This document shows, piece after piece, positions 1-64,000 of a stretch of DNA of 64,000 nt. The stretch covers positions 1 to 64,000 of the forward strand of contig MU129000.1 in assembly GCA_014904985.1 (NCBI GenBank), in the 5' to 3' direction. Positions within the stretch are counted from its first letter, which is position 1; the number at the start of each line of letters is the position of its first letter. The notes under the pieces were generated by a model, which saw only the letters and a list, made by a program, of their open reading frames with translations, searched no databases and had not been told where the DNA came from. The DNA comes from Hydnum rufescens UP504 (Eukaryota; Basidiomycota; Agaricomycetes; Cantharellales; Hydnaceae). Made by a program: the position numbers and the translations under genes.

Positions 1-1690
1 GGTCCTTCTTTTTGTAGATGGGGCAGAGCCATCCTTTTGTGAAGTCTGAGTCCTCAGCTACACCATGTGATTCAATGTCATTGAATACACAGGTCAGGAT
101 GGCCACAATATTGACACCTGGCTTGTTGTGGGAGAGTCTTGTTCATATTGGGACAGTAGGGATTTCCACAGTTCTGCTGGGAGGCATCAATGCCAGGAGC
201 TGTTCCAGTGCTAGATGCCTTTAGGGCTGAGAGCACTTGTGCTTGTGTTAGGAGGGTGTCTAGTTCAGTCCTGGCAGGCTCTGGGGTCTTAGCTGTGGTA
301 TTGCTTAGGACTCAATTGTGGTGGCAGTTCGCACTGGTGAGGTTGCATACTCATGGTTCTGGAGGTCATTGTGGTAGTCATGAGCTAGAGTTTCCATTTT
401 GCTGGATCTAAGCTCATATCTTGGGGGGTTGGAGTCAGGGTACCTCAGAGATAGCATTGTGTCATGTGGGGTTTTTGCTTTGTTGATGCTGGACCAGTAC
501 TTGCTGATTGTTTCTCCTTCTAGCCTGTTTCTGGCTGTGGCAGAGGCCTGGGTGTGGTTATGGCACTGTATGGTGAGTCTTGATATTTTCTCTCAGATGG
601 CTGCACTAGCTTCAGCTTGGGTGGTCTCATTTTCTGGATTGTTGAGGGTGTCTTGAAGCTGTGACTGCAGTTTTTGTATGGCAATTTCCATTTTGGGAGA
701 TTGTAGCTTTTTCTCATTTTCTAGCAGATTTTGTGATGGAGTCCTTGAAGCTCTTGAAGAGAATCTGTGGGTTCATTTCAGGGGTTTGGCTGTGTCTGCA
801 GCTCTCAAGGTCAGATTTTAGTTTCAGGCCCAGTTGGTGGATATGTTCCTTCAGGGATTTATCATGGAGGAGGTACAGGGGTAGGGACCACTGGCCCCTT
901 CCCACAAAGGGGATTTTTGGGTTGGACATATGTACTGAAACTAGACTGTGGTCAGTTGGTATGCCAGGTGGGGAGATCTTCCAGTTGAGGCATGTCTGTT
1001 CAAGGGGATCTGTGATGTTGATCGGTCAATTCATGATTGGGATCCATTATGGTTGGATTGGAGGTAAGTGTAGGCCTTGTGAGGGGCGGGTTGGATTTCT
1101 GCCATCCATTTTGGACATGGAAGAGTGATTTAAGTTGTTCCAGTGAGAGCACAGCTGCCTGATTATCAGGGTGGCTAGGGAGTCAGTCAAGGGCATCCTC
1201 AACAAGGTTGAAATCTCCTAGCATGATGTCAGGTTTAGGGAGGTCAAGGTCATCCCAATTTTGGTGGAGGGCCACCCAGAAGTCCCTATTTTCAGCAGGA
1301 GGGTTTGGGGCATAGATGACTAGGACAGTTATTGTGGATGTGTGCCATTGGACAGATAAGAGGAGGGCATGCCCAGGGATGATGTTCTGGCATTGTATGT
1401 TCTCTGCATGGAGGATTTCTTTATTTAGAACAATGGTAACACCTTTGGAGTTAGGGGTGTCAGGGTCCATTGAGTGGAAGATCAGGAGTCATTTCCCAAA
1501 CAGGGAGTGTAAAGATATTAGGGTGTCTGTGGTGTGGGTTTCCTGTAGGGCTAGTATCCCAATTTTCCATCATGCAGTAGCTGATTTATGTGGTACCATT
1601 TCTCTTGGATCATGTTTGGTCCTCCACCCCTCATGTTCAGGGAGGCAATTTTGATGTTTGCCCTTGAGCACCTTTTTTTGGGCATGTCCC
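1..1690 (-). pseudogene. Tad1-like LINE ORF2: AP-type endonuclease and start of reverse transcriptase
   Basis: Decayed non-LTR retrotransposon ORF2 that runs off the left edge. Reading leftwards, an exonuclease-endonuclease-phosphatase domain begins near 1660 with the motif IASLNMRGGG, continues with ALQETH near 1545 in another frame, and reaches the conserved GDFN motif near 1195. After the domain come the linker typical of basidiomycete Tad-like elements (RGQWSLPLYLLHDK, about 860-910) and a segment resembling the pre-RT linker (SKYWSSINKAKTP, near 480). The first RT residues (GWLCPIYKKKD) lie at the window edge. Such proteins nick target DNA and prime reverse transcription there. The frame is broken by at least one frameshift near 1550 and several stops, including a TGA near 1488 where CGA would restore arginine. 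The segment is very poor in CpG. It is a dead copy. Confidence 0.85.
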
Positions 1691-2760
1691 CATGTGTGGG
1701 GGTTGGAGCACATTGGCTATCCATATTGGGTGGTGACCCTGGCTGGATGGTACCAGTTTGGGTAGCATGGTGGCTACTTGGTTGGGAGGGTGGTCCCACT
1801 GGGAAGGTTCCAGCTGTGGTATGATTGCCACATCTCCCTGTATGGGAATGAGCCACAGTGGGCTCCCTGTCTCCATACTCCCAGGACCTGTCCTCAGTGG
1901 AGAGGCCAACAGCTGAGCCAGCACCACCTCTAGTTCCTGGGAGGCTTGAACCATTACCGTTATATGACAACCTGTGTGGGGGAGAAAGAGAGTTAGTAGT
2001 AGGGGTTGCTTTGGTTCACCCAGCATACAACCATAGGCTGGGTATAGACAGATTTGTCCCAGATCTGTCACAGGGGACTATGTCAGTGGTACTTGTGGGG
2101 AGTGTTGCTGAGGCACATCCACTTTCCCAGGGACTTCAGCCTCTTGGCCTGGCACATCCAGGCCTAAATAGGCCACTGGTTTTGACACCTGACAAGTCAT
2201 TGGTTTGTCAGGTTGCCTGGGGGCTCCTAGGACTTTCCTGAAGCCCAAGGGCCAGTGTATTTGGGTCCTAGGAGGGTTGCCAATATTGACAAGGACCATT
2301 GGGTGGGGTTAGGCCATCCAGGATCCTTCCTCAACTCCAGCTGTGGGGGAAGTGTCAGGGGATTGGCAGTAGGTCCATATATGGGCATGTGTGAATTGGT
2401 GGGTGGTGGTGGCCCTGGTGACAGATGTGGCTTTTTACCCCTTATGTCAGGCAGCCCAGGGAGGGGGCATTGGTGCATAAAAGGATGGGGGGGGTCTGGT
2501 GCTGTTTGGGTAGCTTTTTAACCCTGCTTTTTCTCTGCCAGCAAGTGCCTAACTACCAATGCCTTACCAAGATTTGTTGATCTATCGACACTGGCAGGCA
2601 CATTGTAAGCAGGATGGTTATAAACCAATCCAACTACTGTCCATGAGGTTGAGCTGGGGACAAAGGAGGGAATCACAGAACTAATCTGGATGTTCAGGTC
2701 CAAGTGGGGGAAGGTCTTTTGAACAGGGGAAATTGCAGTGAGCCAACAAAGCCCAAGCAA
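1691..2760 (-). pseudogene. Proline-rich segment upstream of LINE ORF2
   Basis: Three overlapping open stretches (1970-1691, 2478-2078, 2760-2518) encode a proline-, threonine- and histidine-rich sequence with no recognised fold. They precede the endonuclease in the same orientation, so they probably are the N-terminal extension of ORF2 or the end of an ORF1 of the same LINE. Frame changes between the pieces show decay. The role is inferred from position only. Confidence 0.45.
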
Positions 2761-3239
2761 TTAAATGAGAATGTGTGTTTCAGTCAAATTACCACACCCT
2801 AAGAATCCCTTCTTGAGACCTTAGTCAAAGTGTAGTTAAAATTTGCTTTTTGTAGTGAGAAATCACCCAGGGACCAGCAGCTGTTCAAGAAGCTTCAAAC
2901 TGGAGGGAGGGGGAGAACTAATGAATTTGTGTGCTAGCTGCACCTAATATACAATCCAGACTTCGACTCAATATAAAGTGAAAAAGTCGGACTTAAGGGA
3001 CACACAGAGGAAAAGAAATGAAGTTAAAATATTCAAAACTGATGGAGATATTCCAATTTCAAGATAAAAGGGGAGATTGACACATTACATGCTATTCCTC
3101 CTTCAAACCTGGACAAGTTCCCTTAAGGAAAAGTGGAATGGGTTGCCCTGAGGGTCTTCTCCATCAGACATAAGAGGGCCGGAAGTAATTCGCTATTTTG
3201 TATGGTGGAGCAAAAGGGGAGTCATGGGGAGGGAGTTGT
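2761..3239. other. Intergenic or LINE-internal, no gene seen
   Basis: AT-rich sequence with no convincing coding frame, RNA gene or repeat. It separates the proline-rich segment from the 160-bp repeat block. Confidence 0.5.
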
Positions 3240-3560
3240 CTTGTGAAAAATGGAGTTCGCGTCCGATCGTTTTTCCCTTGGTATAGTTCGATGCGCATTT
3301 TTAACAGCTTTTAGGGCGTGGTACTCGCGAATGAATCCGATAAGAATTGGCTTCAAAAATCAAGAAATACTCCTTCAGAGTATGAATCATGGCAAGATAT
3401 CGTTACAGGGACCGCATTTTTGATCCGTTCGTTTCGTGTTTGGTACCATTCGATAGGTACGATTCGTATCTTTCTGGGCGCGGTCGTTTCGAGTCGATCC
3501 GATCAAAAGTGATGGAGAAATTCGAAAAATACTCCTTTAGAGTAGTGCAGCCCCTATCTG
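3240..3560 (+). repeat. Two units of a ~160-bp dispersed/tandem repeat family
   Basis: Two imperfect copies about 165 bp apart share landmarks: a T-rich step ending in AGCTTT or TCTTTC, then GGGCGYGGT, a GATCCGAT-like word, and AGAAATTCGA. The same family occurs in both arms of the foldback at 48.2-48.7 kb and 51.4-51.85 kb. It does not code for protein here. Islands of CpG survive in it although its surroundings are CpG-poor. Confidence 0.6.
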
Positions 3561-4770
3561 GATCATGTGATGGATCTGTGAGTCCAGAATCAGAACTAGG
3601 CCTGGTCTGCATTGTTACATAATCACAATCCATCACCCTTAAGGCAGTAGGATGGCTTGGAAGGACAGTCAAGCCATACAGTCTTGAGGAAGAATGGCAA
3701 GTTGAATTGCCTTGTCCAAAGAAAATGGACTTGATGTAGGGCATAAACTGCCCCTTTTTAATGAGGACTGTTGAAGTCCAAAGGATAGTCAATAAATTGA
3801 CTGGTGGACATGGTAAAGGAATGAGGCAATATTATGAGTTGGAAAGGGGTGGGAATCCAATTGACTTCTTGAATAAACGAATGATGATGGAATGTAATGA
3901 ATGCAGTGACATGTAATTGTTTTGTTCATAAGGAAAATGGGCCTCAGATGAGGATTCTATGGTGTAGGGATTTATCCCTCCAACAATGTGAGGGCCCAAT
4001 GTATGTAGGGCAGGCAGTGCTGATTGCAAGTGATGATGCCTGGGGCATCCATGTGTCAGCTGAGGGGGTGGTCATCCAGCCCAGTAATCAGGTTTGTGTT
4101 GGGGTTGGAGCTGGATTCTATGGGGCCAGGGAGGTGCTCTGGGTCAGGACCAACACTCCTTTAAGGGTGAGATGGGATGAGAGATCTGTGTTCATATGCC
4201 TTGGGGAGGGCAGGGAAGGTAGGTTTGTATCATGTGCCAAAGATCTCTATATGCTGATTTCTTCCTCATGGGTTGTCCTTTTTGTCATTGTGCTGCCATT
4301 TTTGCTGTGCATGTATATGGCTCATCATTTTATTCTTCTTGCTTTTGTTGCCCCCCCCCCCCTTCTCTCTTTTTTTTTTTTAAGTCATTGTTGATCCCCC
4401 AATGCACTGGGCCTTTGCATACTATACCCTCACTATTACTCTTTGGTGTTTTCAGGTACAGTTTTGGCAGTGGTGGGCAGGCAGCCAGGAGCCAGGAGGT
4501 GCAGCAGGAGGGGGGGTGGAAAATGTGTAGGTTTGGATAGGGCATGGCAACACATTGTTATTTTGGTGCACCCAACATGGGGGATCACTTCAGTCTGCAT
4601 GTCAGTTCTTGAGGTGGTGTTTAATGCAGTTCATGAGGAGGCAGGAAACAGGCATAGTCAATATCATGGTTTTCTGTAGTATTTACATCCATATTTTATT
4701 AGGAATGACCCCCACATCTCCCATGTCTTAGGTTGGGGGGGTGGGAGCCACAGCCCCCTTGACCATGGCT
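3561..4770. other. No convincing gene; possible 3' part of LINE ORF1
   Basis: The minus strand just below ORF1 (4240-4700) encodes a proline/cysteine-containing low-complexity stretch that could be the ORF1 C-terminus. The plus-strand open frame at 3897-4394 has no recognisable domain and ends in a poly-C/poly-T tract at 4350-4381, so I treat it as chance. Confidence 0.4.
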
Positions 4771-5875
4771 TCAGCCCCTGCTGGTTCCCCTAGGCAAGCT
4801 GTTGAAGGAGGTGGTGGCATTGTTGATGTTCACTACAGCTGTGGTGGCCCTGGAGGGAGCAGCAAGTGGGGTGCCTTTCCATCCCTGGATAGATGAGTAA
4901 GGACAGAGGCCACTGGGGTGGTCCACACTTTTGCAGCCTAGGCAGGAGAAGTGAGCAAGGTGACAGACAGTCCCAGTGCCATTGAAAGCAGTGGAGAAGG
5001 TGCAGTTGGAGAAAGCCTCATGCCAGTGGTAGTGGTAGGTCAAGTCAGAGAAGGGAGGGGTAGCATAGATGTTCCAGGCACATTGTGGGACACCACCCAC
5101 ACCAAGTAGCCTGAGCTCAAGGGGGTGAGCTTCAATGGAGTCAATTGTGGATCTGACAAGGGGTCATTCCCAGTTGCTAGATCCATGAGGAGGGAGTGTG
5201 CAGGGCTGGGTTCACAGAGTTTGTCCTGGACAAGCTTGGTTACCTCAGTGCTGTCAGAGGAGTCATAGCCTATGAGGTTCATGACAGTTCCAACAAAGGT
5301 TGAGATCTCAAGTTTGTATGGGATGGAAAAGAATGATATTGCATTGCAGGACCAGGCACATTGGTTGGTGAGCATAGCTGCATCCAGGGGGGAGAGGTCA
5401 GCAACAAGGAAACCCCATGGGGAAGCACAGGGATCTTTGGGGGTTCCTTGGGAGTAGGTGGACCAATACAGGGATTGCTGCCACAAGCAGCCTCTTTTAT
5501 TGCATTTTTGAGGTGTGTGAGGGTACTGGCATGGTTGGGCTGGTTGTAGCCAGCGTTCCAGACCATGGCAATGATTTTTGACCCAGCATAGGCATCCCAG
5601 ATTGCCCTAGTGTCATCATGGAGGTTTGAGAAGAGAGTTGCTTTGTCCCAGCCATGGATGGGGGGATATCCCATTGGAGGAGGGGTCGATGGTTTGTAGG
5701 CAAGGGACAGAGAGAGGCCACCTTGAGGGGCATGCTGTGACAGAGAGGCCTGCTCTGTGGGTGCCCCAGATTCGTGCAGGGCTGCATCTACATCCATTGG
5801 GAGTGTGGTGTGTGCAGAGAGTGGAGAGAGGGGTGTGTGTTGAGGAGGTTGGGTGGGGCTGCCACCTGGAGACAA
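4771..5875 (-). pseudogene. LINE ORF1 (Gag-like, zinc-knuckle protein)
   Basis: Nucleic-acid-binding ORF1 of a basidiomycete Tad-like LINE. The N-terminal part (5875-5490) is proline-rich and then has the segment GWDKATLFSNLHDDTRAIW. The middle (5486-5100, shifted frame) has WSCNAISFFSIPY, typical of this ORF1 family. Near 4900-4960 comes a cysteine/histidine cluster (C-L-G-C ... D-H-P-S-G-L-C-P) resembling the single zinc knuckle of these proteins. It lies upstream of, and parallel to, the ORF2 remnant at 1-1690, so both probably belong to one element. At least two frame changes and one internal stop make it non-functional. Confidence 0.65.
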
Positions 5876-6557
5876 GGAGTTGGGTGCTTTGCCATGCTAG
5901 TGGCTGTGTGATGGTTAGGGGAATATACCAGGGGGGAGGCAGCTCAGAGCTATACCTTCGGGTTGGTTTTTACAATGGGTCTCAATAACTGCTAGCTGGC
6001 CTAGGACTGGGTTATTTGTGTAGCCATCCTTTGCAATCTCACTCAGCTGCTGTTGAGAGGTAGCCTCACTGTGCCCTGTGGCAGGGTCTGTTTCAGGAAG
6101 GGACGCAATGGTGGAGGGCTCTTTGGGTTAGGGGAGAGGCCAAGTATGCAGGTATGTACTCTGTGGGTTTGCAGTAGCTCTTATTTAGTTTAAGTCTCAC
6201 ATTCATTTTTCTTGTGATGCAAGAGCCTTTTGCCCCTGGTAGGGTCATCCATGACAGGATAGACCATGCTACTAGTGGGTAGCATGGGTAGGGTTGCCAG
6301 TTTAGCATTCCTTAGGCTTAGTGAGCATTGTGGGCATGCATCGCAGTTTTTCATTGTGCTGGATGTGGAACTGGTGCTTTTGGTTCCGCAGAGCCAAACT
6401 GCAGACTCAGTAAACCTAATAACCCCCCTCAGTGCAACAGTAGGTGGCATGTGAGTTAACCATGTGCAGATCAAAAAAATCATGGGAGCTTTGGAATTTG
6501 CTTCCTTGGTTTGTTTGCTTACTTGATTCAAGCTCATGATGTGAACAATGCCAACAA
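5876..6557. other. Likely 5' region of the LINE; no gene seen
   Basis: The minus strand is open at 6573-6190 but shows no known domain. CpG is nearly absent. The KDZ-type terminus starts at 6558. Confidence 0.4.
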
Positions 6558-6602
6558 CACCTCGGTCAGCCACTTAGAGGGGCCTTAATAGGTATGTCAA
6601 AC
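6558..6602 (+). repeat. Left terminal inverted repeat of the 7.2-kb element
   Basis: Starts CACCTCGGTCAGCC and includes GGGGCCTTAATAGGTATGTC. It matches the inverted sequence ending at 13764 and, more weakly, the end at 16298. Confidence 0.55.
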
Positions 6603-6779
6603 TGCATCAAATCAAAAGCCTAAGAGGCATCAAAATCCTTTGATATCAAATAATTTCAAGAGGGTGACCTTAGGTCAATCCATAAGTCTGCCCATAGGCA
6701 TTTTGATATCAAACTCACATTTGGCTGGGGGTATCAGGATAGGTCCCTGCAAGCCTGGGAATGCCCCCAAGTAAGTCAA

Positions 6780-8190
6780 TGGGGCCATATGGGCTTATCA
6801 GCAGCTACAAGTATTTACTTATTACTGTATTGTTTATTCTCATCAATAATTATGAATATTATATACATATTATCCCCCCACCCACATGGGGGGGGGGGGT
6901 TGCACCCAGCAGGGTCCTGCCCCACCTGGTGGCCACACACTTCATTTTACCCACATATCTCATCTGGGGGCCGCACACCCCATTCTTGCAGGTGTTTGGT
7001 TGGTGGGGTCACAGGTTGCTTTGTTCAGGGTCGTGTGTTTTGGGGATGGCATGGGTAGTGGGCACCTACATTAAATAAGGTGATACCTTAGTAAAAATAA
7101 AATAAAAGAAAACCAATGCAAAAGGAGCAGCCTATGCTGCTCCTTTTGCATGGTCGGACATGTAAATATATACTTACTTTAAAGATTACCACACACCCAC
7201 AGTAGTGGGTGTGTGGCTCTTTATTTCCTCTGTGGCTTTGTGTGCATGTCCTCATTCCTTCGCCCATTTTCATTCTCATGGTGGTATGTGTTCATATGTG
7301 GGGTTTCATTGGTGACTGGGGGGTGAGCATATTTGGGCTCATGGTTGTGTGGTTCGCACATTGAGGTGGGGTGTCTTGGCCTAGAATAAAAGATAAGTTA
7401 GTTTAAAAAATTTGCACAAAAAGAGCAGTGACTGCTGCTCTTTTTGTGCATTTGTAGCTACCAAAAAATAAATACTTTATGTGGCCACACACCTGCCACA
7501 GCAGGTGTGTGGCTCCCTCATTTCCTGTGGCTTTGGGCATTCATTGTCCTTCATTCATTGGCATGTTCATGTGTAATGGGGTGCGGTGTTTCATGGGGTC
7601 TTGGCGGGCCCACAGGTTGGGCTTGTGGCTGTGTGACTTCATGCATTGGGGTGGGATATGTTGACCTAGAATAGTATATGTTAGTTGAAATCAAAGGTCA
7701 CACAAAAAGAGCAGCAGCTGCTGCTCTTTTTGCATGTCTGAAACCAGTAAAAAACAATATATACCTTATATGGCCACACACCCGCCTCAGTGGGTGTGTG
7801 GCTCTCTGTTTTCCTGCTCTTCATCATGGCTTCCTGTGGGCATTGTTGTTGTTCATTCATTCACTTGTTTGTTCACTTGTTCACGTGTTTCCATTCATGT
7901 GGTCATGTGCGGGGTGTCGTTTGTGGGTGGAACAGCTTGACCTAGAATAGTAAATAAAAGTGTTAGTACAAAATTTAAAACCTGTGCAAAAAGAGCAGCT
8001 TTCGCTGCTCTTTTTGCACCATTGTATCTACTAGCATAAAAATAAAAATAAAACTCACCTTTTGACCACACAATGCACAGAGGTGGGTGTGTGGTCATTG
8101 GTGTCTGCCTTTCTAGGCAGTTGCCTCTGTGTATGCAGTCAAGGGAGAGTGCAACTCAATGCCAGCAATTGCCGGAATTCAAAAGGTGCC
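6780..8190 (-). repeat. Array A, left arm: four exon/intron hairpin units
   Basis: Read on the minus strand, each unit is an exon ending in a hairpin of the CCACACACCC / GGGTGTGTGG type, then an intron with a GTAAGT/GTGAGT/GTATAT/GTATTT donor, a central hairpin (for example GCAAAAGGAGCAGC / GCTGCTCCTTTTGC), an ACTAAC-like branch site and a CTAG or GTAG acceptor. Inferred introns are 7942-8058, 7666-7764, 7381-7475 and 7066-7177. The leader near 8160-8190 carries the GGCAATTGC motif shared by all arrays. The far end (6780-6890) is AT-rich after a G-run. No coding potential is conserved between units. Confidence 0.75.
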
Positions 8191-8769
8191 CAAGTGCTGG
8201 CACAGCAAGCAGGATATGGATAAATAATAAGGAAACAAATGGGCGATAGATGTGAGATAATAAATATTTTTTGCCAAAAATGATAGAGAACAATAATAAT
8301 AAGGCAGACTTCCATGAGGCACTATATGCCAACATTGCAAAGCAGATTGGATCATTTCTGTGGGCCAGAATTGAGCCAAATTTGAATATGTTGGTGGTAC
8401 ATATGTATATACTATGGACAATCCATTATTATAGACAACCTGGCCATTTTTCAATTTCTGACACCTTCAATTGCCTAAATAGGGAATTGAGGACATGAAA
8501 AATTGAAAATTGACAGAATGTCTGATATAATTAATCACTCAGATAGAGGGCATATGTGCCATAAATATACTCACATTTGGGCCCATTTTGACCTATAGAA
8601 GTGGCCCAATTCAGCTTGCAATGTAGGCATATCCTGCCCTATTGAGCTCTGACCTACTATGGCTGTCTTTATCATCCTTTCCAAAAATATTCATTATATT
8701 GTAACTTATTACTTGTCTATATACTGGCTACTAATCTATATGGTGCATGTGGCACTGGCACTTGAGCAC
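8191..8769. other. Centre of array A between two divergent leaders
   Basis: AT-rich spacer with no open frame of note. It separates two inverted leaders that both contain a (C)AATTGCCGG-like word followed by GTTGAGTTGCA or TTGAGTTGCA. If the arrays are transcribed, this is where a bidirectional promoter would sit. That is inference; no core promoter was identified. Confidence 0.4.
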
Positions 8770-10330
8770 TTTTGGAGATCTGGGAATTGCCGGTGTTGAG
8801 TTGCATCTCCCTACAAACAACCACCTAGAAAGGCAAGTAGACGACCACACCCACTGCTGCAGGTGTGGTCAAAAGGTGAGTTTTTTTAATGCTAGTAGAT
8901 ACAACAGCACAAAAAGAGCAGTGAAAGCTGCTCTTTTTGTGCTGCTTTGAATTTTTTTACTGACACTTTATTTTTCTAGGTCATGGCCAGGTCTCAGGCA
9001 CCAAACGAGACCCCACCAAATGATGAGACCCGGCTGCCAAGGTCCCAAATGGCAACACACAAACTGAAAATGCCCCAAACGAAGCCATGCCAAGCGAAAT
9101 GGCACCAAATCAAATGGCACCAAACAAAATGATGCCAAGTGAAATGCACCACAACACAGAGGTGGCTATGCACTGACCAAGTGGCCACACAGGCCACACA
9201 AACCACACACCCGCTATGGCAGGTGTGTGGTTCTATATAAGGTAAGTGTACCCCCAATGGCACAAAAAGAGCAGCAATGCTGCTCTTTTTGTGCTGGTTT
9301 TAATTTTTTAACTAATGATCTATTATTATAGGCTAGCCATACCCATGGTGCCAGGCCCCCTGAATGATAACCCACCCACAAAGCGAGATCCACGAACAAC
9401 AAGATGCCAAATGATATGAACCCCACACCTGTTATCATGGGTGTGTGGTTTTATATGAGGTAAGTAATGCACCCCACAAAAAGAGCTGCTCTGGCAGCTC
9501 TTTTTGCATTCATTTTAACTTCTAACTAACACCTTATTTATTATTCTAGGTTATCATCTCAACCACCCCAAACCAGCCACCCCTCCCCCAGAAATGATCA
9601 CGCACCCACCGAATGAGAGTTGTGAATGCAGTCTGCCCAAGAACATCCACCCTGACCCCCAAGAGTGGGAATGCACACATGCAAGACAGCAGGGACCCCA
9701 GACGAGCCACACACCCACTTCGAGCGGGTGTGTGGTAATCTTAAGGTAAGTACAATCCCTGCAAAAGGAGCAGTGTATGCTGCTCCTTTTGTGTGGCTTT
9801 CTTTCCCACCTCCCTTTTCACTAATGTATTATTTATTATCCTAGGTTTTCATCTGAACCCACAACCCCGACCAATCCCCATTGAAGACCTGCGACCCTGC
9901 AGAACAACCATGCAAGGATGGTGACCCCAAACGAAACCTGCGAATGGGAAAACATGATATGGGGCCACAAGCCCTGGACAAACCCAACACCCGCTTTGGC
10001 AGGTGTAATAATTTGAGGTAAGTAGTCACCATCTATAAGTACGATCGTGCAAAAGGAGCAGCATGTGCTGCTCCTTTTGCATGGTTTTCTTTTTTACTAA
10101 TTATTTTTGATTGTAGGCATTTTCAACCCACAGCCCTCATCAACCCTTTCCACCCTGACCCCAAACCTGCATGAACCGCCAACTGAAAAACAGTGACCCT
10201 GCCACATGCGACCCCGGGTGAGGGGGATATGTAGAGTATAATAATAATAATAATAACAAATTAATTATAAACAAAACACCACCCCAGAGGGGTATGCATA
10301 TAATAATGAATAAATAATGATAAATTGTTG
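8770..10330 (+). repeat. Array A, right arm: five exon/intron hairpin units
   Basis: Mirror image of the left arm. Inferred introns are 8876-8979, 9242-9331, 9460-9549, 9746-9844 and 10018-10116. Every exon end pairs with itself (for example ACACACCCGC with GCAGGTGTGT) and every intron has a central hairpin. The intron at 9460 carries GAGCTGC / GCAGCTC where its neighbours carry GAGCAGC / GCTGCTC, so both strands of the stem changed together. Introns at 9746 and 10018 have GGAGC / GCTCC in place of AGAGC / GCTCT. The arm ends in a TAA-rich tail at 10239-10320. Confidence 0.75.
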
Positions 10331-10394
10331 GCACCTCCCAATAAGCCTGTATAGCCCGGTGACCGGAGGAGTCTACAAGGTTGACCGAAGTGAA

Positions 10395-10502
10395 AATCAT
10401 AAAAGACCGATTTCGGCCGTAATAATGAGGGACCTACTTAGGTCCATTATTTGCCTCAGAAATGGTACCTAATTGGGTACACTTAGGTGACTGACCAAGG
10501 TG
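10395..10502 (-). repeat. KDZ-type terminal repeat, inverted
   Basis: Read on the minus strand from 10502 it starts CACCTTGGTCAGTCACC and continues to GGTACCATTT and GGACCTAAGTAGGTCC. These are the landmarks of the terminal repeats at 16298 and 46402. It implies that an element extending to the left ended here. No clear partner end was found. Confidence 0.5.
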
Positions 10503-12545
10503 GTTTTTAGCATATAATCTTACGGCCAGGGCTGATTACTTAGGCAAAGAACATATCAAAATTTCAGCCAGATCCATTCAGCTATAAGGACAATAAGTTT
10601 AAACATTGAAAATCAATTTACTCCTCCCACAGACAAGGCATGGACTTGAAATTTAACATGGGGTATGACCCCATAATTAACTAAATGTGTGCCAAGAATC
10701 AGCTTATTCTGTTTACTTCTAGGTATTCAACTCCCTTTTCAGGCAAAAAGAGAACAAAAAGCTACCATGAATGTTAAACACTTCAAAATAGACCTAAACT
10801 AGGTGGAATAGGCTTATAATATTATAACCCTGATTATATCTGAAATGGAATGAATTGGATGTGTGGAAGTGGCTAAAATTAAGGGGGAGGGGGAGGAAGA
10901 TCAAAAGTGAATTACATATGATGTAGAGCAGAGGTGGCTCTGATATTGCACCACTGAGTTAATACATATATGGGGAGTGTACATGCCAGATATCAGCCCA
11001 ACTGGACTCCATTTAGGCAGTGCTCCACAGGCCTCCCCCTTAAACAACAATTTCCTCCCCAGAGCCTTCCATCCATGTAATTGCCCTGAAAATGCACACT
11101 TAGATCATTGAAACACATCTATAACATCCCTCAAAATTTCAAATTTATGACTCCATTGTCAGAGTCTCCATAATATTTTCAAGTTTCACTGAAATACACC
11201 CTCCAGTTGGGACACTTCCAAAGCTCCAATCACTCTGATTTTTTGTAGGCCACACCTGCTTACTATTTGAGGCTCAGCCCCAAATTTCAGCCCATTCTGA
11301 GGACTTTTGACATCTGTCACATGACCAAGATCTTCTCCTCCCCCTGCTTCACTCAGTGATCCAATTTGTGTGGACTTTGTTTCCATCTGTAGTAGTAGTG
11401 TGTGACAGTGCATGATTCAAATTTCAGGAGATTCCATGCAATATTGATTGAGTTATTCAAGAAACATTCTAGATCAATTCAATTTGGGGTCAGAACAGTG
11501 GTATTTAGTGGAAATACCGCTGTTCTGACCCCCAAATTGAATTGATCTAGAATGTTTCTTGAATAACTCACTGAATATTGAATGGAATCTCTTGAAATTT
11601 GAATCAAACACTGTCACATACTACTACTACAGATGGCAACAAAGTCCATACAAACTGGATGATTGAGTGAATCAGGGGGAGGGGAGGATCTTGGTCATGT
11701 GACAGATGTCAAAAGTCCTCAGAATGGGCTGAAATTTTGGGGCTGAGCCTCAAATAGTGAGAAGGTGTGGCCTACAAAAAATCAGAGTGATTGGAGTTCT
11801 GGAAATGTCCCAACTGCAGGGGGTATTTCAGTGAAACTTGAAAATATTATGGAGACTCTGACACTGGAGTCATGAGTCTGAAATTTTGAGGGATGCTATA
11901 GATGTGTTTGGATGACCTAAGTGTGCATTTTCAAGGCAATTGCATGGATGGAAGGCTCTGGGGAGGAAATTGTTGTTTAGGGGGGAGGCCTGTGAAGCAC
12001 TGCCTAAATGGAGCCCAGTTTGGCTGATATCTGGCATGTGCACTCCCCATATATGTACTAACTCAGTGGTGTAATATCAGAGCCACCCCTGCTCTACATC
12101 CTATGTAATGCACTTTTGATCTTTCTCCCCCTCCCCCTCAATTTCAGCCACTTCCACACATCCAATTCATTCCATTTTTGGATATAGTGAGGGCTATAAT
12201 ATTATAGGCCTATTCCACCTAGTTTGGGTGTAATTTAAAGTGTTCAACATTCATGGTAGCTTGTTGTTCTCTTTTTGCCTGAAAAGGGAGTTGAATATCT
12301 AGAAGTAAACTGAATAAGCTGATTCTTGGCACATGTTTATTTGATTATATGATTATACCCATGTCAAATTTCAAGTCCATACCTTGGCTGTGGGGAGAGT
12401 AAATTGGTTTTCAATGTTTAAACTTGTTTCCCTTATATCTCTGTAATTACTGCATGGATCTGGCTGAAATTTTGATATGTTCTTTGCCTAAACAGTATAT
12501 AATCATGTGCAAAATTTCAGAATGATCCTTGCCCTCCTTACATTT
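10503..12545. repeat. 2-kb near-perfect palindrome
   Basis: Two arms of about 1 kb meet at a 5-base loop (11507-11511). Next to the loop, GAACAGTGGTATTT at 11493-11506 pairs with AAATACCGCTGTTC at 11512-11525. Pairing continues outwards through the words around 11200-11300 and 11720-11820, to about 10540 on the left and 12490 on the right, with scattered mismatches. No coding frame is conserved. Such a sequence would form a long hairpin RNA if transcribed. Confidence 0.85.
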
Positions 12546-12819
12546 CAGCACTTTCCAGTGCTTCTGGTACCTATTGTCCAGTTCATTCCCTTAAAGTGTG
12601 TGGATTGACTGGTCTTTGGCACATGATTAGTACATTATATTGTCTGGCTTTTTGCAGATTTTCAAGTCTCTAGCTATTCTGAAAGGGGAGGAAATGAATT
12701 TTCAATGTTCAGACTTGTTTGTCTGATATCTCCATAACCCCTGCACTAATATGGCTGAAATTTTGATATGATTTGCATAGACATAGTATCTAATTATGTG
12801 CCAAATTTCAGAATGATCC
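12319..12819 (+). repeat. Direct repeat, two ~210-bp copies
   Basis: Segments 12319-12528 and 12609-12819 are diverged direct copies with a 290-bp period. Shared words are TTGGCACATG, TTCAATGTT, GGCTGAAATTTTGATATG and AAATTTCAGAATGATCC. The first copy is also part of the right arm of the palindrome, so the palindrome seems to be built from an older repeat family. Confidence 0.65.
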
Positions 12820-12989
12820 ACTCAATGGTTAGTTGGATGTACCTCATCCAATTTCCGCATTTAGGCTTTTTTTAATAGGAATCACTGTATTATGTAATGG
12901 GATATGATCCAAAATTATTATGGAGTATTATCTAATCTACCCTTTTATATTGGTCTATCTAGTTACCGCATTTAGGCTTTTTCATAGCA

Positions 12990-13270
12990 GCAGGTGGCTT
13001 GCCTTTGAAACTGGGCAATTGTCAGTGTTGAGTCCTGGGTTCAATTTACCGGCAATTGCCGGAAAATTGTTTCTGTTGCATGACACCACCACCTCCATCT
13101 ACCAAGGCCCAGGACAAGCCACCACACCCCAGTATAGACTGGGGTGTGGTGTTAAGGTATGTAATTATAGTCTTAGCTACTCTAGTGTAAAAGGGGCAGC
13201 CTCTGGCTGCCCTTTTTGCACTACTATTGATTTTTTTTACTGACCTGTCGACCCCCCATTATAGGGTCCC
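12990..13270 (+). repeat. Locus C: solitary exon/intron hairpin unit
   Basis: It has the same order as the arrays: a leader with GGCAATTGCCGG (13053-13064), an exon-end hairpin (CCACACCCC / GGGGTGTGG, 13117-13150), then an inferred intron 13157-13264 with GTATGT donor, a central hairpin (AAAAGGGGCAGCC / GGCTGCCCTTTTT), a TACTGAC branch site and a TATAG acceptor. Its stems carry further paired changes (GGGGCAGC with GCTGCCC). Confidence 0.7.
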
Positions 13271-13720
13271 CCCAAGTGCACACCCAGGAGCCCCCATCCC
13301 CTCTGGTGGGTCCCCCTAACCCCTGCCCCACCCCTCTAGTTGGTCTGGGGCAGGGGTGCCCCCTCTTGTCTGCACTGGTGTGGTTATGCAACCTGGATTG
13401 TGTAATTAATTAGGTAATTATGTATATTAGGTAATATGTATTATATAATATATTTAATTATATCATCAACAAATTATGTAATTTAATATTACATAATACT
13501 ATCATTGCATGATTATGGCACTGCTTTTTTGGGTGGATTACATAATTTCTTATTTAGGTAATTGACAAGTGGCCAGTGCAGAATTCTACAAGTTCCAGAA
13601 TTGATCTCAAATTGAGCTCAACTTGAGCTCAAAACCCAACTCTTTTGCTATCAAATATTCTTTTGATCACTTTTTGATATCAAACATAATACAAGCCTAT
13701 CAGGCACTATACAGATATCA
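13271..13720. other. AT-rich spacer, no gene seen
   Basis: Contains a C-rich stretch (13271-13380) and then TA-rich microsatellite-like sequence (13400-13500). No supported feature. Confidence 0.4.
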
Positions 13721-13764
13721 AAATGACATACCTTTTAAGGCCCCAAGAGTGTCTGACCAGCCTG
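13721..13764 (-). repeat. Right terminal inverted repeat of the 7.2-kb element
   Basis: Read on the minus strand from 13764 it is CAGGCTGGTCAGAC followed by GGGGCCTTAAAAGGTATGTC. This pairs with the left end at 6558 and is the same right-type end as at 46402. Confidence 0.55.
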
Positions 13765-14160
13765 GCATTCTTCTCAGCCCCCTTACTGAATATGTCCATG
13801 AGCAGGCTCTGGCCCATCTTGATGCCAATGCCAATGACAAAGCAGAAGTAGCAGAAGCCAGAGCCTCAGTAGTGACCCTCTTCATCTATGTGGATGATGG
13901 GAAGATTTCTGTCACCTCAAAATCCCTCAACACAAATGTCATGATTATCAAGATCACATATACTGCAGTCAACAAATGGCTAGGTGATTGTGGGTTGATG
14001 ATTGACCCCATTAAAAAAGAACTGATACACCACACAAAGAGCCAAAAAATGGGCCTGCATCAGGAAACACAAATTATGCTCCATGCACTGTGGAGTTAGA
14101 GGCATTCTCTGTGGTTTTGGGAGTGCCTGGAGTAGCCCAGGAGCAAACAGAGCTCATGGA
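13765..14160 (+). pseudogene. LINE reverse transcriptase fragment (Tad1-like)
   Basis: Fragment of a non-LTR RT palm domain. It starts abruptly at the element border with LSPLTEYVHEQALAHLD, then has the catalytic box TLFIYVDDGKISV (Y-V-D-D) and the downstream pattern WLGDCGLMIDPIKKELIHHT typical of Tad-like elements. About 110 residues are open before a stop at 14097. Further RT-like sequence is not recognisable past about 14200. It is on the opposite strand to the LINE at 1-5.9 kb, so it is a separate insertion. Confidence 0.8.
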
Positions 14161-14671
14161 GCTTGGACTTGAATTGTAAACTACTCTAATCATCCAATAT
14201 ACTGATACAACCCATGACTAAAGAATGGGTTCAGCAAGAAGGAATCAACCTGGTCTATACATGTGGTACTCATGATCTTGGTATTGCATGGTCCCTCTAT
14301 ATATGGTGCAAGGGGACAAATAAATTTAATGCAACAAAGTTCAACAATACCTCCAACTCATTCCCCACTTTGTGAAATCTCTTTGCATATGCTATATATT
14401 TTTGAATGAGGAATTGGGCTTGGACTTGTTTTGGTGAATCACAGAAGATATGCTAATAAATTTTGACTTGCATTGTTCACATCCTTCCTGTGGTGTCTGA
14501 AGACCAGACACAGCTGAGCCACACAGTACTCTATGGAAAAGAGAAAATAGCATAAATCAATAATTTGGCATCCCAATATGATTTAATGCACACTCTGTAT
14601 TCCTTTGGCATTCCCTATCATCTCCACCATCACAGGATCAAATTGGGCTGGGTTTTTTGGTGAAGCACTGG
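14161..14671. other. No gene seen
   Basis: AT-rich. It probably contains the eroded 3' part of the LINE RT and the 3' flank of the Plavaka gene, but no conserved motif could be placed. Confidence 0.4.
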
Positions 14672-16297
14672 TCAGCAATATATTGTGGATGTTTCATCTT
14701 CATAGAACTCATTGAATGGTGGTAGAGTCAATTGGAGTGATGTCCAAATATCAATGGTAGAAAACTTGATAGGAAGGGCCATTGGATTGTAATAGAAACA
14801 GCCTGTCCTAGTATTTGTACCATCCTCTCCATTCTGATGCACATACCAACAGATTGATGAGATTAGATCCAGGGTATGGAATAACTCAACAACCTCTGTA
14901 ATTGCAACAATAGGGGCATGTGGCTGCTTTGCTATCTTGATGTGAGCCATTGAATCACATGTCTCGTCCTTGTCATCATTGTTGTTGTCATGTTTGATTT
15001 CTTCACCATCTTCACCATCTTTGTTATTGCCATCCTCAGATCCCAACAAAGAGGAAGTGTGCCCCATCTGCCATGACAAATAACTTGAGTATATGTGGAT
15101 GCACTCTTGTTGGATGGAGTACTGTAAAATCTGAGCTCAAAATCTTTATGATTTGTTGTGGCATATGCAGCTTTGCACCATTGTTTGTGATTGGTCTCGA
15201 GTATGTCAATTCAGTACCCATCAGGGGTTCCACAATTTCGAGTGTTGGTACCATAGTGGGGGTATGAATGGGGTTTCAGAATGTTCATGTGCTTAATGAC
15301 ATTGCCAGAAGCACCAACTCATGATCCATTCTCAATAAAGACATTTTTGGCTTCATGAAATGTCCAGATGAAGGCTTCCATCTGGTTAATATTGCAATCT
15401 GTAAGCTTTGGGAATTGGGCATGGTAGCTAAAGTCCAAGAATAAGCACAATGTGACCAAGACTCATCATTCTGCTCCCTCTGCTCCAAGGATGACTGGTG
15501 CAATATGACATTGGAGATTACAATGTTGGGTTCCAGTCATTTGTGAGATTGTTGAGATCCCATGAGCGAAATTTTTGTACCCAACATGGTGGGGCTGGGC
15601 AATTAAGCAAGCATCAAATTCATTCACATCAATGGTATTGACCAGCCATTTCCCAATATGATCAAAGAATCCTTCATGGATACCATGTAAGACATCTTGG
15701 CAGAGGACTCAACAAATATTGATGCCTAAACCATCCCAGCAAAGTTCCTCAACTCCAAGGAGGCCACTTGCTTTTGCAATTCCAGTGAATGCCCATGTGT
15801 CAACTGAGTCCATGGGGTTCTGAGTGTGAAGCCCCCAAAGACTGTCAATGATGGATTGTCCAGTAGGTGGGGAACAGGGCTCACATTCCCCAAGGTTGTG
15901 AAACTGAGCCATACATACATGGCAGTTGTTTTTTGTGAGTCCAGCTACTAGACTCTGCTCTTCACCATCTGCAACCCATGACATAAGAATCCCAAGACCA
16001 TGGTGCCAGTGCCTTCAGGATTCAGCTGCTTATGGATCTGATGATAGTCAAGGTGGAGTGGTGCCAATACAATCCCCATACATTTGTGGAATAGGCATGT
16101 GCAACAAATTCCAGGCATTCTCTCAGCTCTGCTTTTGTTGGACCAAAATGTGTATTGTTGAATTTGATTACAGGGAGCATGGCAACCATCATCCAAGCCT
16201 TGTGGTTGGGCTTCTGATGAACACTTTTGTGAATATTGCCTATTGTTAATCCAACAGGGTACATTTGTTTGTTGCCAGAAAAATTCATCAAATGTGT
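14672..16297 (-). pseudogene. Plavaka-family transposase, C-terminal half
   Basis: Second half of a Plavaka (CACTA-related) DNA transposase. Reading leftwards: THLMNFSGNKQMYPVG and LTIGNIHKS (16290-16215), the conserved block that follows the D-K-T-H motif; LFHKCMGIVLAPL in a shifted frame near 16080; then the zinc-binding block around NCHVCMAQFHNLGECEPC (15930-15880), the segment LWGLHTQNP, and GVEELCWDGLGINIC (15760-15715). Diverged C-terminal sequence runs to 14672. Several frameshifts and stops are present. The reading frame starts exactly at the target duplication of the 30-kb element, and its N-terminal half lies at 46403-47502. CpG is strongly depleted. Confidence 0.85.
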
Positions 16298-16400
16298 CAC
16301 CTCGGGCAGCCGTATGTGATCCCCTTCTTAGGTATCTATTCTGGGGCATGATTTGGTACCTAAGTAGGTACCAGACACTATTGGGGCCCCAATCCACCAT
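16298..16400 (+). repeat. Left terminal inverted repeat of the KDZ-type element
   Basis: Landmarks from the end inwards: CACCTCGGGCAGCC, GTATGTGATCCCC, TTAGGTATC, GGGGCATGATTTGG, TACCTAAGTAGGT, CACTATTGGGG. The inverted right end shows the same words in the same order with substitutions. Confidence 0.8.
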
Positions 16401-16774
16401 TCTGGTTTCAACTTGGGTCCTGATTAGGGCCCAATTAGGGCCTAATTGGGGTTCAACTGATGCACTTGCACAGTTTTGGAACCTCATACATGTGCTCTGC
16501 ACATTAATTCTATTGTAATATTAACTATGGTAAAGACAAAGCAAAGATGAGGGAAACACATAGTTAGCATGGTTTTTTGAGACACAGGATGCCCGTTGAA
16601 GGACTGTAATAAACAAGAACATGTCCGTTGAAGGACAAGAGAAGAAATCAAGGGAAGGAGATGGTAGTATTAATGCCCAAGGTGTCAACCCATCAAGGCA
16701 GGGACACTTGGACCAGAAGTTGGAAACAGCATAAAGGGGTCCTAATAGCCAGGTTGCTCTCCAGAATATATGGG
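16401..16774. other. Subterminal region of the KDZ-type element
   Basis: Holds clustered palindromic words of the GGGCCCAATTAGGGCC type (16420-16450) and a 15-bp direct repeat (GTTGAAGGAC, 16595 and 16626). No gene. Confidence 0.5.
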
Positions 16775-18972
16775 TCACCCATTCAAGTTCATACTAGAGC
16801 TGTCCCCAAACCCTTGATAACCAATCTGTCCGGCCACCACATCAAGTTCTTCCTCTGTCCATTGATCAAGAAACCCAGAACCCAAGTCAATGTTCACATT
16901 TTCCAAGTGACCAAGCCCATTGAGTACTGGTGGTGGTGCTGTAGTTACGGATAGAGAAGAGGTAAAGCAGGGCTTTGGGTGGGGCTGATTTGGGAGCTGC
17001 TGCTGGTTGTGCAGTGAGGAGTGGCTGTGGGGAATACTTGATGAATTACTGGAATCATGAGATGCAGCCCAACTGCCAAAGCTCAGTAAGTTGTCTACTG
17101 AGTCAGCATCCTCCGATTCATCCTGTATGAGTGCAGTGGACTTCACAGCAGCCTTCTTCCTTTTTCCCACTGTGGTCTTGTTCCCTCTCCTGTCATCAAG
17201 ACCCGTATCCATCCCTCTCTGTTTCACCCCCTTGCTCCCTTCCCCTCCTCCAGTCTCTCCAGCACCATGCTGGGCAGTATAATCCCATGCTGCTGCCAGC
17301 AAGAGTATCATCTCTCCATGCCTGTCCATGATAAGTGCCACATCCTCAGCTTCTCCAACTGGCCAGTTATCCACTTTGGTGATGACTGTCTTCTTCTCAG
17401 GGTCAGACTCCTTGAGCACATAGTACAATTTTTTATACTGATCGGTTGTGTGAAGATCTGAGAGTGACCTGCCAAAGTTCAGAAATTCATCATTCAGCAC
17501 AAAATTTGAAATGATAAGTTTGTTTTGAACTAGGACCTTGGCGAGGTTGGCCCAAGGAAACTTTGTCATCTTCACAAAAGGCAAGAAAAGGCATATCAAT
17601 GTATCCTTGATAGCAGTCCTGGTCTTGTACATAGTACTGAGGTCTTCATCACGCTTCCTCTTCCCTTGCTCCTCATTGAATTGGTCAAGCTCAGCATACC
17701 AGGAACAGTGAGAGAGGATAAATCAATATATATTCACAAGTTGAGTGGACATCATAAAGTTAGAGTTGTACCAAGCAGCCATTTCCTTGGATCCCAGGTG
17801 ACATTCATTCTGAGCATGTGCAGCAGGGGAGGCAGCATTGCCAGTAACCATCAAAAACATCATGTGAATATCCATGGTGGCCAGCCACTGCATATTGTGT
17901 GTCCACTTGTCCTTTTGATTGGCCATAATCCATGCAATGTCACCACCGGATTGTGCAACCAGCTTGGTAGCTCCAACCTTCGCACTCTCATGTTCTGCTA
18001 TAAGCCGTGCAGCTTCTGTAGCCCATTCTGGGGATTCCTCTCCTCCAAAGGATTTGATGAGCTGTGCATATGCTGGCTGCACCATGTTCACCGTATAATC
18101 CCAAGCAGACACTAGTAGCATCAATTAGTATTCTTAGTGTAAGAATATATACTGAATAAAGGACGTACCTGATGGATCAGTATTTGGATGGTCTTTCTTG
18201 TACAATGCCTGGAATGCATTCCATGCATTCCTGTTCCACGATGTTTTGGAGGGTGAGATGGCCAAGGTGATGCACTGAACCAACTCCGGACTTCAATTCC
18301 ACTCCTTGGCCTTTGCATCCAGCTCTGCAAAGAATTCTTCACACTTTGCATGGGCCCACTTGATTTGGTTGATCGAGAACTGGCCACCATGATGTATGAC
18401 ATCAGAAGCATCTCCACGGTTCTCCTCTTCCTCAAGATCCTGATCTTCAGCACCTTGGACTGTGGTACCTCCTGTCATAGAGTCAAAGGGGTCTGACAGG
18501 CCAGGTAAAGGACTGCTGGGAGGCTTGAAAGAATTAGAGGGTGGAGATGTGGGTGAGAATGGATCCACAGGGGGATCTTGAGCCCTTGTTGATGATGAGG
18601 AAACAGGGCTGCAGCATGGTGCGAATGCAGAACTTCTACCACCGGTCTAGCACTTAATTTATTAGTTGCATGGCGAGGAGGATGTTCAGAGCCAGAATTA
18701 TTGTCCTCCTGACTCGGGCCTGACTTCTGAGAAGCCTTCAAAGGTATGTGCAGGAGAACACCATCCCCCGAACCGCCCTCCAATTCATTGGTCAAATTAA
18801 GTCCTCTTCATTGAGAACCATTCACATGTGTTGATGTGGCATTGGTGGGTTTAGACGGCGCCTTGGCTCCCTTCAAAGTAGTGCTTGTGGACAACCTGGA
18901 GGTAGTAGTTTTGGTCCGCTTATTGCCTGCAGCCAATTTGGTGGCAGTTGAATGTGTCATCTGTGAAGACAT
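16775..18972 (-). pseudogene. KDZ-element cargo gene 1, unknown function
   Basis: Multi-exon gene of unrecognised family. The likely start is MSSQMTHSTATKLAAG at 18972. A serine/proline-rich region, an acidic stretch (DLEEEENRGDASD, ~18440) and the block WNRNAWNAFQALYKKDHP (~18240-18190) follow. Supported introns: 18112-18168 (GTACGT..CTAATTG..TAG) and one near 17690-17745. The last exon (17632-16775) is open for 285 residues, with KKAAVK basic and QDESEDADSVDN acidic patches, and ends SSSMNLNG. Frameshifts and a stop in the 5' part (18790-18600) make it non-functional. Proteins of this kind are common companions of basidiomycete transposons as far as I know, but I cannot give a function. Confidence 0.55.
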
Positions 18973-19136
18973 CTGAAAGATGTGGATGATGGTGGCAGGG
19001 GGAAATGACACACAGATCCGCTGTTACAAGAAACTGGTAAGGGGGTAAGCACCACAACCACGCAAAGGCAACTGTGGTGCAGGAGCTTGGAGTCAGGATG
19101 AAAATGTGCCAACCTAAGCCCCAAAACATGTAGTCA

Positions 19137-19550
19137 ATTGAGATATGTAGCCCCAGTCACGTGATGGCAACCACAGCCAAAAGATGTGAGATTGATAAAG
19201 AGCCCAGCAATTGAAATGTGTAGCCCCAGTCACGCAAAGGCAACCACAGCCAAAAGACATGGATTGATGAAGAGTGCAGCAATTGAGATATGTAGCCCCA
19301 GTCACGCAAAGGCAACCACAGCCAAAGGATGTGGAATTGATGAGAGCATGCCGATTGGGATGTATAGCCCCAGTCACATGAAGGCAACCACAGCCAAAAA
19401 TGGGATTGGTGGAGAGCATGCCAATTGAAACATGTAGCCCCAGTCACACAAAGGTAACCACAGCCAAAGGACATGGAATTGATGAGGACATGCCAATTGA
19501 GTATAGCCCCAGTCACACGAAGGCAACCACAGCCAAAAGGTATGAAGAGC
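19137..19550 (+). repeat. Tandem repeat, six ~72-bp units
   Basis: Units begin at 19137, 19210, 19282, 19354, 19424 and 19496. Core words are TAGCCCCAGTCAC and GGCAACCACAGCCAAA. The array lies upstream of cargo gene 1 and downstream of cargo gene 2, both on the minus strand. Confidence 0.9.
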
Positions 19551-19699
19551 TAAATGTGTGGCCCAGAATAGCACGAAATTATCAGGTATGTCCTACACCA
19601 TGGAAAAGGCGAGCATTGTCAGTCCACACCCTGCTTGGGCAAGTATAAAAAATTATGTTTAAGCTTCTTAAACTTGTAAAATGAAAGGACCAACGAAAG

Positions 19700-22600
19700 C
19701 AGAAAACTTTACTCTCCCAATGGGAATTGCCGGATTTGCAATTAAGCATGCAAGCCAAACCGAGTTTTCATTCTAGTGCAGTAGTAGTGCCATTAAGGCA
19801 TACAATCAGATGCAAATATGTGATGCATAAAACAAAAAAACGCCATGTATGGAAATGTAACCCATCATTCAGACTTTGGATACTGAGGGTGATTGAGGCC
19901 CAAGTCCAATTTGATATGCCAAATGGAGGAAGATTTCGCGAAGCCAAAAGATTCATCAGCAATGGGGTTTGGTGTCAACATAGATCCCATGTCATCTCAC
20001 ACCATTCAAGAAATACAATGAATCACAGCATCAACTGGACCCTCAGTAGGCCACATAGGCACGGAAAAGCCAGCACTCAATGAATGATACTTATGTGCAC
20101 ATATGAGCATCTCCATACAACAAAGAGGAAGATCAACATGGTCCTGTAACCCAGCAAGGCATGTGAGGAACCACTCAGTGCTGAACTCAACACAGTCCAG
20201 ATGGCGCAGCCTCTCAGCTTTAGGTGGGGCAGCTCCAGATAGAGGGGGGAAAGTATCATAGTGTAAGAAGAACTCCCCATAGCAAGCCCTTTCCACTCCT
20301 CCTTTAATACACAGAGGTGCTCCCTGCAACAGAGCATTGAGTTCATCTAGATTTCATGCATGAGCATAGACCTGGTTGACATATTCGAGATCTTTCCGAC
20401 CTGTGAAGTGCTCTGACAGCCCACTTGGTTCTTCCATGGTGGTGGTTCTGATATCCACACCATGCAGTGTAGCCCAACTCGACACAAGGGTTTTCAGCTC
20501 ATCATGTATCTGTTGGGTCTTAAACAACAGCTGCATGGAGAACTTCGATTTCTGCCATTCTTGATGAACCGCAATGACTTGGGGGTACACATCCAGCCAG
20601 AGCTGAATGTCATGAAAGCTGTCATTAGGAAGAGGACCAGCAACAATGGCAAACCATCAGCCAAGAGGAATGGACTGAAAAATTGACATCAAATTGACAT
20701 GAGATCCCTTTGCAACAGCAGAACTAGTGGTGGTCCCAACCCAACTGCTGATGGGTTGCATGGGACCACTAACAGAGAATGTTGCATTGGGTCCAGTTGG
20801 TGTGCCACTGCAAGAAGATCTATTCAGTTCACCACCACAAGAGGCTAGAGGATTAAAACTATTAGACAAGATGAAATACACTAAAAAACAAAACTTGCTC
20901 ACCACAAAATTCACTCCCCCAGTCATCATTATGACCATGTGTAGGGCCAAAAGTTGTTGTAAGAGCATGAGGGCATAACCCATGTACTGGCTGTGAACCT
21001 CCCCTCCAAAATGGAGAGAAGGTTGGATCAGGGCGACCCAAGTCGACACACCCATACTGTGCCAATTCTGCATGGTTGCAGGTGCACATGGAGGTCCATC
21101 AGACACACCTGGAGGCCTCACAGGCCATCAATGAGAGAATGAGGAACCCATAGGATAATTGCATTCTTGATGATGATGATCGTCCTCTTGGGACTGGGAA
21201 TGATAGAATCTCCCCCTTTGGGGCTCAGAGGGATGCCAAGGACATGTGCTGGAACATGGGGGAGAGGGTGGGCATGTGCAAGAATGCAATGGGGATCACA
21301 GACATGTCTGGAAACGTAAGGGGGAGGGAGGACATGTGCAAGAATGCAAGGGAGATTGAGGACACATGTGGGAATGTGAGGGAGATTGAGGACATGTGCA
21401 GGAAGGTGGGGGAGAAAAAGAACAACTGCAAGAACATAGGGGAGATCGAGAATGTCGATGAGAATGCAGGGAAGATTGAGAATGTGTATGAGAATGCAAG
21501 GGAAATCAAGGACCCACTTGAGAATGAGAAGGGGAACGCAAATGTGAATGCGAATGGGGGTTCAAGGATCAATGAGAAGATGAAGCACAAGATGGAGAGG
21601 GGGATCTGAAGGAAACCACGCATTCTGAGTGTGTGGGAGACCTTCTGCCACTCTCAAAACCCGACTCATCTGTCACTAAGGCCTGTGGATCATGCAGTGA
21701 CTCTGAACGCTCTGGAGTTATGGTTCCAGACTTTGCCAGGTAGGCAGGGGGTGTGGTTTCAGCAGGTATGACCTCTGGTGTCATGTTCTGGGCAGGAAAA
21801 GTAGGGACACTAACTCCTGCTGGCTCAGCCTCCACCATTACCGACTTAGTATGCGAGGGTACAAGCTCGATAGGTGGGGTCTCAGTAGGACTAGAAACAG
21901 AGGCCATGGCCTCAATGGGAGGAGCAGCAGAGGGCATGGCCCCAGTAGGAGCCAGAGCAGAGGGAGTGGCCTCAGTAGAAACAGGGGTAGAGGGCATGGC
22001 CCCAGTGGGAGGAGTAGAGGGCATGACCTCAGTGGAAACAGGAGCAGAGGGCATGACCCAGTAGGAGCAGGAGCAGAGGGCATCTCCTCAGTAGAAACAG
22101 GGGCAGATGGTGTGACCCCAGTAGGAACAGGAGTAGAGGGCATCACCTCAGTAGAAACAGGAGCAGAGGGTGTGACCCCAGTAAGAGCAGGAGTAGAGGG
22201 CATGGCCTCAGTAGAAGCAGGAGCAGAAGACGTGGCCTCAGTAGGAGAGGCCTCCATCTGTCTGGCTGGCACAGATGCCTTGATTGCACCCATGATACCA
22301 ACAACAATATCATGTTCTGGAGGCAGGGAATCGACATGCAGGGAACCTGCATGAGTACCCACAATGCCAGGGAGTCGAGAGCCTGAAGAGCCTGCTGACA
22401 CAGAGCCACTATCCTTGTCCAATCCAAGCCACTTGCAACATTTGGCAGCATTCCTGGCTGCACTCTTGCTGTTGGGATCCCTCCACCCCTCCAGAATGCA
22501 TGCATTGAAATCACTAAGTTTGCCCTTCTTCTTTCAGCTAGCCCCCTTCAGACAACTCTTGACATCAGCCAGAGCTGACTTGTCGCCCTTCAAGGCTCAC

Positions 22601-22934
22601 TGCATCAACTGTTAGCCTCTTTCCAAGCAACATCCATCTTTTCCTGTGCTGCCTGCTTCCGCTTCTTGAACTTGATGACTTCAACCTTGTGCCATGCTTC
22701 AAAGTCCTCATTTGACTCACCTCACCTTGGTTGAATAGATCAATCCAAGGCATCTTCCTCTTCTTGAGCAGCCTCCTCTTCATCATTATCGGGACCAAAC
22801 CAGGGTTCGGCTTCCAGTGCCTCATCCAAGTCACAGGTGACTCCCTGTGAAAAGTGGGCAGCTGAAGATGACGCATAATGAGAAGGGGGCAAGAATGGTC
22901 CATCCCCAACAATGTTTCGAAGAGACTGACACAT
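19700..22934 (-). pseudogene. KDZ-element cargo gene 2, 3' part
   Basis: Continues in frame, after a single TAA, from the ORF at 23654-22935. An acidic stretch (DNDEEEAAQEEEDALD, ~22745) precedes a basic segment (EVIKFKKRKQAAQEKMD, ~22680). The segment ILEGWRDPNSKSAARNAAKC (~22490) is followed by a long repeat region rich in M-P-S-x-P and S-T-E, encoded by the minisatellite at 21870-22260. An intron at 20845-20902 (GTGAGC..CTAG) is well supported. The last recognisable exons (20590-20006 and down to about 19700) contain GVDIRTTTMEEPSGLSEHFT and FFLHYDTFPPLSGAAPPKAE. Frameshifts occur at about 22054 and elsewhere. No family was recognised. Confidence 0.5.
21870..22260 (-). repeat. Coding minisatellite (~30-bp unit)
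   Basis: About 12 imperfect copies of a 30-bp unit, made of two 15-bp half-units encoding P-T-G-x-x-P-S-A-P and V-S-T-E-x-M-P-S. A one-base loss near 22054 shifts the frame inside the array. A second low-complexity run (GACATGTGCAAGAATGCAAG-like, 21240-21600) lies just downstream. Confidence 0.8.
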
Positions 22935-25706
22935 TTATTCAGGAGGCCATGGCTGATACTGAAGAAAGAGTGTGTCGAGAATGATGTCTTCCAGGGCTTT
23001 GTGAGGTGGTACCCCAGGATAGGACCTCAGTGCAATGAACCAGGGACTCGGGCAATCGGACTCTACAATGAGCTGCTCTGAAACCGTGTGATAGTGAACA
23101 TTGTTGCCTTTCTCCTTCAGAATCGGATCGAGCTCTTGTTGGGAAATTTCCTTCCCAGTCAAATGCTGCATACTCTTAATATCAATCCCTGCATCATCAA
23201 ACCAAAGGCCCCACAATGGCACCCCATGTGCTTGGAGATCATCAAGCCAGACTCCCAGGTTTGAATGGAGATACAACACCCTGATTAGATTATCATCAAC
23301 ACTGAAATGAGGATGGTCTGTTTTACCGACCATGGAAATGTGGTCGATACACCAGTGCATGGTCATCCGGGCAAAAGCACTGTATTCGTATGCACAGTGC
23401 AGATAATCACTCACCAGTTGAGTCATTGCAAGCTCGTCTGGCATTGAATGTGACAAGAGATGGACCGAAAATGGGGACTCACCAAGTGACTGGGGTTTCA
23501 CTGGCATGATGAGAGTGGCAAGAGAAACCTGGATTCCCAAGTTCGAGGCTGCGAGACACCATTGCCTGTACTGTTCACGGTTCCTCAGAACAAAATCCTC
23601 CAGTTGTTTATGGTATGCATTGGTGAGTTTGACACCATCAGAGGACAAGATCATATCAAGTGAAGCTGGGAGAGGGGATCATCAGTACAACGTGAGATGT
23701 AACCAATGTAGGGCATCTGTGTTGAATACATTGTGGGGAGTCTTGTATAATTGGTTGAATAGAAATGAGGGGCACCATATTTATCCCAGTGGCGAGCAAT
23801 AGACACATGATCCCAGGTATAGATATCAGGCTTGCATTCAGGAGGACACTGCTCAGTGTATTGGACTGGCCAGTGACTGTTCATGAATAATGTTGCCCAT
23901 TCCACTTGTTTCACAACTGGGAATGGCTTTGTTGTAGGGTCTACTTTGTATTCATCCATGTCTTTAAGGAACTCTACATTGAGATATGAGAAAATTCACC
24001 TGATTACCTAGGCAAGGTCCATGATGTCAGCTTACCATTCTCACACTGATTGGACCACGTATCATAATCTTTGACACCCATATATGGATTTTCCAGAGGA
24101 GTGGGTGGTGCAGGCTCAGTATTCCCTTTCCGGTTGGCCCATGTCAGAGGTTGATGCAAGGTCTTGGGGTTTTCACCCACCACCATGTTGGCACTGGCGG
24201 GTGAGAACTCTCCTTGAGACCCAAAGTCCCTCAGGTGCAGTTGATTCTGAGTGTAGCCCCTCATTGTGCTAGGCAACGACATGCATGTCATAGGTGGTGG
24301 GCTTCTGGGACCTCATATAGACCTGTGAATCTGTGGCACTCTCCGCCAGGGGTTCTCAGCTTAGGCTGAATGGCACATGTGCCAATAATATGCACATTAA
24401 AGAGGGTTACAAAAATTATAGGACAGCAAAAAAAAAAAAGACAGGTTGAATAATGACAGAGGATGGGGGCTGATGAAGAGCAATGGAAAGTGATGGAGAG
24501 CGATGAGAAACGACAAAGGAGAACAACCCACAGCGATGACAGAGAACAACAAACAGCGATGATGGAGAAAGGAGATTTGACAAGGCAAAATGGCACACTC
24601 AAAGAAGACGTTTCTTCAATGATCCTATCCACATCCGATGGGTGCTGAGAATTGGGCGACCCAGGAGGAAGCATACATGCAAGCTACATGTGGCAGCCCC
24701 ACTGCTCGGAGTGGTGGCTGCTACACTAGCCCCATCCTGCATCACGACATCACAATCCCCATCAATGGTGGGAACAGAAACATCGCCTCCATCCTCCATC
24801 ACAATGTCCCCACCCTCAGCAACAATCCCTTCTGTTCTCTGCCTTTTCATGAATTGTGGAAGTGGAGGAAGGGTGCGCTTTACACTGACAGCAGAGGAAC
24901 TGGTGGCAGAGGAACCAGCAGCAGAGGAACCAGCAGCAGAGGAACTGGCGGTAGAGGAGCCAACGGTTGAGGAGGCAGGGGGAGCAATAAACAATGAGGA
25001 AGGCATTGCATACCATTTATGTGGAAGGAACGGATGGTCAAAATATGGAGGAAGTGGAGAAGGGACATACATGCCCTCAGGGAAATCATGGAGGGTGTCA
25101 GCATACAAAACTGTTTGAGACAACATGACATCTTTTGTGGGGGATGAGCCATTACAGAACATGGCAGGAGCTTTGTCAAAACCTATGGATATGATGAGTT
25201 AGCAATGGATAATTAGATTATGAAATGGTCTTACCGGCTGATATGGCATTGGCCTCAGATGTGAATGTGCTCAGTAGGATGTGGACCGAGGCAAAGGAAG
25301 TCAACACGTCGAGACCATCTCTGGTCATGTCCTTGACTGAGTAGAACCCGATCTTTGACATCGCGTCATTGCACTTGGTCTCCAGCATGTAGCCTGAGTG
25401 CTGATGTCGATGATATTAGCAGGGTCAATAAATTCTCTCAGTTGTAAAGACTTACTTTATCATGCCACCAAATTGCGGTCAGGGGCACTCTGATACAATG
25501 GCAAAAAACAGCCAGATATTGTATTCCAATCTCCCAAGCATATAATGGGAGGTTGACCTATGCACAGGGCGAAAAATCCATATGCACTGCAGGAATTGTA
25601 TCGAGAATAAAGAATGTCTTGCTTGTGCTCATTGGACTCACTTGGACCTTCGAGGTTGAGACCTTCGCCTTGGTTCCAGCCTTTTTCTTGTTGGCATTGG
25701 GGGCCA
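22935..25706 (-). pseudogene. KDZ-element cargo gene 2, 5' part
   Basis: Starts MAPNANKKKAGTKAKVST at about 25706. The next block, PLYAWEIGIQYLAVFCHCIR, follows after an in-frame TAG at 25558, and the exon ends at a GTAAGT donor near 25455. Later exons carry NAISA (intron near 25235), the open frame 25162-24599 with an SSAAGSSA repeat, and the 239-residue frame 23654-22935 containing WCLAASNLGIQVSLATLIMP and WLDDLQAHGVPLWGLWFDDA. The last frame ends with one TAA, after which coding resumes in the same frame. I do not recognise the family. Its repeated occurrence with KDZ elements would be the way to support a cargo role. Confidence 0.5.
24893..24970 (-). repeat. 15-bp coding minisatellite
   Basis: Five copies of GCAGAGGAACCAGCA-like units encode S-S-A-A-G repeats in cargo gene 2. 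Confidence 0.8.
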
Positions 25707-28199
25707 TAATCACCTTGGGATCTACCAAGGTGCTATGTCTCCTCACAATGGAGACAACACTAGGGAAAAAAGGGTATCAATCATGGTTCACCCGGAGACC
25801 ACACACTCCAAGGGGTACTCAGACATGCAGTCTCTCGGCTATGAAACATGCACACCTGGGGGTTGGGGTTGGGGTTGTAGTAGTAGTGACTCAATGCCAG
25901 CGCATCTGGCAACACCCAGAATCTCGGCCTTTGGTGTGTTGCAGAATGTGGACTGAGACTGGGTGTTGCAAGTATGATGGGATATACACTCGTACTACAC
26001 AAGACAGGATTAAACACACTCAATTAATGTTCCAAGGCCCCAGAGTACTTGGCAAATTTCAATGGGACAAGTCAATGTCTAGGTATGAATGTATTCAAAC
26101 GAAGCAGCAGCTGAATGCAAATTCAATGCAAAATGGATGCAATAACATGGCTTTGTTGACCAAAAAATTGACAATGCTCATCCCATCAGCACAATGATAA
26201 TGGTAAGAATCATAGGGCAGCAGAGAGATAGACAATTGGACATGGACATGACACTGGAGAATACAGTCACCCCATGATAACATCTTCCATTGGCTGGGAT
26301 GGGGACCCACATTCACATGGCAGAAGAGCATCTTGAATGACACTGCCATGTCTGATAGAGCTTCTACGTGCCACAAGGTCTGAGCTCCTGGTGTGGGCAT
26401 GCCACTTGCTGAATGACTACTTGCCACTGGACCTCCCTTTACTGGTGTACACTGAGGTAAAGTCCAGGACCACTCACTACATACCCTAGCCATCCTTCAT
26501 TATGTATAATCACCTCATTAGGTACCCTAATACAGTCTTCTCCCTTATCCAGGCATCACTGCCTCATTAATAATACGGTGAAACAATGAATTCTTGCTTA
26601 TGCATCTCCACTGATGTCACAGGAGCTAGTTGTATGGAGACTCACTCAAACTGTTGGCAAACTGTGCCAATTGCTGAATTACATAATTGAGACCTTGAGA
26701 GAACGCCAACAACATTGTCGCACTCACTGCTGAGTTACATAATTGTAGTCTTCCCAAGGTCCCCCACTATAGGGGGTGGCCCTATGTTAGCTACTTGTGT
26801 GTTTGAAGGATTGGACGGCAGTGCACTTGTATCTCTAGCAAATATCGCCCTCCAATGAGGATTCAGTGTGTGTGAGAGAAAAATTGGGCAGGATGCAGAA
26901 AAAAGAATAGGGAGAAAGTAGCAAAGAGATCCTGTACTTATATACCCATGGCCTTCGCATCCTGTGGTAACCTAGCCCATGGTCCCTCATACTAGAGACT
27001 CTGCAGTGACTCTGCCACCTCAAGTATGACTGAGTCAGGAGGCGGACAGCCTTTATGCAAGAGACTATCCATGTGGAGTGTCTCACATGCCAGATGCAGT
27101 GGCTACAGAATGGACATGATCCATGTGGAAGAAGAAATGGATGCAGTCCATGTGGTGGAAGAAACAGACGCGGACTGTATTATCACGCAAGCCTGTGTAA
27201 TACATGCCTTCATTAAACATCAAGTTAACAACCCCACATGGGGCAATTGATTTCATATAGATCTGACCAGATTCTTGGTCCTGCAATGGCTTCCTTGATG
27301 TCTACCCCTATTTTCTGTTTTTGGATTCAGTCAACATTCAGGCTCTGGACTTGTGGCTGGCCGAGCTGAAAAAGCTGTCTCCACTTATAAGATGAGGTTG
27401 AAGACCCACAAAATTCTAACATTGAACACAGAGGGTCAGAGTATGATGCAAATGAAAGCAACAGTGACAGTGCCAATGATGGTATTTAATTCAAGTTTTT
27501 CATAGTAATGTAAAGATGTGGGCCACATGCGCCATTAATATGCAGCTAAAAATGTGTGACATCGTAAGTGACTTGTGACTGACCCCTGTCCCTGTGAGTA
27601 AAAATGGTACAGAGGTGTACTTGAACCTTCACCCCATAGGGGAGTCCTCAAGTACACCACCACATGCACCAAACACCCGGCATCTGCATGCTATGTACTT
27701 TAGCCCCATGAGCTGCCTCCTGGTGAAATTGTTCTTTGTGCCACCGATTTTGGCCTCCAAACTCCTGGGAAACCATGCTAGGTGGGTCTCAAAAATCTCA
27801 AAAGTTTCCCAGTGAGAGTGTGTAGGCTATCAACCTGAGTGATGGGGATCCTCTGAAGACTTGAGTCCTTTTCAGAACTTTTAAAAAGAAAGCCTTATGG
27901 TGCTGTCATCACACCACTCCTTGCCTCAGACTTATTGACTTCTATCATTAGGGTGTTTCATGATAGAGCCCAAAACAAACCTCAAAGCACCGTTTTGGAG
28001 ACCAACTGTATTTATTTTGAGTAGTCTTTGGTACCATTTTGACATTTGTTTTTGCTATTGTGAAAGACCCTATTTGAATCCATTCTCTTTCATCCTGCAG
28101 CAAAAAACAGCCCCAATGTATTGTAGTTGACTTGGCTCAATTCAGTTGAGCCAGTCTCAGACCTGACCATCATGGAACCAAATTATCTTGTGGAGACAA
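25707..28199. other. No supported gene
   Basis: Sits between cargo gene 2 (minus strand) and the KDZ transposase remnant (plus strand), so it probably holds the divergent promoters and remnants of the transposase N-terminus. The minus frame at 26493-26095 and the plus frame at 27026-27250 have no recognisable domain. Short direct repeats (TTACATAATTG, 26681 and 26735) are present. Confidence 0.4.
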
Positions 28200-28476
28200 C
28201 CTAACTTGCTGATCGCAGCCTGCCTGCATTGGGCACATTCTTTCTGTATTCCTACTCCAAACCAACTTGCTGATCGCAGTCTGCCTGCATTGGGCACCCT
28301 CTTCTTTCTGTGTTCTTACTCCAACCAACTCACTGATTGCAGTCTGCCTGCATTGGGCACCCTCTTCTTTCTGTGTTCTTACTCCAAACCAACTCACTGA
28401 TCATGGCCTGCCTGCATTGGGCACTCATCTTGTTCTGTGTTCTCACTCCAAACCAACTTGCTGATCATGGCCTGCC
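28200..28476 (+). repeat. ~62-bp tandem repeat interrupted by the gypsy insertion
   Basis: Units start near 28201, 28262, 28325, 28389 and 28453. Each has CCAACTTGCTGATC, CCTGCCTGCATTGGGCAC and TTCTGTGTTCTTACTCC. The fifth unit is cut after CCTGCC by the gypsy LTR and resumes at 40325 with CTGCCTGTGTTGGGCACC. Confidence 0.9.
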
Positions 28477-29055
28477 TGTAATAACGTGGTCCTTGACTTC
28501 GAGGGACTGTGGTATTTGTTGTCGTTAGACGAGGCGGATTCGATGGACCTGTGAACAGAAGGAGGAAAGTAGTCCAACTGCTCTAAGCACTGGCTTCGAG
28601 CGGGAGGGCCGTGAACAAAGCTAAGCACTGGCTTCGCTTCAGATGGGGGAGAAGTGAGAGGAGAGGAGGGAATGGGAATGGGGAGATGGTAGTAGCTGGC
28701 CAAAGGGCTCAGCTACTATCTATGGGAGAGGGGTAGTGAGCGAGTACACTAGAGTAGCGTACTTACCTAACTGAGTCGCGCTTGTACGCGACTCCCTTAT
28801 CCGTCTCTGCCCCGTGCTCTGTGGCAACGGATCGCGGGTCTTGATGTGGTTGCTTCGTTGTGCGACTTGGGCGCGTAGTCGTTGTGTGGCTACATTAGTT
28901 TCATGGTTCGAGCGGAGGCTACGAAGTCCAGGCAAAAGAGTGTGTTTTGATTCTGGCGTGACCGGGACTTAGAATCCTCACGGCTGTGCTATTACATAAG
29001 GTACTAGAGGGGACAGGACTTGTACATACTCTATGTAGAATGGCCCTATATTACA
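28477..29055 (-). repeat. 3' LTR of the gypsy element
   Basis: 579 bp, ends TG..CA. It differs from the other LTR at 36 positions by my count, all transitions at CpG-derived sites, with no indel. Confidence 0.95.
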
Positions 29056-29099
29056 GTGCCCCCCAGCGCAGCGTCAGGATTCTATTGGGAGGATGCCCA

Positions 29100-31634
29100 T
29101 GTCCTCGAGATCTAGATCCTCCAGCATGATCTCGTAACACTCGAACCATCCATTCCACCGGAATTGCTCGCCCGCGTAAGTGCCATGAGTGGTAAGAGAA
29201 GTGGGATCGACTTCAGGGGTAGCTCAGGTGAGCCATTCGAGCGTGGTCCGGTGGTGGCCCCGAAAGGTATCTGGACATTGAACTTAATGGGGTCCTGGTA
29301 GGATAGGTGCCTCCTGAGTAGCGAATCCAATTTTTGCATGGCCTCGAGTATTTCCTTGGCGTTGAAAGCTGTGAGTAGGCATAGATACTTGATTCGTCTG
29401 GCGAAGAGCGTCAGGATCTCCTTCGGGTGAGAAGGTACCTGGACATTAAACTCTGAGATAGCCCTTGAACCTGTGGGGGGCCATTGGGGTGGAAAAGCTT
29501 AAGTAGATCGGCAGATTTGAAGTTCGCACCCAGGGGTTGTGAAGGGCTGCCTTTTACCAGGATAGGTTGAGGGGGTGGGCAGAGCTCCAGTCTCTCACGG
29601 ATCCTTGCAGATAGTACCTCGAGTACTCGTTCCGAGACTTCAGGGCTCCAGGGGCGGTAGAGGCTTTCATCATATCGCCGCGCTTGCGCTGAGGGCTCGG
29701 AGGGATAGAACTTGGCGGCTAATTTTTGACTTTCCAATGCTCTACGCGTGCGATCTCTTTCCGTGAAGACAAGAGTGAGACGGGGCTCCTTGTAGAGCCA
29801 TTGCTTAACCCCTGAGCCATATCGTTCAAGTAGTTCCTCCTCTAAGCGTCCTTCAGGCTTCAGGTACACAAACGGGTAGAATTCCACTGGGAATTGGTCT
29901 GTTCACGTATCCAGTGGTCCCCAGACGTCATCTGGGTCCTCTTCTTTGGCGGGTTCGGTCGCCATCCCTGAAGAGTCCCGTGTTGGGAGATTGGCATCCT
30001 CAGGCAAGGTGAAGTCAGGGGTGGAGGACTGTTCGTCGTCCTCATAGGGCGCCAGTTCCTCTTTCGGATAGATGACGACGTTCGCACAGGGTCTAACGTG
30101 TCGCTCTGGTGGTGATTCGGGGCGTGGTCATTGTAGGGACCCTGTGGCTGCTGCGACATATGGATCATAGTCTTCGATGCGAGGGAGTAGTGTGGGGGGG
30201 CGCCATAGGACCGTAGGGCCGGATCGATTAACCGTGCTGCTAGCTTGTATCGCAGCTGCGGTTCGGGGAGCGATTCAGGCTGGTGCCATTCAAATCCTCT
30301 ACGTTCTGCCCATTCCTGACATATCGGGTAGTTTTGGGATAGCAGTGAAGGGGGAGGGATAGCGTCTTCGTGTTCGGCCATTTGGTCAGCGACAATGTCT
30401 CCGGGCCCAGACATTCTTGCAGCTCGTTCAGGATGGGCAAGTAGCCTCCTTCGTGGGCGTGCGATAGCCAGCACACAAGGCCCTCCAGATAGTTCTCCTT
30501 GGGGGGACCTTGAGGTGCGCGGAACTAGGAAGGATGATGGTGGTAGTAAGGGCCGGTCGTCTTCGTGTCCCGCGGGTGCCCCTTCTCCATCACCCATATT
30601 TCCTCTGGCAGATTCACGAGTCGTTGGCATCCCAAGTCCGTCAGACGTTTCTCAAAGGACTCATGGATCAATTTTTGCACGTAGGCATCCCGTAAGTCCC
30701 GATGGGGATGCCTGGCCTTGATTTCCTTCTCTGCGTCAGTCCATAGGGATGAGTACTGCATAGTGCCACAGGGGTAAAGTTCGAGGTTAGGGGTTTCATT
30801 TTCTATAGCCATTGACCACATGGGGGCCCCCAATTCTGCGAGTCCCCTTCCGATGAGGATGGAACAACAGTCATGGGTGGAGATGATCAGGCCTGTAAGG
30901 CGCGTTGTAGTCCTGAAGCGTGGGGGTTGGAATCGTTCCCTGAAGCAGAGTAGGTAGAGAATGACCCGGAAGGCGAGAGTCATGAATCTGGTAGCGTCGA
31001 GTACGCGCCTCCTGAGCTCCTGTGCGACATGGCTGCTTTCCATGCGGGGGCTGGGGTCGTTCCTTGCTGGAGGAGGTACTGCCAGGATGGCCTGAACTGC
31101 CAGTCCTGGTCGTAGCTGGATGGCAGGATGATGTGGAAGCAGGCCGTCACTTGGTCTATCCGTCTTATGCACCGCAGCATCGTCTCTCCGGCCGCCTGAA
31201 CCTCTTTGAGGAATTTTAGTGAGAGGGAACGCAGGTTGGGGTTCGGTCCTCGTGACTGTAGGAGATGGATATGCAGATCGAAGTTGAACTGTGGGACGTC
31301 GAGGGGATAAAGGCCCAATGCAGGGGGAAGGCATAGACTTTAGGAAGCAGCTGAGTTCGTATGTCCATTCGAACTTCCCTAGCCATCCCCACTTGTCTAG
31401 ATGCTCCCATCGGTAGCCATAAGGGTCACTCGCGAACAGGGGCAATCCCTGAACACGAGGGTAGGCCCGGCAAGGTTCAAGGCAGTGAGACAGTATACAA
31501 AGAAGCAGGCACACTGTTGGGTCAAGAGATATTTGGCGGGACGACGTTCGGGTTGTCCTCCTCGTCCCTGTACTGGGCGTAGTGGAGGTCCATAGGATCC
31601 GTATTATCTCCAGGCATCGCATAGCAGTGCCCAT
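29100..31634 (-). pseudogene. Extra ORF downstream of pol in the gypsy element
   Basis: About 2.5 kb of coding-like sequence follow the chromodomain in the same orientation, where a simple chromovirus would have only the 3' LTR. Recognisable pieces: GYRWEHLDKWGWLGKFEWTY (~31420-31370), an internal frame shift, MTLAFRVILYLLCFRERFQP (~30985), LYPCGTMQYSSLWTDAEKEI (~30765), IHESFEKRLTDLGCQRLVNL (~30660-30600), and a 158-residue frame at 29887-29411. There is no signal peptide, furin-like site or transmembrane pair to suggest an envelope protein. I do not recognise the family. Stops and frameshifts interrupt it at least three times. Confidence 0.6.
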
Positions 31635-31797
31635 GTCTGATACCCCTATGTCTGCGAGTTCCCGGTTGCTGCATCAGGGTTGAGATCGAAGTGGAGGTTG
31701 AGACTGAGGTTGAGGAGAGAAGAAGGGGAAGAGAGAGAGAAAAGAGAGAAAAGAGGAATCCACGAGTGCTGGGAGGAATGTATAAGTGGGGACTCTA

Positions 31798-34700
31798 CTA
31801 TGGCCTCGTGGAGTCCTCATTTTCACTGCCACATTCTTCCAGGGTCCTGTGGTACTCCCTGAGGCGAGAAAAGGTGTTCCGTAGCCCCGGCTCGGGCTCG
31901 AATCTGTCGTGCTCAGGCCCGTACCCTTTCCACCTCACTAGGTACTCCCTCCTTCTCCTCGACCGATTGTAGCGGTGTCCTACAATTTCTCTACTTCGTA
32001 TTCTTCTTCCTTCGCCAGTTCCCTTAGCTTGGGGAGCCTGGCTCATTCGTCATCTTGCTCGTCATGGTGGTATTTTACCAGATGCTGTATATTTATGATC
32101 GGGTGCATCTTATATTCAGGGGGTATATTCACATGGTAGACTACGGGATTTATCTTTTCCGAGATCTGAAATGGCCCAATGTGTCGTTGGACTAGCTTCC
32201 TCCCCGTGCCTTGCATGTCGACCAGCTCGAGGGAGTGGGGGTTCACTAGAACCTCATCCCCTTCCTCAAATTCTTCGTCGCGCCTTCACAAATTATAGGC
32301 TTTCGCTTGCCTGGCTTGGGCTCTTGCTAGGGCATCCCGGGCTAGTGAGCAATGGGCTTCCATCTCACCTACGAATGAAGAGGCGGCTGCGTTGTCCAGC
32401 TCCGTCCGTTTGATGCCCCTTCCTATTGGGTCCATAGCAGTCGCCTTAGTCTTGGGGGAGTACCCGTGTAAAAGGAAGAAGGGTGAATAACCGGTGGAGG
32501 AATGAGGCATTGAGTTGCGGGCCATCGCGAGTGTTCCTAGCCACTGGGCCCAGGAACTGTGATTCCCAGCTGTGTAAGCACGTAGCACCACTTCGAGCGT
32601 GTTGTTGGCCTTTTCCGTTTGTCCATCCGTCTGCGGGTGATGGGACGTCGAGAGGAGTAGATCCAGCTCAAGGTGTTTGGCAACTGATGCCCAAAAGGAT
32701 CAGGACCACCTGGTGTCCTGGTCCACAATCATCTGCCTTGGGAGACTGTATTTCAGGATGACATGCTGGATGAACATCCTGGCAAAGCCCTCCTGCTTTA
32801 AGCTTGAGGAGGTGGGGACGTATTGGATGAATTTGGTGAGCTTGTCCACTATCACTAGCACTGTGTCATGCCCTCTGACTTTGGGAGGCCCGTAATGAGG
32901 TCTAGGGTCACTACTTCAAATGGGAGTAGTGGGATGGTGTGGGGACATAGCTTTCCCATTGGTCCTCGTTTGTCTGATTTAATCTTCTGGCAGACATCAC
33001 ATGTCTTAGTGTAGTCGACTATGTCTGCCCACATCTTGGGCCAATAGAATCGCGCGGCGAGCTTGTGAAATAGCCTTGAGGATCCTGCGTGGGTGGTTTC
33101 CCAGGGTGACTCATGTGATTCCTTGAGTATCCTGCATATTTCTGACTTCGGCACGCATAGTCGGGCTACCCAGTCTGCATCTCGGAAGATCAGAAGTCCT
33201 TCTCTGGACTTATAAAATCTCTGAGCTGCCAAGAGCTCCGATTCGTCTTCTGCTGCTTCGCTCCATGGTTGCCAGAAGCTGGGGTCCGCTTGGTATCCTT
33301 GAACGAAGGCTTCTATTCTTTGGGGGCTGATCTCGATGTCCAGCGTTCGTGGCACGTGTTTTCGGCCTGGGGGGTTTGTTGTTCTGGCTCTTTGCTGCGC
33401 AGCCAACTCTATCTCGTCTGTTGTGCTGGCGGTAGCCTTCCCTTCCTCTTGGAGACCTTGCTTCTTGCTCTGCGCTCGGGTGGAAAGGAATGCCACTCGC
33501 TCGGTGGGCTTCCTCTCTACTACGTCTTCCCATGTGTACATTGGTTGCATTGGGAGCTGAGTTGGCAGGGAGGGGGAGATATCTTCCACAGGCGATTGAT
33601 GCAGCAGAACCTGTCGTAGCCTTGAGAGGGGGTCGACGTTGGAGTGAACAATGCCCGCTCTGTGTACTATATCCAGGCCTGGATACACTGCAAATACTGC
33701 CCCCCATGCTGCGAGACGTCTGTTGGCATTTTCGTACGTCCTGGCCCATTGTAGGGCTGCATGATCCGTAATCACAATGTTTTTCTCGCCTTCGATGAAG
33801 GGTTGGAAACGCACTAGCGCTTCCTTAACCCCTAGGGCTTCTCTCTCCATTGCCGAATAGTTTCGTTCGGCAGACTTGAGGGACCTACTCCAGTAGGCGA
33901 TTACTCGTTCTACATGCACTATCGTGTCTTCCATATTCTCAGCCCAGGGGCTGGGGTCGGGCATGTCGTTTGTATTCTTTGAGGCTTGACGAGCTATTTT
34001 CGGGACAGGCTCGCCTTTTGCATGAGCAGCCAGGATCTTATCATATATTTTCGTACCCTTCAGATTTCTCATAGCTATTGGCTGGATTTGTTGTAGACTG
34101 GCCCCTATGGCTACGTCTGATGCATCGGAATATATACAGTACGGCCTAGCTGGAATCGAGTGACCGAGCACAGGGGCTGAGACCAGCCCTTCTTTGACGT
34201 CTTTGAAGGCTTGTTCTTGCTCCGCCCCCCAAGTCCAGCTTGTGCCTTTTCGTAGTAGTTCGAATAATGGCGCTGCTCACTCTGAGTAGTGCAGTATAAA
34301 GTGCGAGAAGTAAACGGCCATCCCCAGGAACGTTTGCAGTGTTGCTCTATTATGGGGGCGGGCTAGGTCCGTAACAGCCTTGATCTTTTCCTTGTGGGTT
34401 GACAACCCAAGTCGGGAGACCTTTTGCCCCAGTAGTAGGATAGAGGTGTACATGAAGTGGCACTTCTTGGGAGCCAAGGTTAGTTTGGCTTCAGCACATG
34501 CCTGTAGGACTTGGTTGAGGTGCTCCAGGTGCTCCTCATATGATTTTGAATATACTACGATGTCATCTATGTACACAGTGAGAAAATCCATAGAAATGGG
34601 GCGAGGATGGATTGCATCATCCTCTGAAAGATGGAGGGGCCATTCCTAAGGCCAAAGGGCATTTGTTTGAATTGCCAGAGCCCTCGGTGAGAACGGAAGG

Positions 34701-36530
34701 CTGTTTTCTCTTTATCCTCCTCATCTATCATCATCTGGTGGAATCCCGCCAGCACGTCGAGGGTGGACAAGACCTGCGATCCTGACAGGGCTTGCAAGAT
34801 CTCCGTTTGTCGAGGGATCGGGAATTCATCAGGTATAGTCATGGCATTGAGTTTCCTGTAGTCTACACAGAATCTCAGTTTCCCATTTCGATATGCTATA
34901 ACTACAGGGGCGGCCCAGGGACTTTTCGAAGGTTCCACCACCTCCTGATGGATCCACTTGTCCATCTGCTCATCAATCACTTGTCTTTTCACTGGAGAAG
35001 CCCCGTACATAGGCATGGACATGGGGTGGGCCTCCTCCTTCATGCGGATCTTGGCGATCGTTTCCAACGTCCCCAGGCAATCGTCGAACCCGAACGCCTG
35101 GATATGCTTTTTGATCAGAGCCAGAGTCTTTGCTTTTATGTCTGGAGGAGCATCTGGAGCGATATCTATGAGTTCTTCGAGTTTCTTTGAGTCGTACGTA
35201 GTCGGGTCTGCGGGCTCTGATGTTTTAGGGCCCCAAAGCTCATCAGGACCGTCGGGTCCTGGGGGGATCTCCAGCGCTCGCGACTTCGCTGATGCTTGAT
35301 CTGATAGATCCTTGTCCCCCAACGATCCTTGGGCGATCTTCTGCACTACCTGGGCATAGGCTTTCAAGCGCTGCGTTCATCCGTCATCCCTGGCCCTATC
35401 GAAGTACTGCTCTGGGTCATGTAGGACACCCAGTACATCACCCTTGCGAATCCATTCTGCGGTGGGGGACGTATTGGCTACCTGCACTATGAGCTCCTCT
35501 GACTTAAGCAGTGCTGACGGAGCTGCTAGGAAGCACCCATTGCTCGTGGGAAGCATAACCCTCTCCATGAACCATTCCTCATGCCCCGCTACTAGACCTT
35601 CCACCGGAACCCTGGCGGCCCATCCAGGACGGATCCTCACATCCTTTGCCGCTCGCAACAGGCATGGCGTGCGGCAATATTCTTGGCACCTGTCGGGGTT
35701 CCTGGAAGCGGCTAGGTACGCGGCGCGATTCCAGATCCCTTTGGGATGGCGTGGCCGGACTTGGACATTTCTTGCCACGATGGGGGTCGAATGAGCATGA
35801 ACGTCAAATCGCTCCTCCGGCTGACTGATCGAGAGGTGCATCTCTTGTGCCATTCTCAGCATGGAGACCTCGTAGTTAACCTGGAAGTCCTCCCTAGCAA
35901 CATGGGAATGTTCATTCCTGGTATCACGTAGGCTTCCTCAAGGAATTCTAGCATTCAACTGTCCGTCGTAGGCATGAAGACTTGAAGGTTCACGTAGCCT
36001 AGGATTTTTGCTTGGTTGGTGAGCTCGAAAAGGCTAAGCTTCATCCCCTTTTGTAATTTCGGGCAACGTTCCAAGGCTTTATAGCATTCCTCTGATATCA
36101 GCGTGATGTCAGCGCCCGAATCTAGTTGTAGCTGTACTTCTGGACTCGGGAGCGACCCCAGGTAGCCACCATATATGCTAAGTGCCATAATGCCCAGAGC
36201 TGATTTCCTGGGGGGTGTGGTTCTAGCCTTGAGGCAACGAATAACCTTCACTGGAAGGTCATTCGGAGCCTTTGGTGATTCCGGCGGCTCGTTCTCAACT
36301 GGCTTCGACGCCGCGGCCACTGCTACGAATCGCTGACTCATTTCTCCCAGATCGCAGGGGCGCTGTCTATCAGGAGGTTTTCTTGGGGAATCCAGGAAGG
36401 ATTTCACGGGAGGGGGAAGCTGTATATTACTCGTTGCTACATTTACATTATGCAACAAGTGTTCTTGAGTCTCTATATACGTGGGCTTCCGATAGGTTAC
36501 AGGGGAACTAGACGGTGGAGCTGTGTTCAT
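31798..36530 (-). pseudogene. pol: Gypsy pol: protease, RT, RNase H, integrase, chromodomain
   Basis: Order along the minus strand: aspartic protease with LQLDSGADITLISEECY (~36120); RT with FCVDYRKLNAMTIPDEFPIP (~34870), LSTLDVLAGFHQMMID, KQMPFGLRNGPSIFQRMM and the catalytic Y-I-D-D (~34570); RNase H with YCIYSDASDVAIGASLQQ (~34130); integrase with a H-x-H zinc region and CDVCQKIK (~33000), core VIVDKLTKF and VDQDTRW; GPF-like RHIGPFQISEKINPVVYHVN; and a C-terminal chromodomain (REYLVRWKGYGPEHDRFEPE, ~31930). The protease frame overlaps the end of gag in another frame, as expected for frameshift expression. TGA stops at 35955, 35377, 34277, 32700, 32286 and 32043 stand where CGA (Arg) fits. 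One-base losses occur near 35890, 34580 and 32860. The chromodomain marks the chromovirus group, which targets modified histones. Confidence 0.95.
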
Positions 36531-36541
36531 CCATCCCGTAA

Positions 36542-37837
36542 TTAAAAATCCTGGCTGGAATCTATGGCAGCTGAATATGCTGCTTTGTAATTAGGTGTCT
36601 CATAATGCCAGTGTTCCTTTTTGAGCATTCTCCTCTCGAGACGATTGGAATATGCTCCATAGTGTTTACATTCCCGGACCCAGTGCTTCTCACTCCCACA
36701 GGTGAAACACTTCTGGCTGGGCTTGTTATGGCTGACCACAGAGTCATCTCGAGGGTACGGGTACGTCTTTTCGACATTATCCGCCGTCTTGCTCGAGAGG
36801 GGTACGCGATGCTGAGGGTGATAGGATCGGCCCGTCGGGCACTTTCCCACGTTAAACGCTGTCGAGGAAGCCCTATTTCCTTCTGCTTCCTCACTGGAGT
36901 AGTAGAAGGCTCCCTCGGAATCATCCTCAAAGGGGGAGTGCAGGGAATCCTCCTCCTCCCTTTCTTCGTTGTTGCCCTGCGTGGCTAAATTGGCTCTCTT
37001 GGAGCTCCTTGCTCCTAGACGATGTTGGTAGTACTGCGAAGATCTCCACTGGGTGATCAACGCGGCTTCAAATTGTTTGGCTGACATCAGGACCGATTCT
37101 ATCGGGGGTCGGTCACTCCAGCACAGGATGACATCCCACTCGGTTGGTGTGTTGTTCATGACCAAAGCCGTTTCCTCGGGGCTATTAGGGGTGAATCGCA
37201 AGAAAATGCACGAGAGGAGGATTCGCTGTTGTATGTACTCTGCAGGTAATTCGTCGGGGTACTCGGCGCTGCGGAAAACCTCTTTGTTGTATTGGAGGCG
37301 CTGCGCCGTGTACCAGACCTCTCCTAGATAGCGATGTAAGACCCACTCACACAGGTTGTCCCACGACTGGAGAATTGAGTGTTTGACAGGCACGGAGTGT
37401 GCCCGCCAAGCAGTTGCTACTGCTCCTTTGAAACAGCATGTCGCTATCATGGGCAACTGGCCCTCCAATGTAGGGCCTAGACTGGCGAGATCGTTACATT
37501 CGTACAGCCAGTCGATTGCTGTCTCGTGCGCTCCGTCCCATTCAGGTACAGTAGACCATTTAAGCTTATTGTCCCACACAATGCCAGAGGGCGGGGCATT
37601 GGAGAGCAGTCCTTCGGGCCTGGGAGGACCTGGTGGGCCTGGCGGGCCAGGAGGGCCAGGAGGACCCATGGGAATGGGGGGGGCCTGAGGGACCTCCACT
37701 AGGAGGGGATCCTGGCCCTTGGCTTCCTCGTCCTGGGCCTCCTCCACCACCGGGGCCTCCATTTCCACCACTTGGACCTCCACCTCCACCTCCACTAGGG
37801 CCTTCGCTGTTGCCCCCTTCCGGCTGGCCACCCCCAC
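36542..37837 (-). CDS. gag: Gypsy Gag polyprotein with zinc knuckle
   Basis: An intact 431-residue frame. After a glycine/proline-rich N-terminus with PPGPPGPPGPP runs, the retrotransposon capsid-like region contains WSTVPEWDGAHETAIDWLYE and CNDLASLGPTLEGQLPMIA (~37530-37440). A CCHC zinc knuckle, C-F-T-C-G-S-E-K-H-W-V-R-E-C, lies near 36680. It would bind element RNA and form virus-like particles in the cytoplasm. It ends with TAA at 36542, overlapping the protease frame. The true N-terminus may lie further upstream, since coding continues to the assembly gap. Confidence 0.9.
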   Translation of the reverse strand: MGVASRKGATAKALVEVEVEVQVVEMEAPVVEEAQDEEAKGQDPLLVEVPQAPPIPMGPPGPPGPPGPPGPPRPEGLLSNAPPSGIVWDNKLKWSTVPEWDGAHETAIDWLYECNDLASLGPTLEGQLPMIATCCFKGAVATAWRAHSVPVKHSILQSWDNLCEWVLHRYLGEVWYTAQRLQYNKEVFRSAEYPDELPAEYIQQRILLSCIFLRFTPNSPEETALVMNNTPTEWDVILCWSDRPPIESVLMSAKQFEAALITQWRSSQYYQHRLGARSSKRANLATQGNNEEREEEDSLHSPFEDDSEGAFYYSSEEAEGNRASSTAFNVGKCPTGRSYHPQHRVPLSSKTADNVEKTYPYPRDDSVVSHNKPSQKCFTCGSEKHWVRECKHYGAYSNRLERRMLKKEHWHYETPNYKAAYSAAIDSSQDF

Positions 37838-37978
37838 TACCCTTCAAACTGTGGGGTTGAGAGGGCGGTGGATCCTTGACTCATAGGTCTCCCATGAGAG
37901 ATTCGGGGCTCACACACCTTGAAGGACCCGGGGGAGGTGTATTCCCATTCGACGCTTGGGAAATGATGGGGGCTTGCC

Positions 37979-39530
37979 CTAGTTTGGATAGTGGGGCTTG
38001 TGTTGGTTACTCGTGAAGAGCGAGCTGAGCTGAGGCATTGGGGCCACTTTGATTAGGCCCGAATAATAGTCATGGCTCTGGTGCTCCGGGGGCAGGTAGG
38101 GCAGGCGTGTCAGTGACAAGGTTCCACGCCTGGCCGGGAGGTAGCCTCGCATTCTCCACCACATTCAATCGCGCTATGAGGTAGCTGGCATGTGGCGAAC
38201 GACCCTGCGCTTGTTGGGTCGGTCCTAAGGCTGGGGCGATCCGGCTTGACGATTTTCGGACTGTCTGGCCTAATACCGTTCCCATTTCCCATGCTCCTGC
38301 AGGCTCCCTACTCGATCCCAGAGGTTGCGGCTTTGACGGGGTCCAGAGGGTATTCTTTAACCCTTCCCCTAGAGTGGAGATTCGCTGGGAAAGGACCTCG
38401 AAGCGATTCTTGGGATTTGGGGTAACGGGGACGCTCTCTTGGGGTCGTGGATCCTCAAGAGGGACATCTTGCCAAACGGCTGGCAATGCTTCCAAATCGA
38501 TAGACGAAGCCGGAGCACGGAGGAGCTTCCTTGCAAAGCCCTGTCTGGATGACTGTCCGGGCCAGGCGGGCAAGTCTATTATCGAGCCAGCACCTGCCCT
38601 TGGACTTCACGAGAAGTCACGATTCACGTCTCCGCTGGGCTCCTGGAATTCGTCCGGGGGGAGAAATAGCCCCAAGCCGTGGGGATCTGTGTTTATGCGG
38701 GGGAGGGGTTGGACTCCGAGGGCATCTTCCAGCTTAACGTCGTAGTACGTGTACTTCAGGGCTTGACTGCCTGAGAAGGGATACCTCGTGGCCTGTTTGA
38801 TAGGGCGAGTGCCATTGAGATCGGCTTCAATCACTTCCCATCCCACAGTGAGAGCCCAACGGGCCACGTTCTTGGTAGGGAGGCGTGGATCGAGCCACGC
38901 TTTATGCAGACGGTCCTTCAATTCAGGCGTAGGGGGAAGGGAGTCCTCCGTNNNNNNNNNNNNNNNNNNNNNNNNNNNNNNNNNNNNNNNNNNNNNNNNN
39001 NNNNNNNNNNNNNNNNNNNNNNNNNNNNNNNNNNNNNNNNNNNNNNNNNNNNNNNNNNNNNNNNNNNNNNNNNNNNNNNNNNNNNNNNNNNNNNNNNNNN
39101 NNNNNNNNNNNNNNNNNNNNNNNNNNNNNNNNNNNNNNNNNNNNNNNNNNNNNNNNNNNNNNNNNNNNNNNNNNNNNNNNNNNNNNNNNNNNNNNNNNNN
39201 NNNNNNNNNNNNNNNNNNNNNNNNNNNNNNNNNNNNNNNNNNNNNNNNNNNNNNNNNNNNNNNNNNNNNNNNNNNNNNNNNNNNNNNNNNNNNNNNNNNN
39301 NNNNNNNNNNNNNNNNNNNNNNNNNNNNNNNNNNNNNNNNNNNNNNNNNNNNNNNNNNNNNNNNNNNNNNNNNNNNNNNNNNNNNNNNNNNNNNNNNNNN
39401 NNNNNNNNNNNNNNNNNNNNNNNNNNNNNNNNNNNNNNNNNNNNNNNNNNNNNNNNNNNNNNNNNNNNNNNNNNNNNNNNNNNNNNNNNNNNNNNNNNNN
39501 NNNNNNNNNNNNNNNNNNNNNNNNNNNNNN
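37979..39530 (-). pseudogene. Upstream ORF of the gypsy element
   Basis: Coding-like sequence between the 5' LTR and gag, partly lost in the assembly gap. The frame from 38950 (TPELKDRLHKAWLDPRLPTK, WALTVGWEVIEADLNGTRPI) continues past a TGA at 38607, where CGA restores arginine, into 38573-38070 (IDLEALPAVWQDVPLEDPRP). A frame change follows at about 38080. It may be an N-terminal extension of Gag or a separate protein. No domain was recognised. Confidence 0.55.
38952..39530. other. Assembly gap (579 N)
   Basis: 579 unknown bases inside the gypsy element. Open frames drawn across it have no meaning in this interval. Confidence 1.
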
Positions 39531-39725
39531 GGAATGGCGATGCATTCATGCGTTGCAGGGTGATACAGAACGTCGTCATGTTGAGATGATGGGATGTGAT
39601 GCGGGATCGCATCATTAGCATTGGGTTTCGAAGGTCGACCCGTTTACTCATATTGTGTGGCGTGGATTGGAGCGAGCAGGACAGGGAGTCTGGCGATGGC
39701 AGGGGGTTGGTTGGTTCAACTGCCT

Positions 39726-39745
39726 TGTCAGCTAGAGGGAACCAA
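39726..39745 (-). promoter_or_regulatory. Probable primer binding site of the gypsy element
   Basis: Directly internal to the 5' LTR (39746-40324), the minus strand begins T-TGGTTCCCTCTAGC. A TGG at this place matches the CCA end of a priming tRNA. The tRNA species was not identified. Confidence 0.55.
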
Positions 39746-40324
39746 TGTAATAACGCAGTCCTCAACTTCGAGGGACCACGGTATTTGTTGTCGTTAGACG
39801 AGGCGGATTCGATGGACCTGTGAACAGAAGGAGGAAAGTAGTCCAACCGCTCTAAGCACTGGCTTCGAGCGGGAGGGCTGCGAACGAAGCTAAGCACTGG
39901 CTTCGCTTCGGACGGGGGAGAAGCGAGAGGAGAGGAGGGAATGGGAATGGGGAGATGGTAGTAGCTGGCCAAAGGGCTCAGCTACTATCTATGGGAGAGG
40001 GGTAGTGAGCGAGTACACTAGAGTAGCGTACTTACCTAACTGAGTCGCGCTCGTATGCGACTCCCTTATCTGTCTCTGCCCCGTGCTCTGTGGCGACGGA
40101 TCACGGGTCTTGATGTGGTTGCTTCGTTGTGTGACTTGGGTGCGTAGTCATTGCGTGGCTATGTTAGTTTCACGGTTCGAGCGGAGGCTACGAAGTCCGG
40201 GCAAAAGAGTGTGTTTTGATTCCGGCACAACCAGGACTTAGAATCCTCGCGGCCGCACTATTACATAAGGTACTAGAGGGGACAGGACTTGTACATACTC
40301 TATGTAGAATGGCCCTATATTACA
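39746..40324 (-). repeat. 5' LTR of the gypsy element
   Basis: 579 bp with TG..CA ends, same length as the 3' LTR. It keeps more Cp G in several places where the other LTR has TG or CA, and the reverse elsewhere, so both have lost CpGs independently. Confidence 0.95.
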
Positions 40325-40329
40325 CTGCC

Positions 40330-41100
40330 TGTGTTGGGCACCCTCTTGCTGTGTTCCCAAGGTCATTGCCACAATCCCACAATGGCTGGGACAGTTGATG
40401 TGACTCCTTGTGCTGCTCTCGCTACACTGGCCGACCACTCATCCCAATTAGGGCCAAACGCAACATTCACTGGTCCAATCAATGTTAACAGACCCATCAC
40501 CTTGCCTGAAAACTTGCAACTGATAATGTGACAATTGCAATGGAGGATGAGCTACAGTTGAAGATTACAGAGATATGGGCTAGTGTGCAGCGCCTTGAGA
40601 GTAATATTTCAAGAAAGACCCAGGAACTTCATCTTTCGGATCAGAAGTCCCACAAGGAGTTGGAGCAGTTAAAGACCAACAAGTGGATAAACCTCCAGCT
40701 GAATGTCCAGGTTGTGAGGGACCAGCTCCTGATGAAGCTTCGTAAATTTGAGCTTGCTGGGCTGGAGCATGCTGACACAAGTCGCCAGCTGGATCACAAG
40801 ACTAAGGAGCATGTGGAGAAGGCAATGAAGGGTCGAGTCTCTGGGATTCAAGCAACACTGAAGCGATATGAGGATATCCGACAGCAGATGATGAAACTTA
40901 GAGGAAAAGGGAATGTTGCAAGGGATGCATATATCCCTCCAGAAATTTCATCATCTGTTTATAAGTTGGATGTGGATGAAGATATTTGGCAAGTGCCTCA
41001 TCATGAGGACATGGCAAATTTTCCAGATGGGAGGGTCCCTGCTTGGCTTGCAGACAACGAAGTCTGTGAGAGCATCCAACATGCCCAGGAGCTGGCAAAC
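40330..41100 (+). pseudogene. KDZ transposase, C-terminal region (upstream piece)
   Basis: The reliable frame starts at 40528 (EDELQLKITEIWASVQRLES) and encodes the coiled-coil C-terminus of Kyakuja-Dileera-Zisupton transposases: LLMKLRKFELAGLEHADTSR (~40725-40785), a basic linker, SSSVYKLDVDEDIWQVPHHE (~40950-41010) and VPAWLADNEVCESIQ. In related proteins this follows the catalytic RNase H-like core, which is not seen here. The frame is cut at 41100 by the hAT-like element and resumes at 45544 (N-CQEELGCCKAELSNL). The sequence between 40330 and 40527 is open in another frame and unrecognised. Confidence 0.8.
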
Positions 41101-41750
41101 TAGGCTATTGCACAGGGTCCCCACAGGGGAATTTAGGACCTCCCGCCCCGCGGGGTTGAAAACCCACCCCTGTGACTCACGGGTGTAAAAGCCGCGGGAT
41201 ACAAGACGGGGTTGAAAAACCCGGGGGGACCCTGCGGGAACCCCGCGGGACAATGATCACAGTATTGATACCAGAGAATGACTGTAATTTGCTTGGGTGT
41301 GGTCCCTCAAGTTCCTTGTGCAATGTAGCAAGAGGGAGTGGCTGGAGGGAGAGGAGAGGAGTTGTGAGAGGGAATTACTTAGGAAGGATCAGGTCCTTGA
41401 ATGAGATTGGCTGCCGACTCTCCACAGAGCCAGTGATTCAAAACTAATGACACTAAGTACTTAGGTGGGAAGGGGCCAAAGGGCTCATACATTGGGACAG
41501 TCAGGGTGTTCATCTTCCACTAATCTCACCATCCACATCTTCATCCTCAACCATAATCCAGAAATTCCAGGGCACCATGAATGTCTTGATCCTTTTGAAA
41601 GTCGGGTGATCATCAGATTAATACACAGTAAAGACCTTGTGATGGGTTGAACATGGGCTTGAAGACTTCAGGGCAGATGTCACTATTTACAGAGTTGTGG
41701 GATAATGGATACATGGAGTTCGAACTGATTGGATAATGCAGAAACACGGA
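41101..41750. other. Left subterminal part of the hAT-like element
   Basis: Contains the TIR, GC-rich palindromic words such as CCCGCGGGG (41145-41250) and unremarkable sequence with no coding support. Confidence 0.5.
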
Positions 41751-43100
41751 GGGGCTGATTGCCACACACCTGCTTCGGCGGGTGTGTGGCTCCATATTTG
41801 AGGTCGCCTCATTGTATTGGTTGCGAATAGTTGAGAGTTAGGGTCTTGGGTGGCTGCGTGCATGCCTGTATTTTGCCCGGGCCTTGTCCGTGGATTCTTT
41901 GGACGGGGGTTTTGTGGAGTGAGAAAATCTAGAATAGTGCATATGTTAGTTTTAAAAAAATAACAAAAGCAACACCAAAAGAGCAGCCGGGGCTGCTCTT
42001 TTGGTGTCGTTGTACACCCCGTAATAAAAAACACATACCTAATATTGCCACACACCCGCCAAAGCGGGTGTGTGGCACTGTACTTGTTTCGTCGTCGTAT
42101 GGGTTGTGGGTACTCGAGAGTCGGGGTCTTGGGTGGCTGTGCACTCCTGTGTTTTGTGGTGCGTTGTCTGTGCATTCTCCGGGTTGGGTTTCGCAGAGGG
42201 AGAAAGAACCTAGAGTAATTAAATACGTTAGTAAAAAAAACACAAGCAACACCAAAAGAGCAGCTGGTGCTGCTCTTTTGGCATTGTAATACACCCATAA
42301 TTTTAAAAAACGGACCTAATACACCCACCGAAGTGGGTGTGGCACCATACTTGATTCGTCATTGTAGGGGTTGGGGATACACGAGGGTTGAGGTCCTGGG
42401 TGGCTGCGCGCACACCTGTATTTCGCCCGGGCCTTGTCCGTGGATTCTTTGGATGGGGGTTTGCGGAGTGAGAAAACCTAGAATAGCGCGTATGTTAGTT
42501 TAAAAAAAAAAACAAAAGCAATGCCAAAAGAGCAGCTGGGGCTGCTCTTTTGGCATCGTCGTACACCCCATAATAAAAAAACACATACCTAATATTGCCA
42601 CACACCCGCCAAAGTGGGTGTGTGGTGCCATACTCGTTTCATCGTCATATGGGTTGTGGGCACTTGAGAGTCGGGGTCTTGGGTGGCTGCGCACTCCTGT
42701 ATTTCGTGGTGCATTGTCTGTGCATTCTCCGGATCGGGTTTCGCGGAGGGAGAAAGAACCTAGAATAATTAAATATGTTAGTAAAAAAAAATACCATAAG
42801 CAATGCCAAAAGAGCAGCTGGTGCTGCTCTTTTGGCATCGTAATACACCCGTAATTTAAAAAAACTGACCTAATACACCCACCGAAGTGGTGTGGTGCAT
42901 ACTTGATTCGTCGTTGTAGTGAGGTCTTTGATTTCGTTCCGCTAGCCTTGTCCGTGGTTTCTTGTATGTGTGGTATCGGAGGTTTTGCGGAAGGTACTGA
43001 GGATGAAATGCGTTGAAGAAGGTCCTAGGTCGTGGGTTGAGTTGAGGCGAGCACGACAAACTACCCCCCATAAAAGTCTCAACGCCAATCAGCGCAAAGA
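41751..43100 (-). repeat. Array B, left arm: four complete exon/intron hairpin units
   Basis: Minus-strand units. Inferred introns: 42760-42869, 42478-42588, 42210-42315 and 41929-42038. Two unit types alternate: one with an exon end G(C)CACACACCCGC / GCGGGTGTGTGGC and GTATGT donor, the other ending TGGGTGTATTAG with a GTCAGT or GTCCGT donor. Central intron hairpins are GCCAAAAGAGCAGC / GCTGCTCTTTTGGC types. Branch ACTAAC and acceptors TCTAG are conserved. A last hairpin without intron is at 41765-41795. Confidence 0.75.
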
Positions 43101-43490
43101 GCATCTCGGCTCTCTGTGGTTTTGCAGGGAGGCGAGAAGTCATGACACCCTATGAATAAAATAAAACAACAACATACTTGTTATATGTAAAAAGCCAACA
43201 ACACAACCACAGCCGAAAGCGAGGTAGCGCCTGGACAGAGCCGCTTGTTGTGGCTCTGTTCTGTGTCGCCAGTGGATATACCCGCTGTATAAACATACAA
43301 GAGTAGTCTACGCTGGATCTGTGCCGACGTCAGCGCGTCTGCGAGTCGCGCGTTGTGTTTCGTGGTCGTGGGTCCTCCGATGCTCTTGGCGTGTGTGCGT
43401 TCTATTGCCTGTAGTAGGGTATTCTATGTGTATCTATTATCTATTTATATGAGCCTTGTACTGCCCCTACTTGGGCGCTTTTTTGAGGCC
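43101..43490. other. Centre of array B
   Basis: Spacer between divergent arms. A degenerate hairpin-like pair (CAAAGAGCATC / TCGGCTCTCTG) occurs at 43095-43120 and a stem AGAGCCGC / TGTGGCTCT at 43235-43260. No gene. Confidence 0.4.
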
Positions 43491-45320
43491 AGCAATCGCC
43501 GGTGTTGAATCTCGTCCGATTCTACTCTACTAAGGCCACCTGAAGCAAGCACGAGATGGTGCCACACACCCGCCGCAGCGGGTGTGTGGCACTATTAGGT
43601 AAGTTTTTTATCTGGGGTGTACGGCAACGCCAAAAGAGCAGCAACAGCTGCTCTTCTGGCATTGTTTGTGTTGTTTTTTTTTACTAACAAATTCATTATT
43701 CTAGATCCTCTCTCCCTCTGCGAAACCCCAGCCAAATTATGTGCAGACAAGGCCCAGAGCGAAATATGGGGGTGCACACAGCCACCCAAGACCTCAACCT
43801 TTGTGTATCCTCAACCCCTACAATGACAAATCAAGTACGGCGCCACACCCACTTCAGTGGGTGTATTAGGTCAGTTTTTTTAAATTACGGGGTGTATTAC
43901 GACACCAAAAGAGCAGCACCAGCTGCTCTTTTGGCATTGCTTATGGTATTTTTTTTTTACTAACATATTTAATTATTCTAGGTTCTTTCTCCCTCCGCGA
44001 AACCCGATCCGGAGAATGCACAGACAATGCACCATGAAATACAGGAGTGCGCAGCCACCCAAGACCCCGACTCTCGAGTGCCCACAACCCATACGACGAC
44101 GAAACGAGTACGGCACCACACACCCGCTTTGGCGGGTGTGTGGCAATATTAGGTATGTGTTTTTTATTATGGGGTGTACGACGACACCAAAAGAGCAGCC
44201 CCGGCTGCTCTTTTGGCGTTGCTTTTGTTTTTTTTTTTAAACTAACATACACACTATTCTAGGTTTTCTCACTCCACAAAACCCCCATCCAAAGAATCCA
44301 CGGACAAGGCCCAGGCGAAATACGGGCATGCACACAGCCACCCAGGACCTCAACCCTTGCGTATCCCCAACCCCTACAATGATGAATCAAGTACGGCACC
44401 ACACACCCACTTCGGTGGGTGTATTAGGTCCATTTTTTAAAATTATGGGGTGTATTACAATGCCAAAAGAGCAGCACCAGCTGCTCTTTTGGCATTGCTT
44501 GTGTTATTTTTTTTTACTAATGTATTTAATTACTCTAGGTTCTTTCTCCCTCCGCGAAACCCAACCCGGAGAATGCACAGACAACGCACCACGAAACACA
44601 GGAGTGCACAGCCACCCAAGACCCCGACTCTCGAGTACCCACAACCCATACGACAGCGAAACAAGTACAGTGCCACACACCCGCTTCGGCAGGTGTGTGG
44701 CAATATTAGGTATGTGTTTTTTATTACGGGGTGTACAATGACACCAAAAGAGCAGCCCCAGCTGCTCTTTTGGCATTGCTTTTGTTATTTTTTTAAAACT
44801 AACATACGCACTATTCTAGATTTTCTCACTCCGCAAAACCCCCGTCCAAAGAATCCACGGGCAAGGCCTGGGCAAAATACAGGCATGCGTGCAGCCACCC
44901 AAGACCCTAACTCTCGACTATTCGCAACCAATACAATGAGGCGGCCTCAAATACGGAGCCACACACCCACCGAAGCGGGTGTGTGGCAATATTAGGTGTG
45001 TGTTTGTTTTTATTACAGTGTGTACCATGGTGCCAAAAGAGCAGCACTAGCTGCTCTTTTGGCATTGCTTGTGTTCTTTTTTTTTTACTAACCTATTTAT
45101 TATTATAGGTCCTCTCTCCCTCTGCACAACCCCACCTGAAGAATGCCACCCAAGACCCCAACCCTGAGTATCAACGACGAAATACATATGGTGCCACACC
45201 CACTTCGGCGGGTGTGGCAACATTCAGTTACATTTTATATTATGGTGCTCTTTTGTTGAATTTTTTTCCTTACTAATGTAAATGTGTCTATAATAATAAT
45301 AAATTAATAAATAAATAATT
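43491..45320 (+). repeat. Array B, right arm: six exon/intron hairpin units plus a degenerate one
   Basis: The leader (43480-43520) has AATCGCCGGTGTTGAAT. Inferred introns: 43599-43704, 43870-43981, 44153-44262, 44428-44538, 44710-44819 and 44996-45108. Unit types alternate as in the left arm. All introns have a TTTTACTAAC-like tract and a TCTAG or TATAG acceptor. A decayed seventh unit (45190-45290) precedes a TAA-rich tail (45285-45317) similar to the tail of array A. Confidence 0.78.
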
Positions 45321-45543
45321 GGTTACCTAACAGTGGACAGGAGATATGAATTTTGATGTTGAGATGATACATCCACTTACAGCCTCTGGTGGTTTCAAAA
45401 CCCGCCTGCATATTCCTGGGGATGGCGGGTTCTTGGCGGGTTTTAGGCACGGGTCCACATTGGTACTCCCGCCCCATGGGGATTTCCCCCGCGGGGTCAA
45501 AACCCGTGGGTTTTGAAACCCCGTGCAATAGCCTATGGCAAAC

Positions 45544-46030
45544 TGCCAAGAGGAGCTTGGGTGCTGCAAAGCTGAACTCTCCAATCTATGTTGCTGGTTC
45601 ACAAAGCAGTATGCTGCTACCCAGCATACCTTTGATTTTTGCAATGGTAGGGGTTCCTTCCAACTTGACTGAATGTAAACTAACAACTCTGGGGATGTGG
45701 ACAGATGAAGATGTCAAATTCTTTGTCTTAATGGAGTTACATCACTTGCATGACCTGGTCAACAACTGGAAACATCACACAGCAGGACTTCTTGGTAGGG
45801 ATGGGTGGGTGGACTGGGGAAACATTCCAGACCAACTGCCTCCATTACAGAGGGCATGGGTCTGCCGACAAGGTAGAGCCCAGGCTGAGGAAGTTTTATC
45901 ACCTGGGGAAGAAGAGGCTGAAGAAGCAAGTTCTGATGATGATGAAAATGGGGAGTTGGAAGAAGGACCTGAGGCAGAGGACCTCACATTCCTAACCTCC
46001 CTTGATCTGGTTCTGGGACATGAGGATTAA
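45544..46030 (+). pseudogene. KDZ transposase, C-terminal end (downstream piece)
   Basis: Resumes the frame broken at 41100: CQEELGCCKAELSNLCCWFT, then a 58-bp intron (45647-45704, GTAGGG..CTAAC..ACAG). The next exon is joined in frame as FCND-EDVKFFVLMELHHLHDLV and runs through WGNIPDQLPPLQRAW to an acidic tail (EEEAEEASSDDDENGELEEG). TAA is at 46028. Related KDZ proteins end in the same order of blocks. Apart from the hAT-like insertion this end of the gene is undamaged. Confidence 0.82.
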
Positions 46031-46402
46031 CCTAGCACACTGGTCACAAATGTACTATTAGTTAGCCCCTTAGACTTAGATGCCAGAGATACCCCCAATA
46101 TACTATTGTGCCTGGCCAAAAAAATGTTCTCAAGTTGCATAATGGGGCCCCATTTGGGTGATGCAAAAAGATGAGGCTGTGAGGAAGGCTCATTTTGGGG
46201 CCATAATAGGGCCCCATTGAACCATAATGGGGCCCCATATGCTTTATTGGAGCCCCATTGGGGCTGACTCCAATGATTCTCCAATATTGAATTATTGATT
46301 GGCACCCCTATGGCACCCCATCACTATTAGACCTACTTAGGTACCAAATAGTGCCCGATATTTGATACCTATCATAGGTATCAAATATGGCTGACCAGCC
46401 TG
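46031..46402 (-). repeat. Right subterminal and terminal inverted repeat of the KDZ-type element
   Basis: 46140-46270 holds four palindromic words of the AATGGGGCCCCATT type. The terminal repeat (46402 inwards) reads CAGGCTGGTCAGCC, TTTGATACC, GATAGGTATC, CGGGCACTATTTGG, TACCTAAGTAGGT and AATAGTGATGGGG, parallel to the left end. Confidence 0.75.
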
Positions 46403-46410
46403 AAATGTGT

Positions 46411-47502
46411 CTTATCACTAGCAATCTGGATTGCAAGAATTGTTGTCCCAATTGGAAGAGATTCCTGTTGGGTATCATTTGTATATTAGTGCATCATAAT
46501 CCATACTCAGCATCAGATCATCATACCTGATGTTCCCACCATAGATCCCCTGTTGACATTTCATGATAGATACGAGACTGTCTATGTGCAGTATAGACCT
46601 TCCTAGGCTCAAAATCCATCTTGCTGGCAAACATAGGGTTTTGAAACAAGAACTCCACACACTCCACAGGATCATGGCAAAAAAATGACATGGTTCATTT
46701 GGGGCTTCTGGTAGAACTACACCAGCTGATTTCCAGAGTGGGGCATGAGGCATATGCCCTTCAATATGTGAATTCATCTCCTTAGCAGATCTGAATGAAA
46801 ATGGATGCTTTTGAATCTACACATTAATGTTACAGCAAGACTCTGAAAAGCAAAGGATAGAAGATGGGGACTTACATAGGATAGCTTTAGAAAGTGATCA
46901 ATAGCTGCTTGTGACAGTCCCTCAGTCAAAAGCCAAGCAATGACCTCAAACTCTTCCTCATCTGCCCAGGGCTTGAAAGGGAAAAGAGGATCCTCCTGTG
47001 AAAGTAGTCTCTCCCAGTCACCTATTCCCTTTCCATACCACTGTGCAGCACCCAGTATTGTCTCCTCAATCCATGTCACACCTTCAGTTTCATCAGCAGC
47101 ACTGAATTCATCTGGAGGAAGGCTGGTGTTGTGCTCACTGGGTGGGACCAATTCATCAGCAGTTCCAGAGTTGCCAAAACTCCAGGGGTGTTTGTAGTTT
47201 TGCAGGTTGTCTAGGGAAAGATCAGTGCCAGGTGCACCAAATGGATCTGATTTGTCCACATTGCTAGAGCCGCTGGGGCCAGGGTGGTTTCTGTAGTTTG
47301 GCAGATCAATCCCACTCATATTTGTCATCATGTGTTCCTCATGAACCTTGCAATGGTGATGGACCTGAGCAGCATGACAAGAGGCTGTCTGTGTGATATG
47401 ATTATTAATACTGCAGTCCATATCCTTCACCTGAGTATGACAGTATGGGCATTGTGGCTGAGCTTGACTTGAGAAGAGACAAGCTGTTGAGGTTTGGGGC
47501 AT
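46411..47502 (-). pseudogene. Plavaka-family transposase, N-terminal half
   Basis: Begins MPQTSTACLFSS at 47502. An N-terminal C2H2-type zinc finger (CPYCHTQVKD...H...C) lies at about 47450-47380. Then come a long linker and the block PWADEEEFEVIAWLLTEGLS (~46960) with AAIDHFLKL, typical of Plavaka proteins. An intron follows (about 46785-46877). The second exon, shifted by one base near 46680, has ECVEFLFQNPMFASKMDF and VYTAHRQSRIYHEMSTGDLW. The end, again shifted, is a TTILAIQIASDKTHF-like segment at the insertion point. This D-K-T-H block continues in frame at 16289. CpG-poor and frameshifted, so inactive. Confidence 0.85.
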
Positions 47503-47603
47503 CAGCTACTGATGGGATGGATGTTTTTTTTTTTTTGGAGTTTTCCATAACCCCATCACATTGTGTTCCCCAGTTTTTCTGCTAGAGGTCTACTCAGACT
47601 ACA

Positions 47604-47996
47604 ATGGCTATTACTCACTATGGTGGCTCTGTTGAAAAAGCTCCTACTCACCATCCCAAGCCAGGAAGCAAGAAAAATGTTGCAGCTCAGGCAGCCAAGA
47701 AAGGGAAGCAGAACAGAAGAAAAAATGGCCATAAGTCACCTGATCAGACCATGAGTTCACCTGTCATGTCAGCCCATGGGCTGCCCCTGCCTCATACTCC
47801 AAGGGGATCAAAACAGCAACCAGCAGGGCATATGTCAGGAGGTCATCATGACAATGAAGATGAAGATGAGGACAAAATCACTGGTGAAAATGAAGGTGAA
47901 AATGAAAACAACAGTGACAACAAAAACAATGGTGAAATAGGCAATCATGTCAATGTCACCAGTCAGCATCATGGTAGTGCTGAACATGAGTTGTGA
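47604..47996 (+). CDS. Hypothetical basic/acidic protein or fragment
   Basis: 130-residue open frame divergent from the Plavaka gene (about 100 bp between starts). The N-terminal half is lysine-rich (KNVAAQAAKKGKQNRRKNG), the C-terminal half acidic and asparagine-rich (DNEDEDEDKITGENEGENEN). It could be the first exon of a Plavaka-associated protein. No family was recognised. It ends 84 bp before the foldback. Confidence 0.4.
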   Translation: MAITHYGGSVEKAPTHHPKPGSKKNVAAQAAKKGKQNRRKNGHKSPDQTMSSPVMSAHGLPLPHTPRGSKQQPAGHMSGGHHDNEDEDEDKITGENEGENENNSDNKNNGEIGNHVNVTSQHHGSAEHEL

Positions 47997-48205
47997 ACTC
48001 CCCACCACAAATTTTAGATCATTCTGCACTGATGCTACTCATACTAGACCATGATATCAATATGAGACTTGATCCCACTGTGGAAGATAAAAACATCCAG
48101 TATCAGAAAATGCGAAATTACACCACTTCCAGCCATTGAACAATCACCTGACCAATTACAAAATTAATTACAGCTACATGCAGAAACTGAATTCATTCTG
48201 TAACT

Positions 48206-48690
48206 CTGTCAGTTTTGATCAGAGAGGTATGCCCATATGACGCTTGGAAAGCCACGATTCACACCTTTCGAATGGTACCAAACACAAGTCGAACAGATGA
48301 AAACTGCACTCTCCAGGTTAAGTTTACTATCAAAATCCAGGATTTCCAGTAAAAAAAAACAAATTTCTCTGTCAGTTCGCATCCAATCCTCTTGAAACAA
48401 CCACGCCTAGAAAGATATAAAAAATCTGCATCCAACGGTACTGAGAACATGAAGAACAGATAAAATATGCACTCTACAGAATGATTTTACTATCAGAATC
48501 AACACCCATCAGTAAAAACTGAATTTCTCTGTCAGTTTGCATCCAATCTGCTCGGAACTGCTGCGCCCAGAAAGCTATTAAAAATCCACATTGAATGGTA
48601 CCAAGAATGCCTATTACAGATACAAACTGCTGTCTCTGCATCAAATCCCACACCATGCACTTGTTCCTATTATTAACCAGTAACAAAAAC
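48206..48690 (-). repeat. ~160-bp tandem repeats in the left foldback arm
   Basis: The word CTGTCAGTT recurs at 48206, 48369 and 48529. Units also share GCATCCAATC, GCGCCCAGAAAG or GCCTAGAAAG, and a TTTACTATCA(G/A)AATC step. Inverted counterparts are at 51420-51850 and diverged relatives at 3240-3560. Confidence 0.8.
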
Positions 48691-49705
48691 ATCTTAACCA
48701 CTGGACTAGGCTCAGATTAATCTCCAAAACCCAGAGATGTCCCTTAATTTCACTTCCCATGAGCTCCAAGACACATCACAAGACCAGTGACATCATGCTC
48801 CAACTACTCCACAAGCTCAGCAAACTAGTGACATCATTTCCTTTATGAATCCTTTTGTTCTCTTTATGAATGACATCACTATGATATCACTATGACATCA
48901 CACTCTATGGATGACTCAGCTATGACCACATTATGACATCATTTCTTTATTTTTCTTTTGTTCTACTCCACTATGACTCCCCCATGACATCACTATGATC
49001 TCATAGCTTTATTACTCTTTTGTTCTTGCTCCATGCACAGCCACCTTCAGATAGGTATATAAGCTAGCAGATTTTCTTGTACCCCCCATCTCCTCACTCT
49101 GGAAATCAACCACTGTCTACTACTGTCTACCATTCTGCTTATAATCTAAAGAACTGTCTATCTAAAGCCATCTGGAGCTAAGTCATCTTCAAGGTTGTTG
49201 AGACCAAGCTACTGGAAGCCATCTATGCGAAATACTGAAGCCAAGGATAGTTGCAGAACCTAAGGTTAGAGTTGCTGGACATCCAAGGAAAAAGTAAGCA
49301 TAATGAAATAGAAGTCAGGAAAGAAGATTGAAGCATACTAACAAAACTAACCAAGCATTGACCATTCTATAACCCACAGATATCCACATTTTGACCAGGA
49401 GGACATAAACAAGGACACACAAATATCAGTAAACAAATGAACACAACATGAACATGTATAAGCCTTTCTACAAGCATCCCCCACATATAAGCCTTCCTAT
49501 AAGCATCTATGATATATCATTGACTATAGCTAGTCCATATCACATTCCATTCTCCAATAAACACATACACATCTTGCAGAGAGTGATCAACCATTGAAGC
49601 AAACCAACCCATTTGAATAAACAGAAACACAGTCTCCCATCTACACACTGGCTGAACCAGATTTTGATTTGACAGTCATCAGAGCTCCCAACCCTTCTTC
49701 TATAG

Positions 49706-49905
49706 TGGTCACAATTCACAGTGGCCTCCCTAAGCCAGTTGACTATGATGATCCCATAGAGCACAAGGGTAACAGTAGGTGTGAGCCAAAAGTAGGCATA
49801 TTCACTACTGATCTTTGGTCTTGATGACTTGAGGGTCCTGTCAGTGATCCAACACCATGGGCTGAGTGGGTGAAAAGGCAAAAGAAAATTGATGCAATTA
49901 TATTC
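49706..49905 (-). pseudogene. Receptor-like gene copy 1, exon 6, inside the foldback loop
   Basis: Matches exon 6 and the 3' half of intron 5 of the receptor genes at 59046-60685 and 62498-64000. It encodes PWCWITDRTLKSS, ISSEYAYFWL and YGIIIVNWLREAT. The other exons of this copy lie 2.4 kb away (52270-54949) beyond the right arm. Intron 5 is split between the words at 49905 and about 52275. Exons 7 and 8 are missing. Confidence 0.75.
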
Positions 49906-50390
49906 CTCTTAGTCCAATGCAGAGGAGCAGCTAGCATAGTCTCATAACCAGACTGTCTGTGATGGTCTGGTCAAATAGGACTTCCTGTTGAATGGTGAAA
50001 CATACTTCTGATCCCACCAATCATAAAAAGTTTTGATTGGAGATAGCCAAATGGTTTGGTTGCTCTTTGAATATGACAAATTTAACCAGACCTCATACTC
50101 AGATTGGTTTAGGGGGAATCTCAGCCAGATGACTTCAAAGAGGGTAGAAATAAATTTAATATCTTGTAGTATTTATTCTTACATCCGCTATAGAAGAAGG
50201 GTTGGGAGCTCCGATGACTGTCAAATCAAAATCTGGTTCAGCCAGTGTGTAGATGGGAGACTGTATTTCTGTTGTTATTCGTAGGGCTGGTTCACTTCAA
50301 TGGTTGATCACACTCTGTAAGACGTGTATGGTGTTCAGTGGAGAATAGGAAGGGATATGGACTAGCTGTAGTCAATGATATATCGTGTAG

Positions 50391-50597
50391 GATGCTTGTA
50401 GAAAGGCTTATACATCTGTGATGCTTGTAGAAAGGCTTATACGTCATGTGGGATGCTTATAGAAAGGCTTATACGTCTGGGATGCTTGTAGAAAGGCTTA
50501 TACGTCTGGGATGCTTGTAGAAAGGCTTATACGTCGTGTGGGATGCTTATAGAAAGGCTTATACGTCTGGGATGCTTGTGGAAAGGCTTATACATCG
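50391..50597 (+). repeat. 29-32-bp tandem repeat, about seven units
   Basis: Each unit is GATGCTTGTAGAAAGGCTTA plus TACGTCTGG or TACGTCGTGTGG. The left arm has only two units at the mirrored place (49458-49510), so the array grew after the arms separated. Confidence 0.9.
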
Positions 50598-51419
50598 TTC
50601 GTGTTGTGTTGGTCTGTTTACTGATATTTGTGTATTCTTGTTTATGTTCTCCTGGTCAAAATGCGGATATCTGTGGGTTATAGACTGGTCAGTGCTTGGT
50701 TAGTCTTGTTAGTATGTTTCTTTCTTCTTTCTTCAAAACCTGATACATATTTCGTTATGCTTACTTTTCCTTGGATGTCCAGCAACTCTAACCTTAGGTC
50801 CTGCAACTGTCCTTGGCTTTGGTGATTCACGTAGAGGGCTACCAGTGGCTTTGTCTCAACAACCTTGAAGATGACTTAGCTCCAGATGGCTTATAGATAG
50901 ACTGTTCTTTAGAGGCAAGCAGAAAAGTTGACAGTGGTTGACAGTAATGATTTCCAGAGAGGAGATTATTGTGTTGGGGGTACAGGAAATCTACCAGCTT
51001 TTATACCTTTCTGAAGGTGGCTGTGTTTAAGAAATATGACTCCCCCATGGGTGAGTCATATGTGAGTCATAGGTGAGAACAAAAGAAAAATAACAAGATG
51101 ATGTAATAATGCGGTCATAGCTGAGTCATTCATAAAGAGAACAAAAGGAATCATGAGGGGTGATGTCATAGTGATGTCATTCATAAAGAGAACAAAAGGA
51201 ATCATGAGGGGGGGTGATGTCACCAATTTGCTGAGCATGTGGAATGCTTGGAGCATGTGGTCACTGACCATGTGGAGCATTTTGGAGGCGAAATGAAAGG
51301 ATATCTCTGGGTTTTGGAGATTAATTTGAGCATAGTCCAGTGGTTAAGGTGTTTTGTTGTTGGTTGATAATGGGGACAAGTGCATGGGATGGGATTCGAT
51401 GCAGAAACAGCAGTTTGCA

Positions 51420-51850
51420 TCCGTAATAGACGTTCTTGGTATCATTAGATGCGGATTTTTCACAGCTTTCTGGACGCGGTGGTTCCGAGAAGATCCGGCG
51501 TAAACTGACAGAGAAATTCGTTTTTTACTGATGGGTGTTGATTCTGATAGTAATATCGCTCTGTAGAGTTCAGTTTTGATCTGTTCTTCGCGTGCTCGGT
51601 ACTGTCGGATGCGGATTTTTTATATCTTTCTAGGCGCGGTTGTTCCGAAAGGATTGAATGCGAACTGACGGAGAAATTCGTTTTTTACTGGAAATTCCGG
51701 ATTTTGGTAGTAAAACTGGCCTGGAGAGTGCAGTTCTGGTCCGTTCGACTTGTGTTTGGTACCGTTCGAAAGGTGTGAATCGTAGCTTTCTAAACATTAT
51801 ATGGGCGTACCTCTCCGATCAAAACTGACAGAGTTATAGAACAAATTCGA
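51420..51850 (+). repeat. ~160-bp tandem repeats in the right foldback arm
   Basis: Three units with GATGCGGATTTTT, GCTTTCTGGACGCGGT or TCTAGGCGCGGTTGTTCC, and CTGACAGAGAAATTCG. This arm keeps more CpG than the left arm. Confidence 0.8.
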
Positions 51851-51957
51851 TTTCCGCGCGTAGCTGTAATTAATTTCGTAATTGGTCATGTGATCCTCCA
51901 ATGGCTGGAAGTGGTGTGATTTCGCATTTTCTGATACTGGATGTTTTTATCTTCCAC

Positions 51958-52269
51958 ACCACTAACAAATGGAGAAGTGGCAGAGTTGGCAAGTCCTGGT
52001 TTGCTTCCAGCTCTCACTTGTTGCATGGTCTCATCATCTGGAACATTCACACTGTCTGGGAGAGACTCCAGGAACTTTCTTTCCCCACCCACCCACCCTT
52101 CACTTTGCTGACTGCCTTAGTTGTGAGAGCAGCAGATAATCCCACCCACCCGCACAGTCATATTTGCCACCTCATGCACCAAGATCAGTGAAGCAATTGC
52201 TTTGCAATCTCTCACACAGCCACACCAGTAGACAACATGTTTTGGTTGACAAGCAAACAGATACAAACT
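51958..52269. other. Spacer between foldback and receptor copy 1
   Basis: Unrecognised sequence lying inside what was intron 5 of the receptor gene. It contains short direct repeats (CACCCACCC, CAAGCAAAC) and no gene. Confidence 0.4.
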
Positions 52270-52356
52270 CACTAGCAAGCAAACACTGGATGACACAGTG
52301 GAAAAACCCTACCCAGTGTTCCCAGAGTAATGTGGGATAGTCATGGGGGAATAATG

Positions 52357-52541
52357 TGTTGGAGTAGACAGTTATTGGCTATGGCATATTAGTGTCACAT
52401 GCCCATTTGTGGGCGGCCTCTACCCCTCCCTGCTCTTCTGGCCTGCTCTAGGGCCAACCCTTTTATTATATATAGCATAGGTACTACATGTAGTTTCCCA
52501 CTGGTTTGTACCTCCGCGACACACGAGGTTCTTTATCCCAA
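52357..52541. mobile_element. 185-bp insertion, solo-LTR-like or short non-autonomous element
   Basis: Interrupts exon 5 of receptor copy 1 and is flanked by the 7-bp repeat AATAATG (52350-52356 and 52542-52548). The uninterrupted site is seen in copy 3 near 63360. It begins TGTTGGAG and has a TATATATAGCAT stretch like a small LTR promoter, but ends ATCCCAA rather than CA. The class is therefore open. Confidence 0.7.
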
Positions 52542-53160
52542 AATAATGATCATAAGAAAGAGAAAGAGGTAGATCAAGACAATCATAGCCACCGCAAGCC
52601 GAAGTGCTTGTGACCGACTGAGCTTGCCGGGGAACATGGTGTGCAGAAATGTCATGACAGCTATGATGGATAAGCACTGATCAGGGACACGCTAACCGAA
52701 AGTCCGTATCCAAGACGCACAGACTCCGACATCTCCAATCTGTTGGAGCACGGCTGCAATGGGGAGATGTGTCCAGCAAAGTTCACTGGGGCTATCGCAT
52801 AACTGGACAGATTCACCTTGGGCAGTACAATATGAACCCTCAGTAACTTTCCCATTGAACGCCCACCGCACAGTGAGGATATTCCCCATCGCTTGTATAC
52901 TGTTCAGTCGAATTAGCGACGCTTCCACCCTGTTTGGACTAGACACTTGCATATCCATGAATATGGCAACAAGAAATAAGAGAGAGACTGGCTGGAGTGA
53001 GTAGTCCTCTGGGACCCAATCGCCATGAAGCTGGTAATTTTTGATCGCCCGACGCTGGGCAGTGCGAGAGATTCATCGCTGTTGAGCGTACGCCAGGGAA
53101 AAATACTTACAACGAGGAGTATTGTTGGGCCTATAAAAGACACAAAGGCCACTCCAGCGA

Positions 53161-54800
53161 TGAATATCTCGATATTTTACCTGCAACTACCGGCTGCTCC
53201 CGAAGGGCGCCAAGGGCAGGGGACCGAAGGTCCAGGGGGTAGAGTGTATATACATGGGAGAATATGAAGACATTAAAATATCGTCCATGACCGCAGACCT
53301 CAAACTCCTTCGTCCTGAGATACCATGACCAATATCAGTTGGGATTCCGCACTTTATGTAGTTTCGGCTTCTATCTTGGTTGTCGGATACATATCATGAT
53401 TTAGAGTGAGCTTTCGTATGCGGGTATTTTGTAGACGGCTGGCTAGGTCCCGAGAGGAGGGCGCTGGCGCACGGTCTCTTCGTTTCCTGACAGTTTTCGT
53501 TTTCTCTCCGAACGTAGCAAAGGGGGCAAGTCGCGGATGTTGTCGTCGTCGACCTCGATATCATTGTCCGAAAGGGATCGACATGGTAGCGGGTGATCAT
53601 TAGGCTGGGTGAGGGCGATCTTCGAGTCCCTCTTTGGGGCGCGTTCCTCGTATCGGGATGTCTTGCATGGAAATCCAAGGACGAAAATGGTGTGAGCGTT
53701 GAAGAATCGTTGCGCATCGGGTTGATGAGCAAAAGTGAGGACTACTGAGGCGCTGAGAGGTCGCGGGATCCTGTTCTCGGATACGAGCCATCGTGCGGGG
53801 AGTGGGCGTACGAAGCTGGGGAATTCAGCAAAATTGGCTGCGATCTCATGTTCAACTTCGGTTGGGCTAATCTGAGATCCATCATCTCGTGTCAAAGGGA
53901 CGTGGTCAAGTTTCACTCGGAAATATTGGCTATCAGGGCATCCTTGAGCCTTTTCAAAACGTGGGAATAGGGTTTTGGCAATAAGAGTCGCATAAGGGTG
54001 GAGGTCATTGGCCGTGCAAGAGGGCGAGCAATGGCGATTGGGTTACCAGCAATAGAGTAGAGGACAGACATTATTGCAATGTTAGTGGGGGCATGTGCTG
54101 CTTGGAGGGTATGGTTGACTTTGTCGACTACTGTTTGACCCATTAATCGCTCGTCGGGTGGGATAGGTGGCCAAATTTGGATGTTGAGGCGACTGGGGTG
54201 ATTCCGACGCGTCGGGCTTTGGGGAGTGCGAACTGGGAAGAGCGGTTTGGAAGAGCGGCGAGTTGGGGTTATAGGTTTGGGGTGTTTCGATTGTGTCCAT
54301 GTACTGTGTGTAGGGTGGGCGGGTATGTCTGCTACAACGGAGGCTGGAATTGGTTGAGCAATATTCACAGAATTGGCCTTCGGAGTGGGGTTAACATTGG
54401 AGGCGATGATGGTGTCAGTGAGGAGTATGTTCTGCTTTACGAGCTCTGCATTTGTATTGGTGAGGGTGAGGACTGCATTGACGTGTGATGCGTGATCCTT
54501 CTGCTGGTAAGTGAGGAAGGCTTGTGTAGTTCTGGCACGGTACTCAGGAGTCTTGTCGAATGCAGAAGAGTGCAGTAACCAGATCATGTTAGCATGTTCA
54601 GGTGACAGTTCGACCGTTTGAAGCAAAAGAAGCGCGCCTTGGAGGAGGAGGCTACTGTTGTGGCGTCGAGTGGTGCGTAGGGCTGGGAGCCTTCCGAGTC
54701 GTCAGCGGCATCCGGGACGACGGGGGCGGTTTCCTTTGGTGGGGATTTGCCTGTGGAGGGGCGATGATGATGCTTTGGCATGGTGGTTCGGTGTGTATGT
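53161..54800 (-). mobile_element. ORF1-only half-LINE with 14-bp target duplication
   Basis: Flanked by a perfect 14-bp duplication GGCCACTCCAGCGA (53147-53160 and 54801-54814), which rejoins exon 1 of receptor copy 1. Minus strand: a 19-base leader, ORF1 from 54781, about 280 bp of 3' sequence ending GTAAAATATCGAGATATTCA. No endonuclease or RT region is present, so it must have been mobilised in trans. It is CpG-rich, hence probably young. Confidence 0.85.
53443..54781 (-). pseudogene. LINE ORF1 (Gag-like) of the half-LINE
   Basis: Starts MPKHHHRPSTGKSPPKETAP at 54781. The middle has the coil-like HASHVNAVLTLTNTNAELVK (~54480). A proline/arginine-rich linker follows, then NIAIMSVLYSIAG, and the RRM-like end block of Tad ORF1 proteins (RPLPARWLVSENRIPRPLSA and SVVLTFAHQPDAQRFF, ~53800-53700). 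It ends at 53443 after an acidic/basic tail. Two one-base shifts (about 54640 and 53950) separate three frames. The rest reads cleanly for about 445 codons. Confidence 0.75.
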
Positions 54801-54949
54801 GGCCACTCCAGCGAGAAGCTGAAGTAGGCGTTTCGCGTGAGCTACGGTGGTGGGCAAGCAATGGAATAGCCACGACGCACAAGGAGTCCCGAGGGAAGCG
54901 CGAAGTTGTTCTGAAGAGACGTGCTCCAGTTGTCAGTGGTATTCGCCAT

Positions 54950-56979
54950 AGGAAGAGAAGAGCATAGTTCACAGGCAGATCTTATGTTGTGAAGGGCATC
55001 AAAGGGCCTGAATATAGCAAGCTAAGGGGCATTTGAATTAATGATGAGAAGGGACAAATCGGTTCAATCCCTCAATAGAATGGGGGCTGTGGGCCACGGC
55101 TGTGTTCCATGGCTGTGCAGTTACCAAGTGCCGGCACTCCCCATCGTTCGCTCAGTCCGGGCTTCAACTAGCCTCATACCCAGACTCGCTAGACGCACGC
55201 ACTTACTGCTGGAACAGGGATTTCCGTTGAATGCTGCACGCTCGGCACCAGTTTAGAAAAAGCGACGACTTTCAGTCAATGTTGAAATTCAACAAAATCG
55301 GCCTAATCCAACGTGTTGGCTGAGGCCAAGAAGATGACCCCAAAAGGCCCTCAAAATTTGCGAAACTACAAAAAGCGCAGGTAGCATCAAAACCCCAGGG
55401 GAAATAGCAAAGACCGACAGAGAATTGGAGCAAGGGGAGCAAGGGTAGAAAAAGTGATGGAGGGCACTGATTATGGCGCTCCATGAGATGGATACGAAGA
55501 TTTCACATCTGGAAAAGAGCCGAGACTGTGCCGAGGAGGTAGGCCACTCAGCACTCAGGACCCGCCCCAGCCTCATATTCAAATTGGACCTGCAGAATGT
55601 GGGGGGCAGTATATCTGCTTCTGCAATAGCGCGGCCTTGGCCCCGTACGTCAAGGCCTTTTCGATCAGTCTTCGCGTGAGTACAACCAGCCTACATTGAC
55701 AAAATGCATGTGCGCGATCAGTGACTATCATCTTAAATAAATAGTATCATGACACGTATCCATCGTCCGCTAAGAGACGAAGCATCAATCGATTACCTGC
55801 TAATATCACGAAGATCCCGGAAATCAGCGCGTTTTCAAAGCTAGACGCTCATTGTGCGGATCGAGGCTTGGCCAGTGCATCCCTGACACTTTTTAACAGG
55901 AGTGAAATCGGCGGGTTCGACCAGGTGAGGGAATACGACTTCTCTAAGAAAATGAGGCCAATTCAGTCCCAACGTTCCTAGATCATCTTTGCAACAGGCT
56001 ATCTTCGATCGCATCCGTTTCCACAATAGGTTAGGCCTCTGTCATTCTATGTGAAAGCCTTGGAAACGCACTATTCAAATTCCTTCCCCTGCAGTTCAAT
56101 CATCGGGCGAGATGAGCCAGAAGTGAAAGTTGCTCCAATTATTACGGATGGTACACATCTTCGATCCCTACACTGGACAGGGCGCTACATCAACGACCCA
56201 ACATTAGCGTTCACAAATGGTGAGACCCACCTCTCTCCTCCATAGATGGACTCCTCTAATAATAATCGAAAATGTTGGCATCGTGTGTTAGTCCGAGCGT
56301 GGACGCTGGGAAGGTACCAATCGCTAGGATTGGCCAAGACGTGGAGCGGCAAGGCGCGTCTCCCGAGCCAAGAGCAGATGTGGGCCGAATACCCCGGCGC
56401 GAAAAGTAGTGTCCCCACTCACCCATTCGGATCCCTGGCTGAAGGAGGTATATGCCCCACATGCCCCTGATAGCACAAGTTCTCTTGGCTGCATTGAACG
56501 ATGCAAGTTTGGAATTCGGAGGTCGTCTCGTCTCTCCATGCCGTATCGAGTTGCGTACTCTGGTCTCTACTTGTCGTGCCATCGCGTAGACCCCCTACCT
56601 GTAACTATATTCTTTTAACAACGCTAGCTATCGGGAGGCATTTGTTTACTACGCTATGAGTAAATTATTTACCTGGGGAGAAGCACCACCGCGAGACACC
56701 CCGAAGAAAACGTTGGGTGAGAATCGAGGAATTCATCATAAATTTGAGTGGCTGCTCCGCCCAGGAATGGCTTGGGAGGGGGAGGCCAGGCGAGGCCTCA
56801 GGTACTATATTCTGACAGGGCAAATAGCCTGGAAATAAATTGGGCGCTCGAGGTCGCTCCGAAGGCAAACTCACCTCGATTCTAAAAGCACGGCCGCCAG
56901 CTCTCCTCGACACGGTCCCAAAGCAGCCTAAGCGAGTTTTTGGAGTGCTGGTCTATCAATGCCTCGCCGTTTGGCTCTA
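54950..56979. other. Upstream region of receptor copy 1 and unassigned sequence
   Basis: 54950-55600 is homologous to the region upstream of copy 2 (60686-61330), including the words CATACCCAGACTCG and GGGATTTCCGTTGAA near 55180-55240. This is probably a shared promoter and leader. 55600-56979 contains short open frames on both strands. The plus-strand segment VKVAPIITDGTHLRSLHWTG (~56130) before a GTGAGA donor may be a gene fragment but was not recognised. Confidence 0.4.
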
Positions 56980-57267
56980 CTGTACAATTTCGACCAAGAG
57001 TTCACGATTTTGGAGCGTGACGCAAAAATTTGCATCCGGCTCCCCCCCGAGACAGTTCACAAGTTGATGTAACGCGTGACAGCCAGTGAGTTTGTTCACT
57101 GTTGGCTGCCGCCGGGGGCAACAGCCTCTCCTTGGGCCCCTACCGAGCGTGACCACACCCCCGGAAGCCAGTTCACGACCTCGTGTGACGCGTGACAAAT
57201 TCCGAGTTTGGTTCAGTTCACGAGGGTGTGTGACAGCGTGACTGAACTCTTGGTCGAAATTGTACAG
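56980..57267. mobile_element. 288-bp MITE with TA target duplication
   Basis: Inverted ends CTGTACAATTTCGACCAAGA / TCTTGGTCGAAATTGTACAG, followed by GTTCA/TGAAC, flanked by TA on both sides (56978-56979, 57268-57269). The interior is rich in GTGAC/GTCAC and GTTCAC words, which may be transposase-binding repeats. No coding capacity. The TA duplication suggests a Tc1/mariner-like origin. Confidence 0.8.
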
Positions 57268-57779
57268 TATTATCGTGACGCGTTTTGGAAAAAAAAAAAC
57301 TCTTGACGACCTCTCAACTCCCTCCCTTGCCACGGCAAACCGCCTGGGATAATCATCAAGCTGAATCGGACTACCAGAATGAATATGCAATCTGCTTCTT
57401 CGGAAAGAGTAATTCCTGTCCTGATATGGTCCCTTTGCCTACTGCAGGTCGCCCTGGGATGTCCTTGACTCCTTCCTGCATGTGTTCATCCTGATTGTGA
57501 TTCGATGTCTCTCCACCATCAATGCTTTTGTGGCGGGTGTATGTAGGCTTGTCTGCTGCCAGGGACCCAGTCCCCATACCCAGCTCGTGCACGTACTCCG
57601 CAACATCTTGCTCTATCGCTGGTCTCTCTTTTCAATACAAAAAATCGTGTCGTGCGCTGGTCAAGCCAGGTTTGCGTCCAAACGCTCAGTCTGTACGATA
57701 AACACGGGGTGTGTTTGACTTGTTGGATTGTGCATGGCGAATTTCTTTTATCGGGCTTCTTTATACATATACAGTATGT
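57268..57779. other. No supported gene
   Basis: Starts with an A-run (57290-57300). Open on both strands in short stretches, with no recognised motif. It may contain the first exon of the plus-strand gene that follows. Confidence 0.4.
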
Positions 57780-58335
57780 AGGTCTCGTGAAGGCACGGGC
57801 GAACGAACTAGCTGCTGAGCGGCTGATCAAGGTTGGCTTTCAAGTCACCCCTACTCCCAAAGAAACGAAGGAGATCGATGAGGTGGATGTGCAAGGGCGG
57901 GTCATCTCGTTTGAGGTCGTGAATACGAACGTCGTGTCGCCGCTCAGAGGATCTACTCCAGATGTCCAGAATGGCAGTGCCGAGCCGACTCTTCGTAAGT
58001 GCAACACGATCCAAGCTACGTTTCGTCCGTCGTTTCTTCTTCCTGATGGTTTAAAGCCATCGTGGTCCTTACCTTAGCGGTGTCCGCCGAAACTGTCCGT
58101 CTACGACTGAACCTCGTGTCCTCCGTCGACGGCCTGCCTGCTATCACGCACACTGCCCAGACTCTCGCTCGCGCACGGGGAGCCACAGGCGAGAACTCGG
58201 ACGCCAAGCGTACCACGCTCACTATCGAAGAGTTGGATGGGATCCTCCTCGGTGAACTTGCTCGAAAAAACTCAAGCGTTGATAAAACATCATCATATTC
58301 ATCCTCTCCTTGTTTTCTTTTCCCCTTCGCAGAAC
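57780..58335 (+). CDS. Hypothetical spliced gene, partial
   Basis: Exon from a TATGTAG acceptor at 57779, encoding LVKARANELAAERLIKVGFQ and EVDVQGRVISFEVVNTNVVS. It reaches a GTAAGT donor near 57994, an intron of about 83 bp ending CTTAG at 58077, and a second exon with VSAETVRLRLNLVSSVDGLP and TTLTIEELDGILL ending at a GTGAAC donor near 58251. A further acceptor (TTCGCAG, 58331) continues it. Codon composition and CpG are normal for the right-hand region, so this is likely a host gene or recent remnant. No domain was recognised and the start is unknown. Confidence 0.45.
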
Positions 58336-59045
58336 AAGTCCCAGCTCCGCAGATGATGATGCTATTCGACCTATACGTCCCTCGGTTCCTCCGACAACCC
58401 CCTTGGAGTTCGACTGGTTCTCACCGTGGCAATTGCGCCTCACCCAGCTCTAGTTGCATATTCCTTGAAACTTTATCCCCCTCCTCAACTTCTTCCCTTC
58501 TTCCTTTCTACCCTTTCCCCGTTCACAGATGTTGGGTATTAATTTTTGGGCTGTTTGCGGCTGTGTACCGTACCTACAGCGATGGCGCTTCGCAATGGCG
58601 GCTCGCACACCTTTTTTCTTCCCACGTTTACTGGCCTATCGAGGAGGCTGCATTTTGCTCTGTGCTCCACGAGTTCGCTGCAGTAGAGATGTGTGTACAA
58701 GTGGGCGTGTCATTCAGCTTTACATGGTATTGGCTCCAATAGCATTTTCTCGAGAACTTTATGGAGTAAATTCCCGAACCCTATATGCGCTATGTACGTA
58801 CACCTTATTTTTGAGACCGATCGCGACAGTCAATCCACAATCTACATTCCACAAGTACATAACTGTTACTGTCTGTGCATCTCCGAAAATCGTTTTCACT
58901 TTATTTTCAATCTTCTTCCGTGATGAAAAATCCAAGCATCACCAATCCTCCTTGCATCCCCAGTCCCAATCGGATACAGCTTCGTCCCCAGGTGCAATCT
59001 CGCCGAAAGTTCCGGGAGTGATCTCTTACCAAGTTCCAGCAACCC
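58336..59045. other. Duplicated intergenic block, copy 1
   Basis: 58430-58750 is homologous to 61690-62060 (shared CCCAGCTCTAGTTGC-like and CGAGGAGGCTGC words). The receptor gene and its 3' flank have therefore been duplicated in tandem with a period of about 3.3-3.5 kb. Confidence 0.6.
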
Positions 59046-60685
59046 TCAAGGCTCCAGCCCTCCTTCCTGAGGCGACCTCCACACATAAGGTTCAGAAACG
59101 GGAGCCGGACGCGACACCAGTGTCTCATGAGGGAAGTTCGGCAGGGAAGAGTGCGACTCCCCACCGGGAGCCGTCGCCGCAGGAGATTGCATCCCCCCTG
59201 CAACAGGAGGCAGTGTCCCCATCTGGTGAGACTCCCGATTACGATCTTCTTCCTCCTCGTCCTCCGGCGGATCGAGAAACCAAATCGGCGCCCTGTGAGG
59301 AACCACAGGAGGACATTGACTGCCCCTGAGGACGCGAACAACATGTCTGCAGCGATGATAAACCCATGCTGGGGCCCAGGGCTTTTTGGCCTCCATTCAA
59401 GAAATCGAACGAGGGACACTGGGAATATTTCTACGATATACGCTAAATCAAGTGGGTTCAAGTTCAGTGCCACACTCGCGCTTAAAATCAGTTGGGCGGA
59501 ATCACAGTACCTATTGGATACCTGAGCTCGATGGATCGACAGAAGTCAAAGAGAATCAGGGTCTTTCCAGGAGAATCCTTTGGCGTTGTAGCACTCACCA
59601 TCCCATAGATATCGCATCACGAAGAAGACGGCGGTCGCGTTTCGCAGTGGCCTCTTTAAGCCAGTTAACTACAATGATGCCGTTGAGCACAAAGGAAACG
59701 GTGGCCGCGAGCCAAAAGTAGGCATATTCGCTACCAATCTTGAGTCTTGACGACTCCGGGGACCTGTTGGCGATCCAACACCACGGGCTTAGTGAGATGG
59801 TGAAAGAGAAAAACGTTGATACAATGAGCAGATACACCGGATGATACAGTGCAAGACACCTACCCAGTGTCCCCATAGTAATGAGGGATAGTCGTTGCGG
59901 GAATAGTGATGATAAGAAAGATAAAGAGGAAAATGAAGGTAATCATCGCCACCGTAAGCTGACGGGCTTGGGACTGAGTGAACTTGCCAGGGAACATGGT
60001 TTGCAGAAATGTCATGACGGCGATCGCAATCGTGAACCAAGCTATAATGGGTAAGTACTAATCAGGAACATGCTAACGGAAAGCCTCCACCCAAGACGCA
60101 CAGACTCCGTCATTTCCAATCTGTGAGAGCACGGCTGCAATGGCGAGACGTTTCCAGCACAGTTCACTCCATCGCATAATTGGACAGGCTCACCTTGGGT
60201 GGTACAATACGAACCCTCCGTAACTTTCCCATCGTATACCCACCGTACAGTGAGGATTCCGGCCATGGCTTGTATACTGTTAAGTCGAATCAGTGATACC
60301 TCCACCCTGTTTGGACAAGGAAACTTGCCTATCCATGAATATAGCAATGAGAAACAAGAGAGAGACTGGCTGAAGCGAGGAGCCCTCCGGGCCCCAACCA
60401 CCATAAAGTAGATAATTTTTCATTGCATGACGCTGTGGGTGGTGCGAAAGATTCATAGCCGTCGAAAGTGCGCTAGGGAAAAACACTTACGATGGTGATC
60501 ACAAGGAGCACTGTTGGGCCTATAAAGGACACAAACGCCACTTCAACGAGATACTGGAGTACCAGTTTCTCGTGAGCCACGGTGGTGGGGAAGTAATGCA
60601 ACGGTATACAACGCACCAGGAGTCCCGAGCGAAGCCCGAAGTTGTTCTGAAGAGCTGCACTCCAGTCGTCAGTGGTGTTCGTCAT
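59046..60685 (-). CDS. Receptor-like seven-transmembrane protein, copy 2 (one base short of intact)
   Basis: Fungal 7TM receptor of the Git3/cAMP-receptor-like type, by motif order. Exons (minus strand): 60491-60685, 60329-60432, 60194-60276, 60102-60134, 59864-60041, 59599-59787, microexon 59511-59521, 59046-59442. All phases fit. Start MTNTTDDWSAALQNNFGLRS. TM1 VAFVSFIGPTVLLVITI, TM2 SLQPVSLLFLIAIFMD, then YCTTQAVLSQIGNDGV leading into FTIAIAVMTFLQ, HYYGDTGPWCWI, YAYFWLAATVSFVLNGIIVV, WYPIAYIVEIFPVSLVRFLE, and the last TM ADMLFASSGAVNVLLWFLT. The second intron is GC-AG. One base is missing near 59295 compared with copy 3. Adding it joins the tail (DRNRESHQMGTLPPV...EGGLEP), giving about 396 residues. 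This could be a real mutation or a sequencing error. Confidence 0.8.
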
Positions 60686-61480
60686 AGCAAGAGAACAGCA
60701 TTGTTCCGAGGCAAATCTTATGATGTGAAGGGCGTCAAAAGTCCTGAATATAGCAAGGCGTTGGAATGCATGAGCGAGGTACAAATCGGCTCAAGCCCTC
60801 GGCTGTACTCCATCATGGTTTGTGGTCGGGGAGTAACTCCACGCTTCCTATCATACTCAGTTCGCGGGTTTCACAACTAGTCTCGTAACCAGACTCGCCA
60901 GGCTCTTGTTTTAATCAACTTACGACGTGTCTGGTGGAATGGGGATTTCCGTTGAACGGTGCAATATGCTTCCGCTTGGACCGCTCACCAATCACAAAAA
61001 GTCTTGGCTCGATTTTGAAATTCAATAAAGTGGAGCATAACCTCGCTTGAGCATAATGCACAGTAGCCAAGACGACCCTAAAAAGGGGCCTCCAAATTTG
61101 GTGACAAAGGCAAAGTACACAGCATTGCAAATAGTACACCATCAAACGCCGAGGGGACAGCTTTCCATGGCGATAGTAGCAAAAGACAATCCGAGAAAAG
61201 GAGGAAGGGTAGAGAATAAATGATCCAGAGAACTGAGTGTGGCACTCCAGAGTCCGGAAGACGAGGTGGAAGGAAAAAATATGGACAAGACCTGAAGGTT
61301 ACACATCTTGAGACAGCAGTAGTCTGTAGTATGAGGGTGACACACATGCAATGTGAGCATTAATCCAATCCGTATCCCCCAAGAGCGAGAAGAAAACCCG
61401 GCACTACTAACGAAAAGAAGACCACATGCAAGCATGCAAATATTAAGCGCACGCACCAACTAAACGATTCTTCAACAATA
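60686..61480. other. Upstream region of receptor copy 2
   Basis: Homologous to 54950-55600. The minus-strand open frames here are not conserved in frame between copies, so I read this as leader/promoter sequence rather than a gene. TATA and initiation sites could not be assigned. Confidence 0.45.
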
Positions 61481-61510
61481 ATTGAGGCCACAACCCCAAA
61501 AAATTGAATC

Positions 61511-61687
61511 ATGTGGTTTTCGGAGACGCCCGTTGGCCTCCGAGAATGCCACTGGCTTCCTTTCTCTGTGCCACAACTTCAGCACTGTCCTAAATGCTCG
61601 TATACCGGTGCTAATTTTTTCCCTCCAAGTTCAAGTGACAACTGCCGCACTAAGACTTGTCATAGTTGTCATGAGAGAAATAAGGTA
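61511..61687 (+). pseudogene. Zinc-ribbon-like fragment
   Basis: The open frame contains a C-P-K-C pair, an F-F-P-P step and a second T-K-T-C-H-S-C pair within 36 residues. This resembles the C-x2-C..F-P..K-T-C-x2-C zinc-binding start found in some basidiomycete hypothetical proteins. It is a fragment without start or rest of gene. Confidence 0.3.
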
Positions 61688-61689
61688 AA

Positions 61690-62497
61690 GATGTGCGCCT
61701 CACCGAGCTCTAGTTGCGTATTCCTTGAACTTTGTTTCCTCCCCGGCTTCTTCCCTCTCACCTTCTACCTTTCCCATTCACGATGTATTATTTGTGGATC
61801 GACCTAGTACAGCGATGGTGATTTGGACACCTCTTTTCTTCCCGTGTTTATTGGCCATCCCATCGAGGAGGCTGCGCTTTGTTCCATGCTCGACGAGTTC
61901 ACTGCGGGTGGAGACGCGTGAGGGAAGATAGTCTAGTCTTTATTTCTCGAGCTACCCCTCGAGCGATTAGATTGCCATACAACGGGGCGTCTCGTTCAGC
62001 TTTGTATGGCATTCTTCACGTCTGGGAGACAGGGGAAGTAGTCCATGACTTTTCTCTCGAGAACTTCCCCATGTACTGGGGGCACCAAAAACGTGGCCTG
62101 TAACTCGGCATCTCGGCCGGATGCATTCAATTACCAGATTGGGGTGACATCAGAGCCCCCCTGGACACCGCACACAGCTCATTTCAAGTTCAGTTCGCAG
62201 TTCGCACACTGGATTGCATATGTAATAGGTAGATCGATTTAGTACACTACCCTACTTAATTTTTGAGACTGGAAGTCAATCCACGATTCACAGTATAGTA
62301 CCGTTACATGTACCCCTGAGAATCGGCTGTCTTTCTTCGATATCGATCTTCTTCCATCATTGAAAATCCAAGCATCAGTAATCTTCCTCGCAGTCCCAGT
62401 CTCAAGTCGCACGGAGCTTCGTCCGCAGGGGGGGAGGGGGTGATCTCGTCGAAAATTCCCCCGAGTTCATTAGTCTCCCACCAAATTCCAGCCATCC
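61690..62497. other. Duplicated intergenic block, copy 2
   Basis: Homologous to 58430-58910 with an extra ~200 bp. No gene. Confidence 0.55.
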
Positions 62498-64000
62498 TCA
62501 AGGCCTCAGCTCTCCTTCCCGAGGCGGCGCCCACTCATAAGGTTCAGGAACGTACACCCCCGCACGCGCCATCAGCACGACATCAGGGAAGCTCGGATGC
62601 GAAACGCGCGACCCCGGACCTGCTGTCGCCACCGCTTCCGTAGGAGCTTGAGTCTCTTGCGCAACAGGAGCCAGCATTCCCATCTGGTAAGACTCCCGCA
62701 TTACGATCCCCTTCCTCTCGTCTCGGGAGATCCGAGAAACCGAATCGGCGGCCGTGTGAGGAGCCAAAGGAGGACATTGATGGTCCCTGAGGCCGCAAAG
62801 AGGATGTCTGCAGCGACGATAACCCCATGCCGGACATGGGTCTTTGGGCTCCATTGAAGAAATCGAACGAGGGATATTGGGAATATCTCTATGGTGTAGG
62901 CTAAATCAAGCGAGGTTCAAGGTCAGTTCGATATTCTTGCTTAAAATCCGCTCGGGGGAATGATAGTACCTATTGGATACCTGAGCTCGATGGGTGGATA
63001 GAAACCAAAGAGAGTCAGGATCTTTCCCGGAGAATGCGTCGTCTGTTGTAGCACTCACCAGATCATAGATATGGCATCACGAAGACGACGGCGGTCGCGC
63101 TCGGCAGTGGCCTCCCTAAGCCAGTCGACTACAATGATGCCGTAGAGCACAAGGGAAACGGCAGCCGCGAGCCAAAAGTAGGCATATTCGCTACCGATCT
63201 GAGTCTTTTCGACTCGGGGGTCCGTTCAGTGATCCAACACCATGGGCTGAGTGGGTGAAAAGGCAAAAGAAAATTGGATGCAATGAGCAAACACACTGGA
63301 TGATACAGTGGAAAAAACCTACCCAGTGTCCCATAGTAATGTGGGATAGTCGTTGCGGGAATAATGATCATAAGAAAGAGAAAGAGGAAAATGAAGACAA
63401 TCATAGCCGCCGCAAGCCGACGCGCTTGTGACTGAGTGAGCTTGCCAGGGAACATGGTTTGCAGAAATGTCATGACGGCGATCGCAATCGTGAACCAAGC
63501 TATGATAGATAAGCACTGGTCAGGAACGCGCTAACAGAATGCCAGTATCCAGGACGCACAGACTCCATCATTTCCAATCTGTTGGAGCACGGCTGCAATG
63601 GGGGAGATGTTTTCAGCAAAGTTCGCTGGAGACGTGGCATAACTGGTCAAATTCACCTTGGGTAGTACAATATGAACCCTCAGTAACTTTCCCATTAAAT
63701 GCCCACCGCGCAGTGAGGATATTCCCCATCGCTTGTATACTGTTCAGTCCAATCAGCGATACTTCCACCCTGTTTGGATACAGACACTTGCGTATCCATG
63801 AATATAGCAACAAGAAATAAGAGAGAGACCGGCTGGAGTGAGTAGTCCTCCGGGACCCAATCGCCATGAAGCCGGTAATTTTTAATGACCTGACGCTATG
63901 GGCAGTAGAGATTCATAGCTGTTGAAAGTACGCGAGGAAAAATACTTACGATGGTGATCGTGAGGAGTATTGTTGGGCCTATAAAAGACACAACGGCCAC
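62498..64000 (-). pseudogene. Receptor-like seven-transmembrane gene, copy 3, partial
   Basis: Same exon order as copy 2, cut by the window end before exon 1. Seen: SLQPVSLLFLVAIFMD, the GC-AG intron (GCAAGT donor near 63793), AMGNILTARWAFNGKVTEGS, exon 5 MTFLQTMFPGKLTQSQARRL (63473-63320), PWCWITERTPESKRL, and the 11-nt microexon at 62970-62980 joining ISMIW-YPIAYTIEIFPISL. The tail ends PYEWAPPREGELRP at 62498. One-base losses near 63330 (GGGG to GGG), 63205 and 62710 shift the frame, so it is a pseudogene unless these are homopolymer errors. Confidence 0.75.

Follow-up and report, generated by a model that had tools for sequence, protein, structure and literature searches.

The question raised by positions 41,751 to 45,320 of the 64,000-nucleotide stretch of Hydnum rufescens UP504 DNA analysed here (the window) is what is conserved in an array of short repeats, array B, that carry both hairpins and splice-like signals. 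Each unit is intron-like, with one hairpin within it and a second hairpin shortly 5′ of the donor. It was found that the exact intron-hairpin core occurs 3515 times in the H. rufescens UP504 genome, relative to 0 in the control, and that the window contains 41 matches to the intron-hairpin arm (at most 2 mismatches) compared to 2.07 expected. The 341 hairpins collected comprised 286 that were oriented and 55 that were unassigned, and gave 251 full units; 46 representatives had less than 70% identity, and 43 of these were used in A1 (three were left out because of odd geometry or a locus edge). A covariance model, R1, was built from 43 diverse units and used to search both strands of the window. 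A preliminary description had proposed ten units diverging from a common centre, four on the minus strand and six on the plus strand, and R1 found all ten, each at more than 100 bits, whereas the strongest match on the wrong strand was 42.5 bits.

The left arm, on the minus strand, consists of units at 41923–42081 (139.7 bits; exon hairpin 42046–42077, intron 42038–41929, intron hairpin 41970–42009), 42204–42350 (108.7 bits; exon hairpin 42321–42340, intron 42315–42210), 42472–42631 (129.1 bits; exon hairpin 42598–42625, intron 42588–42478) and 42754–42903 (101.5 bits; donor GTCAGT). The right arm, on the plus strand, consists of units at 43556–43710 (131.2 bits; intron 43599–43704, intron hairpin 43629–43660), 43835–43987 (102.2 bits; exon hairpin 43845–43864, intron 43870–43981), 44110–44268 (130.2 bits; exon hairpin 44116–44143, intron 44153–44262), 44393–44544 (103.6 bits; exon hairpin 44403–44422, intron 44428–44538), 44667–44825 (130.2 bits; exon hairpin 44671–44702, intron 44710–44819) and 44953–45114 (131.7 bits; exon hairpin 44958–44987, intron 44996–45108). 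A degenerate eleventh and last unit on the plus strand (45186–45302, 39.5 bits) runs into an A/T-rich AATAATAATAAATTAATAAATAAATAA stretch that by eye is polyadenylation-like.

The exon-end and intron hairpins of array B were as first described, and the nine introns measured fell in the range of 106 to 113 bp given earlier; the unit at 42754–42903 is absent from this list because its exon hairpin has decayed and was missed by the intron script. The junctions that had been predicted, 43598 to 43705 and 43869 to 43982, agree with the computed introns. The donor, first described as GTATGT-like, is GTATGT in four of the ten units, GTCAGT in two, and GTAAGT, GTCCGT, GTCCAT and GTGTGT in one each.

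The feature to which the array belongs is larger than first described. Alignment to loci L009–L019 and shared ends place array B within a 4.4-kb non-autonomous hAT-type DNA transposon at 41101–45535. It is bounded by a short inverted repeat, TAGGCTATTGCACAGGGT, at 41101–41118 on the plus strand and, with one base different, at 45518–45535 on the minus strand, and is flanked by an 8-bp target-site duplication, TGGCAAAC, at 41093–41100 and 45536–45543. From the outermost hairpin or degenerate unit it is 657 bp to the left end of the element and about 230 bp to the right end. Both ends were found for 11 elements, of which five (those of the window, L010, L015, L017 and L156) have an exact duplication of 8 bp, the length characteristic of hAT elements; the duplication is 9 bp in L016 and 7 bp in L018, where it lies within a simple repeat, and is absent from the other four (L009, L029, L032 and L157). 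One element only, L029, has a hAT transposase inside ends of the array B type (PF05699, 37.2 bits, cut-off 21.4; the next exon gave 14.1 bits, below the cut-off), and its array lies downstream of the transposase stop codon on the same strand. Judged by the ends that it has in common with L029, the array B element is of the hAT type. Neither of two other hAT relics that were read had an array downstream, which was counted against the interpretation of the arrays as spliced modules, and the idea that arrays lie beside every hAT gene was rejected.

The window also contains a second divergent array, array A (7060–10122), and a lone full unit on the plus strand (13116–13270, 102.9 bits). Array A has four minus-strand units in its left arm at 7060–8100 (7060–7222, 7375–7518, 7660–7807 and 7936–8100; 110–122 bits) and five plus-strand units in its right arm at 8839–10122 (8839–8985, 9197–9337, 9415–9555, 9701–9850 and 9977–10122; 88–122 bits). 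The motif CTTGGTCAG recurs close to the borders of array A, and no target duplication was seen in the flanks that were compared by eye. The module recurs in elements of differing build, and the outward layout was present in 23 of 26 loci. In the single case seen, at L157, it adjoins a piece of a host gene. Preceding the right arm of array B is a conserved leader on the plus strand at 43440–43554 (TTTATATGAGCC...TTGGGCGCTTTTTTGAG..AGCAATCGCCGGTGTTGA, motif start 43490), which is a candidate promoter or first exon. The leader motif occurs 81 times, compared to 2 in shuffled sequence, and 38 of these occurrences precede an exon hairpin by no more than 107 nt. A 5S- or snRNA-like leader was considered by eye and set aside, as it had no Rfam support.

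The conservation of splice signals was evaluated in a separate set of 266 units that were picked by the two hairpins alone, which was also used for the loop and wobble tests described below. A donor was present in 212 units (3 on the mirrored strand and 10.9 in shuffled sequence), a branch site plus acceptor in 224 (mirrored 4, shuffled 15.1), and all of these together in 179. Therefore, relative to both controls, donor, branch site and acceptor occur in the order of a spliceosomal intron on one strand. It had been suggested that free variation of these signals between units would argue against splicing. No such free variation was seen: among the 37 units that are less than 65% identical, the donor was kept in 25 (shuffled 0.9, mirrored 0), the branch site plus acceptor in 25 (shuffled 2.1, mirrored 0), and all signals in 16. 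Some donors, such as GTCCAT and GTCAGT, are unusual and were counted against the spliced-module reading. In public gene models, a hand count of 46 introns showed that the predicted acceptor is used in 35 and the predicted donor in only 9, with two of the eleven models left out as unmappable; this count, too, was weighed against the spliced-module reading. The median distance from the end of the exon hairpin to the donor that follows it is 7 nt (quartiles 5 and 9), and 250 of 251 units have their −20 to −24 position covered, a value that is partly built in because the search demanded a donor close to the hairpin.

The two hairpins are maintained by compensating changes. Both sides had changed in 21 of 33 pairs (0 of 500 shuffles; slid controls were far lower), and covariation was present in both the exon and the intron stems. 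Between distant units, in contrast, the exon bodies were no more alike (identity 0.585) than shuffled sequences (0.579). Thus, the earlier proposal that the conserved object is the splice architecture plus structure holds, in that splice signals are kept, both stems covary and exon bodies resemble shuffled sequence; the conserved object is not a protein. As to strand, UNCG-type loops in the exon hairpin, together with CpG-loss derivatives of such loops, favoured the presumed transcript strand by 95 to 30 (172 units), and among the 37 most diverse units by 18 to 3. The comparison of G-U with A-C pairs was mixed overall and was counted partly against the spliced-module reading: the intron hairpin leans to G-U (73 to 44, p 0.0093 at 75%), whereas the exon hairpin leans the wrong way, to A-C (inner pairs, 21 G-U and 39 A-C, p 0.027 at 85%).

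Transposon sequence normally drifts, and the retention of splice signals and two hairpins amid randomised exon bodies suggests that RNA processing itself is what selection acts on. From these sequence features we consider it probable that the arrays give rise to a spliced RNA. On balance, we favour the fuller interpretation that hAT-type DNA transposons carry the array as a non-coding RNA module that is structured and spliced. An array would be transcribed outward from a centre or would lie 3′ of a transposase gene, and its units would each act as a short spliceosomal intron. Looping-out of about 40 nt by the internal hairpin would reduce what an intron of about 107 nt presents to about 70 nt. 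RNA structure is able to displace the exon junction complex (EJC), and the very stable exon hairpin would cover the site of EJC deposition. Published work places this deposition about 20–24 nt upstream (PMC8184009), indicates that the EJC requires single-stranded RNA (PMC2682485), and describes poorly spliced transposon RNA being fed into RNAi in Cryptococcus (PMC5851062). The most likely benefit would be efficient splicing of the element transcript with no mark left at its junctions, and we propose that host RNA surveillance, meaning RNAi fed by stalled splicing and nonsense-mediated decay, would therefore not act on it. Even if the arrays are spliced, this role in evading surveillance is a tentative suggestion. 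It is possible, but rather unlikely, that the module defines a new class of transposon RNA, multi-intron and non-coding, with hairpin-compacted introns and hairpin-masked junctions, that is spliced as host transcripts are, lacks junction marks and evades both RNAi and nonsense-mediated decay. If the arrays are spliced, they may let a DNA transposon hide its RNA, and they would offer thousands of natural replicates for studying how the structures of introns and of exon ends interact with RNA surveillance in a basidiomycete.

The hairpins might instead function as DNA, as palindromic sites bound by transposase or a host protein in the manner of hAT subterminal motifs. The carrier is of the hAT type, both hairpins are inverted repeats, and hAT transposases bind repeated subterminal sites (PMC10368747). 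However, this explanation accounts neither for the oriented donor, branch and acceptor signals nor for the strand bias of the loops, and the arrays extend to the middle of the element; we regard it as unlikely. The GTGGC motif was dismissed as a transposase site, since this older motif has been revised to AAGT for Hermes (PMC10368747).

About equally unlikely is that the arrays are a source of small RNAs, with the intron hairpin processed like a mirtron and acting on the element or host. The nearly perfect, conserved and covarying stem of about 16–21 bp would suit this role, as would z-scores of −3.9 to −4.5 for the three introns folded, but the exon hairpin would be left unexplained. Moreover, a search of the window with Rfam 15 gave 0 matches at the gathering threshold, and a relaxed search of 41000–45700 gave only scores far below the cut-offs, including miRNA families at 20–26 bits compared to cut-offs of 72 or more. 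Helitrons and self-cleaving-ribozyme repeats were also rejected on the basis of the empty Rfam scan and borders that are those of an inverted-repeat element.

The arrays could also be passive passengers, a fossil of an ancestral gene's multi-intron 3′ end that was tandemly duplicated and homogenised and is now functionless. The position of the L029 array after the transposase stop codon is consistent with such an origin, and close copies differ mostly by C/T and G/A (by eye), as decay predicts. In contrast, units less than 65% identical keep their splice signals amid randomised exon bodies, and the stems are compensated, for which lasting selection in mobile lineages would be required; we regard a functionless passenger as improbable.

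In an introner-like explanation, every unit would be a mobile intron and the arrays its reservoir. Units do carry their own splice signals, and many have AGGT at both intron borders, but all three of the isolated-looking hairpins that were read belonged to arrays, and it is the whole element that is bounded by inverted repeats and a target duplication. This explanation is very improbable. The preliminary description had likewise raised the possibility of a repeat that spreads: it does spread, as a DNA transposon with whole arrays, once with a hAT transposase gene, but the insertion of single units into genes has no support from the three isolated-looking hairpins that were read.

The least probable explanation, by our estimate, is a coding repeat, in which the spliced array would be translated into a repetitive protein. 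It had been stated that no reading frame is shared between units, which agrees with the coding tests, although six of the seven internal exons that were spliced in silico in array B are multiples of three in length and the spliced right arm contains an open frame of 275 codons, longer than in any of 200 shuffles (mean 109, maximum 221; a control that ignores open frame common to tandem copies). Eleven hypothetical proteins in public records could be taken in the same sense. However, no consistent codon-position signal was found in the open frame: differences between array B copies number 929, 770 and 747 at the three positions, and the excess lies at third positions of frame 0, a frame that only 12 of 67 B exons have open. 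Exons with at least one open frame were as numerous in antisense (96/138) as in sense (90/138) or more so, and the lengths of 71 non-B exons were distributed among the three frames as 24, 19 and 28. The 275-codon frame was rejected as a protein by these codon-position, antisense and exon-length controls. A set of "hypothetical proteins" in a public mushroom genome may, we suggest, be artefacts of annotation.

Among known systems, non-autonomous hAT DNA transposons have short inverted repeats, an 8-bp target duplication and, as here, a transposase-bearing relative with common ends. Here, in contrast, the element encloses a long array whose units covary and carry splice signals, and we know of no hAT element with such an array. 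Foldback (FB/Galileo-like) elements have tandem subrepeats arranged in two inverted arms on either side of a centre, as is also found here; however, the arms here are not the terminal repeats, the element ends instead in short repeats separate from them, and the subrepeats hold splice signals and paired stems. In mirtrons and fungal microRNA-like RNAs a hairpin lies inside a short intron, as in our units, but here it does not span the intron and a second hairpin is present in the exon. Introners resemble the units in being repeated sequences with their own splice signals but are single copies in genes, whereas the arrays lie inside a transposon; the main text of an introner paper does not mention hAT, tandem or hairpin (PMC9860276). 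No paper found in the open-licence literature brought together hAT elements, tandem repeats, hairpins and introns in a basidiomycete, or foldback elements and basidiomycetes, and the available portions of that literature on hAT and repeats in fungi and on H. rufescens transposable elements contained nothing similar. As a transposon, the carrier is of an ordinary kind; it is the module for which the searches made gave no known kind. The intron-hairpin core was also present in at least 120 stretches of viral contigs, with one hairpin position each among the 80 matches listed; these are presumably unrelated terminator-type hairpins and were not accepted as relatives of the units.

The units of array B (41751..45320) were evaluated with R1, a covariance model built from 43 units sharing less than 70% mutual identity. 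The preliminary description had claimed four minus-strand and six plus-strand units, and R1 recovered every one of these with more than 100 bits, compared to 42.5 bits for the top wrong-strand match in the window. A repeat search of the window gave a start-to-start distance of about 270–290 bp in two arms pointing outward, and both of the introns proposed earlier were matched to the base. The array was confirmed, and it is extended here by a carrier transposon, a second divergent array and a single unit. The second array, array A (7060–10122), consists of four minus-strand and five plus-strand units, and the single unit lies at 13116–13270, both as found by R1. The intron hairpins of array A are of the GCAAAAAGAGCAGC type, and its exon bodies are unlike those of array B.

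About two units served as the query against the organism's own genome (63.2 Mb, 539 contigs) and yielded 414 matches, many of them in divergent pairs, and alignment to loci L009–L019 placed the borders of the carrier at 41101 and 45535. The carrier is terminated by inverted repeats (TAGGCTATTGCA.. and ..TGCAATAGCCTA), with TGGCAAAC on either flank of the copy in the window. Therefore, array B is the interior of a non-autonomous DNA transposon, a carrier of a known kind. An exact 8-bp duplication was found in five of the 11 elements with both ends found (the window copy, L010, L015, L017 and L156); the flanking duplication was 9 bp in L016 and 7 bp, within a simple repeat, in L018, and it was absent from the other four. 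The end pattern, with at most one mismatch, occurs at 81 forward and 75 reverse places in the genome (control, 0). The window copy looks rearranged: in L009, a palindromic centre is flanked by five units on the left and six on the right, whereas the window copy has four left units and a central stretch (42920–43419) that is unaligned to other copies among the matches listed; in L009, the corresponding place holds the palindrome and one more left unit.

Units pointing outward from a centre were found in 23 of the 26 loci searched; L012 and L025 have one arm each, and L019 has only facing units. Facing runs, which were taken for neighbouring elements, occur in seven loci (L014, L017, L019, L021, L027, L160 and L161). 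Searching the own-genome loci gave 81 matches to a leader motif, versus two in shuffled sequence, and 38 of these 81 matches precede a same-strand exon hairpin by 55–107 nt. The others include opposite-strand echoes of the palindromic region, leaders with a first unit lost to the strict rule, and a few likely chance matches. The leader may be a promoter or a first exon. By eye, the arm ends carry A/T-rich AATAAT/AATAAA stretches.

The exact core AAAARAGCAGCN(2-6)GCTGCTYTTTT was found at 3515 places in the genome and the reversed pattern at none; at about 275 bp per unit, the arrays would amount to about 1 Mb, or 1.5% of the assembly, decayed hairpins being missed by this count. Among the matches listed, three of three seemingly isolated hairpins belonged to arrays. 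Array-like protein matches came from Hydnum rufescens UP504 (Basidiomycota, Cantharellales), and a further protein query gave one match, on a 1487-bp JGI contig; the protein searches, in which a non-coding element is visible only through chance gene models, returned no other named species. Single copies of the intron-hairpin core are also present in many viral contigs (IMG/VR), where they are probably terminator hairpins unrelated to the arrays.

The hAT dimerisation domain (PF05699) was found at 90 places in the genome, one of which (C68:213380–213532, 37.2 bits) is enclosed by a pair of array-B-type ends. This 6.04-kb element, L029, has its transposase on the minus strand; the exon after the PF05699 match ends at a stop codon, and its domain part reaches 14.1 bits against a cut-off of 21.4. 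Downstream of the transposase, this strand also carries eight array units, between 2339 and 391. Arrays were present in all three elements picked by their ends and not by arrays (L029, L156 and L157), L029 having been picked for its hAT match as well, and in neither of the two hAT relics, L162 and L163. The transposase link is therefore based on one element. The two relics (on C111 and C151, respectively) are of the dimerisation domain, with nearby open frames that resemble each other's, and L163 has a CRM1-like (exportin) repeat piece where the array was sought. In L157, an open frame adjoining the array (3454–3882, C54) contains a bromodomain gene piece (PF00439, 19.0 bits; cut-off 21.7), possibly a captured host exon.

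Splicing array B in silico gives a 275-codon open frame, the translation of which is resembled by eleven public hypothetical proteins (e.g., BS47DRAFT_1367199, GenBank, Hydnum rufescens UP504), and exon pairs of array B show 929, 770 and 747 differences at the three positions. A protein-coding array was nevertheless rejected because the positional excess concerns the third position of a frame that only 12 of the 67 B exons keep open, sense frames are no more open than antisense ones, and the exon bodies of distant units are as dissimilar as shuffled sequences (identity 0.585 vs. 0.579; 300 pairs from 46 units). Unit identity in the same comparison was 0.663 versus 0.544 when shuffled, a difference raised by the hairpin-based choice of units. 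The eleven proteins are spliced translations of arrays and probably annotation artefacts. Nine of the 11 gene models were mapped; by hand count, 35 of their 46 introns have our acceptor and 9 of 46 our donor, the donor chosen often being a GT within the exon hairpin; they look like frame-bound predictions and therefore carry little weight for or against.

Because circular selection was to be avoided, 266 units were selected solely by the order of their two hairpins. A donor ([AG]GT[AGC]NG[TC], at most 26 nt after the exon-hairpin core) was present in 212 of them, versus 3 at the mirror-image position of the opposite strand and 10.9 in shuffles. A branch site with acceptor followed the intron hairpin by at most 80 nt in 224 units, versus 4 mirrored and 15.1 shuffled; 179 units had both. 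Among the 37 units with identity below 65%, the counts were 25, 25 and 16, respectively; the mirrored control gave 0 for the donor and 0 for branch plus acceptor, and the shuffled control 0.9 and 2.1. In A1, the 43-unit alignment behind R1, the rows of which were selected with splice signals present, column identity was 90 and 93% for the donor GT, 100% for the branch A, and 98 and 95% for the acceptor AG. By comparison, it was 60% across 35 unpaired columns elsewhere in the intron and 69% across 15 columns lying between the branch and the acceptor. GT was in place in 37 of the 43 rows and AG in 40. The median intron length was 107 nt, or 70 nt with the hairpin subtracted (251 units).

Standard pairs make up 90.3% of the two hairpins in A1, and sliding the partner by 1–3 columns lowers pairing to 33–58%. 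Of 33 pairs, 21 have changes on both sides, and there are 50 further pair types; none of 500 shuffles attained this. Such tests can be inflated by row kinship, the counts of pairs and types being affected least. Folding gave −27.4, −22.9 and −15.8 kcal/mol (z −6.2, −6.7 and −3.3) for three exon hairpins and z values of −3.9 to −4.5 for three introns. UNCG loops stabilise RNA, and the exon-hairpin loops are strand-biased: UNCG and CpG-loss forms outnumber their complements 95 to 30 in 172 units, and likewise 44 to 17 (n = 93), 35 to 9 (n = 69) and 18 to 3 (n = 37) in smaller sets, loops of other types numbering 47, 32, 25 and 16, respectively. In contrast, an overall G-U excess was not found among the imperfect pairs of both hairpins; exon-hairpin inner pairs lean to A-C (21 G-U vs. 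39 A-C at 85%, p = 0.027) and intron-hairpin pairs to G-U (73 G-U vs. 44 A-C at 75%, p = 0.0093). As run, the test gives no clear support; decaying dead copies could obscure the signal. The earlier interpretation, which offered a spliced non-coding RNA, a small-RNA source or a spreading repeat, is partly supported, in that splice signals and paired stems are conserved and a consistent coding signal was not found.

The module is an array of units that covary, bear splice signals and are apparently non-coding; it matched no known family tested, and no description of such a module was found in the literature searched. Most likely it belongs to a transposon transcript and undergoes splicing. With a length of about 30 nt and a median of 7 nt between its end and the donor, the exon hairpin would cover the site before the predicted junction at which the exon junction complex is deposited, about 20–24 nt upstream (PMC8184009); this complex requires single-stranded RNA (PMC2682485). 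The intron hairpin would make the effective intron shorter, and both hairpins could aid the splicing of a multi-intron untranslated stretch and let it be ignored afterwards. In the basidiomycete Cryptococcus, poorly spliced transposon RNA enters RNAi, as stated in PMC5851062. Such a putative role, of being spliced and then ignored, fits the anatomy of the module.

Elsewhere in the window, the minus strand of 32855–37843 contains retrotransposon polyprotein pieces (RNase H, integrase zinc-binding and reverse transcriptase), with a CCHC knuckle on the same strand slightly below the cut-off. A run of N lies within open frames at 38923–39545, the whole window having 579 N. A tandem repeat with a 29-bp unit (GGATGCTTGTAGAAAGGCTTATACGTCTG) is present at 50390–50596, and by eye a stretch resembling it occurs once in L157, near 1911–1940.
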